From Eutreptiella sp. 'Long Island Sound 2002' (lineage: Eukaryota > Euglenozoa > Euglenophyceae > Eutreptiales > Eutreptiaceae): a stretch of 64,000 nucleotides of DNA. The DNA lies in assembly GCA_964036045.1 (NCBI GenBank), contig OZ038384.1:46686851-46750850 (forward strand), written 5' to 3'. The stretch's first letter is position 1, and each line of letters begins with the position of its first letter. Shown one piece after another: positions 1-64,000 of this stretch. A model generated the notes under the pieces. It saw only the letters and a program-made list of their open reading frames with translations. It was not told where the DNA came from and did no database searches. Both the position numbers and the translations under genes were made by a program.

Positions 1-1512
1 CCTAGCCTCCGGCAACCGCACTGAGGCACCGACGCACACACCACCAGAGCCGCGAGGCACGGCACGACACGGCACACAGCGGGCCCGACACCCCGCGGAC
101 AGAGCCAAGGCGACTGGCCGGCCGGCACAAGCACCAACACCACACCACCGAGCATGCACAACACCTCGGGGCTCCCATGGGGAACACGGGGGTGCACCGA
201 AGAGGACCGAAGGGGCCTTGCCACCGACTGGGGTGTACATACGATCGGCACAAGCGAAGCAGAAAGAACAGCTGCAGGGCACCGCGATGCACAAGATGAT
301 GGGTTGTGCGTGTAACGCTGCCTCCAGGGTGAGACAGGGCATGTGGCACCGAATTTCAAATCTTTTCTCAGCGTTCGTACCAATTATCAGTACCTTCTCC
401 CCCCGAGGACGCGCCCCACCATGAGGGGGGACGCACTGCCAACGCGTGCCATGCCGGCCAAACACAACCGGAACAACTGGAACCAACCCTACACGGCCAC
501 AACGGCCGAACGCATCCGACAACAGGACGGGCCGGCCATTAGACAGCGAAGACGACGTCCAACCTAACAAGGTCCTGGCAACAACACAACAACCTCACAC
601 GCGGACACGCCGCGACCAGGCGAACCACGACAAAACACGCCCGACGGAAATCAAATGACGCAGGAGACAGCCTACAGCGACCAAACGCGGCCAGCCAGGC
701 CCACATGGGCCACCGCACAACCCCAGACGAGCCGACCACGGACAGCCACGCTGACGGCGAACAAACGCAACACGCCGGGCACGCCACGGTCGCACCAGAA
801 CCGCCACATCGGACAGGCCAGCCGCAACAGACCTCTGAGCTAACCGAGAAGACAACCAAGACAACATCCGGCTACACTGGCGCGGGGTGCAGCGCAATCG
901 ACCCCACCACGCACAAGCTGACCATTAGGCAGCTGACACAACCGGGTACCAACCAAAGTGCTGCAGAAAAAACGACCCGACAATAAACAGATGGCACGCA
1001 AGCCGGGCAACACCAAACCAGCTGGGCGTGCAAGGGTCGAAACGGGAACGGTCTCCCATGGGTTAGCGACACCATGATGCGCCACGCCCGCCGACAACCA
1101 TACCCACGAACACACCACAATGCCGAGATTCTACCATTAAACAACCGACCAACGAACCACAACGACCTACTTCGAAAACCTGGTCCCCCGGCTGAGCGCA
1201 AGCTTGACCGAGTCAGGAGGCGTGAGTGCGCGCCACGGCATGCGAGTCCCGTAGCACGTGCTTCTTCAAGTCGTCTCAAGCCTACTGAAAACCAACCCAG
1301 GTAGGGGTGCCCGCAGGACAGGGCCTTTGGCCTGGCTCCCAGCCCCTGGGCCCGAAAATCCGGAGGTTGATGAAGCTGAGCGATGGGACCCTTCCCCACG
1401 TATCATCTGCCCGAAGGAGGGGAATGTGAGACTTCGGTCGATCATGGGTTACCTCTCTGGGCAGAACACGCAGTAGGGTAAACCCACGCCCCCATAATTA
1501 GTACCCTAGGCC
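1..1512. other. Gene-free leader; T-poor segment at about 440-1010
   Basis: I recognise no gene here. About 440-1010 is rich in A and C and poor in T on the plus strand, which leaves overlapping minus-strand and plus-strand frames open without any recognisable domain. The rest is GC-rich and non-repetitive. No tRNA, rRNA or transposon terminus was identified. Confidence 0.5.
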
Positions 1513-1912
1513 ACTAATTTCGGCAGAATGCTCAATAAGGCCGGGGGGGTACTAAATATGGGGGGGTACTAATTTTGGGGGTGTGAACTAATTTCGGGTG
1601 TCTACCATGTTGTAAACCCTCTGTGCCTGCAATATTGTCTGTTGAGTCTTTCCGTTGGCTGCATGGAACATTCAGATTCTGAATCTGATTTTGAGCTGCA
1701 GGCGGTAGACCCAGGACTTGCTGATTTGTCTGATGAACGTTTCGAGACATCTTTGGACATTTGCAGCTCTGAGAAGCATGCTCCAGATTTCTTCATGTTC
1801 CGTTTGCTTGGGAGGCTCAAGGGGGGTACTAATTTTGGCAGACTGCTCAATAGGGCCAGGGGGGTACTAAATATGGGGGGGGTACTAAATATGGTGGGAT
1901 ACTAAATATCGG
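1513..1912. repeat. Duplicated TACTAAATATGG-rich block flanking a short coding-like fragment
   Basis: A segment of about 55 bp occurs at about 1513-1570 and again at about 1825-1885, offset 315 bp. It contains a GGCAGA-GCTCAATA stretch, a G run and TACTAAATATGG. The TACTAAATATGG motif is repeated again up to 1912. Between the copies, 1651-1820 on the plus strand reads as an acidic Ser/Asp/Glu-rich peptide that looks coding-like but matches nothing I recognise. This may be a decayed transposon with direct ends, or a simple duplication. Confidence 0.5.
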
Positions 1913-1956
1913 GGGGGGGTTTAATGCTCGCGGCGACCGCGCCCTCCCCCCATGTG

Positions 1957-2080
1957 GGGGAGCCGCTTTGTGGAGGCACGTGCAGTAGGGCCGTGCGTGG
2001 GTGAGCAAAAGCCCCTTGGTAAGACCCCCATGCGGGGCAACCCCAGTCCCGGGATGACTTACCCCTATCTACCTACCTGC
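1957..2080 (+). mobile_element. 5'-truncated SINE-like retroposon copy with CTAC tail
   Basis: The segment aligns by eye with the 3' half of the element at 44,948-45,217. Shared blocks in the same order are GGGAGC-GCT, an AGGCAC block, AGGGC-GTG, CCC-TGGTAAGACC and a final run of CTAC units (TATCTACCTACC). The 5' half is missing. The tail directly abuts the decayed integrase reading frame that begins at 2078. Divergence from the other copy is high, so this is an old insertion or fragment. Confidence 0.5.
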
Positions 2081-3296
2081 AGTGTATGCGGACGTGCCAA
2101 GCCTCGACGGGGCTGTCAGCTGGACGCACATGAGAGCTCTCCGGTCCCTTATCACATTTTTCACTCCGTTTCAATTGATTTTATTAAATTGTCGTACAAC
2201 CCTGTTAAACGCAATGGCAAAACGTATGATGTGGTATTACTCATCGACTCCGGACAGACGAAAACATTCCTTGCAGAACTCAGCATTGATAAAGTGGTCG
2301 TGGTCGGAGTGGATTGTTGACGGCAATCAAAGTTCCACAAACACCCTCTCTACCATAAGTTGGGCCACATCCGTGGACGTGAGCCCGGCTTCAGTACATG
2401 GAATGGCCACTATGTAGCCGGTCCAACGACAAACAATGCATACAAGATTCCTGTGTATAAACATAAGTCCAATGGACGTGCAGAACATGCCGTCCAACTG
2501 GTTGCGCAAAGTTTGCGCAAGCTGCTTGAGCAGAAAGGTAGTAAAGACTGGGTTGCGTTATTGCCGTTAGCCTTATGGGGTGTAAATGACCTCCAAGGGC
2601 CTGTCACAGGGTTTTCCCCTTATAGGTTGGTCTTCGGCCGAAACCCCACAGGAATTGGGGATTGCCCCCCTATCCTCCCCCATTAAGATGGCAAAGATGC
2701 CGCGGAATTTTTTTCCCAACTCGCGGCTGACAGAGAGATGGTCGGTGACAAGTTGGCCGCCATCCACATGAAACGACGGAAGATTTCTGTGGGCGACACC
2801 CACATCAGGTTTTTCCTCGGGAGAGAAGGTCTGGGCCGAGGTGAATAGGGAGGGAATGGACGGACAGTCCACAAAGCTTAGTTGCTTGTGGAAGGGTCCA
2901 TTTGAGGTACTGCAAGGAGTGGGATCGCGCCGGTATAAGATCCACACCAAGAAGGGGGAGAACGTTTGTCACACCATGGATCTTAAACCGTGCTTGGAAT
3001 CCTTGGAAGGCGGCAGCAATCCACTCCATTGGTAGACAGATAAAACGAGTGTAGTTGAAACTCCATCGTATGAGGTGGAGAAATATTTAAATCACGGGCC
3101 ACGGACAGACTGGAAAACCAGGAAAACAAAGATGGAATATTTGGAAGGGTATGTCAAGTATATAGGATATGACGAACCGGAGTGGCAACCGGTGTCAGCT
3201 TTTATGCACGATGTGTCTGACCCGTGCACTGAATATAACAAGTCTGAAGCCATTGATATTGGCCTCAAATATATTAGGCCTGATATCGTTTCATAG
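2078..3296 (+). pseudogene. Decayed chromovirus (Ty3/gypsy) integrase with chromodomain
   Basis: Three plus-strand frames carry consecutive parts of an LTR-retrotransposon integrase. 2078-2320 begins at the CxxC of the zinc-binding domain and runs into the core (SIDFIKL, then YDVVLLIDS). 2360-2686 holds the end of the core: SNGRAEHAV with the catalytic Glu, then KDWVALLPLALWGVND and GFSPYRLVFGRNP. 2841-3035 is the beta-barrel region (WKGPFEVL). From about 3060 comes a chromodomain (YEVEKYL, then YVKYIGYDEPEWQPVS). Frameshifts, a stop at 3033-3035 and a shortened core (the central Asp region is not readable) show it is dead. No gag, protease or reverse transcriptase precedes it. Confidence 0.75.
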
Positions 3297-3429
3297 ACAC
3301 ACAACACAAGCGTATGATTTTATACCCCCCCATCCGTTTTTCTTGTATCTTTTCACATCTGTAGTATTGATACCCAACTGCTATGCCTGCGGTTCATAGC
3401 AAACTGTTGGGGCAGCACTACGACCACAA

Positions 3430-4144
3430 GCACTTGTGTTCGTAACCAACCAGGTGCACTAGGACAAGTTGATCCAAGATGGTTTTGAACGCTGGATCTT
3501 GGTGGCAAACCTATGGGAGTTCGCCAGGATAGTGCCTGGTCCCCGCGAGTCCAAGAGATCTCTTGGTGATCTTGTTCCGGACATGATGATGCTCGATCCA
3601 TGGGACCTGCCGGATTTCGTGATTCTGATGCGAGGTCACATGCGTAGCCGAGCAAGCATCACGTATCGTGGTTGGGTTCGCATCGAGATGTTGGATGCCA
3701 GGATCAAGCAATCCACGCAAGTAGAGTTCGGAGGGATTCTTCATACTCGGAGAGAGTTTGTTTCTTGACAGAGGCATTCAAGAATTTAGATTGCCTTTTG
3801 CTAGGGTGCCCTGCATTCCCAACGAAGTGCACCACATGCGGCCGTACTTGACACCGGAATCCGAGCTCGCAGCGCAATGCTTGCGCGAGTCCGATACACG
3901 GACGGCGCATGGCCGTGCATGGCAGTTTGGACCCCAGTTGGACTATCAGACATTGACAGTCTCCTTGCTGGACGCAATCCCTGATCCCATGCAGGAGTGC
4001 ATGGATTTGACGATTGGGTGCATGTATGGGGCCATGTATGTGGTGCAGGGCATCCATAACCTGTACTACAGCGTGGAAGACCCTCGTGACGTCCTGGTAC
4101 CGCCCGAGCCAGAGGAAACTGACGGACCCACAGGCACAAACTGA
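3430..4144 (+). pseudogene. Unknown broken gene downstream of the integrase remnant
   Basis: Two plus-strand frames (3469-3768 and 3758-4144, about 100 and 128 residues) overlap by a few bases in different phases and look like one reading frame broken by a shift near 3760. They lie on the same strand and 3' of the dead integrase, where some LTR elements carry an extra frame. They could therefore belong to that element or to a host gene. The second part ends in an acidic Pro/Glu-rich tail. No transmembrane segment, zinc motif or catalytic signature is visible. Confidence 0.35.
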
Positions 4145-4254
4145 GCGCAGACGCAAGCCCAAGCAGCCGGATTGGTAGGTCTCAAACCTCAAGTAAGTCT
4201 TTGTGAATAATTGTTGCTATAGTTGCTAGTTGTGTTGTGACAAGTATGGCATAT

Positions 4255-5055
4255 CTCCACCCTCTTCAAGAAGTGGTGGTGAAATTCTACACACCATAAA
4301 TAGTTTCAAATGCCTCTCTCTACCACAACCCAAGTGGTGGTGATTTCCCTTCTTCACACGTATCTCTCCACCCTAAGCCCAAGTGGTGGTGCCTTCCCTT
4401 CCTGACACGTTTTGTTCCACCCCCAACGTGAAGCGGTAGTGACTTCCCCTCCTAACACGTATCTCTTCACCCTCAATGTCAAGCGGTGGTACCTTCCCTT
4501 CTTCACAAGTATTTCTCCACCCTCCACGTCAAGCGGTGGCGACTTCCTTCCTCATACGTACTTCTCCACCCTTAACGCCAAGCGGTGGTGACTTCCTTTG
4601 TCTTTCTCCACCCTCTCATTGAGGCAGTGGTTATCTCCCTTGTTGTGCAAGTTCAACCCTCATGGAATGAAGAGGTTGTGCAATCCATTCCCTCACATTA
4701 GGTATGTTGACGGTCAACCCTAAGGCGTAAGTGGTTGTGCCATTCCTCCTCCCTAACTAGTTGTAGAAGGGCATAAAAACACGTATGCATGCCAAACTCA
4801 ACCCTCCAACGCAAAGTGGTTGTGTTTTTTTTGCCTTCCTCGGCGCATGCATGCATCTGTAATTCAACCCTCCAAGGCGAAGTGGTTGTGTTATTCCCCC
4901 AGCTCCCGTGCATTGATGCGTAGGCGACTCAACCCTCCAAGGCAAAGCGGTTGGGTAATTCCTATACTGGTTACACGGTGATGTAAAACACTCAACCCTC
5001 CAGGAAGAAGTGGTTGCGTCTGGAATCAACGGCAACGAACCTTCAGGGGTTGTGA
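4255..5055 (+). repeat. Array of about 14 small hairpin units with two covarying stem types
   Basis: Each unit has a 5-nt left arm, a 12-15-nt loop usually ending AAGT or AAGC, and a complementary right arm. The first units use CCACC/GGTGG (for example 4257/4275, 4368/4385, 4517/4535, 4566/4584), with T-G or single mismatches in some (4417, 4467, 4608). The later units use CAACC/GGTTG (4654/4674, 4715/4733, 4799/4818, 4865/4884, 4930/4949, 4993/5012). Spacing is 42-66 bp, once 84 bp. Spacers in the first group share a TCCCTTCCTCACACGTAT-like stretch; the second group's spacers are unlike each other. No coding frame runs through. Confidence 0.8.
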
Positions 5056-5182
5056 CGTGTCATGGAGGACCGCAACCCCCCCCCCCTTCAAACTGGACAA
5101 CAAGCGGTTATTTCGTCCTTTTTCACTGTAACATTCGCCCCACTGGTAAAGAAAGAGGTAAAACCAGCGCCACACGTGCACT

Positions 5183-5443
5183 GTGTGTGCAATGATCAAT
5201 CTGAAAGATGGTATGCAATCTTTAAGCTACCCTTTTTCAATCCTCGGGACAAAATCGTTCGTGATTGTCCACCAGCCTTTCGCAGATTTAGTCGGAAGGG
5301 TTGAAAATGGCCGTTTGTACGCATATTTGTGGCCAAAAAATCACCCCCATGGTAAAGTGAAGCAGGTTTGGACATATCACAACATTTTTTGTTGTCAGCT
5401 TGACGGCCTGACCCCATTTAAAGGTGGCTGGACGCAATTGTAA
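5183..5443 (+). CDS. Short hypothetical frame
   Basis: A plus-strand frame of 86 residues follows the hairpin array. It has balanced amino-acid use (SFVIVHQPF, then YLWPKNHPHGKVKQVWTYH) and no low complexity, which is unusual for this window. No domain is recognisable, nothing related lies next to it, and length alone does not exclude chance. 5444-6239 beyond it holds no gene that I can support. Confidence 0.2.
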   Translation: MCAMINLKDGMQSLSYPFSILGTKSFVIVHQPFADLVGRVENGRLYAYLWPKNHPHGKVKQVWTYHNIFCCQLDGLTPFKGGWTQL

Positions 5444-6239
5444 CGTCCGTTTGCGACACCTTTGCACGAGGGCGGCACTGTGGAGCGTGCGTACGCTAGG
5501 GTTGGGATTTTGGGTTTAGACCATTTTTGGGAAATTTTACCGATTTCTATTCCAACAACACGTCCGCACCCAAAAGGAAAGTAACACCCTACACCCCCCC
5601 ATTTTGAGGCTGCTAGTGCAATGGTATATCGATGTTTCACTGATATGGTCATAAATCCTTGCTTTTTGATGATTCCCTCTGAAATTCATGTTTTTTTGGG
5701 ATGGAGTGATTGAGCGGAGTGAATAATAGTGACACAGTGTGTCAAGTTTGCATGCTGTTCAAATAACCCCACCTATTTTGGGGTTTGCGGGGGCAACCGC
5801 TTTGTTGGTTCGCAATACACTCACAACCTACTTTCATTTTAGCGGCCCTCTACATTAGGGTTATCAGCTCGGGTTAGGGTTAAGGTTATAACCCTGATTG
5901 TCTGCTGCGCCAACATATTGTGGAGTTACAGGGAACCGTCAGCAGTCACAACCACTCTAAAGCAGTCCCGGACGCAACCATGACATTTATTTCTTTCTAG
6001 GTCGCGTTTAGGTCAAACGGGCTGCTGAAGAAAAAAAAGATCGTGTGAGGACTGCGAAAACAAAGAAAAAAAAGAAAAGCTTGATTCCCCGAGTTCAAAG
6101 TGTAAACGGACAGGTTAAGAAAAAAAATCCCCTACGCACCATATTTGTATGTTTTGTGCCTACTGTTTGTGTTTCGTCTCTTTGTCTTGCATAGTTATCG
6201 AGGTCCCCTTGCGTCAGATGAACCTGGTGGTGACCGCCA

Positions 6240-6310
6240 AGCCTAAACCCTCAAGCAAGCGGTCTTGTTATCATTTTGGTCCTAGACCCTGACAACAAGT
6301 GGTCTTGTTC
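6240..6310 (+). repeat. Two outlying hairpin units with a third stem type
   Basis: AGACC at 6284-6288 pairs perfectly with GGTCT at 6301-6305 across a 12-nt loop that ends in AAGT, as in the array 1.2 kb upstream. A weaker unit (AAACC at 6245, GGTCT at 6261) precedes it. These look like relatives of the 4255-5055 units with a changed but still complementary stem. Confidence 0.6.
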
Positions 6311-6319
6311 TCCTCTCCT

Positions 6320-6844
6320 TCATGCGGTACCCTCCATCGTTCCCTTCACTTGCATGTCTTCCTTCTCGCAAGGGATTGTTGCCCGGACGGGGTCACTGAC
6401 CCCCCAAGAGTCGGAAGTCGTGATGGGATGATTTGGGCGTTGCCCTCTCACCTGTGACGCTGTCCTTTTGTGCCAAGCATTTGTATGACATTGGTTATAA
6501 ATAAGCACCAATGTGGGCTGCAACAACATTAACCGACCCCCGTAACTAAACACTAAACAACTTGAGGCTATCAATTGTTTTTTCAGCAATTGTCCCTCCG
6601 GGCCAATAGGTTGTAGGGGGAGTGCAATAGCCCCTAGCAAAATAGGGATGACACGCGTGAACATGGGACAGTGACCTCTGTGATCTTCCATCGCTTTGAA
6701 TTTACGTGATTTCCAATCTGATTTTCTCAGAAGAAGCAAAATATAGAGCACCAACAAGAATGCCCAAATTGATATTGACAAAATGAATTTGGTGCATGAA
6801 ATTCTGTTAACGCCAATCCCTAATCTAGTTTGTCGTGTTAACAT
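6320..6844 (-). CDS. Hypothetical protein with one membrane-like segment
   Basis: A 174-residue minus-strand frame starts with ATG at 6844. Residues about 20-42 form a hydrophobic stretch (FILSISIWAFLLVLYILLLL) followed by basic residues, compatible with a single membrane anchor. The rest shows no recognisable domain, and no neighbour supports a function. A chance frame in moderately AT-rich DNA is possible. Confidence 0.2.
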   Translation of the reverse strand: MLTRQTRLGIGVNRISCTKFILSISIWAFLLVLYILLLLRKSDWKSRKFKAMEDHRGHCPMFTRVIPILLGAIALPLQPIGPEGQLLKKQLIASSCLVFSYGGRLMLLQPTLVLIYNQCHTNAWHKRTASQVRGQRPNHPITTSDSWGVSDPVRATIPCEKEDMQVKGTMEGTA

Positions 6845-7085
6845 GTTTGCACAACGGGTTGAACCGAGGAACCAATATGCTCCTTCCCTCCTTCTCTATT
6901 CCCCTTTCCCATGACAAAGGATAAGAGGTCAAATCGAAGGTTAGAAGGTGGAAATTGGGTACTCATGAGACAACTTGATATGGTTATATATGTTTGTGCA
7001 AACATTGTTGAAAGGATGTCTTTACTTTGTATTTTAGGGTACTTTCAGCTTTGAACGAGTTTACACTCGATCTGCGTTGCCTTCA

Positions 7086-7922
7086 TCAAGTTCGTATATT
7101 CGTCTTCTCGGTGCTTGCTCGCGCATTTGAGGGAGGGCTTGTAGTAGGGTTGTATTCAGGCAGTGTATCAGAGGCGTGGTCTACTGAGGTATCAATTGGA
7201 GACCGTCGGTGTTCAAGAGGTCGAACATTGTGGCGCGAGATCGGTCTCCATACAGCCGAAGGTGGAGGGATGGGGCCAACTTCGTTTACAGCTGGTGCAG
7301 TTGACCCTGCTGATCTGCAAAACGGTGTTCCTTTGTTTTTGCCAAGACCACGTGCTTGTTTCCGGGTCCTGATTCGTGAGATAGAGTCACTGTTCACAGT
7401 AATTCTCTTCAGAGCAAGGGTACACAGTACACAAAAGATGTTCGGAGAGTCAAAGTGAGATGAATCGTCCTTCGGACGCTTCTTTCCCTTGCCTACCTCA
7501 ACGGAGCTCTCTGCATCAGGGTCAGCCTTTTTTCTTCTTGAGCGTGAGAACAAGTTCGGTGTAGGACTGGTTGACCTTCTGGTGGCAGTTGCAGTCCTTG
7601 ATTGCATCTGCTGCGGCTGCGTTTGCTTGCACGTTGAGAACTGGCTACTGTGCATGCTGTTGGTTCATGGCAGAGTTGACTACGGCCATTGCCTGTCAGC
7701 GGAGAGGGACGGCGCGCTGGTGAAAGAGTACAGGGAAGCGTAACTGCTTGTGTGTGCGTTGTGGGCGACGGTGTGACAGGCGAACGAGGGAAAAGTTCAA
7801 TATGTGCCAGAACTTGCTGCAGTTCAACTTCTTGACAGCAGCGGTAGGTTAGCACTTCGTGCAGCGGCAAACAGTTGGACAGTTGCTTTAAAGTGGACTG
7901 CACCGACTTGGGGTATGCTTCC
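7086..7922 (-). pseudogene. Decayed basic Ser/Gln-rich reading frame, minus strand
   Basis: Read on the minus strand, 7922 down to about 7640 encodes a helix-like start (QSTLKQLSNCLPLHEVLTY) and a Thr/Pro-rich linker. In another phase 7655-7086 continues with a basic stretch (RRKKADPDAESS) and DSPNIFCVL. The last motif resembles ASPNLFSVL in the plus-strand frame near 13,620, so the two loci may be copies of one family. The phase change shows it is broken. The long minus-strand frame that runs on through the tandem array to 9313 is not a gene. The overlapping plus-strand frame (7027-7458) is taken as a shadow. Confidence 0.3.
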
Positions 7923-7957
7923 ATAGTTCCGCGGCTGCACTGGAGCCCAGCGCGCCT

Positions 7958-8282
7958 GCCTCGGCAGGGGCCAGCGGCAGGCACCATGAGCCTGGTTTTG
8001 GGCAACCCTGCATGTGCTCCGCGCAGCCGCCCAGTAAATCGGGGGGCGAAAGCCCCCGGTAGGGGAAGGCACCAGGGCGACGGGAATGCTGACCAGAGCA
8101 CCGAGAGCCACTCGACCGGACGAGGCGCGGCACCACGCAGGGGCCACGAGGTACGCCAGAGAGACACGCCACCGTCCACGACCAAGGCACACGGACAGGT
8201 GCTAAGCAACAACCCCCACCAGGTGCCGCAAATCCGGGAAGCGCGCACAACACGCAACGAACCAGGGCGGGGGAGAAGGTGC
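7958..8282 (+). repeat. Dispersed ~325-bp repeat, copy A
   Basis: The segment from GCCTCGGCAGGGGCCAGCGG to AGAAGGTGC matches 22,681-23,009 in the same orientation over its whole length, with scattered substitutions and small indels. It sits immediately upstream of a tandem array, as copy B does, although the two arrays differ. No TIR, LTR or tail is obvious. A GC-rich coding-like frame exists on both strands, but the homologue does not support a conserved protein. Confidence 0.8.
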
Positions 8283-9215
8283 GAGGCAACACCCAACCCA
8301 CAAACACAAACCCGAGCCAGGACTGGCGGGGTGCAGGCGAAGCGCACAAGGCAGGACCTCACACCCCAACACCCCAGCCAGGAATGGCGGGGTGCAGCCG
8401 TAACCCGAATACAAGCAAACACACCCAAACCGCACACTCGATTTAGGATTGGCGGGGTACAGGCGAAACCGCACACAAACACGCACACCCCTACACCCCC
8501 GCCAGGATTGGCGGGGTAACAGCCGAAGCCCGAACCCGGACACCCGCGCCACGCACCCCAGCCAGGACTGGCGGGGTACAGGCGTAGCGCGCACACCAAC
8601 ACACACACCGCAACACCCGGCCAGCAATGGCGGGGCGTAGCCGAAACCCAAACGCAAGCACACACGGCCAAACCACACACCCGAGCCAGGAATGGCGGGG
8701 TACAGGCAGAGCGCTCGCACAACCACACACGCCCCAACAGCCTGGCCAGTATTGGCAGGGTGCAGCAGGGGCGCGCACACAAACACACACACCCCAACAC
8801 TCCCAGCCAGGAATGGCGGGGTGCAGCCAAAACCCGAACCCAAGCACACACACCCACACCGCACACCAGAGCCAGGAATGGTGGGGTACAGGCAGAGTGC
8901 GCACGCAAGCACACACGCCCCAACAACCCAGCAGGGATTTGCAGGGTGAAAGTCAAAACCCGAAAGGACACACACGCACCATGAACCCCAGCCAGGACTG
9001 GCGGGGTACCAGTGGCAGCGCGCACACAAACACACACTGCCCAACACCGAAGCCTGGAATTGCGGGGTGCAACCGAAACCCGAACCCAAGCACAGACACC
9101 CACACCAGACACCGCAGCTAGGATTGGCGGGGTACAGGCAGAGCGCACATACAAACACCCAGACCCCAACACCAAGCCAGGATTGGCGGGGTGAAGCCAA
9201 AACTGAAACCCACAT
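8283..9215 (+). repeat. Dimeric minisatellite, about 15 units of 57-66 bp
   Basis: A core close to CCAGGANTGGCGGGGT recurs at about 8325, 8387, 8451, 8510, 8570, 8629, 8694, 8754, 8815, 8880, 8939, 8999, 9061, 9127 and 9184. Two unit types tend to alternate. One continues GGTACAGGC-GAGCGC and is 59-60 bp; the other continues GGTGCAGCCGAAACCCGAACC and is 62-66 bp. The basic higher-order unit is therefore a ~124-bp dimer. Between cores the sequence is CA-rich. Long open frames on both strands come from the repeat period. Confidence 0.85.
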
Positions 9216-9376
9216 ACAAGCATTGGCAACACACGAAGAGGATTCACCAGAAAAAGCGCGCGCTCACCACAATGGTCACAGCAATTTACGACAATTACAA
9301 CAATGTTTCGCAAAAGGCAGAAGATGGATTTTAATACAATTTATTTTCACTTAACGTGGACGCTATATTATTACGA

Positions 9377-10931
9377 ATGTCGCTGAATCACTCTGCAACG
9401 CTGACGGCGATTTTGAATTCAATTCAACTCGTACCAGCGGATCATCACATCTCAATACTCCTTCACATAAATCGTCTGCTTTCTAAGAGCCTCGGTAAAC
9501 AATCTCCATGTCCGTTTGGAGAGCGCTGCCGCTTGAAACACAACTGCTGGTTTTCTCACAACGATGATTTATCACTCTGCAGTCAAACACAAACAAACAC
9601 GCCAAATCACGCTTCTACTCATTCCCCGTACGCCACAGGCAAAAATGGGCTTCCGGCCGAAGAAGAACTGGATGTACATTCATCTGGCAACTTTTCCAAA
9701 GGTACTGTCCCCTTCACCCTTGGCGTGCACACTGGGCCATCCACAACCACGTCAACCGCCGATAAACACTCCGAACACTCCTCCGCAGAGTCATCTGCAA
9801 GCTGGACTTCAGTACGGAGAGTCAAGCATTTCCGACAACCCAAAGTAGAATTACCAGATCAAATGAAGAGGTGCAAAGACTGTCAGTCTGCCTTTGAACT
9901 CGAACAAGCGGCAGCACAATGGTTTTTGGACGGCGGACTACATCTCCCACTGCGCTGCAAGCAATGCAGAGCAGCAAAAAAAGAGCACCACCAAAACCTG
10001 CAATCGGCGCAGCCTGCCAAAGTTATCCAATACCACCAAGTCCGTCAAGTAAGCGAAGCTAAAGCATGGCACCCTCAAGTTGAAGCAGCATCTCTGTTAT
10101 TCCCGAGCAAGGACTCCAAAGATCCAGCGGATAATCCCACACACTGCCGAAGTAACTCAAGTCCAGAAGAAGTCACTTTCCAAAAAAATGACCATGATTC
10201 GCTTTCTGAGCACTCATTGCCTCTCCTCAACACGAGAGCTGTCGGCGAATCCAAGGAAAAGAGGAGCGAGACTCGCGTGCCCCCTGAACCCATTCAGGAC
10301 GACATCGGTCCTACTCCAGCAGAGGAAAAAGCCAGACTTGATTTTCATGAATCATCGGACAACAGTATCGAGTTCCGTGCTGCCTCTGAGCCAAAAGGGC
10401 GTTTTTACGGACAGCTCGTCAACCGACAATGAGCCTGAATCCGTGCCATCCGCGGCATCAGCGCCACCAACGTATTGGACATCAAGAACAATGGCCATAT
10501 ATGACAGTCCCAACGAGCAATGCCAACTCTTTGAAAACGCATCGCTGCACTCTGCATCAGACTCCCTCCCTGCTCTGGAGTCGTCCAGCAACTCACGCGC
10601 AGACGAAGACGATCTTGCACTCCCTCACGATCAAACAAATTCTATCACCGCTCCTGAGTCTCCAAGCAACGTTGAAACAGATAAGACTGAATCCACCCTT
10701 CCTCTCAGTGATCAATTTCAAGTCGATGACAAACGTCTGAAGTCAAGACTTTGGCAACTACTTCACAACCGCCCTACATACTCTCGCTTGATGGCTAAAG
10801 CTTGGGTAAATGTGGTTCACGAGAACAACATCAACTGTCACACAAATGTGAAATACAAAGCCTGGATGGCCATCCAACTGGTTCGAGAATATGAACACTT
10901 ACGCCGAGCAGAACCCCATTTGATTGGATAA
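9377..10931 (+). pseudogene. CCCH finger plus CxxC-CxxC zinc-ribbon protein (one frameshift)
   Basis: The frame opens with ATG at 9377 and begins with a predicted helical region. At 9509-9559 it encodes C-x5-C-x5-C-x3-H (CPFGERC, then CWFSH), a CCCH zinc finger of the RNA-binding type. At 9872-9969 it encodes C-x2-C-x24-C-x2-C (CKDC, then RCKQCR), which resembles the zf-trcl-type zinc ribbon. An acidic, Ser-rich region follows. The frame ends at 10,432, but a frame shifted by one base is open across that point and carries on (SSTDNEPESVPSA) to 10,931, ending in a helical, charged C-terminus. Together this suggests a ~520-residue protein broken by a single shift near 10,390-10,410. A second copy lies at 19.1-20.9 kb. 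A nucleic-acid-binding role is inferred from the fingers only. Confidence 0.6.
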
Positions 10932-11398
10932 TTGTTCGCTGTCGGTCTTCACTAATTCTCACACAGATTGGCCAAGTGTTGCTACGCAAGGGACAGGGCG
11001 ACTGCAGGTTTTCTTGTGTTTTCACATACTTGTTTTTGATTTTAGTCACCGATTTTTTCATCGCCTCTGACCACCAATAATCGCCAAAATCACACTCAAT
11101 TGTTTCTTCCCTCTCACTGAAACAACTTCAATAAGCACCACTTATCTTTTCACTGAAACAACTTCAGTGATTTTATCCACACAAATTCAATTGCAGGTGC
11201 CCAAAACAGCATCACAGAAGCTTAGGCCTAAGCCTCTGGTTTTCTTTGAAAAGTGTCATTGACACCTTATGCCTGAAGTTCTTTCGTGTATTGCTGTAAA
11301 TAGCGGCCGTCCTTCGAGGAACCTCGCAGTTGAGCAGATTTGTGTAGTCTTGGGCGGGGGACCGCCATGCCTCAAAAAAAGCACTGGCAACACATACC
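10932..11398. other. 3' flank of the zinc-finger gene; no gene seen
   Basis: I see no supportable coding region. A short motif TCACTGAAACAACTTCA occurs twice (about 11,116 and 11,152). The segment separates the zinc-finger frame from a second small block of the minisatellite that precedes the gene. Confidence 0.4.
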
Positions 11399-11540
11399 CC
11401 AGCCACAATTTGCGGGGTGAATCGCAAACCCCGGCCCCAACACACGCACCACAGACGCCGGCCAGGAATGGCGGGGTACTGGCGGAATTGGCACAAACAC
11501 ACACACCCCAACACGCCAAGCAAGGATTTCCGTGGTGAAG
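11399..11540 (+). repeat. Small block of the 60-bp minisatellite family
   Basis: Three cores of the 8283-9215 family occur at about 11,400, 11,461 and 11,520, spaced 59-61 bp, with the same CA-rich interior and a final degenerate core (AAGGATTTCCGTGGTG). The same repeat therefore lies on both sides of the zinc-finger gene and in the same orientation. Confidence 0.75.
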
Positions 11541-11599
11541 AAAAAACAGGGCACTTGTACCGGAAAGCGAACACATGTTCACGGTCGAGGGCTCGGTGC

Positions 11600-12467
11600 T
11601 GTCCCGTTCCCAGAGTGTGTGCCCTGGCAGTGTAGAAGTCCCAAAGGCTCGACTGCTCCCAGATGGAAGGATTTCAGAGATCTCTTCGACGGGTGGTCTG
11701 AAAGGACTGTGCGTTATGTCGACCAGTAGTCCAACGGTACTTCTGACTCGAACCAGAGCCGGCGGCATCGCTGACGTAAAACTGGCCAGTGCTCGAGTCC
11801 AATCGCCACCATGGGGTGTCAGCGATTGAGAACCTCCGAACAAAGATGACTGCGCTGACGTCGCCGTAATGGGGACCGAGGGCGTATGCATCAGTAATCT
11901 CGAAAGCTTCGGTGCGAGAAGCGGCTTGAAGTTGAGCGAGGTGTTGATGCACGTATCAAACCGCCTCTGCAGTCACAAGGCTAAACGCTGGGTCGACAAT
12001 GACAGCGTCTGAGGCATAATCTCGGCAGTGTACATTCCGTCGATGGGCAGCTTGGAAGCCGGTCTTAATCGGTGAGAGGAAATTTAAACATCGGCACATC
12101 GAAGTTGTGTTGATAAACGTTCAAATCTGACGGCATGATTGGGAGGTCAAGAGGATCCGGGTGAAACGGGTCGCTCGCGGCCGAACCGCAGGATCCGAAC
12201 TCCTCTCGTTCGTGGACATACTCATCTCCTCGATAAGGAACCTGCCGGTGCCAGTACTGCCCATGATTGTCATACCCACCTTCCCAGGGGGACATCAGCT
12301 ACTTCAAAGTTACCAGATGTCGGATAAGATGTGCACAATCTTCGAAAGGAAAAAGGCGGATACAGCTTTCGTCCGTCGGCGGTAGGCGTGCAACGTTTTG
12401 GACATCCCTTTCTAAGTCGTGGTAGTGGACTCGTCCAGTGTTCATATCGTAGGTCCTGAACAGCATA
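11600..12467 (-). pseudogene. Decayed minus-strand gene of unknown function
   Basis: On the minus strand a coding-like frame starts with ATG near 12,467 (MLFRTYDMNTGRVHYHDLER). It meets a stop at 12,299-12,301, continues in the same phase to 12,065 (YDNHGQYWHRQVPYRGDEY, DPLDLPIMPSDLNVYQHNF), shifts phase, and runs with one further stop (TGA near 11,958) to about 11,674 (DAYALGPHYGDVSAVIFVRRF, DTPWWRLDSSTGQFYVSD). The amino-acid composition is that of an ordinary globular protein. No family is recognised. Introns could explain some interruptions, but no convincing GT-AG pair was found. Confidence 0.4.
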
Positions 12468-12483
12468 ACCAAAACAATTGGCG

Positions 12484-12956
12484 ACCCAGGGGTGACCACC
12501 AACCCCACAGCGCACGGTCTTGCAAGCTGGCTTTGCGCGCTGTGGGGGCGGCACAGAGGCGCCCGGGGGGGGGAGGGGGGGGCGACTCCTGCCTCTGTCA
12601 GGGGTGTCCGGGGTCGGGCACTCTCCCTCCCCGAGCCGCCAGTCCTTGGAGCAGGCGGCCGGGGCCCGCTGTCTGTTTTCCTTGGGCGCGGGGGGTGCCG
12701 ATGTGTGGACCCGTCACCAACCAAACAGTGCACGCCCTTGCGAGCTGGCTTTGAGCGCTTTTGGGGGCGGCACAGAGGCGCCCGGCCGGGAGGGTGTCTC
12801 ATGCCTCCGTGAGGGGTGTTTGAGGTTGGGCACTTCCCCTCTTCCAACTGCCCATCCTTGGGGCAGGCAGCAGGGGCCCGCTGCCCGTTTTCTGTGGGCA
12901 CGGGGAACCGGACGTGGGGACCAGTCACCAACCCCACAGCGCACGCTCTTGCGTCA
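12484..12956 (-). repeat. 209-bp satellite family, two copies in minus orientation
   Basis: Landmarks of the main array at 23-26.5 kb appear here as their reverse complement: GAGCTGGCTTTG, GGGGCGGCACAGAGGCGCC, GGGTGTCCGGGGTCGGGCAC, GGGGCAGGC, and ACCAACC-CACAGCGCACG. Two units are spaced about 218 bp (landmarks at 12,525 and 12,743). The overlapping long open frames on both strands follow from the GC-rich repeat. Confidence 0.85.
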
Positions 12957-13063
12957 CAAAATCTGAGTGTCTTTTCTTCTTCTTCGACTTTTCACGGTCT
13001 GTAATGCAGGGACCTGGGCACGTCCAGAAAAACTGCAGCCGCTGATCGCAATCCTACAGTCAC

Positions 13064-14154
13064 GTGACCAAATCCTCCAGACGCCAGTGCAGAGTACCGC
13101 AAACGCCAGATGGTCCAGCTTCAAGATGCTGCCGCTGTACAACCTTCTGTAGGCTGCCAAATATTACAGCAAGCAATACAGCAGCTCCAACTGTGTCTTC
13201 GGCAACAACAAACCACAGCCAAGCTTCTGGAGAAACTATCGTGTTTTCCTACACTGCCTGCACAACAACTACAACAGCAGTCAGTACCTACGCCTTATCA
13301 TGCTACCAATTCTGCTACCTTTCCAGTGTGCAATGACCAGCACACAAGGTGCCTGAATGACTACGGCAAGACTTCCAAGGAGAACAGTACAGTCAAACTC
13401 TGCCCGCCGCCGCTGCCGAAGGGAACCAGCTTACCGAGAGCAGACCAGCTCCGCGAGTAAAAGTCTGCGACGTTCCTCCTGCCAAAACATCCGAGGTTAT
13501 TCATGCCGCGGCGCCAACAACCAGGTACAAAAACAACAACGCCTCTGAAGGCTTCACAAAAGTACCTTCCAGTAGAACACAGCGCGCCCATGTTATGGAA
13601 TCTACCTTCGCCTCACCCAATCTTTTCTCTGTCTTAGGGCACAAGCAGCAAAGCCCACAGCGTCATGTTCACGAGTGAACAAAGAGGTGAAAGAGAGGAC
13701 AGATAATGAGCAAACCATAAAGTTGCAAGTTCAAGCATCAAGGCGAACCAAACACGAACGAAGTCTGGGCAGCAGAAAAGGAGCACCAAACTGTAGAACA
13801 AGCCCGCCGCAAGGCCCCGAAGTTGGACAGTACCAAACAGCAAGTCCTCCGATGAATGTCTGGAAAGTACAGCAACCGGCACCAAGTACTGTCCTGTCTT
13901 TGCACACTCAAAGAGCACAGGACCCAGTGCCGCCAACCAAGCGTGGAGAATCTCCGTTTCACGACACCAGGAGCTTTTGTTCACGCGCGTTGCTAACAAG
14001 CGTGCAGTCGTCAGATTCAGACAGCGCTCCGTACGGCAAACACTGGGAAGCTGAGAGCACGCCGCCATCGTTGACACGCCACGAAAAAAAGCTCAGATCC
14101 TTCGACCAGACTACGGTGTGCTCATGGTACATACAAGACCTACAGATAGACTAG
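13064..14154 (+). pseudogene. Broken Gln/Ser/Thr-rich reading frame
   Basis: Three plus-strand frames follow one another: 13,110-13,460 (a helical, Gln-rich start, QILQQAIQQLQLCLRQQQ), about 13,457-13,677 (ends ASPNLFSVLGHKQQSPQR), and 13,675-14,154 (basic then acidic Ser-rich, SSDSDSAPYGKHWE). Each starts where the last stops, in a different phase, as expected for one gene broken by shifts. The ASPNLFSVL stretch resembles DSPNIFCVL on the minus strand near 7440. The Ser/acidic composition recalls the zinc-finger loci, but no Cys/His motif is present. Confidence 0.35.
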
Positions 14155-15335
14155 GAGTGGCATAACTCATATATTCTGAGTACAGAACTCAAAGCGCAGC
14201 ACCTCGTCCCACCTGCTGGCAGACTAACTCAAAAGGAAGTAAGGACTATACCCTATGTTGTTAGTGAATGCCAATTTTCGATTCAAAACCAGCTTATGAT
14301 CCGTTGCAGCGGCGCCCATAACGCCTTCCAAAGGCTGCACCAATAGCTGATTTCTGTGCCTTCTATCATGTAAATGTAAGCAGATCCAGACTCTTATTTA
14401 CAGGTCCAAATTCTCGCTGAGCTACCAACTTCAAGTTTTGGCAAAAAAGTGTTATAATATGTCTTCCTTGGGTATGCGAACACCTACCCTTGCCTCAGCT
14501 TTTCTCTTCTCAGCTATAATATGCTGAACGTTGATCAACCACTTTCAGAACTCTACCTCCCACTGAAGCAAACACACTCTGCTCTCACAAAACACATTCA
14601 GAACAAGACACTCCATCAGGGCAACACAACCCAAAGCTCTAAGTCAACACCCCCTACACACACTCGTAAACTAATGCTACCCACCATCACAGCTCACAAC
14701 ACAGACACTCACTTAATTGTCTGTGCATGCTCAAAAATATTTCAAACCAGTTTCTATGCTGCGTCTTCGTTTTCAATTAACATTCCAACAAGTACACTTT
14801 CCGCTGCTTGGTCACTCAACACGAGTTGGTTATATATACTTTCTAAATCATATATATCAGTTTGCCTTGGGCGTTCTGCGCTGTTTGGAGGCCACTTGTT
14901 GTTTTTCCCCTATCGGTAAACTGCAGGATGTTTTCAAAAGCAGGGTGTGGTCGGCTGCAGACATAAAAAAGCATGACAAGAAATTTCTTTTATTTTTCTA
15001 GCCATCCAATCATCGATCCAATGCTACAGTTTTCAACTACTAACAATTCCTGTTTTGTCAGGAAGTCCTGGGCCACCCTTGTGTTCCAGTGGCCTAAAGA
15101 AAGCCTGTCAGCCCCACATTTTGCCCTCCATCACCTATCCTTTCTGCATTTTACACACACCAACACCCACGGAAAGGTCACCAAAGCCCATCAGCTACTT
15201 CAGGTTCCTCACGGTGACTGGTTGGCACCTTTGATGCCTCGAAATGCCCCTCCAGGTTGAAAAGCTGTGTGATACTGTATCCATAGTGTTCCAGACTACA
15301 GATCTCGCGCTGATAAATTTGTGACCTCTTAAAAG
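14155..15335. other. No supportable gene
   Basis: Moderately AT-rich single-copy DNA. Plus-strand frames of 90-130 residues (14,521-14,919; 14,717-15,001; 14,973-15,260) overlap each other in different phases and show no domain, so I do not call them. No repeat or terminus is visible. Confidence 0.4.
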
Positions 15336-16215
15336 CGCACGCTCTTGAGAGCTGGCTTTGCGCCCTGTGGGGGGTGGCACAGATGCGCCGGGGGGGGGGG
15401 GGGGGGGGCTCGTGCCTCGGTGAGGGGTGTCCGGGGTCGGGCACTCTCCATCCGCCAGCTGCTAGTCTTTAGGGCAGGCGGCCGCCCGCTGCCCGTTTTC
15501 CCTGGGCGCGGGGGCTGCGGGCATGCAGACCAGTCACCAACCCCACAGCGCACACTCTTGCAAGCTGACTTTGCCTCCTGTAGGGGCGGCACAGAGGCGC
15601 CCTGGGGGAGGGGGCGGGCGCCTTGTGCCTCCCTGAGGGGTGTCCGGGGTCGAGCACTCTCCCTGTCCCAAGCGCTGTCCTTGGGGCAGGCGGGCGGCGG
15701 CCCCTGCCCGTTTTCTGTGGGTGCGGGGGGTACGGGCCTGGGGACACATCACTAGCTCCTCAGCGCACGCTGTAGCAAGCTGGCTTTGGGCGCTGTGGGG
15801 GCAGCACAGAGGTGCCCGGGGGGGGGGGGGGGCGGGCGCCTTGTGCCTCCCTGAGGGGTGTCCGGGGTCGAGCAATCCCCCTCTCCCAAGCGCTGTCCTT
15901 GGGGCAGGCGGGCGGCGGCCGCTGCCCGTTTTCTGTGGGTGCGGGGGGTACGGGCCTGGGGACACATCACTAGCTCCTCAGCGCACGCTATAGCAAGCTG
16001 GCTTTGGGCGCTGTGGGGGCGGCACAGAGGTGCCCAGGGGGTGGGGAGGGGCGCCTCTTGCCTCGGTGAGGGGTGTCCGGGTTTGGGCACTCTCCCTCCC
16101 CCAACCGCCTGTCCTTGGGGCAGGCGGCCGGGGCCCGCTACCTGTTGGCCGTGGGCGCGGGGGATCTGCGCTCGGGGACCCGTCACCATCCCAACAGCGC
16201 ACGCTCTTGTGAACA
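15336..16215 (-). repeat. 209-bp satellite family, about four copies in minus orientation
   Basis: Units begin at landmarks 15,351, 15,564, 15,779 and 15,998 (spacing 213-219 bp). They have the same internal order as 12,484-12,956 and the reverse complement of 23,014-26,477. Runs of 10-18 G occur at the same place in each unit (near 15,390, 15,820 and 16,038). The two middle units are very similar to each other, suggesting recent local duplication. Confidence 0.85.
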
Positions 16216-18395
16216 TGACAGAACATCGCGCCCGAGCGCTCGAACAAACATGAGCACTCCAACAAAAGCGCTCACGCGCTCGAAAGTTCAAGAGCGCTTT
16301 AGATCACAAAAACCAAGCACAACATGAACAAACTCGCTTATTGGGCCAAAACGTCAACCAAATTTATCAGAATTGAACCAAAAAAGCCTACAAAACAACA
16401 CCGAACACATCAACATAACAAAACTTGTAGCCCAAACAAATTTCGGCTTTCAAATCCCAAGCTATAACCATGACCAACCAAAACAAGAACCTAAACAACC
16501 AAAAACAAATACATTCAACACACACATGAGTGTCCAAGCAACACTCACCACTACTCAATTGCACACAAACACCATCAACACACATTGACACAAGACAACT
16601 TGATTCCAGATTGATAAATTGATCAACAATTGGAAGTGACTGAGGGAAGGATGGGTTGATTTGATATTTGAGTGATGTAATAGAATGGAATGGAATGGAA
16701 TGAAATGGATGCAATCACACAAGTCAATTCATTGGTTAGATGGGGAGGTATTTACCAATACCATACCAATACCAAAAATTACCAAGACAGCAATCGAATG
16801 TAAAATCAACCACAAATGACATGCAAAAATTTAGAACAAACTTGTTTGAAAGAAAAATGAGTTAAAAATGGTTAGAACAACTATGACAATGGAAGATTGG
16901 TTAAGCACAAACAAAACGTGTCACAATGAGAGTCCTCGAAGGCGATAAAAAACTTGAAACGGAACTAGTCTACGCCAGACTCAACCCAAAAATTGATGGA
17001 AGTAAGAAAATTTAAACTAAAAATCAGAAATGCTCCCATGAGTGAGGATTCAACCTACAAGGCTACTATGTAAATACTGTGCAAGGTCAAGTGGGCACTT
17101 ATTGAAACCTTCAGCCAAGGGGGGTGGGCAACAAAGTAGCCTAAACGACTACCATGTAATAGACTTGCCATTGGGGAGGGCTCTAGCTCCAAGGCGTTAG
17201 TCTATCCTTGTTATGACCCAAGGTTACTCTCCCTACGGGCGAACCTTAGGCTTTTGGGGTACGTCTAATGACCCAATCCTACGAAAAACCAAGAGGCATT
17301 TTTCCAAAGGCCAATGCAAAGAGAAGCTACAATGACATCTAGCCCTACACCTCAAATGCTAGCCAAATCTCATACATGTACACACTCGGACGCGTGCAAG
17401 TGTACGAAGTTCAAAACATGTTCTTGTCCATCTTCAGGATCGTGAATGAGGCAATGCATTCCGCAGTACAGCATAAGTGCATCTTTATTCTCTGTGCCGG
17501 ACATGGTTGAATCTCTGCATGTATGTAGAGGAATCACCCGGCCTCGAGAGCTACATACCCAAACAGAAGGGCTGACCACATTTCCATGCTAAGAGACAAG
17601 CAATGTGAAAACAACATGATTCATGCATTTGGCCTATACTAATACTTATATCGAGTTCGGAACAGCTTGAATGCATAATACACAAGCAATCAACACTAGC
17701 CAACTGCAAAACAAACAAAAACAGAAAACGTGCACCTCCGAGCGCCGCCTTTGTGCCATGGGGTAGCCAATGGCATGTCAGTTGGACTTAGGAGTAGTGC
17801 AGATGCATGTGGACTCATTGTAGAATTTGGTAGGATGTTAAGTTTTAGAGTTTGAGTGTCTAGATTTGGAGTTGCGTTTTGCGTGCCGCACCTGTGTATG
17901 CTCGTGCGTGCTATCGCGATGTAATGCACTTTTGCTACGCTGCCTGTTATGTGCAACCCAGAACAGTGATTGTGTGACGTGTCATAGGAATTTAGTATCG
18001 ATTTGTGGGGTTTGACCCTGTTGAGATAGTATTACACACGGCCCTTAGGCGTCACAAAGGCGAGCAGTCCTTGGGCTGCTCGGGTGAGGTCTACCTGCCA
18101 GAATCAACTGCGCTTGTCCATTTTAGTCTTGTATCGATACATGGCGCTACGCTCGAGGGTGTTCCCCATGTTGGGGATACTCCCTGAATGGTTCTCGGTC
18201 TTTTTTTTGACCTGCCCATAGTCTAGAACTACAATGGCGGGGATTATCCGCGTGTTTACATTCTTTGTCGAGGCCAGCATCTCCTGGATCTGGCGCTCAA
18301 ACTCGTCGATCTGGTCTCATGGGGCAGGGTAGGGGCAACACCTCACCAGTGACCCTTCAAACTCGGGTTTTTAGTCTGAAGTCCATGTGGACCGA
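16216..18395. other. AT-richer stretch without a supportable gene
   Basis: Composition changes sharply at the end of the satellite. 16,683-16,702 is a short GGAAT tandem run, and 16,755-16,785 repeats ATACCA. Minus-strand frames of 60-108 residues occur, but none has domain features or a partner frame. Nothing else recognised. Confidence 0.4.
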
Positions 18396-18921
18396 TTTCT
18401 TACAAGACAGGGATGGGAACAATGCTCCAAAGCCCCTCTTGAAAAGTTTTGATGACCTTAGTCAGATGAGGGTTGAGATGCTGGCTCTCAAGGTTTTCAG
18501 AGAAGTCTTCGTCCCCATGGACGTTGCTCTTCTTTTTTTCTTGCTTGTTCGTCCGCCGCACTGTTTCAGGGGTCAGTTCATCCTCATCCCATCCCTGGGT
18601 ACCCTGTTGGGTATAGTTGAGTGATTACACCAGTGGTGTCGCAGGATTGGGGAGAGTCGTCCCTTCATCATCCCCCTCGGACCAAGCGGAGGTTTTCCTT
18701 GTCTTTTTGGGGAGGTCCAGGCGGATCCGTGGCTCAAAACCCTCAACTTTTGCCCAAAATATGTGTTGCAGGTTCCTGACGTCGTGTTCAGAGACGGGCA
18801 CATTAGTGGGTGAGGGTTTGGCGCCACAAACGTTACCTGTAGGGCCATCGTATGTCCACATAAAGAGTACAGTCTGGTCATGAGACCCAATACTGGCGGA
18901 CTCCACCTTTTCCATAAGCAA
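18396..18921 (-). pseudogene. Coding-like minus-strand remnant with one in-frame stop
   Basis: From 18,921 down to 18,628 the minus strand encodes 98 residues of ordinary composition (SHDQTVLFMWTYDGPTGNV, VSEHDVRNLQHIFWAKVEGF). A TAA follows, then the same phase continues to about 18,396 (WDEDELTPETVRRTNKQEKK, LESQHLNPHLTKVIKTFQEG). The continuity across a single stop suggests a recently broken gene of at least 170 residues. I do not recognise the family. The plus-strand frames here are taken as shadows. Confidence 0.4.
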
Positions 18922-19136
18922 CTGTGCTAGGAAGACACTAGGTATGTGTCAGTGTCAGCACCTCCAGGTTAACCGGTGGCAACGGAGGGCGTGCACACGT
19001 GCGGCGCGGGGATTGCCAATGTAAGAACAGAATTATATCTTAGAAGCGTGAACAACATACGGAATCAAACAAAAGCACAGTTGTCCTATAAACAGTCAGC
19101 AATTCCGGTTTTTTCCAACATATCAAGCATTACACA

Positions 19137-20813
19137 ATGCCAGAAATTGCCGAACACGAAATGTTGCAGATAGGCCACCTACTGAAACTACACTTCTGCC
19201 CGCCCGCTGGCCCACAGCGTTTCCCTTTTGCATGCCACAATGGTGAAACGTGCCTGTACCACCGGCATCAGCGATGTTGGTTCCAACACCAGACATAGCC
19301 TTCGTCAAGGTGCAGTACTGAGGTGATCACCGACAAAACTCCCGAAGCGGTACCAGAATTTGACTCTGTTGAACGACACAAGGTACCCCTGGGCCCTTGA
19401 ACATATACAAAGCGACCTGCACACAAGGCTGTTCCTGCTCTTTGCTGACCATTCAAAGTCATGCCGCCGCTCCGTGTCCAAGAGCAAGGAGAACAACGTC
19501 AACACAGGTAAGCGCCTGTATCTTGGCAGCTGAATCCAACAACCCCGCTAAGCACAAAACCACTGCTGTCCTTCACGAGTTCCACATAACTTACCTGGAA
19601 GCATATTTCAGCGATCTGCAATACGACCTGCCCGCATCAACATTGTCCCATTGGTCTCAAACAGCCTCTAATGACTCAGCTTTCCTTGCTGACCTACCGT
19701 GTTCTAACCATTGGGACACGCTGAAAGTAGAACAGGCACATTGTCAAAGACCGCCAGATCAAGCCAGTGACTCTGATCTTTCCCAGCAGTCTATCTGTGC
19801 CGAACAATAGGTAACGAAAACCAAGAAGCGCAATTAAAATGTATCGCCCCCACAAAAATCAGACGACGAGCAAATGCTCCACTTCCAATGTATCCGCTGT
19901 CAAAGACCATGGCAAATCACAGCAGACCAAGCCACGTGGTTCACAAATCATTCAATGCAAGTACCCAAGAGATGTAAACAATGCCGGAATTCTTTGCGTG
20001 AAGGAGGGAAAAAGAACACTCCAAAAGTAGCTACCGAGACAAGGATGACTCAGCATGCACGTCTGCCTGCGAAAGCCTGGAACCAGATATCACCGAATCT
20101 CGCCCCACCAAGCAACTGAACAATCCATCAAGCGGCTTCGGAAAATATTGCCGGAGAAACCCAAGTCTCGAGCAGTTGCAGTGACCAGAGCGCTGAGTAC
20201 AACCAACTGCTGCGAGGAGGGTTCTGGTTGAGCAGCAACTCCAGGTCCAAATACTCATTCATGTCGTCCACCACATCTCTGAAGAGGTTCGAGGGCTACT
20301 GGCACCAATCAGAAATCAATGCGGCCACGTACGATACAGCCCAGCAACAAGAACACCTTTTAGATCCGCCTGAATACCCCGAAGCGCCATCGCTAACTAT
20401 AACCAAGGCTGAGAACATTTCTAAGCCACTCAATGCACTGTTTCTCGATTTTCCTTATAATATTTTTTACCTTTACCCAACACACATCTCATGGCATGTC
20501 AAAGCTCGCCCTGACACAAACCAAGCAATGTGCGATATTGATTTGAAGCATCAAGCCATTCAGCTCTGTGAAACCAATCCATCGGAGTTCCCTGGATTTC
20601 CAGGATGTGATCCGCCTGACATTGAATCACCAATGCACGACTCAGGTTAGTTCTCACCTTCCAAGGTAACAGGCCACTCTGACAGGTGGGCACATCTGTT
20701 AAGTGATTCCGAGTCAGAGGAGGACTCAGAAAGTCAATTGCCCTCTCTGCAGTCCAGCAGCAGCTCTGAGGAAGCATCAGTCACTGACGCCAGTCCTTCC
20801 CGTGTGGCAACAC
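19137..20813 (+). pseudogene. Second CCCH plus zinc-ribbon locus, broken
   Basis: A short ATG frame at 19,137-19,298 encodes at 19,233-19,289 the pattern C-x5-C-x7-C-x3-H (CHNGETC, then CWFQH), closely resembling the CCCH finger at 9509-9559. A frame in another phase (about 19,520-19,810) follows. After two stops the same phase carries C-x2-C-x24-C-x2-C at 19,889-19,984 (CIRC, then RCKQCR). The Cys spacing equals that at 9872-9969, and the RCKQC end is identical. Further frames (20,228-20,650; 20,650-20,813) are Ser/Asp/Glu-rich like the first locus. Order and spacing show common descent; the stops show decay, unless unrecognised introns are present. Confidence 0.55.
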
Positions 20814-20908
20814 GTAAGTCAGAACCTTGGTATTACTGCCTGCCCGCGTGCGTGAGTTGCGTTGTGTTTCATCTTCTACTGACAAACATTTTCATTTTTG
20901 GTTCTCAG
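20814..20908 (+). other. Candidate GT-AG intron joining the acidic exon to the T-depleted island
   Basis: GTAAGT at 20,814 is a strong donor, and TTTTTGGTTCTCAG ending at 20,908 is a strong acceptor preceded by a T-rich tract. Removing the 95 bp would join the acidic Ser-rich frame to the long open frame of the following T-depleted segment without a stop. This is inference from splice consensus only. Confidence 0.5.
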
Positions 20909-22066
20909 AAAGTTTTCAAAGGAACGGAAAAACAGCAGGAATTTTTGGCAGAGGAAAAGAGGACAAAAGGAAAAACAAACACCAGCAGCGCAGACAACCG
21001 CACAGCACAGCCAGCCAGCACAACACCACAAGGCAGCACAGCACCGCAGGACACAGCACAGGGCGCAGGACACCACAGGACAGCGCACGGCACAGCAAGA
21101 TACCACGACACACCAGAGGAGCACCACCACAGCGCAGAACGCCCAGAGAGACACCACAACACACAGTGACACACCACAGCACGAGGCATCAACAACAGCG
21201 CAGACCAAACCGGCGCCGAACAAGACGACGCGCAGCGCAACACAGCACCGCGCACACAGGTAAAACACACAAACCAACACCACCAGCAAAGGAAAACGGA
21301 CCGCAGGGCGCCACAGCGCAGCACCACACGGCAAGAAAGTACCACAGAACACAGGACACAGCACAGGGAAGCGGGACACCACAACAAACCACAGCACACA
21401 GCAGGGCAGCAAGCCACGCGGCCAGACAGGAGCTGCGGCGCCAACAAACGCCAGCGGAAAACAACGGCAAGCATCCAGACCCAGCAGCGAACAGCCAGCA
21501 GCCACAGGCAACACCACGCAGCACCAGCCAGCGCGAACGAAACACCACGGCGCCACAGCAGCACACCGCACGAGAGGTGGCACACCAGAGCAACGCAGCA
21601 CCGCACCTTAGGACAGACCTCAACCACGTGCCACGACAGGGGACCAGGAGACGGCCTGAGGGGGCAGCAGTGCGGCGCAAGAACCAAGCCCAACACAGGC
21701 GCCCCACACAGCACCAGGCAAAACAAAAAACACACCACAACACCGCAACGCGACAGGCAACAACACACACAGAACGGGCACAACCAGGGAGCACCAAACG
21801 ACACAGCACAAGCACAAAGCGGCCCCCACCGGGGCACAACGCCCGCAGCAACACACACCAGCACACCCCACAGCCGAGGACAAACAAACCAGCCCGAGAA
21901 CCGCACAACCGGCACACCAGGGCAAGGAAAAAAAAAGGGCAGAAGCGGAAAAAGGAAAGAAAAAAAAACTGGAAAAAAACAAGGAACAAGAGGACGGCAA
22001 GGGAAAAAACAAGGGAGGGAAGTGGGAAGAAAAGGAAGGAAAAAAAAATAGGAGGGCCACGCGGAA
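20909..22066 (+). other. T-depleted island with artefactually open frames
   Basis: Plus-strand T is nearly absent while A, C and G remain, up to a purine-rich end (about 21,920-22,060). Since every stop codon contains T, all plus-strand frames are nearly open. The 575-residue frame (20,827-22,554) is rich in His, Thr, Gln, Arg and then Lys. Part of it (RTPRETPQHTVTHHSTRHQ) matches the minus strand near 50.8 kb (RTPKETAQHTATHRSTRHQ). The two islands are therefore related in reverse orientation. No domain is visible, and low complexity could explain much of the peptide. Confidence 0.6.
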
Positions 22067-22240
22067 GGACCACAGAGCGCCAAGGCTCACGGCACCCCGG
22101 GCCGGGAATTACCGAACGCAAGAGACAAGGGGGCGGAAGAAAAGAGGGGGGGGGGGGGCGTGGACCACAAGACGCTGGCGCCAAAGGCACCCCGGGCCGG
22201 AAAACGCGGAACGCGGGAGACAGCGGAGGCGCAACCAGAG
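22067..22240 (+). repeat. Short tandem duplication (~95-bp offset)
   Basis: A block with GGACCACA, GCGCCAA, GGCACCCCGGGCCGG, then AACGC-GAGACA, occurs at about 22,067-22,148 and again from about 22,162. The copies are separated by a run of 14 G. 22,241-22,680 beyond is GC-rich and holds nothing I recognise. Confidence 0.55.
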
Positions 22241-22680
22241 AGGGGAAAAAAAAAGAAGAAGAAAAAGCCCAACAACAACCACAGACAGGGCAACCCAAGC
22301 CCGGAGGGGGCCAAACAAACAAAGAGCCCACCAAGACGGGCCACAAGAAAGGTGAGGGGCACCAAAACGCGCCCGGGAGGCCGGCCCGCCCGACCCGGCC
22401 AAGAAGAGCACGCACACACACACACACGGGACCCGAGCGTGGTGTCCGCCGACCCGAAAGGGGAGGTGTCGGCTTCCACACGAAACAGCCCCGGTGCACC
22501 AGCCGAGTCCCCCGTCGAAAGACGGATTGTACCGGAAACCAGATGCGTCACTGACCGGGTCAACACACGCCAAACCACCGCAGCGCACGCAGCCCGAGAC
22601 CAAAGCCGCAGGGACACGCCAGGGACAACCCCACCGCGGGGCCCCGAACGGGTACAACGCGGAGCGCGCCCAGCGTTTTT

Positions 22681-23009
22681 GCCTCGGCAGGGGCCAGCGG
22701 CAGGCACAATGAGCCCGGTTCTCGGCCGGCCTCCACGTGCCCCGCGCAGCCACCCGGTAAAGCCGGGGGCGACAGCCCCTGGGGTGGGGGAAGTCACCAC
22801 AGCGACGGGAAAGCCGACTGGAGCACCGAGAGCGAACAGACCGGACGAGGCGTGGCATACCAACACGGGGCAACGAGGCACATCAGAGATGCACGCCGCC
22901 GGCCAAAACCACGGCACGAGGACAGGTGCCAAACCATGACGGCCACCGGGTGCCGCAATCCCGGGAAGCGCGCACAACACACGACGAACCGCGGCACGGG
23001 AGAAGGTGC
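22681..23009 (+). repeat. Dispersed ~325-bp repeat, copy B
   Basis: Matches 7958-8282 in the same orientation, starting with GCCTCGGCAGGGGCCAGCGG and ending with AGAAGGTGC. Several internal blocks are identical (CCCGCGCAGCC / CTCCGCGCAGCC, GACGGGAA, GGGAAGCGCGCACAACAC). It lies directly before the 209-bp satellite, whereas copy A lies directly before the 60-bp minisatellite. Confidence 0.8.
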
Positions 23010-23013
23010 CAAG

Positions 23014-26000
23014 GACAGCCAGGCCCCCAGGCCTGCACACCGCAATCACAGCCAGTGGGTAGCGGGCCCAAGCCGCACGCCCCAAAGAACAAGCAGTCGA
23101 GGGTGGGAGAGCGCCCGACCCCGGACGCCCCACACACAGGCAAGAGGCGCCCCCCCCGGGCGCCCTCGTGCTGCCCCCACAGCGTGCAAAGCCAGCTCGC
23201 AAGAGCGTGCGCGTTCGGGTTGGTGACAGCTTACCACGCCAACACCCCCCGCACCGGCAGCCAGTGGCAGCGTGCCCCGGCCACACGCCCCAAAGGACAA
23301 GCAGTCAGGGGTGGATGAGCGCCCAACCCCGGACGCCCCATACACAGGCAAGAGGCGCCCCCCCCGGGCGCTCTCGTGCCGTCCGCACTGCGTGCAAAGC
23401 CAGCTCGCAAGAGCGCGCGCGGTGGGGTTGGTGACGTGTCCCCACACCCACCGCCTTCGCACCCACAGCCAGTGGCAGCGGGCCCCGGCAGCACGCCCCA
23501 ACGGACGAGCGGTCGGGGGTGGGAGAGCGCCCGACCCCGGACGCCCGACACACAGGCAAAGGGCGCCCCCCGGGCGCCCTCGTGCCGTCCGCACTGCGCG
23601 CAAAGCCAGCTCGCAAGAGCGCGCGCGTTGGGGTTGGTGACGGGTCCCCACACCCACACCCTTCGCACCCACAGCCAGTGGCAGCAGGCCCCGACCGCAC
23701 GCCCCAACAGACGAGCGGTCGGGGGTGGGAGAGCGCCCGACCCCGGACGCCCGACACACAGGCAGTAGGCGCCCCCCGGGCGCCCTCGTGCCGTCTGCCC
23801 AGCGCGCAAAGCCAGCTCGCAAGAGCGCGCACGATGGGGTTGGTGACGGGTCCCCATGCCCGTACCCCCCGCACCCACAGCCAGTGGGTAGTGGGCCCCG
23901 GCCGCACGCCCCAAAGGACGAGCGATCGGGGGTTGGAGAGCGCCCGACCCCGGACGCCCCACACCCAGGCAAGAGGCGCCCCCCCCGGGCGCGCTCGTGC
24001 TGCCCCCACAGCGCGCCAAGCCAGCTTGCAAGAGCGCGCGCTGTGGGGTGGGTTACAGGTCCCCACGCCAGCGACTCCCGCACCCACAGCCAGTGGGTAG
24101 TGGGCCCCGGCCGCACGCACCAAAAGACCAGCGGTCGGGGGTTGGAGAGCGCCCGACCCCGGACGCCCCACACCTAGGCAAGAGGCGCTCCCCCCCGTGC
24201 GCCCCCGTGCGGCCTCCACAGCGCGCAAAGCCAGCTCGTAAGAGCGCACGCTGTGGGGTTGGTGACGGGTCCCCGCGCCTGCATCCCCGGCACCCACAGC
24301 CAGTGGGTAGTGGGTCCAGCAGCACGGCCAAACGGACGAGCGGTCGGGGTTGGGAGAGCGCTCAACCCCGGACACCGCACACATAGGCAAGAGGCGCCCC
24401 CCCCGGGCGCCCTCGTGCCGCCCCCACAGCGTGCAAAGCCAGCTCGCAAGAGCGCGCGCTGTGGGTTTGGTGACGGGTCCCCACGCCGACACCCCCCGCA
24501 CCCAGTGCAGCTGGTTGTTGACCCGCCGCCGCACGCCCTAAAGGACGATCGGTCGGGGGTGGGAGAGCGCCCGACCCCGGACGCCCCGCACCCAGGCAAG
24601 AGGCGCTCCCCCCTGGTGCCCTCGTGCCGCCCCCACAGCGTGCAAAGCCAGCTCGTAAGAGCGCGCGCTGTGGGTTTGGTGACGGGTCCCCACGCCCACA
24701 CTCCCCGCACCCACAGCCAGTGGGTAGTGCCCCGCTGCCGCAAGCCCCAAAGGACGATCGGTCGGGGGTGGGAGAGCGCCCGACCCCGGACGCCCCACAC
24801 ACAGGCAACAGGCGCCCCCCCCAGGCGCCCTCGTGCCGCCCCCACAGCGCGCAACGCCAGCTTGCAAGAGCGTGCGCTGCAGGTTGGTGACGGGTCCCCA
24901 CGCCCACCCCCCCCGCACCCACAGCCAGTTGGTAGTGGGCCCCGGCCGCACGTCTCAAAGGACGGGCGGTGGGGGGTGGGGGAGCGCGCGACCCCGGACG
25001 CCCCACGCCAGAGCAACAGGCGACCCCCCCAAACGCCGTCGTGCTGCCCCCACAGCGTGCAAAGCCGGCTCGCAAGAACGCGCGCTGTTGGGTTCGTGAC
25101 GGGTCCCCACGCCTGCACCCCCCGCAGCCACAGCCACCGGGTAGCGGGCCCCGGCAGCACGCCCCAAAGCACGAGCGGTCCGAGGTGGGAGAGCGCCACA
25201 ACCCGGACGCCCCACACACAGGCAAGAGGCGCCCCCCTGGGCGCCCTTGTGCCGCGCCCACAGCGCGCAAAGCGAGCTCGCAAGGCGCGCGCTGTGGGGT
25301 TGTTGACGGGTCCCCACGCCCACGCCCCCCGCATCCACAGCCAGTGGGTAGTGGGCCCCGGCCGCACGCCCCAAAGCACGATCGGTCGGGGGTGGGAGAG
25401 CGCCTGACCCCGGACACTTCACACACAGGCAATGAGGCGCCCCCCCGCCCCCCCGGGCGCACTCGTGCTGTCCTCACAGCGCGCAAAGCCAGCCCGCAAG
25501 AGCGCGCGCAGTGGGGTTGGTGACCGGTCCCCACGCCGTCAGCCCCCGCACCCACTGCCAGTGGGTAGCGGGCCCCGGCCGCACGTTCCAAAGGACGATT
25601 GGTCGGGGGTGGGAAAGCGCCCGACCCCCGACGCCCCACATACAGGGAAGACGCGCCCCCCACCGGGCGCCCTCGTGCGGTCCCCACAGCGCGCAAAGCC
25701 AGCTCGCAACAGCGCGCGCTGTGGGGTTGGTGATGGGTCCCCACGTCCACAACCCCCGCACCCACAGCCAGTGGGTGGTGGGCCCCGGCCGCACACCCCA
25801 AAGGACGAACGGTCGGGCGTGGGAGAGAGCCCGACCTCGGACGCCCCACACCCAGGCAAGAGGCGCCCCCCCCTGGCACTTTCGTGCTGCCCCCACAGCT
25901 CGCACAGCCAGCTCGCAACAGCGCGGGCTGTGGGGTTGGTGACGGGTCCTCACGCCCACACCCCCCCCACCCACAGCCACTGGGTAGTGGGCCACGGCCG

Positions 26001-26477
26001 CACGCACCAAGGGACGGGCGGTCAGGCTTGGAGGAGCGCCCAACCCCGGACACCCCACACCGAGGCAAGAGGCGCCCCCCCCTGGGCACCCTCGTGCCGC
26101 CCCCAAAGCGCGCAAAGCCAGCTTGCAAGAGCGCGCGCTGTGGGGTTTGTGACGGGTCCCCACGCCCACACCCCCCCCACCCACAGCCAGTGGGTAGTGG
26201 GCCCGAGCCGCACAGCCCCAAGGACGAGCGGTTGGGGTTGAGAGAGCTCCCGATCCTGGACGCCCCACACCGAGGCAAGAGGCGCCGCCCCCGAATCCTC
26301 TCGTGCCGGCCCGACAGCGCGCAAAGCCGGCTCGCAAGAGCGCGCGCTGTGGGCTTGGCGACGGGTCCCCACGCCTGCACTCCCCACACCCACAGCCAGT
26401 GGGTAGGGGGCCCCGGCCGCATGCCCCAAAGGGCGGACGGTCGGACGTGGGGGAACGCCCGACCCCGGACGACCCAC
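23014..26477 (+). repeat. GC-rich ~209-bp satellite array, 16-17 copies
   Basis: The landmark GCCAGCTCGC recurs at 23,191, 23,399, 23,605, 23,811, 24,020, 24,230, 24,438, 24,647, 24,856, 25,064, 25,272, 25,488, 25,698, 25,907, 26,117 and 26,326. Spacing is 206-210 bp, once 216 bp. Each unit also has a GGTTGGTGACGGGTCCCCACGC block, CCACAGCCAGTGGGTAG, GGAGAGCGCCCGACC and a C-run before GGCGCC-TCGTGCC. The retrotransposon at 26,478 cuts the last unit. Open frames of up to 714 codons on either strand result from the 209-bp period and high GC, and are not genes. Confidence 0.95.
26474..26477. other. 4-bp target site duplication (left)
   Basis: CCAC immediately precedes the left LTR and occurs again at 43,401-43,404 after the right LTR. 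With one copy removed, the satellite unit reads through as in neighbouring units (...CCCCACACCCAGGC...), restoring the usual unit length. Confidence 0.85.
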
Positions 26478-29466
26478 TGAAGCGGTACCCAGAACCTATG
26501 GCCCATGGCCTGGAGGACTGTAAGCTGTCACACCCGTTACGGCCCATGGCCCGGAGGCCTGTGAGCCGTCACACCCGTGCGGAAGCCGTTGACACCGGCT
26601 GTCAGCGGGATATCCCTGTTCTCTAACCCGCGAAATCTGGAATCCGATTTCTAACCATTAAGTCGATCCGAAATTACCATAATTTTACTGTCTTGGTCGA
26701 TTTGCGGTTAGAAATCGGTGAAATACCCGATTTCTACCGCGATTTCTAATTGTTGTGAAATCGCCGCCTGACGTCGCCCGTTTCGTACACTGCATTAGAT
26801 GATTCTGTGAAACGATCTTTCTTGAAGTTAAGACTGAAACACTCTTCGAGTGATCCGCAATTTTTTCTTTGATAGAACGCATCGCGTCCCAGATTTTTCC
26901 CAGAAAATCTGGGCGGCCGAAGGCGCTTTGAACCCCCAAGTGAAATAACAAGGGTTACGAGCGTTCAAGCGCCCAAGGACGACCTAACGTGCCTCATAGG
27001 CACTGTGTCTGAGGTTTTGCCCCCGATAGTCATAGAATGAGGCCAAAGGATCCCAACTCCAGAGGCCCAAAGGGTTATTTATTTTGAGTGTTTTCCAAAA
27101 AATGGGCAATCTCACGTACTTGGCGTCCAAGTACGTGTGGAAGTATGTTGAGTTGGCGTTTTCCCCCTCTTTGCTTGCCTCTACATCCGGGGCATATCAC
27201 TTGTGTTCCCCGGATAGTACATATATGATTCCCATATATATATTGGCAACATATTTTGCGTGCATGCTATAATTCGGCTTTCCGAAGGGAGGTCGATTTT
27301 CGACCAAAGCACTTGCATGCGTGTTAAGGGACCAAAGTTACTCTAGATTATAGGCATACTTTGATTCTAGGCCACTAGGTTGGGTGTAGAAGGCGAGGCT
27401 AGGGTTGTATGCCATATTTGGTGTCATATCACGTGCCCATTTGGCGGGTGCACCATTCCAAGACTAACCCGCCAATGGACCCCATATCGTACGAAGCCCT
27501 TCATTGTGCTCCCCACCAACACTCGCAAGCCTATCCTTCGTGAAGGGACGCTTGTGGAACGCTCCCGAAGCGATGCCTTGCGAGCAAGGTGTGTTTTGTG
27601 CAATATTCCATATTTGCATGTGCCCACTTGGGAGGCAGCGCGCGCGGCCTTCCAAAGCGCCCCAAGTGGAGCACATATGTAGAATCAGAGGTCATTGGTG
27701 TCGGGTCATTGTGTTTAGAAGGACTGGTCGATTACTCAATCCAAGCCGAAGATATTATAATATATTTGTGTAGTTTTCAAGGCACTTTTGCTTGTTTTTC
27801 GCCAATATTGCTGTTTTTTGCCCGTCATGATGTCAAGTGGCGACCATGTATCTCAACGTTGCGCTCGATTGACATCATGACCAGAGTATGCCATGAGGGT
27901 ACACACTTTGTTGCCCAACATATCTTGAACCCGGCGAATAACTCATCTTGGGCTTGGCATACCGTGGCCGCCATGTTGGCAATTTGGGACGATCCCAAAT
28001 CATGGGCTCACTTGGCGACCCTGCCATTCCCAAAAACGGAGGAGTTTGGGCGACGCCCAAAAGATATGTTGGACGCATATGACTTGATACCAATCCTATG
28101 GCACACTTCGGTCCAAGTCGGGCATGTGCCTCATTTGCCCCACCCATGAGTGTGCGCATTTTCGGCCATTTTGAGCAATTCTCCACATTTTCTGCCCGCC
28201 GTGCACCATGTTCAGCCCCCTCGTGCACGCCGGACGCATGGACCAATGGACCATATATGACATGGGTGTTATGGATATTGGTCACCATGGTTCGCACACC
28301 ACGTGGGCGGAGCGGAGCAACCTCGTCAAGGTGCTAGCCCAAAGTAGGTGCCGACGATTTTGCCATTTTGGCAATTGTGGACCCAACTGGGATTGTCACC
28401 ACGCCGAGTGGCATGAAAATCTTTGGGAGCCAAGTGCATGGGAGTCTCTGTTGGACTCCAGGTGGATGGCATATGGAACGGCAGATCTGATCTCCAAGCC
28501 GGCGTGGAGATATACCATTGGGGGTACCCCGGATTTTGGCTCATTTTGAGCAGCCAAAATGACCCCCTTTTGGGACTCCAATTTCAGCCCCCCGTGTGGT
28601 CAATTGGCGGCCCCATATCTCTTTGCCCACTGCGACCCCGGACCTAATATCAAGTTGTGCACTCAGATATGGGTCTCAGGTCCTGCCTCCTGTCCTGTGC
28701 ATCATTGGCCTTGCCCTGGCCCGGCGAGCCACGCGTGGGAATGATGCCAATTTTTGTGATTCCCGCATCGTGACCCCACTTGACGAACCCGTGGTGCCCC
28801 GATGCTTGGACATCAGAGGAAACCAGGTTGGATGAGGGCTCCAAATAGTTCGTACTTGAGGGGCATAGGGTCAGTTGCTTCGTCCCTACCTCTGGCGGGT
28901 CCGGACGAGGGGTCAATTTTGGAGTTTTCGGAGCTAATATCAGTTTGGGCTCAAACAGCCCATTTTCAGCTACCAACTCCTGGGGGATAATGGCGGGGCC
29001 CTATCTCCGGCTCAGATGGGAGTTGTTAGGGGAGCATGGGGAGCCACTGGTGGTTGGCCTCGGAGCGACTTGGTTCCCAGGAACTCGCTTGTGGCTGGGC
29101 GGGGCACCTCCCCTATTGGCAGGGTTTCAGGGTCCGGACTAGGCAGGGCATGGGTTGTGTTTGAGCCCCCGCCCCTGCCAGCCACAGAGAGGGTCGGACC
29201 TGGGATTGGGATATGAGTTGGGACTGAGTGTCTATTGTTCTGTCATGCCCTTACCCCAGTCCAGTCCTAACCCCATGTGTACATATCCGGATATGTTGCT
29301 GTACATACTTTTGTTCCCTTGTTTCAGAGTGGCAAGGATCCTGAAACACTTTGTCACATGACACGAGCGTGATGATGCCCCTGTGAGCGCAGTGCTTTGC
29401 CTGCCTGCTTGCTTGTGCGTATCCACCGCAGCGTCCCGTGGCCAGGCCCCCCACGGGAGCGCGTCA
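26478..29466 (+). repeat. Left LTR (2,989 bp)
   Basis: Begins TGAAGCGGTACC and ends GCGCGTCA. Near its start a 41-bp unit (GGCCCATGGCC-GGAGG-CTGT, then GTCACACCCGT) is present twice in tandem. A 186-codon frame at 27,589-28,149 is also open in the right LTR (41,560-42,120), but the two LTRs are copies of each other, so this is weak evidence of function. The length is large for this group. Confidence 0.95.
27222..27243 (+). promoter_or_regulatory. Candidate LTR promoter (TATA-like tract)
   Basis: CATATATATATT at 27,232-27,243, preceded by ATATATGAT, is the clearest TATA-like tract in the LTR. It is retained at 41,203-41,214 in the right LTR. Position about 750 bp into the LTR is compatible with a U3 promoter. 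No start site can be fixed from sequence. Confidence 0.3.
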
Positions 29467-29620
29467 AAAGCGTTTCACCGCCGCAGGGTTACCCATCCCT
29501 CGCGTGCCACTCGGGGCCACCTGAACCCCGAGCACCACGGGCTTCGCAGCGCCTCCCGGCAACAGCGCCGAGTCCGTGAAGGAGGTGTAGTGACCAGAAC
29601 TCCGACATCAGCGAGTTCCT
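29467..29620 (+). other. 5' untranslated leader of the chromovirus
   Basis: Short non-repeated segment between the left LTR and the first gag frame. The usual TGG start of a tRNA-complementary primer site is not seen at the LTR boundary (the sequence starts AAAGCGTTTCACC), so the priming mode is unknown. Confidence 0.5.
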
Positions 29621-32600
29621 TTGGCCGACCAGCAAGGCCGCACTCCCAGCTACATCAACCGCCTCAACAGCCACCCCCAAGACCAGTCGATCGAGGGGAA
29701 CGATGGTGAATTGGCAGGAGGCGGGCAAGACGTGGGTGCAGCCGCACCCCCATGCGGTGCGCCTACTGCGTGGGTTGCTGTGGGGGCAGCACTACCGCCA
29801 CAGCAATCCCCAGTGCGAAGGCGGCATGCCCGGGAGCTTCGAGCCCGCGAGGACATTGGCGAGGACCGCCTGCAGGCAGTGGAGGACTGGCTGCGGGTGG
29901 AAGGGTATGCGTACCGCTTCCGCCAGAAGCGCTGGAGGGTCTCGACCCGGCCAGACAGGCCCGGCGAAGGGCTGCACCCCGACGGGATTGAGGAGGACGA
30001 GAACCCCAACGAGTACCCGTCGGGCGCCACGATCAACGTCTCCATGTGGGACATGATCGAGAAGAAGTTCCCGGTGGCGGGGAAGGAGCGCACGCTGCAG
30101 GGCAGCAGCAGCAGCGCGTCTCCTGGGAAGGAGAAGCGGTCCGCCGGGGACCAGAGGCGGGACAAGAAGGGGCGGGAGTACCAGGAATCTCTGGCCACCG
30201 AAGCTGCCCAAGCTGCCAAGGGCGGAACCCCAGCCCCGAGCCCCCAACGGGCCAGTGGCGGTCACCACCCCGGCCACACCACCCGTGGCGACTTCCTCGA
30301 AGTCGCCAAGCAGGCCAAGGCCAAGCCCCGTCAGCTGCACCTGAGGAAGTCAGGCCCCAGCAGCGACCCGGAGTCGGCCCACCGGGGGAGGATGCTGGCC
30401 GACCAGGCCAGCTCCAGCAGCAGTGTGGCTCCCGACCAAAGGGACGTGGCGCGCGCCTGCGAGCGCGCCTGTGGGGTGCCCTGCAACCTTCGGGTTGCCC
30501 GGCAACGGGCCGCGCAGCAGAAAGCTCCTGTGAAGGGCGCCGTCGGGATCGCCCAGGAGGAGGCCACAGATTTGGGCAGAGGCATGGCCTTCCATGCCCC
30601 GACTGTCGCGGCCATTGCGGCCGGTCTCACGGCCGCAGCCGCCCAAGAGGGAAGCGACTGCCCGGGTCAGGGGTGAGGTGGCGGCAGCCGCCCAGGAAGC
30701 CCGCCTGGCCCAGGAGGTCATTGCCTGCAAGGAGGCCGAGGTGAAGGCGCTGGAAGAGGCGCTTGCCCAAGAGAGGGCAAAGAAGGAGGCGGGGGAAAGG
30801 GCCCACGCCGAGGCAACGGCCAAGGCCCAGGCGGACGCCGCCAGGAAGGACGCCATCCAGGCCGCGCGACGGAAGGTCGCTGAGGAGAGGGCCAAGACGG
30901 AGGCGGAGCTGGCGGCGTCGGAAGCTGAGAAGGCTCGGCTGCAGCGGGCTCCAGAAGCCGAGGCTCTCCATGCCCGGGAGGAGGCTGAAAGGCGAGCTGC
31001 TGCCGCCACGGCCGCCGCAAAGGAGGAGGCGGAAGCCAAGCTCCAGCGCGAGACTCCCCCGGGAGGATCCCCAGTGGAGACCCTTCGAAAGCTCTTCTAA
31101 GGGGACGCCTCCTCCAAGATGAAGCTGGATCTGGAGGAGGTCGACACGGTCAGCAGTGGGGACAGTGGCCCCACCGCCTGCCGACGAGGAAAGGGTAAGG
31201 GGAAGACCCCCGAGAGGTCACGGAGGCCAGCGGGCGGTCACCCCCACGACTCTGACCCCTTCTTCACAGCCAGCGACGGGGATGAACCAGAACGCCGACA
31301 TCGCCGAGGAGTGGCTGGCGGAGGAGGCGGATACATCCCCATGGAGCCGGAGAGTGGGGATGAGGATCTCCCTTCTCCCTACCGGAGCTCGGAGTCCTCC
31401 GAGTGCGACACCGAGACGCCTAAGTGGGGCGACCTGGACGAGGAGGAAGACATGGACTTCGGCTACACGGAGAAGCCCCCATCCTCGGACCCACCGAGGC
31501 GACCCAGCGGAGACCCACCGGGACCCCCTGGCGGAGGCCCGTCAGGACCCCCTGGAGGACGCCCACCAAGTGGACCCCCCAGCGGCGGACCTCCGGGAGG
31601 GGGAGAACCCCCTGGGGACCCTGACGACCCACCAGGAAACGGTGACCCGGATGCCACCTGGCGGTGGATTGTCCACCTCCGCAGGAGGGTCCAGTCCCTC
31701 GAGCGCGAGGTAGACACGGGCAAGGGCGAGATGATCCGCATCGCCAGGGTCGCCGCGGGCGCGCAGAAAAAGCTGAAAATCGCCAAGACAGAGATGGTCA
31801 AGATCGCCAAGGTCGCCACCGCCGCCCAGAGGGAGCTGGACATCGCCAGGGGCGAGACCAGGCTACTGAACAAGTTCATCAACGGCCTGCAGCAGAGGTT
31901 GGACGAGCTGGAAGGCCGTGGGAGCGTCGGCAGCGACCACTCACCCCTGGAGTCTGGCTCGTCGGACGACAACTGGGGACCTAGACCAGGTCCAGGCAGA
32001 GCCCACGCCCCCGGCGGAGCCCCCAGGAGCCGCCCCAGTGCCAGTGTCCCCTCTCTCAGCGCCCCCTCTCACCACAGCGCGGGCCCCAGTAACGAGCGCG
32101 TGCCGCCCGGCAGTGGCAGTGAGGAGTGGCGTCACGAGTGGCTCCGTGCGGAGTACCACAACCGCCGTGCTCCACCGCGGACACCGGTACGCCCCCGACG
32201 CCCCGCACCAGCCCAGGAGCCAATCGCAATGGTTGGCGGACGTTATGGTGGACTCAGAGATGAGGTCCCTGGAGGAAACGTGGAGTGGGATGTCGGCGGA
32301 GGCGAGGAAGACCTGGAGGAGTTCGGCATTACCCCGCCGCGTGGTGTACGACGGGAGGCCGCTGAACGCAGCCGCCGGCGCCGTGATGAGGAGGCATACA
32401 TGGAAGGAGTACGGCGCGAACATCTAGGTTCAGCGTACATGGAAGAACCACGGCGTTGCCACACGGATACCGTGGAGGAGATGGAGGGGGCGGCCGTGGG
32501 AGTCCGTGGGGGACGCTGATGGGCCCCTCGGTCAACCTTGTGGCCGGCGTTCATGGTCTCTAAGCCCGCGGATGCCGCCGTGTGGGAAGACCTGAAGGAC

Positions 32601-34031
32601 ATCGAGCCCCCCACGTACGATGGCAACCCCCTCAACCTCGACTGCTTCTTGGAGAAGCTGGACGATTGGGGGATGACCGTCACTGAAGACATGGATCCCG
32701 CAGATGCGGAGAGATGTGTCTTCAAACGGTTCAGGTACCGCCTGCCGGGGGTGCTCCAAGAGCTATACTTCATGGCGACCAAGGAGGGGAAGATCAAGAC
32801 CCTCAAGGAAGCCAAGTAGTGGCTCAACGAGCAGGAGCGGGTGGACGCTCCGCAGGTGGCTGCCAAGCGGTGGAAGTCCATCAAGCTTCAGCATGATGGT
32901 CGAGAGATCCGCCTACGGGATTGGCGGGACTTCCGGGGGCAATACACCCTCTTCCGCCGCAACCTGGAGGACTGGAATGAGGGTGACGAGCAGGCCCGCC
33001 TGCTCTCCATGCTGCCGGAACCATGGATCAAGAGAGTCACCAAGGAGGAAGCCAAGAGGGCCATGTCCAACCACACGGTCAAGATGATGCTCCCCAAGGA
33101 GTAGCATACGAACGTGGCTCCTTGGACAAGGAAGAACGTGGCCCGGGATGTCAAACGCCACTCCCTGCGGAACACCCTCCTCATCACCGTCACCGGCGAT
33201 CGCGAGAACACCGCGATGTGGCGCCCTGATGAGTGTGACGTGAGCGGCCAGACCATCTGTCTGCAGGCCATCCTGGCGCGGATGAGTTGCGATGAGATCC
33301 TGGAGTGGGTTGGAGAGGGAGTACTCAAGGAGCACCAGAACCTCCACCACACCCGCGGGTTGAGCCCCGGCGACCATGACGTCAACTACGTTGGCGAGGG
33401 GCCTGCCGGGGAAGCTGCCATGGACCCAGCGGGAGCCGACGGCGATGAGGCTCTCAACGACGATGACGACGACGATGAGCCTGCCGAGATGGCCGTCTGT
33501 GCCTTCGTTGCCCACAACTTGAACGCGGGGAGCAACAGGGGAAGCTGGAAGCCCCTGCAGAAGGGTTGGAAGAAGAAGGAGAAGAAGGACCCCCGCCGCA
33601 TTGGCAAACCTCCGCTGTCCTTTGGGGAGTTCATACGAGCCCACCCACAGGGCTGTTTCGTGTGTTATGGGAGGAACAAAGGGTTCAACCATGACCACCG
33701 GACATGCCCCATCCACAAGGCCGACAAGGAGGCCTACAAGAAGGTGCACGGGTCGAAGAAGCGTGCACCCGCGGGTATCCGGGAGACCAAAGTGGAGGTC
33801 GACAAGGATGAGCTCTCCAAGCTGATGTTGGTGGGGACCGAGCTGGCGAAGGAGATCCAGGAGATCAAGAGGAACTGGGTCCCCAGGTCGGACAACAAGA
33901 ACAAGGAGAACAAAGAGAACGACAAGAACAAGGACAAGGACAAGAAAGGTAAGAAAGGGGGAAAGAAGAAAGGTGTCAATGAGGTTGATGCGGAAGAGAG
34001 TACCCCTACTACCACAACCGACGCCCCTTAG
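29621..34031 (+). pseudogene. gag: gag of the chromovirus (stops and one frameshift)
   Basis: 29,621-30,676 encodes a Gly/Ala/Ser-rich N-terminal part. A shift of phase near 30,650 leads to a strongly charged coiled coil (30,660-31,100). After TAA at 31,098 the same phase continues with a Pro/Gly-rich linker and a further helical repeat (31,119-32,519). After TGA at 32,517 comes the capsid-like region (YDGNPLNLDCFLEKLDDW, RFRYRLPGVLQ), interrupted by TAG at 32,817 and TAG at 33,102. Near the end, 33,654-33,707 encodes C-x2-C-x8-H-x4-C, a stretched form of the usual nucleocapsid knuckle, then a Lys/Asp/Asn-rich tail. All parts after 30,650 are in one phase, so the stops are point changes in a once continuous ~1,460-codon frame. 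Confidence 0.8.
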
Positions 34032-34189
34032 CGGAGCCCCTGCAGCCAAGGGCGCCAGCTAGGGCGGTCCCAGGATGGTGTCGTGGGAAGCGCCACACCA
34101 TCCCAGTCGGGAGACGATAAGCACAAAGGGACTGCCGCGGGAGGAAGGCCCGGTCCGGCACCCAAAACGAAAGACAGTCGCGGTGGGGG

Positions 34190-36850
34190 GTGAGGGCAAG
34201 TGAAGGCACAAACCCTTGCACCCGTCCATCCTGCGCGACCAAGAATGTATTTGATGTGCTTCAAGATCTTTCCGAGAGTATCAGAGGATCACCCGGACCG
34301 CAGCTGGATGCTGCAGATGGGCAGCTTGAGCCCATTGTCCACGACCTGCACCAGTCGCTTGTTGAGCTTCTGGAATGGCCGGAGATCCCGAGCTTGCACG
34401 CCGTGCGCCGTGTCGGGCGTGAGCGGCAGTTGCACCTTAAGGTCCGTGCCTTATGCGAAGAAGTGGAGAAGGTCTTCGACGTGTTGGTCGACACGGGAGC
34501 TCAGGTCAGCTTGGTCAAGGCTGGCCTACTTCCGCCAGAGTGCTTGACCGACAGTCGGAAGCCTGTCAGGCTGAAGGTGGCGAACGGCCAGTACATGGTG
34601 GGAGGCACGAAGGAAGCGGCCATTGGGCTGCAGTTCGTGAACCACCGTGAGCTGAGCCGCCTGGACCTCGGCAAGGAAATCCTCCTGCAAGGTCGCTTCT
34701 ACGAGGCCGAGATGGACTGGGACATGATCGTTGGGTACGACTTCATGATGGAGACGGACGCCGGCGTTCTCCCGGCCCAGGCCTCAATGACCCTGTACCA
34801 GGACGACCAGCTCTCGTGGCTTTCGTCACCTGAGCACCATGTGGAATGCCAATGGATCCACCCGGAACGCAATCATCCTCAAGTGGCCGCGCTGGGCACT
34901 GAGCCAACTGGGCCAGCAAACCAGGACTACGGCGTAATACCGGAAGTGGCGAGCCGAGTGGTTCCGGACATGGGAGCTTCGGATCTGGCCCTGGATGCGT
35001 TCTCTTCAGGAACCTCCGCCCATCTTCGGGTTTGTGAGAAGTACTGGAGCGCCCAGGACTCCGCGTGGAAGAAGCACTGGGGTCCGCATCAGGGTTTGAT
35101 GTGGATCCATTGCCCTCGATGGGACATTCCAAGGGCGGTAGCGAAGATTCGCAAGGACCGCTCCAAGGCAGTGCTGGTTGTTCCTATGGGATGCACCGAG
35201 GAGGAAAGCACCCATGATTGGGTGGTCTCATTGACCAACATGACCTTAAACAAGGTCGCTTTACCGGCTGGAGAGAGTGTCTATCAGGACGCTAAGGGAC
35301 AGCCCATGCCACCCCAGAGATGGCCATTGGAACTCCACTATGTGGATGGGGGCCTTGAACAGGCCGACACCACGGACTTCGTGTGTGTCAACCGCATCAT
35401 AGCGGAGCCATGGGGGCAATGCTTTGTGGTTTCCCCTGTTGACATCGGAGAATCGGAGGACCCCCTCACTGAAGAGGAGTTGGATCTGGTTCAGGGGTAT
35501 ATGGGTCAGCCTTTTCACGACTGGGGAAACCAGCGTGAGGGCAAAGGCCAGGACAAAGCCCCGTGGGAAGTGGACTCGATCGTCTCTGGTTCCTATGATG
35601 GGAATACTTTCGTAAAGAGGGTGCTGGACCACATGTCCAGCCAGGACGAGCCAATCGGGGGCAACCCACCCACCTACGGCGACCTGTTCCGAGGCAAGAA
35701 CAGAGATGGCCCTTTGGGCCACCACGGAAGACAACCTGAGCCGAAACCGAGTGGGGTCGCTACCCCTCAAGTAAGCTCAGTGGTCCAGGTGCCCGGAAAT
35801 GCCAAGGCGGAGTCCGATGATTGCCCCAACATCCAGGCATTGAGGGCCAGGCTGAAGCAGAGGTATGGTAATACCTTCTTCAGCGGAAAACCTGTGTTTC
35901 CCCCACTGGTGCGTGGACCGTATGGCGAGGCCAAGATACGACTGAAGCAGGACCCCCGTGTGTATCGGCACCGGGAGTTGGCCCTGAGGGGCGAGAGGAA
36001 GGAGGCCATGGAGAACATCTTCCGTGACTTCATCGAGAGAGGCTGGTTTGAGCCGTGCCACTCCGAGTGGGCCTCTCCGTGCTTCGTCGTCCCCAAGAAG
36101 GTGGCCGGTGAGTGGCGGCTCGTGGTCGACTACCGCGGCCTAAACGCCCAAACGCAGCATGACAGCTATACGCTGCCCCTCATTGAGGACATGCTGCAAA
36201 AAAAACACCGGCGGAGGATCTTCACGGTGATTGACCTGAAACATGGTTATCATCAGATGCCTCTCGCCGAGGAGTCCCGTGCCTGCACAGCCATGAGCAC
36301 CCCACTTGGACCTCCCCAGTGGAAGGTGATGCCCATGGGCGTTACCAACGGCAATGCGGCTTTTCAGCGGATGCTGGAGAACCTGCTTGAGCCGGTGCGT
36401 GACTGTGCGGACCCCTTCGTGGACGACGTGATAATCGTGTCCGGGGACCCCAGTATGAGCTATGAGGAGCTCCTGGAGGCACATGAGAGGGACGTCACCC
36501 GAGTGCTGGACTTTCCCGTTCGGCACAAACTCACGGGCAGCAGTGACAAGGCTACCATTGCGGTAAGCGAGGTGGTCTTCGCTGGCCACGTAGTTGGGAA
36601 CGGGCAGCGGAAGCCCATACCTGGCAAGGTGGCTGCGATCAAGCACTGGGAAAAGCCCAAAACGGTCTCTGAGCTACGGGCGTACTTGGGGTTCTGCAAC
36701 TACTACTCGGGGTATATCAAGATGTATGCCGAGTATGCAGCCCCCATGACGACCATGCTGAAGGGCAACCGAGAGGAGACCAAGAAGGAGTCCAAGAAGG
36801 CTCTGGTCTGGAATGCTGAATCCGACCGTGCCTTTGAGGGGATGGAGCAA
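34190..36850 (+). pseudogene. pol: pol part 1: protease and reverse transcriptase
   Basis: The frame lies in a different phase from gag and begins 158 bp after it; its true start is unclear because the first codon (GTG at 34,190) is not the end of the open stretch. Residues about 95-110 hold the retropepsin motif (FDVLVDTGAQVSLV). A ~470-residue spacer follows. Reverse transcriptase motifs then appear from about residue 575: WASPCFVVPKK, GEWRLVVDYRGLNAQT, FTVIDLKHGYHQM and the catalytic FVDD at 745-746 (36,416-36,427), then the thumb and connection (LRAYLGFCNYYSGYI). The normal frame ends near 36,850, where a one-base loss moves the coding sequence into the next phase. The open frame runs on to 37,090 out of phase. 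Confidence 0.9.
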
Positions 36851-37509
36851 CGCTGCTATCCGCAGTGGGTCTGCACCTCGTGGATCCTGACCGAGGGTTC
36901 GTCCTGCGCACCGACGCTTCCGACTACGCCGTTGGTGCTGTGTTGGAACAAGTGCTTGACGATGGGAGGCACGTGCCAGTGGCCTTCTGGATCCGAGTCC
37001 TGGCGGAAGGCCAGAGACGGACGTGGACGCCCCGAGAAAAGGAGGCGTATGCCATCGTCATGGGTCTCAGGAAATGGGCTGGGTACATAGCCCTCCATCC
37101 CGTCACCGTCTGCACCGACCATCAGAGTCTGCAGTTGTGGCACAAAGAGCACGAGGACACCCCCTCTCGTCCCGCCTCCCAACGGGCAAGATGGCATGAG
37201 AGCTTGGCTAAGTTCGACCTCAGGGTTGTGTATGTTCCTGGCAAGGACAACACCGTGGCGGACTGTCTCAGTAGGTGGGCCTATCCCGCCAGCAAGGGCA
37301 TGACGGATGTCTCCACCCATGGCGATGAGGCTGAGACCGCTGAGGCCAAGAAGATCATAGAAATGGAGCGCCTGATTGAGGAGGAGGGTGTTAAATGCTT
37401 CGTCGTCATGGCTGCGGATGCCCCCCTCGGAGCGAGGATGGGCAAAGCGGTCAGAGTACTCGCCCCTGATGGAGCTGAGTCCGACAAGCACCTCTTCCCT
37501 GAATCTTGA
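36850..37509 (+). pseudogene. pol: pol part 2: RNase H
   Basis: In the phase entered near 36,850 the sequence reads as a Ty3-type RNase H: RTDASDYAVGAVL with the first catalytic Asp, then REKEAYAIVMGL with the Glu, then VTVCTDHQSLQ with the next Asp, and FDLRVVYVPGKDNTVADCLSR with the last. A TGA at 37,507-37,509 separates it from the integrase, which continues in the same phase. It is therefore part of one pol polyprotein broken by one shift and one stop. Confidence 0.9.
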
Positions 37510-37572
37510 CTCCAGGACGACTGGACCGACGACTACGCTAAGTCTGAGGCCTTTGAGGCTGAATATAGGGCT

Positions 37573-39024
37573 GTGACCGACCCTGATGACGGGCAGAAGT
37601 GGCCAAAGGCAAAGAGGCTGACTGAGGAAGATGGCAAGCTCTACCGGAATGGTAAGCTGCTGGTCTCAGAGTCGCGAGTGCTCGAGCTATGTGAGGCTTG
37701 GCACCACCACATGATGCACCCAGGGGTCAAGAAGCAAGCCCTGGACATGCAGCGCCGGTTTGAGATCGACCAGATGGGTCTCTACGCCGCCATCAAGAAG
37801 GTCACGAAGCGTTGCTCGGTCTGTCAGGTCTGCAATCCCGATAACCAGAACGTCAAGGGGGAATCCCAATGGACTCCGGTGCCTGACCAGCCTATGGAGA
37901 GCGTGGCGATGGACGTCTTCTCCATGCCCGAAGTTCACATAGGCAAGGAGACCTTTGACTGTGTGGTCCTTTGTGTGGATCGCCACAGCGGCTACGTAGT
38001 AGCCGTTCTGGCACGCAAAAAGCGGTTGCTTGCCAAGGAAGTGGCAGTCATGATGATTCGTCATTGGCTGACCGTCTTTGACATCCCCCGCACCATTTGC
38101 AGTGACCGAGGGCCACAGTTTACTGGTGGCTGGTTCAAGGCAATGTGTTCCCTCATGGGAATACGTCATGCCAAGAGCGTCGCCTATCTCAGCCGTTCCA
38201 ACGGCCGGGCTGAAGTGGCTGGAAGGCAGCTGTTCGAGAAGCTGCGCAAAATTCACACCACCAATCCACGTCAGAACTGGTTTGAGGAGATGTGGCCCGC
38301 TCTGAAGGCCCATCATGACACCTCCACTCCGGGTGGTTTGTCCCCTCACCAGATTCTGTTCGGCAGGGACCCCCTTGGTCGGGGACTTCCCTTGTCTGGT
38401 GATGGTATGGCCATGGACGCCAAGGAATTCTTTGCGCGGCAAGAGGCAACGGCGCGGGACATCCGCCAGCAGCTCGAGAAGGAGCATGCTGAGCGTCAGA
38501 AGTCCGCCCCGAGCTCGACAGCGCAAAGGTTCAGGGTGGGAGACCCCGTGTGGGTGATCAGACCCCGCCCTATGGGCACCCACCGCACGAAAACCTGGTT
38601 CACACCCGGAGAGGTTGTTCGCAGGATTGGTGAGGACACCTACCGCATCAAGGTGGGTCACGGACACTTCCGGGAGCGCCACGAGAGTCAACTCAGTGTG
38701 CGGGAACCCGACCTCCGTGGCCAACATGTGTCCCTGGACTATGCCGCACATGAGGCTGATTTGGACGACGACTATGCTGAGCAGGACCACCATACCGTCG
38801 AGAAGATCCTGGCCCAGCGTCCGAACGCCTGGGCACCTGGAGGCCTGGAGTTCAAGGTTCGTTGGCGAGGCTATGGGCCGTCCCACGACACCTGGGAACC
38901 CGTCTCCTCGTTCGTGCCGCGGATTGATACCCCCTTCATGGACTACATCCGCAAGCACAAGACCAAGATCCACGTCTCGGACGTGGCAGCACTCACCCGG
39001 GCGATTGCAGCCAGGGGCGCCTGA
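37573..39024 (+). CDS. pol: pol part 3: intact integrase with chromodomain
   Basis: A 483-residue open frame contains a complete Ty3/gypsy integrase. The zinc-binding H-H-C-C region lies at about residues 45-84 (AWHHHMMHPG, then CSVC). The catalytic triad is D114, D178 (SDRGPQFTGG) and E214 (NGRAEVAG), with the standard 35-residue gap between the last two. A beta-barrel region (RFRVGDPVWVIRPR) follows at about 320-380. A chromodomain lies at about 408-462 (HTVEKILAQRP, FKVRWRGYGPSHDTWEPVSS), which in chromoviruses steers insertion to chromatin. The first ATG-like codon is internal to the polyprotein, so this is not an independent gene. This is the best-preserved part of the element. Confidence 0.93.
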   Translation: MTDPDDGQKWPKAKRLTEEDGKLYRNGKLLVSESRVLELCEAWHHHMMHPGVKKQALDMQRRFEIDQMGLYAAIKKVTKRCSVCQVCNPDNQNVKGESQWTPVPDQPMESVAMDVFSMPEVHIGKETFDCVVLCVDRHSGYVVAVLARKKRLLAKEVAVMMIRHWLTVFDIPRTICSDRGPQFTGGWFKAMCSLMGIRHAKSVAYLSRSNGRAEVAGRQLFEKLRKIHTTNPRQNWFEEMWPALKAHHDTSTPGGLSPHQILFGRDPLGRGLPLSGDGMAMDAKEFFARQEATARDIRQQLEKEHAERQKSAPSSTAQRFRVGDPVWVIRPRPMGTHRTKTWFTPGEVVRRIGEDTYRIKVGHGHFRERHESQLSVREPDLRGQHVSLDYAAHEADLDDDYAEQDHHTVEKILAQRPNAWAPGGLEFKVRWRGYGPSHDTWEPVSSFVPRIDTPFMDYIRKHKTKIHVSDVAALTRAIAARGA

Positions 39025-40436
39025 TCACCGCCCTGAGCTCTCCCCTGATGCATTTGAGCGCTTGTTAGGTCGACAGATCGTCCCTCACTTGCTTGCTCTC
39101 TTCCATCTTCCGGTGACCTGCCATCAGAGTGGCCATATACCCCCCCCTGCTGAATCCAGAGGAGGATGGCCCCTCTCTTCCAATTCTATTCGTCACTCCC
39201 CGCCTGCTGAATCCTTGAGAAACCAGGCAGGGCGACTGGCCTTGACATTTTCTGAGCTCTTAGGGCCTTGAAGCCCGTACGACGTTGCGCAACGGATGCC
39301 GCTGTCATCGGCATTGTGATTTTTGTGTGTGTGGTCTGGTCCCATGGCACTTGCGGGATCCGGACCAGTCTACGTGTGTCTGCAGACTATATATGGCCTG
39401 AACTCAGGCGTTTTCCTGTCCACCCTCCCGCATATGCCTTATCCTAACCGGGGCGTGGTTTGGCGCTCTGTCCAGAGTGTGTTTACACGCCTAATACTCC
39501 GTTTATTGCTTATTCTTCTGCCCCCCAGGATATGTGCATCTGTATGTTAAGTGTTGTCAGCTCATCACGGAGATATGGACTGTTTTTCCCCCGAAGGGAC
39601 ACGAATCGGAATACGAAGGCGCCCTGAGTCGCCGTGTACATGCTCTTACATAAGGTCCCGCCTGGACCAGTACCTAAGTACAGATTCCTCTGTTTGAGTG
39701 CCCGTGATACTGTGTGCCCTAGTGGCTGTGAAGTGCTCAGATCCTGATGGTGCCAGGCGGGAAGCCCAGTTGCCTGAGTACACTCCCAGTGGTCCGCCAC
39801 TGTCAGTCCCAGTGTGAGCCTACCGACTCGCAGACGCACTTGCAGTCGGGTGGCGACCTCCGGTGTCCTGACCTCGGTCAGTCTGCCTGGGAAACTGGTG
39901 GTTTGAGGAGTCAACGCCTCCGCCAAGACTGCATGGGGACTGCCTCATGCATGGCCTTCGTAATAATGGGGCGAGGGAAAAGACCGGCTTGATGCCCGAT
40001 CCCTTATGGAGGAGCCCCTCCGGCTTTACCACTCAAAACTCGCGTCGTGGATTTGGACATGGTGCGCCCAAAGAAGGAGCCGTGGGGACTCTCCCACGGC
40101 TTGCGGCCTTGGGAAGCCTGGGGTAGCCTGATGGATTCTTGTGGTCCCTTTTTGACCTGTGGGACCACCTCGGTCGTCGTGTGAAGCCTATGTTCGCGGT
40201 GTATACCACTGCCAATGTGGTAGTGACCGTCGCAGCCGGCTTGATACTTGATACTATACTTGCAGTTACTAACAGCTACAGCACCGTACTTGTCTTACTG
40301 TGGATTGTACTGGGCAGCCTAACCCGCAAATCGGCCTGAAGTGAGGATGTGACACCCCCCCACCCTTCAGGGGATGGTCCTGGGTACCCGCTGCCATGCT
40401 TGGGTGTTATCGAGCCCCCCCCCCAGGGTTTGCTCT
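39025..40436 (+). other. Non-coding 3' internal segment of the chromovirus
   Basis: About 1.4 kb separates the integrase from the right LTR. Frames of 60-138 codons occur on both strands without domain features; none looks like an envelope protein. A C-run precedes the purine tract. Confidence 0.6.
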
Positions 40437-40447
40437 AAGGAGGGGGG
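40437..40447 (+). promoter_or_regulatory. Polypurine tract
   Basis: AAGGAGGGGGG directly abuts the right LTR start (TGAAGC), the position and composition expected for the primer of plus-strand DNA synthesis. Confidence 0.85.
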
Positions 40448-43400
40448 TGAAGCGGTACCAAGAACTTATGGCCCATGGCCCGGAGGCCTGCGAGCCGTCA
40501 CACCCGTTATGGCCCATGGCCCGGAGGCCTGTGAGCCGTCACACCCGTGCGGAAGCCGTTGACACCGGCTGTCAGCGGGATATCCCTGTTCTCTAACCCG
40601 CGAAATCTGGAATCCGATTTCTAACGATTAAGTCGATGTGGAATTACCATAATTTTACTGTCTTGGTCGATTTGCGGTTAGAAATCGGTGAAATACCCGA
40701 TTTCTACCGCGATTTCTAATTGTCGTGAAATCGCCGCCTGAGGTCGCCAGTTCCGTGCACTGCATTAGATGATTCTGTAAAACGATCTTTCTTGAAGTTA
40801 AGACTGAAACACTCTTCGAGTGATCCGCAATTTTTTCCTTGATAGAACGCATCGCGTCCCAGATTTTCCCCAGAAAATCTGGGCGGCCGAAGGTGCTTTG
40901 AACCCCCAAGTGAAATAACAAGGGTTACGAGCGTTCAAGCGCCCAAGGACGAATTAACGTGCCTCATAGGCACTGTGTCTGAGGTTTTGCCCCCCATAGT
41001 CATAGAATGAGGCCAAAGGATCCCAACTCCATAGGCCCAAAGGGATATTTGCTTTGAGTGTTTTCCAAAAAATGGGCAATCTCACGTACTTGGCATCCAA
41101 GTACGTGTAGAAGTATGTTGAGTTGGCGTTTTCCCCCTCTTTGCTTGCCTCTACATCCGGGGCATATCACTTGTCTTCCCCGGATACTACATATATGATC
41201 TCCATATATATATTGGCAACATATTTTGCGTGCATGCTATAATTCGGCTTTCCGAAGGGAGGTCAATTTTCGACCAAAGCACTTGCATGCGTGTTAAGGG
41301 ACTAAAGTTCCTCTAGAATATAGGCATACTTTGATTCTAGGCCACTAGGTTGGGTGTAGAAGGCGAGGATAGGGTTGTATGCCATATTTGGTGTCATATG
41401 ACGTGCCCATTTGGCGGGTGCACCATTCCAAGACTAACCCGCCAATGGAACCCATATCGCACGAAGCTCTTCATTGTGCGTCCCAACCAACACTCGCAAG
41501 CCTAACCTTTGTGAAGGGACGCTTGTGGAACGCTCCCGAAGCGATGCCTTGCGAGCAAGGTGTGTTTTTTGCAATATTCCATATTTGCATGTGCCCACTT
41601 GGGAGGCAGCGCGCGCGGCCTTCCAAAGCGCCCCAAGTGGAGCACATATGTGGAATCGGCGGTCATTGGTGTCGAGTCATTGTGTTTAGAAGGACTGGTC
41701 GATTACTCAATCCAAGCCGAAGATATTATAATACATTTGTGTAGTTTTCAAGGCACTTTTGCGTGTTTTTCGCCAATATTGCTGTTTTTTGCCCGTCATG
41801 ATGTCAAGTGGCGACTGTGTATCTCAACGTTGCGCTCAATTGACATCATGACCCAAGTATGTTTTGTGGGTACACACTTTGGTGCCCAACATATCTTGAA
41901 CCCGGCGAATAACTCCTCTTGGGCTTGGCATACAGTGGCCGCCATGTTGGCAATTTGGGACGATCCCAAATCATGGGCTCACTTGGCGACCCTGCCATTC
42001 CCAAAACCAGAGGGGTTTGGGCGACGCCCAAAAGATATGTTGGGCGCATATGACTTGATACCAATCCTATGGCACACTCCGGTCCAAGTCGGGCATGTGC
42101 CTCATTTGTCCCACCCATGAGTGTGCGCATTTTCGGCCATTTTGAGCAATTTCCCACATTTTCTGCCCGCCGTGCACCATGTTCAGCCCCCTCGTGCACG
42201 CCGGACGCATGGACCAATGGACCATATATGACATGGGGTTTCTGGATATTGGTCACCATGCCTCGCACACCACGTGGGGAAAGCGGAGCAACCTTCGTCA
42301 AGGTGCTAGCCCAAGGTGAGTGTGGACGATTTTGCCATTTTGGCAATTGTCGACCCAATTGCAATTGTCACCACGCCGAGTGGCATGAAGATCTTCGAGA
42401 GCCAAGGGCATGGGAGTCTTTGTTGGACTCCTGGTGAATCGGATATGGAATGGCGGATCCGATCTCCAAGCCGGCGTGGATATATACCATTGGGGGTACC
42501 CCGGATTTTGGCTCATTTTGAGCAGCCAAAATGACCCACCTTTGGGACCCCAATTTCAGCCCCCCGTGTGGTCAATTGGCAGCCCCATATCTCTATGCCC
42601 ACAGTCCTGCCTCCTGTCCTGTGAGCCATTGGCCTTGCCCTGGCCGGGCGAGCCACGCGTGGGAATGATGCCAATTTTGGTGATTTTGGCATCACCACCC
42701 CACTTGAGAAACTCGTGGTGCCCTGATGCCGGGACCTCAGAGGGAACCAGGTTGGGTGAGGGCTCCGAGCAGTTCGTACTTGAAGGGCATAGGGTCAGTT
42801 GTTTCGTCCCTATCTCTGGCGGGTCCGGACGAGGGGTCCATTTTGGAGTTTTCGGAGCTAATATCAGTTCGGGCTGAAACAGCCCATCTTCAGCTACCAA
42901 CTCCTGCGGGACAATTGCCGGGCCCTTTCTCCAGCTCAGAGGGGAGTTGAGACCTGCTGTTGAGGGAGCATGGGGCGCCACTGTTGGTTAGCCCAGGCGC
43001 CCCTTGCTTCCCAGGAACTCGCCTGTGGCTGGGCGGGGCACCTCCCCTATTGGCAGGGTTTCAGGGTCCGGACTGGGCAGGGCTCCGGTTGTGCTTGAGC
43101 CCCCGCCCACGCCAGCCACTGAGAGGGTCGGACCTGCGATTGCGATATGAGTTGGGACTGAGTGTCTATTGTCCTGTGATGCCCTTACCCCAGTCCAGTC
43201 TCAACCCCATGTGTACATATCCTGATGTGTTGGTGTGAAAACTTTTGTTCCCTTGTTTCAGAGTGGCAAGGATCCTGAAACGCTTTGTCACATGACACGA
43301 GCGTGATGATGCCCCTGTGAGCGCAGTGCTTTGCCTGCCTGCTTGCTTGTGCGTGTCCACCGCAGCGTCCCGTGGCCAGGCCCCCCACCGGAACGCGTCA
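40448..43400 (+). repeat. Right LTR (2,953 bp)
   Basis: Colinear with the left LTR from TGAAGCGGTACC to ACGCGTCA, including the doubled 41-bp unit and the TATA-like tract. It lacks the 48 bp present at 28,631-28,680 of the left copy and differs by scattered substitutions. Confidence 0.95.
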
Positions 43401-43480
43401 CCACACCCAGGCGAGAGGCGCCTCCCCCAGGCGCCCTCGTGCCGCCCCCACAACGCGCAAAGCCAGCACACAAAAGCAGG
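43401..43480 (+). repeat. Right half of the interrupted satellite unit
   Basis: Starts with the CCAC target duplication and reads ACCCAGGCGAGAGGCGCC, C-run, CCCTCGTGCCGCCCCCACAAC and GCGCAAAGCCAGC, the same order as in units before 26,477. The array ends here, so the retrotransposon landed in its last or second-last unit. Confidence 0.9.
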
Positions 43481-44350
43481 CCTGCCCGCAGGGGGGCGCG
43501 TGACCCCCAGCAAGGCAAGGGGACGAAGGCACTGGGCCACCCCCCCACGAGCTAAATAGGCGGAGCACGCGACCGTGGCAGGAAACGCAGAGGGGCACGA
43601 ACCGCCTGCAACGGCCTTACCGGCGCCCTGCACCGGAACCGCGCGTGGTGCGCGCGCCACACCAACCTCAAAGGGTGGGAGGCGCATACCCCGCGGGAGC
43701 AGGAGCGCACACACACGCAACGGTCACACGGCGCGGACCCGAAGGGCAACCGGACCGAGCCCGCGGAACGCACAGACCGCATGCGTACCGGCAGGCGAAG
43801 GGAAGGGACACCCGGGCGGGACAACCCGCAACACGAACGGCGAGGGACGCGAGGGCAGTGCGGAGCCCAAGGAGAGACGCAAGAACCGGCACCGGCCCAG
43901 ACCCCCCAGGCCAGCCGTGAGCGCCGCGCACACACGACCAGGGCACTGCACCCGCCAAGGCAGAGTGCTACGCACCAGCCCCACGGCTGGGCAGCCTCCG
44001 CGCCAGCCCATGGGGATCCCACTGGCGACAAGCCAGTAGCACCGGACCGGTGGCACTGGCAGCCCGGGCGACCACGCATCAGGGGGGCGGCGTAGTGGGT
44101 AATAGCCTTCAACCACGGTTGCTAGGTGACGCACTGACCGGGGAGTGGCGAAATGAGGAGGCCGGGGAGGGATAGGGCTCTGAGCCCACCGAACCTGCGG
44201 AACACCGCCACCAGACAGGAGGTGTGTCATGAAGGGCCCCCCACTAGGTTCTGGTGGGGAGGATATCACCTGGCCCGACCAGGTGCCCCCCCGGGGCCAA
44301 AGAACGTCTAGTACCCGAGACATCAAACCTAAAACCTCAAACCTCGTTCC
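43481..44350. other. GC-rich segment without a supportable gene
   Basis: 43,560-43,960 is poor in T on the plus strand and therefore open in several frames on both strands. No domain, terminus or tandem repeat is recognised. Confidence 0.4.
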
Positions 44351-44353
44351 CGT

Positions 44354-44698
44354 GTGGAACAAGGTCATTCATCAAATACACGTTCGGCGGAATGCAAAGC
44401 AGACAACATTTTTGCTGTGCTTGCTTCTTTGTGCACCAACTTTGATCTCAAAGCCATCAAGAATTTACACCAGTTCTCTCAAGACTTGGAATGGATAGCA
44501 AAGGGCCAAGACCTTTCCACAAGCAACCTGATAGATGTATGCTTTGCTGTATCGCTGTCCACTCCTGCCCTCATTAGATATTCACGCAGCAGTCAGGTAC
44601 GTCATACAACAGTGCAGACCCTAACCAAACTGAAGGCGTCAGCAGAATACCAGGACATGCAGACAGTCTACCAAAGGCTACTGGAACAAGACCACTGA
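44354..44698 (+). CDS. Hypothetical helical frame, no clear start
   Basis: A 114-codon frame of ordinary composition (DNIFAVLASLCTNFDLKAIK, LSTSNLIDVCFAVSLS, then a charged C-terminus) is likely mostly helical. It opens with GTG and has no ATG near the start, so it may be a 3' exon or a remnant. No family recognised. Confidence 0.3.
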   Translation: MEQGHSSNTRSAECKADNIFAVLASLCTNFDLKAIKNLHQFSQDLEWIAKGQDLSTSNLIDVCFAVSLSTPALIRYSRSSQVRHTTVQTLTKLKASAEYQDMQTVYQRLLEQDH

Positions 44699-44918
44699 CC
44701 ACATTTCCAAGCCGATGCCTTTCCTGTCCTAGAAAGCTGATTTGTCTTATGTACACCAGAACACAACCGAAAGGTGGCAGGAGCCGGAGAAACAGAAACT
44801 GCAATGCAGGAGTACGTGTCACCAGCACCCGAAACCCAGTAAGCCAATGTTCCCGAATTTGTCTCTAACTTTTTTTTTGCAAAGAACTGATTTTGTGGTG
44901 TACCATATCAGTACATGG

Positions 44919-45246
44919 TAAGGCTTAGTCTACTGAGTCCAAAACCACGGCTGGGCAGCCCCCAGAGCTGCCGCCCGAAGGAGGGGGCATGTGGCCCTAC
45001 ACATGGACACATGTGGGGACACCCTCCCACCTTGGACACATGGACCGGGTGGCCGCGACAATGCCTACCCAAGCACATGCGGGAGCGGCTCAAGAGGCAC
45101 CTAACATAGGGCAGTGGGAGGGACAAAACGTCCCCTGGGTAAGACCTTCTTCCTGCAATGTCAAAGGAGGCATCCCGAGCTCCCGAAGATACCTACCTAC
45201 CTACCTACCTACCTACCTAAGGCTTAGTCTACTGAGTCCAAAACCA
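44919..45246 (+). mobile_element. SINE-like retroposon with 29-bp target duplication and CTAC tail
   Basis: TAAGGCTTAGTCTACTGAGT begins an identical 29-bp direct repeat at 44,919-44,947 and 45,218-45,246. Between them lies a 270-bp insert (44,948-45,217) ending in about six TACC units, as expected for target-primed insertion with a short-unit 3' tail. A diverged truncated copy lies at 1957-2080. No convincing Pol III A or B box was seen, so a LINE 3' end is an alternative. The perfect flanking repeats point to a recent insertion. Confidence 0.8.
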
Positions 45247-45291
45247 TTTCTTTATTATATGGGTCACTTGATTGCTTGAGCACGTCAACGT

Positions 45292-45699
45292 TTACGTCAC
45301 CCGGGAGCCCCCACCCGGATAGCTCGGAGGCACAGTGCAAAAAAGGTTTACCGGTGGTATTGCGCCGGCAATCTCGCTTAGGTAGTCGTCGGCGTCAGCC
45401 AGAGGAGGGGAGACAGCTGGACTCTCCAGTTCATCGTAGCTTTAGGCATTCATAGTGGTGACCGAACGGTATTCGGATCTCTCCTTGAGATCTAGGGGGG
45501 TAAGGCCAGGGTATTCGGCCATCAAATCCTGGAGCACTTCCTCGTCAAGGTTACACACACGTAGGGCATTCAGAGTGCCATCAACAATGGACAACAAACT
45601 ATCGCATTCGAGGGCAGGAAAAGTGTCCTGGGAGTCTTCGCGAATATAGATAGAACTGTCGCAGAGTTCAGTTCTTCCCCCGGTCATACGGTACAACAC
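45292..45699 (-). pseudogene. Post-protease linker of the minus-strand retroelement
   Basis: Minus-strand frame 45,699-45,442 (LLSIVDGTLNALRVCNLDEE, LMAEYPGLTPLDLKER), then after one TAA the same phase to 45,292 (DADDYLSEIAGAIPPVNLF). The wording EYPGLTP resembles the segment between protease and reverse transcriptase in LTR elements. No reverse transcriptase follows, so the element is cut here. Confidence 0.4.
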
Positions 45700-46033
45700 C
45701 TGCCTCCAATAGGTGTGTTACCCTCTAGAACCCCACTCCCCGGTACACGGTACCACTCTCAGTCCTTCAAGGGCAATCTTGGTTAGACCCCAAGCCAGTT
45801 GGGAGAATGGGTGGTTTGCAAAGGACAACCCCGTCAATCTCTAGTAAAAGCAGTAGCCGTTGTTGCGGTATCATGAACAATAGAGCTGCAGCAAGTGCTG
45901 CTTCTTACAAATCCACCTGAACTTCGTTCACGTCAATCTGCAGGGCGGCCAAACTGTTCCCGAGGTGTGGTCGCACCAGCTGGTAATTCTCGCTTCGATA
46001 AAACCGGTACAAATAGCGTACACCGGATTGTTT

Positions 46034-46485
46034 TCATCCTGACAGCTCCAGAGGGACAGAGAGAATACCAGCCCCGAAGTGGCAGTGTAGGGCATAGGGA
46101 CGTTGCAAACACAACAATCCGGCCTGCAGGTTACGGAGCAAAAAATCTCCGCCAATGACACTGTGAAATATGTCGGTGTCCAACACTCTGCAGCGTTGGT
46201 TTACTTGGTCATCACCAACACACATGGTCACGTTGACCCTCCCTTCCAGGGAGTGGATAGTTCTGCCATCCCCGACCCTTATGGCCACAGTTTGGCTTTG
46301 CGGATTGTGGCAGGTTTTAACAGTGTGCTGGCCACCATTGACAGCGTGGCGCCGGTGTCCAAGACAGCCGTGTAAAGATGATCACCAATTTTTACGGTGA
46401 TCCAAAAAACCAAATCCTCTTCCTCGGGGCGCCCTCTTATCCCTCTCCAGGGAACTTCACTTCCACATCCGCCTTCATCAGGCAC
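46034..46485 (-). pseudogene. Retropepsin remnant, minus strand
   Basis: The minus strand encodes ITVKIGDHLYTAVLDTGATL with the DTG active site at 46,351-46,359. After a phase change it continues with the second half of a retroviral-type protease (DDQVNQRCRVLDTDIFHSVIG, then GDFLLRN), whose I-G-D-F-L turn is characteristic. It is broken by the shift between the two frames. It belongs with the gag-like frames upstream on the same strand. Confidence 0.7.
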
Positions 46486-46636
46486 TTGGAGTGCAAGTTC
46501 ACCTTCCTCTTCTTGGCGTTTCTGATCATCTCAGGGCTGCCAGCAGTGGGGGTGCAGGGCGGTGCAGCTCGCTTCTCACCCTGCTGCTCACCCTGCTGTT
46601 CCTTGCGGGGAGCAGGGTTAGGATGTACCCTACCGC

Positions 46637-48544
46637 TTACGGGGGGGGGGGGGGCTGAGGAGCTCCGTCCCGCACCACGGTTACCCTTACCACCCTGCTT
46701 CCTCCCCCATCAGGTTTACCCTTACAACCTTGCTTGCTCCTTTCTTCTTCCGGATTTTTGTGCTTTTCGGAAACGCGGTGGTTTATGTTGCATTCCTCTT
46801 CGCAAGGCCGCCGCTTGCCACAATACCCGCGGGTAATCGTGCAGCGGAAGTGTTGTTGGTGCTTCACCTGCAGACTACATGTAGTCTCCTGCTTATGCTG
46901 AAGTTCGAGGAGGCAGGTGAGTCGCCGATCAAGGTCATGGGTGCTGCAGGGTCCTGCCTTGTCGTCCGTGGGACGACAGTACAAAAAATTTGAAACCACC
47001 CACACAACACTCCAATGGTGCCAAAGGACAGTGATTTTCACAGTGTATGTGGATTGGCCTTGCCAATGAACAGATTTTCATCAGTTTGCCATGTTCAATA
47101 TTTTTGGTACCCTGTACACTAAACTGTACACTCAAAGGATCATGGCGGATCAGCAAGGGCTACTCCTTGTCACTGCCATCCCGAGAATGGAACAATGTGG
47201 ACACAGAATGAAAACCGGCGTGGAACCGCCAAGCATCAAAAAAAAGATTTGAAACCACACTGGAGAGTGTGGTCTCCTGCATTTGCTTCAGCTGCCCTCC
47301 ACAAACCGTACCATAGCTAAGGTTTGGCCGAGAAGACCTGGCTCCGGGATTCCTCTCGGCAGGGGTTTTGCTTCGCAGAGGCTTGCGCAGGTACTTATCC
47401 ATATTGGACTCAGTCTCACTTTCCATGGCTAACTCAATCAGGAGATCAAATAGCTCATCGAAAGAGTGTGTCCTCCATTTCCTCTCGGATGTCTCCCTGC
47501 AATTCCTGCAGCTTGTGGGAGGAATATTTCCTGCTAGCCACAAATGTGGCTTAGTAGGTCTGTAGGAGGTGCGGTTCATCCGCCCCGTCAGCTGCTCAAG
47601 GTGCGCCATGAACTCAGAAATACGGGACGTTGTGCGGAATTCGAGGAGCATTGAAGCTCCTCAATGTCTGTACAGACACTCAAGTCTGTCTCGTAGACTA
47701 AATGCATTTGTTCCAGCCTTTTTAGGCCGTCTTCCAAGTTGGGGCATATCCTTATAGCCGTTTTCACTTGCCGCTGAAGGAATTTTTTTTGTACAACTTT
47801 TGTATTAGCACGCATTTAGTCTTCACGTCAGCGTGCTGGTGACTTGTGAGTAGGATGAATTGAGAGAACTCCTCAGCCCATTTGGGCAGGTGTTTGGGAT
47901 CGAACTCCCGGGGGTTCCATCTAAAGGTTCGCCGTAGCGATGGCCTTCGTACCCCTGCCGCATCCATCTGTAGCACCTGTAGCATCTGTAGGGAGTGGGG
48001 TATGTGTGATGGCCAGTGGCACCAGTGCAGCCAATCCATAGATCTTCATCACAAACTCAGATGTGACATCCACGTTGCGGAATGGCACAATCCTCACAGG
48101 ATGATGAAAAAGGCTTGGACAGGTATCCTCAGGAGAGCTGCGGAAACCCAGAAAGCTCTTTACGTCCCTGGTGAGAAACTGCACGCCAGGCAACACGGTT
48201 TGGGGGAGCTTCTTCAGATTAGCAAATCCCAGTTTGGTTTCGAGTGCCGCTGATATGGCACACAGGTTTAGGTCCTCTTCAGTGGCTCCAGATACCCTAG
48301 TGAGCAGCTCCATGGTCTCACCGGGACGCAGTTTAGAAGTGTCCTGGTGTGGAGGAAAAGCACGCTCCACCTTGACAGGCTCGGGCTCCTTCCTGAGCGA
48401 TGGCGTGGGGGGACGTGACTCCGAGTCGGCAAACATCTCCGAGCTGTTGACGGAGTGGTCTTCATTAACAGAAAGTGACATCAATTCGGGCTCGCAGGTT
48501 TTGATCGTTTCGGCTACTTCTCTGCCTAGTAAATACTTCCTCAC
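46637..48544 (-). pseudogene. gag: Decayed gag-like region, minus strand
   Basis: Read from 48,544 downward, several minus-strand frames in changing phase make up a gag-like protein. 48,544-47,921 is an acidic Glu/Ser/Pro-rich part. 48,039-47,764 holds a capsid-like motif (FDPKHLPKWAEEFSQFILLT, then VKTKCVLIQ). 47,815-47,588 and 47,651-47,160 are helical and charged. 47,041-46,637 is Cys/His-rich (RCTITRGYCGKRRPCEEEC, NH), probably a damaged nucleocapsid finger. The protease remnant follows at the expected place. No LTR pair was found around it. Confidence 0.5.
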
Positions 48545-48600
48545 CTTAGATCGCGCCCTCTCTTCATCTGCACGACAGGCAACGGAGGCAAACGAAGGCT

Positions 48601-49230
48601 AGTCCCATCGGGCAACCACAGACGCAAGAACAGCAGCCATGGCGTCCCTACGCCCCTGGTTCTCGAGGTTCTCCGACGTTAAGATGGGCTCCTCGACAGG
48701 CTTGGGGACGGCACGGGGACGACATGAACCTCCTGTGTGGCACTGTTTCTCGCGCCTCTTGTGGTATTATGCTCTCTCGAACAGCCGGTTGTTTTCCCTT
48801 TTGGTGTGGTGGATGCCACACTCCGGTTCCCCAGGTCTTTGGCCTTTGGTCTTGCGGTGATGGGGACCGGTTTGGCACTCAATACCACGGACACGATGCA
48901 CATGTTTATGTTTTCTTCTTCTGGACTGTGTGTTTGGGACGTTGAGGGGCACTTTGTCAACCTCATTGAACTGCCGCGCCCTTGCTACCTGAAACGTATT
49001 CGGGTTTCCCTTGAAAACCTTGCTGTTTTCCTTGAATGGTATTTGGTCAAGAAAACCACAATGATTTTCAAGATAGTGCGGGCTGAAGGACAAAGCATCA
49101 ATGGTTTAGAAACAAAGAACACAATTGTACTATGAAAACCGTCAACAATCTGGCCGAAAGAACAGTCATACAACTTGATGTGCACTGTTTTGGTTGCAAC
49201 GGGGTTGTTTAGGAACCCGAGCAAATAGAT
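48601..49230. other. Uncertain segment 5' of the minus-strand gag remnant
   Basis: Open frames exist on both strands (plus 48,737-49,135, 132 codons; minus 48,966-48,648, basic and Pro/Arg-rich). The plus frame has some ordinary hydrophobic composition (GTGLALNTTDTMHMFMF), while the minus frames could be the basic start of the gag remnant. I cannot choose between them. Confidence 0.25.
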
Positions 49231-49586
49231 TGGGCCAGACACACGCTACAGCTTGGCCACCTTGGCCAGGCAGCTGAATTCAGACACAGTTACAAAATAG
49301 GACCACAATACGTAGATGAAACGTTTGAGTCTTTAGGTGCTAAAGTGGGAGACCACTAGGCTTAACCTTTAAAAAAAAAGGCATGAAGTGCCTACATTAT
49401 TTCGCCAATGCCTCCATCACTTGGAGGTACGAATCTAACGCCTTGTAGGTTAAGCCTAGTGGTCCCCCACCTCGAGACCCCCATACTCAACTGATTCTCC
49501 CACTTATTGTAGTTCTACTTTTTCACTGTTTCTGAATTCAGTTGCTCCGCCTTGCTTGGCAAGGCATATCCTGTGTCTGGCCTAAC
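49231..49586. mobile_element. Foldback (MITE-like) element
   Basis: Two arms of about 125 bp are inverted copies. GGGCCAGACACA near 49,232 mirrors TGTGTCTGGCC near 49,572; AGCTGAATTCAGACACAG mirrors CTGTTTCTGAATTCAGTTG; ACCACTAGGCTTAACCT (49,351-49,367) mirrors AGGTTAAGCCTAGTGGT (49,448-49,464). A ~75-bp centre separates them. No coding frame and no clear target duplication. The arms have diverged, so it is not new. Confidence 0.75.
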
Positions 49587-49959
49587 TCCTATGCACCAGA
49601 TTCCTAACCAACTGCATTTCATTTAAAAGAGGGCACATGAAGTGCTTGGTGCAGACTTGGAGGCCTGAGTCTTGCCAGCTTTCACATAAAATCATATATT
49701 TTGTTTATAAACCATTGGAGGATTGTATTTAGATCTATGTTTGTCTATCTGCAGCCTCTCTTTGTTACACATTTTTTGATTCTGGAAGGACTTATCCTGA
49801 CTAGATTGATCCGGTCCCTGGAGTTGCCCTACATTAGCTTTTTCTGCACTTCATTTTGAGCTTTGGAAAATCAGCAAGGGTTTTCTAAACCGAGTACAAC
49901 CAACAAGCACAAGTGTGAGCAAACCAGAAACCTTCCTACCCTCCGCTGCGCCCCCCCTC
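49587..49959. other. AT-rich spacer, nothing recognised
   Basis: Single-copy AT-rich DNA between the foldback element and the A-depleted island. I see no gene or repeat. Confidence 0.4.
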
Positions 49960-50990
49960 TCTTGTGTGTATTTTGCGGGTGTCGTCGCCCTGCTGCTCGG
50001 TTTTCCGTGTTTGTTCTCTGCTTTTTTGCACCCTCCTGCTTGCTTGGCGTTCATCAGCAGTTGTTGCCGCCTCCTGCCCCCCCCCCTGCTGTGTGTGTTG
50101 TGCCTTGTGCAGTCTGGTGCTGCTGCGCTGCACTGGCCTTGTGTCTGGTGTTTTGTGGTGCCGTGTTGCCGTGTTTTGTGCTGCGTGTCGTGCTGTGGTG
50201 CCTCATCTTGTGTTGGTGTGTGCTGCTGCGCGCTGTGCGGTGTACTTTGGGGAAGTTTTATGTGTTTTGTGCTGTGCAGTGCCGTGCTTTCTGTTGCTGC
50301 TGTGTGTTCAGCCGCGTCTTTGGTCGTCTAGTCCGGCCGTGTTGTTCGCATTGTGACTTGCTGTCTTGTCTTGGTCTGCGTTGCCGTGTGATGTGCTTGG
50401 TCACTGGTTACTGTGCTGCGCTGCGTTGCTTTGCGTGGTTCCGCGCGGCGCTACGCTGTTCTGCGCTCGGTTGTTTTGTCTCGCTCTGTTTGGTACCGCT
50501 GCTTGCTGTGTCGTGCCCCCGCGCACTGTCTGTCGCCCCGGGCTGCTGTGCCTTCTCGCGCTGTGCTTTGTCGTGTTTGTCTGCGCTGTGTGCTCTGCGC
50601 TGTGTGTCTTTTGCCGTGGTTTGTTCGTGCGTGCTGTTGTTTGTTGCTCTGCTATGTGCTGTGTGTGTCCAGGGGTGTCGTGCTGTGTGTTCCCTGTCAA
50701 CTCCGCTCTGTGCAATGCTGTGCTGCCCTGTGCTGGTGTGCTTGCGTCCTGCTGTTCGCTTGGTCTGCGGTGTTTCTGGTGCCTGGTGCTGCGGTGTGTT
50801 GCTGTGTGTTGTGCTGTTTCCTTTGGTGTTCTGTGGTGCGGTATCGCGCTGCGCTGTTGGGTGCGTGTTGTGCTCTGCTGCTGCGCTCTGTGCCGTGTTG
50901 TCCTGCTGCCTGTTGTGTTGTGCTGCTGACTTTGGCGTGCGTTTCCCTGTTTGGCTAGTGGCTGGCTGCCTTTTGGCAGGTCGCGCGTGT
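49960..50990 (-). other. A-depleted island (reverse relative of the 21-kb island)
   Basis: Plus-strand A falls to a few percent while C, G and T remain. Since all stop codons contain A, the plus-strand frame at 49,863-51,014 stays open (383 codons, Cys/Leu/Val-rich). On the minus strand the segment is T-depleted and its frame (51,207-50,401) is His/Thr/Gln/Arg-rich. It shares an aligned stretch with 21.1 kb, down to the nucleotide level (ACACCACAACACACAGTGACACA versus the minus strand's related run). The shared ancestry is seen; coding function is not. Confidence 0.6.
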
Positions 50991-51161
50991 CGCTGGACAG
51001 CGTGGAAAGAATAAAGTAGAATGAACAAAAAGACGCACAAAAAGAAAAAATACAGGCAAAAATCGTTTTTACTGACCTGAAATCCCCCCCATGATTTTTA
51101 CGCCGCTGTTTGGCGAGGTCAGCGGCAAAATCCACACATCCATACCTCAGCGAGAACAGAG

Positions 51162-51671
51162 GTGAGAACGAGACAGGAGAGTGAATCCCGTGCAAGCCAC
51201 AAAACAACTAGCAAAGTGCACGTCGTAGGACTAGTCCAAAGGAGCGTGAACACGATGAACAACGGCGAAGAAAACAAAAGAATGTTCCGACGCGGCGAGG
51301 TATGGGTCCGCCAAGAGAGCACCACGCCCCAACAGGCACGACGCCAAAGTGGCATGAGACCAACGCGGAGAAAGACAAAAGGGCGAACTCAAGACTACAC
51401 TACGGGCAAGGCAAGGAAATACATGGCAAGCAAACACCAAACAACCACACGTAAAAGCGCTTACTCTTGGGCGCCGCCAAAACCAAAGACCGGAGTCATC
51501 AAGCTAAAGCATCACGCGCTAAATACCGATGAGACCTCTCATCCCCATGCCCTTGTCTATTTATACCACATGATACCTACCTTGCCCGCGGACCAAACCG
51601 AAATGAACGTCACCAAGAGGCGGTGCGAACACGGAACATCACAAAGCGCCAACGAAACAACAAGCCCCTAA
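51162..51671 (+). CDS. Hypothetical basic protein
   Basis: A 169-codon frame with a basic, Gln/Arg/Lys-rich N-terminal two thirds (MFRRGEVWVRQESTTPQQAR, RKTKGRTQDYTTGKARKYM) and a short ordinary stretch (LVYLYHMIPTLPADQTEMNV). It lies between two base-skewed islands and may be open partly by composition. No domain recognised. Confidence 0.25.
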   Translation: MRTRQESESRASHKTTSKVHVVGLVQRSVNTMNNGEENKRMFRRGEVWVRQESTTPQQARRQSGMRPTRRKTKGRTQDYTTGKARKYMASKHQTTTRKSAYSWAPPKPKTGVIKLKHHALNTDETSHPHALVYLYHMIPTLPADQTEMNVTKRRCEHGTSQSANETTSP

Positions 51672-53240
51672 GCAGCACACGGCAACGAGACATGACACAA
51701 CACTATGTGTCACGAACACACCAGGACACAACAAGCAACCATGCAACACTGGACGACAACGCAAAAAACCGCTTGCCACGACACACACCCAAACGCCGCA
51801 CAACACCACTCAAAACAACACAACACGACGCAACACAACACCGCAACGGGCGCACCACCACAACACAACAGGAGAGCCACGTCATACCACACAACAAACC
51901 ACAACACGACAGCGCTACATGACACAACAATGGAGCGCAACCAACATACCTATTACATAACACCACGCAACGCAGAGACGCAACTCAAGACAACAAGCCC
52001 GCAAACAAGATACACTACGCCAAAACAAACAACTAAACAACAATACACAATAACGCAAAATGCTACACAATGCAACCAGCCGCCAAGCAACAACACGCAC
52101 CACCGCGTGACAATACCCATCGCCACACACCAACATACAACCCAACGCACCACGACGCAACATGACAATAGAACACGGGTAACGCCACGACACAATACAG
52201 GAACCATACAACATCACGATAGAACACAACAACACATAATGTCACACAGCGCCACAAGACGCAACAATGACGCGCAACTAACGTACCAACAAAATAACAC
52301 GCCATTAATAAACCACGCAACAACAAAAAGAGCCACAAAACATGCCACAAAACAACGCCGCAGAACGAAAACCCATCAAAACCTACCAGAATCAACAACA
52401 ACAATACGACACAACGCAACAAACCACAAGGCAACACACCACAGCGGACCGCCACAAGACACGCCACCACACCACATGACACGCCACCACACAACACCTC
52501 AAGACATAACCCTACACCGATTCAACCCCAATGCAACACACAACACCGAACACCCAGACACAAAGGAGCACCACGAAACACGCGACACAACACAACAACA
52601 CAAGGAAAAACCGAAAAACACAGCAACATCACAATTGACGTAACCCGTGGAACCCACCAAGTACCAACACGAAACACGGCACACAACGACACACTGCGAC
52701 GCCACACCACCCCGCACAACGTAAAGACCACCACATCAGGCAACCCGGCACCCCGCGCAACGACATATCACAACCAGGACGGAACCCAGCACATAGCAGC
52801 GCGCCACAACACACCACACAACACAACGACTACACAACACGCCACAAGGCAGCACGCGACAACAACCAGTGATACACAACAACGTCACACAAGAAGAAAC
52901 ACGACAACCCAACGAAAACTACACAACACCACGTAACACGGCGCAATACTACACCACGCAACGAACCACGACAAAATAACACACGACGCGACATGGCAAA
53001 ACCAATGCCCGGCACAACACGACACCACCCAGCGCCACACGACACGACACAAAACACGCTGCGACACGACGCAACGACACAACCACGCGACGCCACACGA
53101 CCAAACACCATCCTACGCGACACAACACGACGACGCTGCGATACAGTGCCGCGCCACGTCAGCAACCGCAACACTCCCCGAAAACGACGTGCCGCAACCC
53201 GCCACGACATGACACGACGCAACGCATCACCTGAGCCTAC
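51672..53240 (+). other. CA-rich low-complexity island
   Basis: The plus strand is dominated by A and C (ACAC, CAAC, CACG words) with little G and T. A 312-codon frame (51,705-52,643) is open and almost wholly Thr, His, Gln, Asn and Arg. No repeat period is obvious. The peptide composition follows from the base composition, so I do not call a gene. Confidence 0.6.
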
Positions 53241-54301
53241 CCTGTGTGCCGCAGCTCTTCCACACGGCTGACGCTGACCGGTTCAGAGGCCTGGCATAAA
53301 GAGCGCAGTTTGTGCAGTGGACTACAGCGGACGAGATATAACAGTGAATTTAAGGGCAAGAGGTATGCCACTTGCCAGCCCTGTATATGGTGCACACACG
53401 CGTGTGACAACACGCAGTATGAGGTGCACGCACAAGCGGCACCTCAACGCCCAAGTACATCGCACGCAAGAAAGACAACACACACAACACAAACACAGAA
53501 CATGATGGAGCAGGAGCACCAGGACAAAGACGCCCGGGGGGGAACCCGCAACGCCGAGCACGCCGACAACAACAACAACCTGAGAGGGGAGACAGCGCCT
53601 GGCCAACCCCGATGACCTCAGCAGCCCCAGAAACAGGAGCCGGGAACATGCACCAGACGCACTCACCCCAAGCCCCACGCACACACTATACAGCGCGCAC
53701 CAGGAACCAACAACCCAGTGGCGCACGGGCCATTACCCCTGCACTGCCAACACAACCGGGCCCCTAGGGGGGGAGGCAACAGGCTGACAGGGGAGAGAAC
53801 GACACCACGACAACTGGAACCGGAACCAGACTGAACCCCATCACAACGTACCAACTACAGCGCCCGCGCCAAAGACCGAACTGCAAGCAACACTACACGC
53901 CAGCGTACCCCAGGCCTGGACCACACCGAGTATAGCCAAATCATGGACTACAGTCACATGCCGCGGCCCGACACAAACGACCTCAACAGCCCCAGCGATG
54001 GAGGCCGAGCGCGGGCACCAGACACATATACCCCCAGCCTCACACACACGGTGTACAGCGCACAGCGGGAAGAAACCCGACACACCCACGCAGCGACCCA
54101 AGGGCAAGCCGACCGCTGCCCCGAGACGGCCGCCAAAATCGGGCCCCACAGGCAAAGAGCAACCGGAGGACAGAGAGCACAGCGACAGCTGGACCCGGAA
54201 CAGGACCACACCCCGTCACAACACACTGACTACAGAGACCGAACCACAAACGGAACCACGACCACACGGAGTACAGCGCGCGAAAGACAGAACACTGCCA
54301 C
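53241..54301 (+). repeat. Diverged tandem duplication (~355-bp offset) in CA-rich DNA
   Basis: Blocks such as GACCTCA-CAGCCCCAG (53,614 and 53,969), GCACCAGAC, CCCCA(A)GCC(C/T)CACGCACACAC, TACAGCGC and GACAGCTGGA/GACAACTGGA-CCGGAAC recur in the same order about 355 bp apart. The units are diverged. Frames are open on both strands because of base skew. Confidence 0.55.
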
Positions 54302-54521
54302 CTACCACAGTACGAGGCGCAACACCACGGCGACGAGGAAAACGCCCCGAGGCCAGAACAACAAACGATGCCGTTGGCCACAGAGACAACGCAGCCACGC
54401 GCACCAGAGGACCACACACACGAAGCACCACTATCCCTGTCAAGTGAAACATCTGACTGCGCGATGGAACCCCACTCCCAAGTATCCACCCCTCCCGAAG
54501 CCCCTAACCCGCCCCTGGAAT
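54302..54521 (+). pseudogene. Pro/Ser/Glu-rich frame cut by the DNA transposon (left part)
   Basis: A plus-strand frame of at least 73 codons (DEENAPRPEQQTMPLATETT, then MEPHSQVSTPPEAPNPPLES) runs without a stop up to the left terminal repeat at 54,522 and is closed only by element sequence. A similar-looking frame (GLDISAKPDPMDEDNGPL) starts directly after the right terminus at 63,357. The two may be halves of one interrupted host or element gene. Confidence 0.35.
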
Positions 54522-54563
54522 CACCTATGATTTTATGAAGTCGCCAGATCCCAAAATTATTGT
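54522..54563 (+). repeat. Left terminal inverted repeat
   Basis: CACCTATGATTTTATGAAG, 7 non-matching bases, then ATCCCAAAATTA. Pairs with 63,316-63,356 in inverted orientation: 19 of 19 outer bases and 12 inner bases agree. Confidence 0.9.
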
Positions 54564-54769
54564 CGCAGCGGATGCCAAAAAACCAACAGAAACTGTCGCC
54601 GCGCGCGCATTTTCACTCGCCGAGAGCAATTTTTGGCTCAGAAATCTGAAAATACGCGATTACGAAGCGCTTTTTGCGCGTACAATCGAAGATACCAACC
54701 ACCCGCACCTTTTCAATCACGATACCCCGCTCGGAACTGCTCCCAAGTCTCGTAAACGGTCAATTACCT

Positions 54770-55440
54770 CCCAAAAAGCCACAATTTGGCCTTTTTTTGC
54801 CATTTTTTCGTCGGAAAACACATTCTATCTTGTTCCGAGAGGCTGCGGATCAATCAAAGGTGTTCCGTGGAACCACTTGACGATTTCCAAAACATAGCAA
54901 CATCCACCAAGCCATCAAGCTCTCGTAACGTGCCAATCTACCCCCATTTTCGGCCCAAAATGCCACATTTTGGCCTTTTTTCACCACTCTTTCATCATAA
55001 AACACATTCTATCTCTTTCTAAGAGGTTGCGGATCAATCAAAGGTGTTTAATGGAACCACTTGACGATTTCCAAAACATAGCAACATCCACCAAGCCATC
55101 AAGCTCTCGTAACGTGCGAATCTACCCCCATTTTTGGCCCAAAATGCCACATTTTGGCCTTTTTTCACCACTCATTCATCATAAAACACATTCTATCTCT
55201 TTCTAAGAGGCTGCGGATCAATCAAAGGTGTTCCATGGAACCACTTGACGATTTCCAAAACATACGAACATCCACCAAGCCATCTACCTCTCGTGACATG
55301 CGAGTATACCCCCATTTTTCGCCAAAACTGCCATATTTCAGCCTTTTTTTGCATGGTTACGGTCATAATATTTGGTCAATGTTGTTGCGAGAGTCCGCGA
55401 ATCTTTCTATTGTGTTCCATGGAACCACTTGATGACGAGG
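54770..55440 (+). repeat. Left subterminal array, 184-bp units, about 3.6 copies
   Basis: The landmark CATTCTATCT recurs at 54,821, 55,005 and 55,189, exactly 184 bp apart. Units share CAAAATGCCACATTTTGGCC, GCGGATCAATCAAAGGTGTT, GGAACCACTTGACGATTTCC and CATCCACCAAGCCATC. The last copy is more diverged (55,300-55,440). Unit size is close to that of the right-hand array, although the sequence is largely different. Confidence 0.9.
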
Positions 55441-55663
55441 ATGTGGGTTAGGCAAATATTGGTACAATTTCCTCTCCTATATTGAAGATTATGACGCGGA
55501 CGGTGCCAAAAACAGCCATGTTTGGGGGTAGTGATGTGTCCCATGCCCAGCTGCTATGTCTTGTCACGTGCCAACTTGTTGTGTCGCAGGGAGGGTTTCC
55601 ATACGATGTGTTGCATGTCACACTAGGTAGGTACTCAATCCTTTAAAGTGCCATTGTTATGAT

Positions 55664-57427
55664 ATGACGAAGAGCAAGCCCCGCGTGGGCCGTCCCCGAT
55701 TGGCCAATCCGTCGCTGAAGACCTTGAGGAACAGAGCTAGTGCCGCAAATGCAAACCTTAAAAGGGCACTTCCCCAGTTGGTGACTAATGCCAAAGCTCG
55801 GAATCAAAAACGTGTCAAAAATCGACAACGTGCGGAGAAAAACCCTCCCCCAGAGGTTATTGTACGCTCCTTATTGGCAAAGCATGCGGGCAAATCGACA
55901 TGGAAGCAGTTTATCGATACCAAGCAGGATATCAGCGACGATCAACATCTAGGCATTTACCGCAACAAGGTTACTCGCTTGGCCAAAAGCTTAAGGGCCA
56001 ATGTTGGTGGCGTGGTGTTCACGCGGCGATCGAGCCGACTCGACCCATGGAAGGCCATCCCTCTCTACTTGCAAATAGCGAACCGCGACCACTTGCACCA
56101 TGAAGGTACATACAAACGCAGCATAAACATCTTCATTGATGGTTGCGAGGTGGCGTGTTACAAACCCGCTGGTGTGGTTACTCTATCTCTTACTCTACCA
56201 ACGTTACGGGTTCCACATCAAGTTAGTGCTGTGCTTCGCCTGTGTCATTGGATGGGCACCGAAGAACCTAACGAGTTGAAGCTGCGGCTACGTAATCTGA
56301 AGCTAAAGGAAGTATTGACTGACGCTCAAAAGGGTGCATTTGATGGGCATAGGTATCGAATCACCATGAACTTGGATTGGAGCCTTCTAACAAAAATCTT
56401 GTGTTGGGAGCAGAGTGGTCACGAGAAAGCATGCTGGGCCTGTGTTGCGCTCCGGCGGCATTGGATGTATTGTGACTACATGAAACAACCACAAAGGCCA
56501 TTGGAATCCTTCTTTGGTGGCGTATTGGGCTTTTTCTTGTCCCTCTTTGAGACAATTGACGATATCATCTATGACGTCGTCCATTGTCTTGCATTGGTAC
56601 TCCGCAACATGTTGTTGCACGCTTTGGATATATGGGTGCAAGATATGAGCGCTAAGTACCCACACCTTGTTGATCCGGGATTGTTGGGTCGTTTGCGGGA
56701 TGTGTACAACAAGCATCTCGAACGGTGTCCGTATAGACCTCCGGACAAGCGCGGCCCTGAGTACAAAGGTTGGTCTCCTGGAGGAAATATGTCAAAGGAA
56801 CAAATTTTGTACAATGACAAATTCTGGGATGACCTGTGCGCCGTTCTTCCAACGGCTGCACATGGGCTAGATTTCGGCGCAAAACACCCCGGTGTGCCAA
56901 GTGGAAGCCCCTTGCAATGGTACTGTAGAGAGCTCCGCCGCTTGTGCGTGCAAATGTGTGCCTGGAAACCCGAAGGAGTTGAGCGGCGCACTGCTGACTG
57001 TGACCGTTTGCACCGGGTGTATCAGGCCCTTGGGCTCCCGACGGAAAGGATCACGGTCCAATGTCACTTCTTCCTCGCCCACTATGAGCCGCGGTTGCGT
57101 AGGCATGCAAACTTGCAAGGTGGCAGTAGCGAAGGTGGCGAGCATGCACATCAGACGGTGCATAGAATTGTTGCCGTGCGGAAGTCCAAGCCGAATCACA
57201 AATGTCCAGAAGGCATGAAAGAATTTGGACGGGATGCGGCTTTGGATCTAGCACTATGGGCTGAAGGTGAGATCCACCTTGAAAACGATTGTGACCACGC
57301 CATTGCATTGCCAAGTATGAGCTTGCAACAACTACTTCTTGTTTTGTGCTGCGTTGCGTTGTTTGTTCAAGGGTCACCAAGGCAAATATATCGTGCGGCA
57401 CATCTCATCGTTGGATTGGGAAAATGA
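55664..57427 (+). CDS. Transposase-like protein (exon 1 of a candidate three-exon gene)
   Basis: The frame starts with ATG at 55,664 and has 587 codons. The first 60 residues are strongly basic and include a GRPR AT-hook-like core at 9-12, suiting DNA binding. Later features fit an RNase H-fold DDE transposase: D159 at a strand end (INIFIDGCE), LDW at 238, a C-x2-C pair at 257/260, D304 and H307 (YDVVHCLALVLRNML), and E490/E493 with following His (EGGEHAHQTVHR). I cannot name the superfamily. The last ~40 residues are unlike the rest; GT donors at 57,267 (AAG|GTGAGA) and 57,315 (CCAA|GTATGA), both phase 1, may instead splice to 57,486 or 57,501 in phase. Confidence 0.6.
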   Translation: MTKSKPRVGRPRLANPSLKTLRNRASAANANLKRALPQLVTNAKARNQKRVKNRQRAEKNPPPEVIVRSLLAKHAGKSTWKQFIDTKQDISDDQHLGIYRNKVTRLAKSLRANVGGVVFTRRSSRLDPWKAIPLYLQIANRDHLHHEGTYKRSINIFIDGCEVACYKPAGVVTLSLTLPTLRVPHQVSAVLRLCHWMGTEEPNELKLRLRNLKLKEVLTDAQKGAFDGHRYRITMNLDWSLLTKILCWEQSGHEKACWACVALRRHWMYCDYMKQPQRPLESFFGGVLGFFLSLFETIDDIIYDVVHCLALVLRNMLLHALDIWVQDMSAKYPHLVDPGLLGRLRDVYNKHLERCPYRPPDKRGPEYKGWSPGGNMSKEQILYNDKFWDDLCAVLPTAAHGLDFGAKHPGVPSGSPLQWYCRELRRLCVQMCAWKPEGVERRTADCDRLHRVYQALGLPTERITVQCHFFLAHYEPRLRRHANLQGGSSEGGEHAHQTVHRIVAVRKSKPNHKCPEGMKEFGRDAALDLALWAEGEIHLENDCDHAIALPSMSLQQLLLVLCCVALFVQGSPRQIYRAAHLIVGLGK

Positions 57428-57500
57428 CATATCACCCCCCCTTCCCCCCCCCCCCCCCAAAAGTGTTTCTTCCGCCTACCACAAGTGAACCCTGTCTTAG
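57267..57500 (+). other. Candidate intron 1 of the transposon gene (171-234 bp)
   Basis: Donors at 57,267 (GTGAGA) or 57,315 (GTATGA) and acceptors ending at 57,485 or 57,500, the first preceded by a long C-rich pyrimidine tract (57,434-57,480). Every combination leaves exon 1 ending after codon position 1 and exon 2 beginning at position 2, so the reading frame is kept. Not proven without RNA. Confidence 0.5.
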
Positions 57501-57511
57501 GCTTGGCAATC

Positions 57512-59410
57512 ATGTCCGGGGAGGCAGATGTACGCGACCACAAACGGTTTTGCTCCAAAGCCGAAGCCCTCAAATACCATATCAGTGATGTTTTCCGGGC
57601 GGAGGAGGAACCGGCTGAGGAGCATACCGCAGTGAAGAATGATTTGCAAATCAATTCGGTGGCCTTTGGGCTCAGTGGTCGCGTACGGGAGAAAGGCACA
57701 CCACCCACCGCACCCACCCTCTTTCAAGTAGCATGGAAGGGGAAGGTTACTGGGAAAGTGTTCCCCAATGGTGAGATCGAGCTTCAGCATTCGGATGGGC
57801 CGAATAGGTACAAACCAGAGCACGTGCTACCGAAGCTCATTTATGGGATACGTGAAATCTCGCCCGCGGTAGCAATTCTGTCCGAAGACGCAAAGGCCGC
57901 TCATGCCGCTTTCAACCCGGATGAAGGAAGTAGTAGCGGGGATGTCAGTAGCGGGGATGATGCCTCTGATGAGAGTGACGGTGATTCAAAGAGAAAGCGG
58001 CCGAGCAATGCATCTCCACCATCAGCCGAGAAGAGAAAGAAGAAGCCATGCCTCAAAAAAACCGCGAAGCCAGCGGCAAAAAAGGCTGAGCGGGGGCGGA
58101 AGGCACCGGAGGAGGAAATTCGCCGCGTGCTGCAACGGGTTAGGGAAGATGGGTCATCTGCATTGGATGATACCCGAGACTGGGATGCCAAGAGCATGGC
58201 TGCACTTCTGGATGCATACGGAGCCTACCACACTAAGAGTGCCACGTCAAAAGAGATGCGGTCTGCCTTCCGTAGGGATCTCGATGATGGCCTAAGGGAG
58301 CCCTGCACTGTGCCTGCTGCACGTCCAAAGGAGGCCTGCACTTTTAAGCCTCTCTTGGGAAAGACTTCTGCGTTGTCTTTGGCGGCGGACGACGAGGACG
58401 AGGACTCAATGGATGAGTCAGGAGCTGCACCACGTGCTACCGATTCAAAGGAACATATCTTGCAAAAGACGTCTTCCTTGTCCTCCTTGTCTTCCTTGTC
58501 AATGGATGGGTTGGCCGTAGGACCCCCAAGTAGAAAGGATGAGGCACACGTCATTGCCGATAGTGACGACGCCGGGGACGGTTACATGACTGACAAGTCT
58601 GGGGAAGGGCGAGCACCAACTGCTCCGGCAAAGTCAGTCACCCCTCCGTTGTCCCGCACCCTCTTCCCGGGAAAGCATGACAGAAGGGATGGCCACAAGC
58701 ATGATGATGATGATTACTCCGATATCCTTGAACCAAGGGATGGCGACAATCATGATGATGATGATGACCTCGAAATCCTTGACGATGGCGACAAGCATGA
58801 TGATGAGGACCCCGATATCCATGCTTTGGTGCGGCGAAAGGCCTTCTCTCGAACAGGTGACGTGTTGAACAAGTGCACAGTCAAAGCACGCAGTTTGCGA
58901 GTGGAATCATTTGAATATATGTGGCCCGACCTTGGAGAGATGCGGCTGCACCCAGCCGCACTTGAGGACGAAGCCGATGAATGGCAAGAGCACGTGCTGC
59001 AGTCCATTACGGCTCAAAGGACGACATATGGGCTGCCCTTGCAAGGTGTTTACTTTGGGCGCCTGAAGGGCAGCCGTGAAGGCTCATTCACCAATTTTTG
59101 GGCCGAAAAGCGTTCGGGATTGACGGTCTTTGTGCCACTAGGCCTACCGAAAGGGACTTCATGGAAGGTGAAGGTCATCTTGAGCAGTGGAGAGTACACA
59201 TGGGAAGTTGGTGACCGTGATTATTTCCAAGTTCCTGCTGAAAATGCTCGCTCACTTCTTCATCCAGCTGGTCGCCCCGCGTACTTTCTGGCGATGCAGT
59301 TTGGAGATGCTGAACACCCATTGCCAATGGCCATTGATTCCCCACGTGATGTATGTAGTGTGCAGTGTGCGAATTATAATCTATGTGTATTTGGCGAACA
59401 TTGCACCTGA
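57512..59410 (+). CDS. Unknown acidic/basic protein (candidate exon 2)
   Basis: The frame is open from 57,485; its first ATG is at 57,512 (633 codons to 59,410). An N-terminal globular part (FQVAWKGKVTGKVFPNGEIE) is followed by an acidic Ser/Asp stretch, a Lys/Arg-rich nuclear-localisation-like stretch (KRKKKPCLKKTAKPAAKKAE), a long disordered part with SLSSLSSLS, then His/Asp runs near 58,690-58,810. A compact C-terminal region comes last (GLPLQGVYFGRLKGSREGSF, KVKVILSSGEYTWEVGDRDY). No known domain recognised. A phase-0 donor GTATGT at 59,351 may remove the last ~20 codons and join exon 3. Confidence 0.6.
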   Translation: MSGEADVRDHKRFCSKAEALKYHISDVFRAEEEPAEEHTAVKNDLQINSVAFGLSGRVREKGTPPTAPTLFQVAWKGKVTGKVFPNGEIELQHSDGPNRYKPEHVLPKLIYGIREISPAVAILSEDAKAAHAAFNPDEGSSSGDVSSGDDASDESDGDSKRKRPSNASPPSAEKRKKKPCLKKTAKPAAKKAERGRKAPEEEIRRVLQRVREDGSSALDDTRDWDAKSMAALLDAYGAYHTKSATSKEMRSAFRRDLDDGLREPCTVPAARPKEACTFKPLLGKTSALSLAADDEDEDSMDESGAAPRATDSKEHILQKTSSLSSLSSLSMDGLAVGPPSRKDEAHVIADSDDAGDGYMTDKSGEGRAPTAPAKSVTPPLSRTLFPGKHDRRDGHKHDDDDYSDILEPRDGDNHDDDDDLEILDDGDKHDDEDPDIHALVRRKAFSRTGDVLNKCTVKARSLRVESFEYMWPDLGEMRLHPAALEDEADEWQEHVLQSITAQRTTYGLPLQGVYFGRLKGSREGSFTNFWAEKRSGLTVFVPLGLPKGTSWKVKVILSSGEYTWEVGDRDYFQVPAENARSLLHPAGRPAYFLAMQFGDAEHPLPMAIDSPRDVCSVQCANYNLCVFGEHCT

Positions 59411-59672
59411 CAGGTTCATGGCCTGAAGAGTGTTTTTCTTCTTGTGTTGTGCCTACATGTGTCATCTTTGCCTTCTTACTTTGTCTCTCCTCTCCCATAT
59501 GGGCCGTAGCAAATGAGGTTGGAGAATCTTCCAAAGAAAGGATATAGTGGGCGAATTTTTCAATTTTTAGGCATAGTGTGCAACTCCCATCTCCCAATGC
59601 GGTAAATTAGACCAGAACACAACAACACCGCAGAGCACAACACCGCAGAGCTCTTTTTCCTTTTGCCTATAG
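59351..59672 (+). other. Candidate intron 2 of the transposon gene (322 bp)
   Basis: GTATGT donor at 59,351 directly after a complete codon, and acceptor CTCTTTTTCCTTTTGCCTATAG ending at 59,672 (long pyrimidine tract). Exon 3 opens at 59,673 with a complete codon, so both sides are phase 0. This explains why the 59,703 frame has no ATG at its start. Confidence 0.65.
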
Positions 59673-60316
59673 GTCCATGAAGTCAACAGGCGAAGGCCCA
59701 CTTTGCCTGCAGCACCCCAGGGCCCACGGAGGTCGGATCGCGTGCACCTTGCTGCCGCGGCGCCCAAGAAGGATGATGGTGCGAAGAAGGATGATGGCGC
59801 CAAGAAGGATGATGCTCGCAAGCGGGATGCTGCACATGCCAAGGAGCTCAAGGCGCACGCAGCTGCCGCCACTGCTGCACATGCCAAGGCCAAGGCGGAA
59901 GCGAAGCTCGCTAAGGTGGCGAATGCAAAGGCGGCCAAGGCATTGAAGGATGCGGCCAAGGAGCGCGCCGAGAAGGAGGCTTGCAAGAAGGAATTGGCTT
60001 CGCAAAAAAGTTTGCTGGCGGCAAGGGCCAACCGCCTGAGTGAGATGGAGAAGGAATTGGACGACCTAAGGCGTAGTAAGAGTTCGGACAAGAATTCGGG
60101 TGCAAGCACGGCACAGGGCATGGGCAATGAGCCCCGCCATGGCGTGGTGCAGGGCACGAACATGGGAACGGGCACCGGGCAGGGTCATGGCATGGTGCAG
60201 GGCACGAACATGGGAATGGGCACCGGGCAGGGTCATGGCATGGTGCAGGGCATGGTGCAGGGTGGTGGTGCGGGACAGGCCATGGGAATGGGGATGGGGA
60301 TGGGGATGGGGCCAAG

Positions 60317-60350
<34 letters not shown>

Positions 60351-60695
60351 GGTATGGGTATGGGGCAAAACTCAAACATGCCTATGGGCCCGAACATGGG
60401 CATGGGGATGGGGTCAGGCATGGGCATGGGTGTGGGCATGGGACAAAACCCTAACATGCTGATGGGCACAGGCATGGGCGTTGGCGTGGGGCAGGGCATG
60501 GGCATGGGTACGGGTATGAGTATGGGGCAAGGGATGGGTATGGGTACCGGGATGGGGCAAGGGGTGGGTATGGGACAGGGCATGGGTATGGGACCTGGGA
60601 TGGGTATGGGTGCGGCAATGGGGCAAGGCATGGGTATGGGTATGGGTATGGGCATGGGGCAGGGCATGGGCATGCACCAAAATAGGTGGTGCTGA
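59673..60695 (+). CDS. Coiled-coil protein end with Met-Gly repeat tail (candidate exon 3)
   Basis: Open from the acceptor at 59,673 to TGA at 60,695 (340 codons); no ATG lies near the start, supporting an exon. After a basic lead, Lys/Asp repeats (KKDDGAKKDD) pass into a long Ala/Lys/Glu coiled coil (about 59,820-60,090). The last ~190 residues are almost only Met and Gly with Gln, Asn and Pro: GTNMG-TGQGHGMVQG units, then GMGMGMGMGQ runs. The DNA is an ATGGGC/ATGGGT hexamer repeat, so the tail could have grown by slippage, yet it stays in frame for over 570 bp. Confidence 0.6.
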
Positions 60696-61100
60696 GCCCA
60701 GGCTTAGATTTCGGATTCATAAATTCCCTGCTGTTGTAGTTTCAAAGGCGTCTTTCTCTGTGTATGGTGAATTGTACCAGTGGAGGATGGAAGTCTCCGT
60801 CTCAAAAGCGTATTCATATGCCACACACAAGCAAAAAGGTGAGGAAGGTGTGAAGACAACAGTGCCTTCTGTGGCTGCACAGCTGCTCCACTTTCTGTGG
60901 CAGTGCTTTAGTTTACCATTTATTTTCTGCGTCCAACAATCACTGCATGGTTCATCCTGTATTTGATTGTGACAGGCTCCGAAATCTACCACAATGCAAG
61001 ATTCCATGGGCAATGACTATGCTGTGCCAAAGAGTGGCCTATTGTTCCACAAGAGTGTCTGGATAGTGTCTGGATCTCATTTACATGCAGGCCTCTCCCA

Positions 61101-61552
61101 CTTGTCTATTGTCTGTTGTCTGTTGTCTGTTGCCTGCCGTCAGTTGAGCGTTGTCGTCCATTGTATGTTGTCTGTTGTCTGTTGTCTGCGGTCTGTTGTC
61201 TGTTGCCTGCCGTCAGTTATACGTCGTCGTCCATTGTCTGTTGTCTGTTGTCTGTTGTCTGTTGTCTGTTGTCTGTTGTCTGCGGTCTGTTGTCTGTTGC
61301 CTGCCGTCAGTTGTACGTTGTCGTCCATTGTTGTTGTCTGTTGTCTGTTGTCTGTTGTCTGTTGTCTGTTGTCTGTTGTCTGTTGTCTGTTGTCTGCGGT
61401 CTGGTCTGTTGCCTGCCTGTTGTCTGTTGTCTGTTGTCTGTTGTCTGTTGCGTGTCGCCTGAGGTAAATTGGACGTCGTCCAGTGTTGTCTGTTGTCTGT
61501 TGTCTGTTGTCTGTTGCCTGTCGTCAGTTGAACGTCGTCGTCCAGTCGTGAC
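61101..61552 (+). repeat. TTGTCTG heptamer repeat with a ~110-bp higher order
   Basis: Runs of TTGTCTG, with TGCGGTCTG variants, are interrupted at intervals by a longer block (TTGCCTGCCGTCAGTTG, then CGTCGTCCATTG) near 61,130, 61,206, 61,297 and 61,515. Open frames here (LSVVCCLLSVVCC) are products of the repeat. Confidence 0.85.
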
Positions 61553-61620
61553 TAGCTCTATTCCTGCGATTCATTCAGAGTTCCTTCAGACGTGGAATCT
61601 TGGGGGTGTCCGAGTGCATG

Positions 61621-62130
61621 TTCCAATTTGCTGATGTGTTGCACGTCTCAGGAGTAAGAAAGTTCATACAGACCAATTTCTGGATCGAATTCAATCAGCA
61701 TTCTGCATCCTGCGATTCATTCAGAGTTCCTTGAGACATGGAATCTTGGGGGTGTCCGAGTTGATCAGCTTTGCCTTCGCCAATGTCAGCTTTGACTCCA
61801 TTTGTCCATTGGCGGCATGTTCCAATTTGCTGATGTGTTGCACGCCTCAGGAGTAAGAAAGTTCATACAGACCAATTTCTGGATCGAATTCAATCAGCAT
61901 TCTGCATCCTGCGATTCATTCAGAGTTCCTTGAGACATGGAATCTTGGGGGTGTCCGAGTTGATCAGCTTTGCCTTCGCCAATGTCAGCTTTGACTCCAT
62001 TTGTCCATTGGCGGCATGTTCCAATTTGCTGATGTGTTGCACGTCTCCGATGAGTTTGTTTGTGCGCCTGGTGTATCTGTGTCAAATGGGAAGGATACAT
62101 GTTGCAATTTGCTGATGTGTTGCACGTCTC
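61621..62130 (+). repeat. 199-bp tandem repeat, about 2.5 copies
   Basis: TTCCAATTTGCTGATGTGTT occurs at 61,621, 61,820 and 62,019, exactly 199 bp apart, and in a changed form (TTGCAATTTGC) at 62,103. Units contain GTTCATACAGACCAATTTCTGGATCG and GTGTCCGAGTTGATCAGC. It runs directly into the right subterminal array and shares GACCAATTTCTGGA with it. Confidence 0.85.
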
Positions 62131-63316
62131 AAGAGTAAGAAATTTCTGGAGCCCGTCTTCGCCAAAATTTGACATTTTTCGTCAAAAATGGGCCAAAAAA
62201 GGCCATTTTTTTGCCAAAAATAGGTTTTTTGCCCTGTTGTGGACTGGCAACGACCCCCCCCCCCCCTATTTTGAGGGTGCCCAATACAAAAAAACACGTC
62301 TCAGGAACAAACAAGTTCATACTGACCAATTTCTGGAGCCCGTCTTCGCCAAAATTTGACATTTTTCGTCAAAAATGGGCCAAAAAAGGCCATTTTTTTG
62401 CCAAAAATAGGTTTTTTGCCCTGTCGTGGACTGGCAACGACCCCCCCCCCCTATTTTGAGGGTGCCCAATACAAAAAAACACGTCTCAGGAACGAACAAG
62501 TTCATACTGACCAATTTCTGGAGCCCGTCTTCGCCAAAATTTGACATTTTTCGTCAAAAATGGGCCAAAAAAGGCCATTTTTTTGCCAAAAATAGGTTTT
62601 TTGCCCTGTCGTGGACTGGCAACGACCCCCCCCCCCCTATTTTGAGGGTGCCCAATACAAAAAAACACGTCTCAGGAACGAACAAGTTCATACTGACCAA
62701 TTTCTGGAGCCCGTCTTCGCCAAAATTTGACATTTTTCGTCAAAAATGGGCCAAAAAAGGCCATTTTTTTGGCCAAAAATAGGTTTTTTTTGCCCTGTGA
62801 TGGACTGGCAACGACCCCCCCCCCCTATTTTGAGGGTGCCCGATACAAGAAAAAACGTCCCAGGAGCAAACAACCTCATGAAGACCAATTTCTGCAGCCC
62901 GTCTTTGCCAAAATTTGACATTTTTCGTCAAAAATGGGCCAAAAAAAGGCCATTTTTTGGCCGAAAATAGGTTTTTTTGCTCCGTGGGGGACTGGCAACG
63001 ACCTCCCCCCCCTATTTTGAGGGTGCCCAATACAAAAAAACACTTCTTAGCATCAAGAAAAGTCATACAGACCAATTTCTGCAGCCTGTCTTCGCCAAAA
63101 TCTGCCATTTTTTGTCAAAAATGTGCCAAAATTTGCCATTTTTTGGCCCGAAACAGGTTTTTTCGCCCTGGCGGGGACTTCCAAGACCCCCCCCCCCTAT
63201 TTCAAGGGTGCCCGATGCAACAAAAACGCGTCACAGGAGCAAAGGAATGCACATGGACCAGTTTTGGCAGCCTCTCTCCGCCAAAATGTCACATTTTTCG
63301 TCAAAAATCAGCCAAA
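62131..63316 (+). repeat. Right subterminal array, ~187-bp units, about 6.3 copies
   Basis: The landmark TTCGCCAAAATTTGACATTT (with variants) recurs at about 62,157, 62,345, 62,530, 62,716, 62,903, 63,089 and 63,278. Each unit has CGTCAAAAATGGGCCAAAAA, GGCCATTTTT, a C-run before TATTTTGAGGGTGCCC, and CAGGA-C. The units nearest the terminus are the most diverged. The palindromic GGCC-AAAA/TTTT-GGCC words recall the left array. Confidence 0.9.
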
Positions 63317-63356
63317 ATTAATTTTGGGATGAGCCTGCTTCATAAAATCATAGGTG
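63316..63356 (-). repeat. Right terminal inverted repeat
   Basis: Plus strand ends CTTCATAAAATCATAGGTG at 63,356, the exact reverse complement of 54,522-54,540. An inner block TAATTTTGGGAT mirrors ATCCCAAAATTA at the left end. Confidence 0.9.
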
Positions 63357-63893
63357 TCACTGCTCAGTGGCCTCGACATCTCCGCGAAGCCCGACCCAAT
63401 GGACGAAGACAACGGTCCACTGCACGACAGCATCCAACGCGTACTGCAGGCGGCAGCCGCCGCGCACCAACGACCCGCATGGAGCCTGTACCGAGCACTC
63501 AACAAGACGGAGCAACGGATAACGGGAACGGGAGAAAACCGAGACCCAGGGGCTTACATCCAGGAACTGCGACGGGACATGCAAAATGCTAAGCAACAGT
63601 CGCCGGAAGGAGTGGTGGTGCAGAGACGGGAAACCAAGAGTGGAGCCTGGACGAACCTCTAGCGATCCCCGCGCGTGCAGGAGTCCCTGACCTCCATCCA
63701 AGAGTCCGACATGCCACTGCCAGCAACCCACGAGGAAACAGCGGCGGCTCTCGTCCTGACATTACGGGCCGACGGGGACCCCAAAAACAGGCAAAAATGT
63801 TCACGACTGGCCTCTGCGGCGAACAGTGAAACTCACAAAAATTTTCAATTTCCCAAAAGCCCCAGTGTGTGGCTCAGATTTCATATTGTGTAA
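63357..63893 (+). pseudogene. Frame resuming after the DNA transposon (right part)
   Basis: A plus-strand frame opens inside the last bases of the element and runs to TAG at 63,660 (MDEDNGPLHDSIQRVLQAAA, PAWSLYRALNKTEQRITGTG, GAYIQELRRDMQNAKQQSPE). It then continues in the same phase to 63,893 (LPATHEETAAALVLTLRADG). Composition is ordinary, rather helical, and not obviously repeat-derived. Together with 54,302-54,521 it may be one gene disrupted by the insertion and later by a stop. 63,894-64,000 holds nothing I recognise. Confidence 0.4.
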
Positions 63894-64000
63894 CTGTCAA
63901 TACTCAAACTCCTGCTGATGTGGAAGCATTCAGGTGTGGCAGACCGTATCCCCAGACATCCCCGTAAGCCCCCTTAAGCATAGTATAACAAGAGGGGCGA

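Follow-up and report, generated by a model that had tools for sequence, protein, structure and literature searches.

A DNA transposon of Eutreptiella with a putative RAG1/CACTA-type transposase and a target-site duplication of mostly one base

We analyzed a window of 64,000 nucleotides from contig OZ038384.1 of Eutreptiella sp. 'Long Island Sound 2002', and confirmed that its positions 54522-63356 are a complete DNA transposon. This is, with considerable confidence, a recently active and autonomous cut-and-paste element of about 8.6-8.8 kb, whose ORF1 would encode a RAG1/Transib/CACTA (CMCT)-type DDE transposase. Its most unusual feature is the 1-bp target-site duplication (TSD). We read the element as working like a RAG1/CACTA-type cut-and-paste transposon and as a new CMCT-like lineage marked by this one-base duplication.

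Bounds and organization of the element

An exact 19-mer was found at 54522-54540 on the forward strand and at 63338-63356 on the reverse strand, and chance matches with up to three mismatches had a mean of 0.01. The terminal arms reach 38 bp (left, 54522-54559, forward strand; right, 63319-63356, reverse strand) and are organized as 19 exact, 7 divergent and 12 exact positions; 33 of the 38 are identical, with the middle 7-base stretch alike at 2 of 7. In agreement, an earlier note on this DNA had described inverted termini of 19 exact bases plus an inner 12. All 39 copies of the main set described below have identical first 47 bp, and all but one (38 of 39) are also identical in the last 84 bp. 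The target-site base is a T, present as the left copy of the duplication at 54521 and as the right copy at 63357. The subterminal tandem arrays of the note, with units of 184 bp on the left and about 187 bp on the right, were also recovered: by tandem-repeat period, the left one (54770-55349) holds 3.2 copies of a 184-bp unit, and the right one (62141-63317) 6.3 copies of a 187-bp unit. An additional internal tandem repeat of 199 bp (2.2 copies, 61616-62047) and an array of the heptamer TTGTCTG (61102-61530) were detected as well.

The note had placed an open reading frame at 55,664-57,314; the frame is indeed open there, but runs on to 57427, so that ORF1 (55664-57427, forward strand) encodes 587 aa. 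ORF2, on the same strand, gives 953 aa from the ATG at 57512 once a predicted 322-nt GT-AG intron (59351-59672) is removed, the splice sites having been judged by eye and checked on the copy L044. Its exon 1 (57512-59350, end predicted) would encode a charged accessory protein, and the predicted exon 2 (59673-60695) a coiled-coil-like part followed by a Met-Gly-rich tail; the C run upstream of the ATG varies in length among copies. None of the ORF2 pieces had a Pfam match above the cut-off. A likeness of the ORF3 piece P0003 to CFAP143 was below threshold (E 0.0031, 17.8 bits, cut-off 27) and was taken as an effect of composition. In CACTA elements, the second gene encodes an accessory DNA-binding protein, and, judged by its position, the ORF2 product could be such a protein.

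The window also contains a region (26500-42200) that resembles an LTR retrotransposon of the Ty3/gypsy type with a chromodomain, with a reverse transcriptase in 34190-37090, an integrase and chromodomain in 37573-39024, and similar short repeats near 26.5 and 40.5 kb. A 209-bp tandem satellite of about 16 copies with 84% matches occupies 23040-26477.

Copies in the host genome

The 19-bp end had 171 forward and 171 reverse exact matches in the 2.28-Gb genome (2205 contigs), compared with 0 for the reversed control, which provided the further copies with these ends that the note had suggested looking for. Among the 100 end places listed, 76 formed 38 facing pairs within 10 kb; all 38 were taken and, together with the window copy, constitute the main set of 39 copies, the pairs being chosen for exact ends. 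Every one of the 39 has one left-type and one right-type end. Their sizes ranged from 570 to 9775 bp, with 10 copies of at least 8629 bp and 29 shorter ones, mostly explained by internal deletion. ORF1 was scored at 74 places among 1409 first-look candidates, a lower bound; all were at least 99% identical to the query, and 73 of the 74 had no internal stop. The 15 full-length ORF1 frames showed a mean of 1.2 differences per 1764 nt, with a maximum of 6. Since the ORF1 copies are nearly identical, the element moved very recently by that measure, and this near-identity suggests that it may still be mobile. A reading of ORF1 as a host gene was ruled out by the many near-identical copies having common ends.

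Some copies had particular locations or ends. Contig C27 (20.5 Mb) carries 6 of the 74 listed ORF1 copies, compared with 0.66 expected from its length (Poisson probability 7e-5, uncorrected for the at least 27 contigs tested), and might be a chromosome accumulating new insertions. In the first 100 kb of contig C24, three ORF1 matches with shorter open frames are found at about 4.6, 11 and 82 kb, perhaps a duplicated end region holding broken copies. The ORF1-bearing copy L051 (C5:18315704-18315784) has the left end TGCCTATGATTTT instead of CACCTATGATTTT. Finally, a comparison of the L044 flanks with window positions 36862-37412 suggests that this copy sits in a retrotransposon distantly related (71%) to that of the window.

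Target-site duplication

Both ends were read in 49 copies, counted only when the two were exact; 44 of these had a TSD of 1 bp and 5 a TSD of 2 bp. This is the flank alignment that the earlier note had proposed for fixing the duplication, whose one-base length it had not noticed. In the main set, 35 of 39 copies had a 1-bp TSD, and the other four had exactly 2 bp (AG, CT, AC and CT). Random pairing of the flanks produced on average 10.6 one-base matches for the 39 copies, with a maximum of 20 in 2000 tries. Some of the 35 one-base copies are ambiguous, as 2 also match at 2 bp and 2 at 3 bp. At 3 bp, the flanks matched in 2 of 39 copies (0.6 on average after shuffling), and each of these two matches at 1 bp as well; no match of 4 to 8 bp was found in any of the 39. 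The second batch was composed of 20 more ORF1-bearing copies from other contigs. Both exact ends lay in the fetched stretch for 10 of them, and the TSD was 1 bp in 9, one of which also matches at 2 bp, and 2 bp in the tenth; the remaining 10 gave no readable TSD, with the left end only in 7 and neither end in 3.

Any base can be duplicated: over the 44 one-base copies, it was A in 17, T in 14, C in 7 and G in 6. Target preferences in the flanks were weak: of the 44 copies, 24 had T at -2, 40 had a purine (A or G) at +2 and 27 had T at +4. The idea of a specific target motif was dropped on this basis.

Because some insertions sit in repeated sequence, related unoccupied sites were available for comparison. 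A one-base gap was located at the junction or no more than 6 bases away in 9 of 11 empty-site comparisons, the cleanest pairs being L041 with L027, L034 with L022, and L022 with L034. Of the remaining two, L033 showed two bases within a G run, and L027 was ambiguous with a net gain of one. As these empty sites are paralogous, 71-96% alike and partly non-independent, they support the TSD length and do not prove it by themselves.

The putative transposase and its likeness to RAG1

The search of ORF1 against Pfam and NCBIfam gave nothing beyond chance (the best Pfam hit was an unrelated family, E 0.13), and neither did the PDB sequences, with a chance match alone at E 1.6. Likewise, an Rfam search at the gathering threshold returned nothing beyond chance, no relatives of ORF1 were found among the viral contigs searched, and the initial protein search returned ORF1 itself alone. 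A search with residues 140-520 detected P0005 (36% identity, E 2.8e-59), which sits on a 2340-base contig of another source, and P0006 (43%, E 5.9e-47). The profile search added P0007-P0010; among these, P0007 closely resembles P0006, and P0010 represents a broken copy of ORF1.

The three sequences aligned with ORF1 (P0001) are 36-40% identical to it. In the alignment of families A (that of the window element), B and C with P0005, the residues D159, D238, C257, C260, H307, H468, H473 and E493 are invariant, and D304 and E490 are variable. All four sequences thus carry the CMCT signature: D, D and E, with C(2)C and H(3-4)H between the second D and E, and a third H. The corresponding residues of mouse RAG1, in the portion of PMC4914335 used here, are D600, D708, C727, C730, H937, H942 and E962, and the spacing from D708 is 19/3/207/5/20, compared with 19/3/208/5/20 from D238 in ORF1. 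The first two D residues are 79 positions apart in ORF1 and 108 in RAG1. When P0001 was shuffled, the signature pattern, with a long gap of 150-300, was generated in 45 of 200000 sequences.

The profile-profile search proposed in the note was run against mouse RAG1 as one reference. Without guidance, hhalign aligned the three-sequence ORF1 profile with RAG1 over 229 columns, with D2, C(2)C, DxxHC, H(4)H and SEGxE in register (DVVHC paired with DALHC, and SEGGE with SEGNE) and D1 outside the alignment. The statistical support was modest, with a probability of only 5.6% (score 27.6, P 0.0068, with profiles of 3 and 1 sequences). None of 400 shuffled RAG1 controls reached 27.6 (maximum 25.5), and the best of six other window ORFs was the retrotransposon integrase frame, which we take to be an RNase H-fold enzyme too, with 23.5. 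The four-sequence profile gave a score of 27.1 (probability 3.6%, P 0.012, 109 columns); none of 300 shuffles reached this score (maximum 25.6), and some of them aligned more columns, up to 136. An AlphaFold model of ORF1 built from 6 sequences had a mean pLDDT of 42. Collectively, the shared motifs and their spacing make a kinship of ORF1 with RAG1 likely.

Related families in the same genome

Two further ORF1-related families, B, to which P0006 belongs, and C, were found in the host genome. A stretch of exactly 6071 bp, delimited by CACCTATGATTTTGTGG and CACCTTTGATTTTACCGG, showed 99.7% agreement between the family B copies L087 and L088, and the right-end 18-mer of this family had 204 + 194 genome matches, with 0 for the control. 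The ORF1 of family B is 40% identical to that of family A, and the ends of both families have in common CACCT-TGATTTT and, further inside, a CCAAAA block (positions 30-35), with 22 to 27 of 38 positions identical. Among the five family B copies with both ends read, the TSD was 1 bp in four and 2 bp in one; in an extra batch of 10, a recognizable end was missing from the 401-bp stretch for 7, and no TSD was obtained from these. The short TSD is found in both families A and B, so it seems to be a property of the lineage and not of a single copy or burst. Family B also contains repeats, with 111-, 160- and 430-bp units. In family C (L089 and L090, alike over about 7.3 kb), ORF1 is 39% identical to P0001, the eight signature residues are kept and D304 and E490 are changed; no terminal inverted repeat or TSD was found at these two places.

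Subterminal arrays and minimal ends

The earlier note had given weight to the subterminal arrays, by comparison with the binding sites of CACTA elements, and, if this were correct, they would be essential for transposase binding. The arrays are real, and an inverted A/T-rich motif of about 30 bp is common to the left and right ones (score 35, compared with 23 for the highest of 300 shuffles); moreover, the sister family has arrays too. Even so, we find an essential role decidedly improbable. The number of array markers varied from 0 to 3 on the left and from 0 to 10 on the right, and unit lengths are unlike between families A and B. In addition, some derivatives lack the arrays in part or as a whole. 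The 1010-bp derivative L031 has 47 bp of the left and 89 bp of the right end around a foreign 874-bp interior, and may be a MITE-like family member or the carrier of a captured host fragment; L042 keeps 84 bp of the right end, and L046 keeps 223 bp of the left end, stopping before the array. All three have intact ends and a 1-bp TSD; each is represented by one copy, and its interior could have been exchanged at some time after it was inserted. These single derivatives suggest that the minimal ends are probably within 47 bp on the left and 84 bp on the right, and that the arrays are apparently dispensable, although they may still assist, for example, as binding sites for the second protein. Since the units of the sister family measure 111, 160 and 430 bp, a nucleosome-length meaning of the arrays was given no weight and set aside.

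A proposed mechanism and its meaning

The length of a TSD reflects the distance between the two target-strand joins made by the transposase, and is used in the classification of DNA transposons. For the window element, we propose that ORF1, perhaps with the help of the ORF2 protein, would recognize two different yet related ends by the outer CACCTATGATTTT and the inner CCAAAA at positions 30-35, and would cleave at the CA..TG termini. The 3' ends would then be joined to both target strands with a stagger of one base, or sometimes two, and gap filling would generate the 1-bp (or 2-bp) duplication. The internally deleted copies that keep both ends could have been mobilized in trans.

If this is true, the joining distance, which is 2-5 bp in described relatives, can shrink to almost nothing inside one enzyme clade, and a 1-bp-TSD lineage beside the RAG1/CACTA group would be a natural variant for asking what sets this distance. 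Similarly, the bipartite CAC...CCAAAA ends would be a distant parallel to the recombination signals of antibody genes. Annotation methods that require a longer duplication would probably overlook such insertions. Among the papers listed from open-access full text, no transposon paper concerns a one-base duplication by its title, and two transposon papers with a matching phrase have 14-nt and 10-bp duplications; an earlier description may exist elsewhere, for example, in Repbase Reports.

Classification and alternative readings

The sections of Kojima 2025 (PMC12730594) used here define CMCT as CACTA-Mirage-Chapaev-Transib/RAG1, a clade of EnSpm/CACTA, Mirage, Chapaev, Transib, Plavaka, ESTA, Lanisha and RAG1, with conserved 2C + 3H and 5'-CA..TG-3' termini; the TSDs given there are 2-5 bp for known members, 3 bp for EnSpm, and 8 bp for Zisupton. 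Besides the signature, the window element has CA..TG termini, CACCTATG...CATAGGTG in the 49 copies selected for exact ends. Its TSD falls below the 2-5 bp of CMCT in 44 of 49 copies and reaches 2 bp in 5. The 3 bp of EnSpm/CACTA is seen in 2 of 39 copies, both matching at 1 bp also, and neither the 5 bp of Transib (0 of 39 at 4 to 8 bp) nor the 8 bp of KDZ elements such as Zisupton (0 of 39) was observed. As the TSD length fails for each named superfamily compared, we assign the element to none of them. The earlier statement that the transposase-like protein could not be assigned to a named superfamily stands in that no tested superfamily fits in full, but the protein can be placed by its RAG1/Transib/CACTA-type D, D, C(2)C, H, H(4)H, E signature. 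On balance, we lean towards a superfamily-level RAG1/CACTA-type lineage, represented in one genome by two families or more, in which the strand-transfer complex would cut the target strands one base apart.

A very divergent EnSpm/CACTA member with a TSD short by happenstance would also have CAC..GTG ends, subterminal repeats, two genes and the CMCT signature, and such termini are described for fungal EnSpm families in the sections of PMC12730594 used here. We think this unlikely, as 3-bp TSDs would be expected from the same source and 49 of 49 copies match at 1 or 2 bp; moreover, ORF1 matched none of the EnSpm/CACTA transposase families of Pfam, Transposase_21 included, nor any other Pfam transposase, and the termini of the element are CACCT, not CACTA/CACTG. 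The true duplication could instead be longer, 3-5 bp as in relatives, with bases lost in repair, and the 2-5 bp of known CMCT lineages (in the same part of PMC12730594) would agree with this. However, ragged trimming should yield varied ends and target deletions, whereas intact ends accompany a 1-bp duplication in 44 of the 49 copies, the remaining 5 having exactly 2 bp, a one-base gain was obtained in 9 of 11 empty-site comparisons, and families A and B behave alike, all of which makes this reading highly improbable. The low hhalign probabilities (5.6% and 3.6%), the pLDDT of 42 and the lack of a Pfam match would suit an ORF1 from some other DDE superfamily with a convergent likeness to RAG1. 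This is quite improbable, given eight invariant signature residues, a spacing nearly that of RAG1, motifs that came into register unguided, and CA..TG ends.

Comparison with known systems

The favored reading, a CMCT-like lineage with a one-base duplication, places the element close to several known systems. It resembles Transib/RAG1 in the D2, C(2)C, H(4)H and E spacing, nearly that of mouse RAG1, and in ends that start with CAC and have an A-rich block further in, an arrangement reminiscent of the heptamer and nonamer of recombination signals. It differs in that Transib and RAG generate a 5-bp TSD and that ORF1 was unmatched to them in the Pfam and PDB sequence searches. EnSpm/CACTA elements, which end in CACTA/CACTG, share with it the CAC..GTG type of ends, the subterminal repeats, here apparently dispensable, and a transposase gene accompanied by a second gene; the window element is distinguished by its long repeat units, the absence of a Pfam transposase match and a TSD shorter than the 3 bp reported for them in the sections of PMC12730594 used here. 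According to those sections, a short or missing duplication also characterizes the lineages Spy (no TSD) and PHISTA/ESTA (a fixed TA), whereas the window element duplicates any of the four bases. Within the CMCT clade as there described, known members have 2-5 bp TSDs, whereas 44 of the 49 copies of this element have 1 bp and the other 5 have 2 bp.
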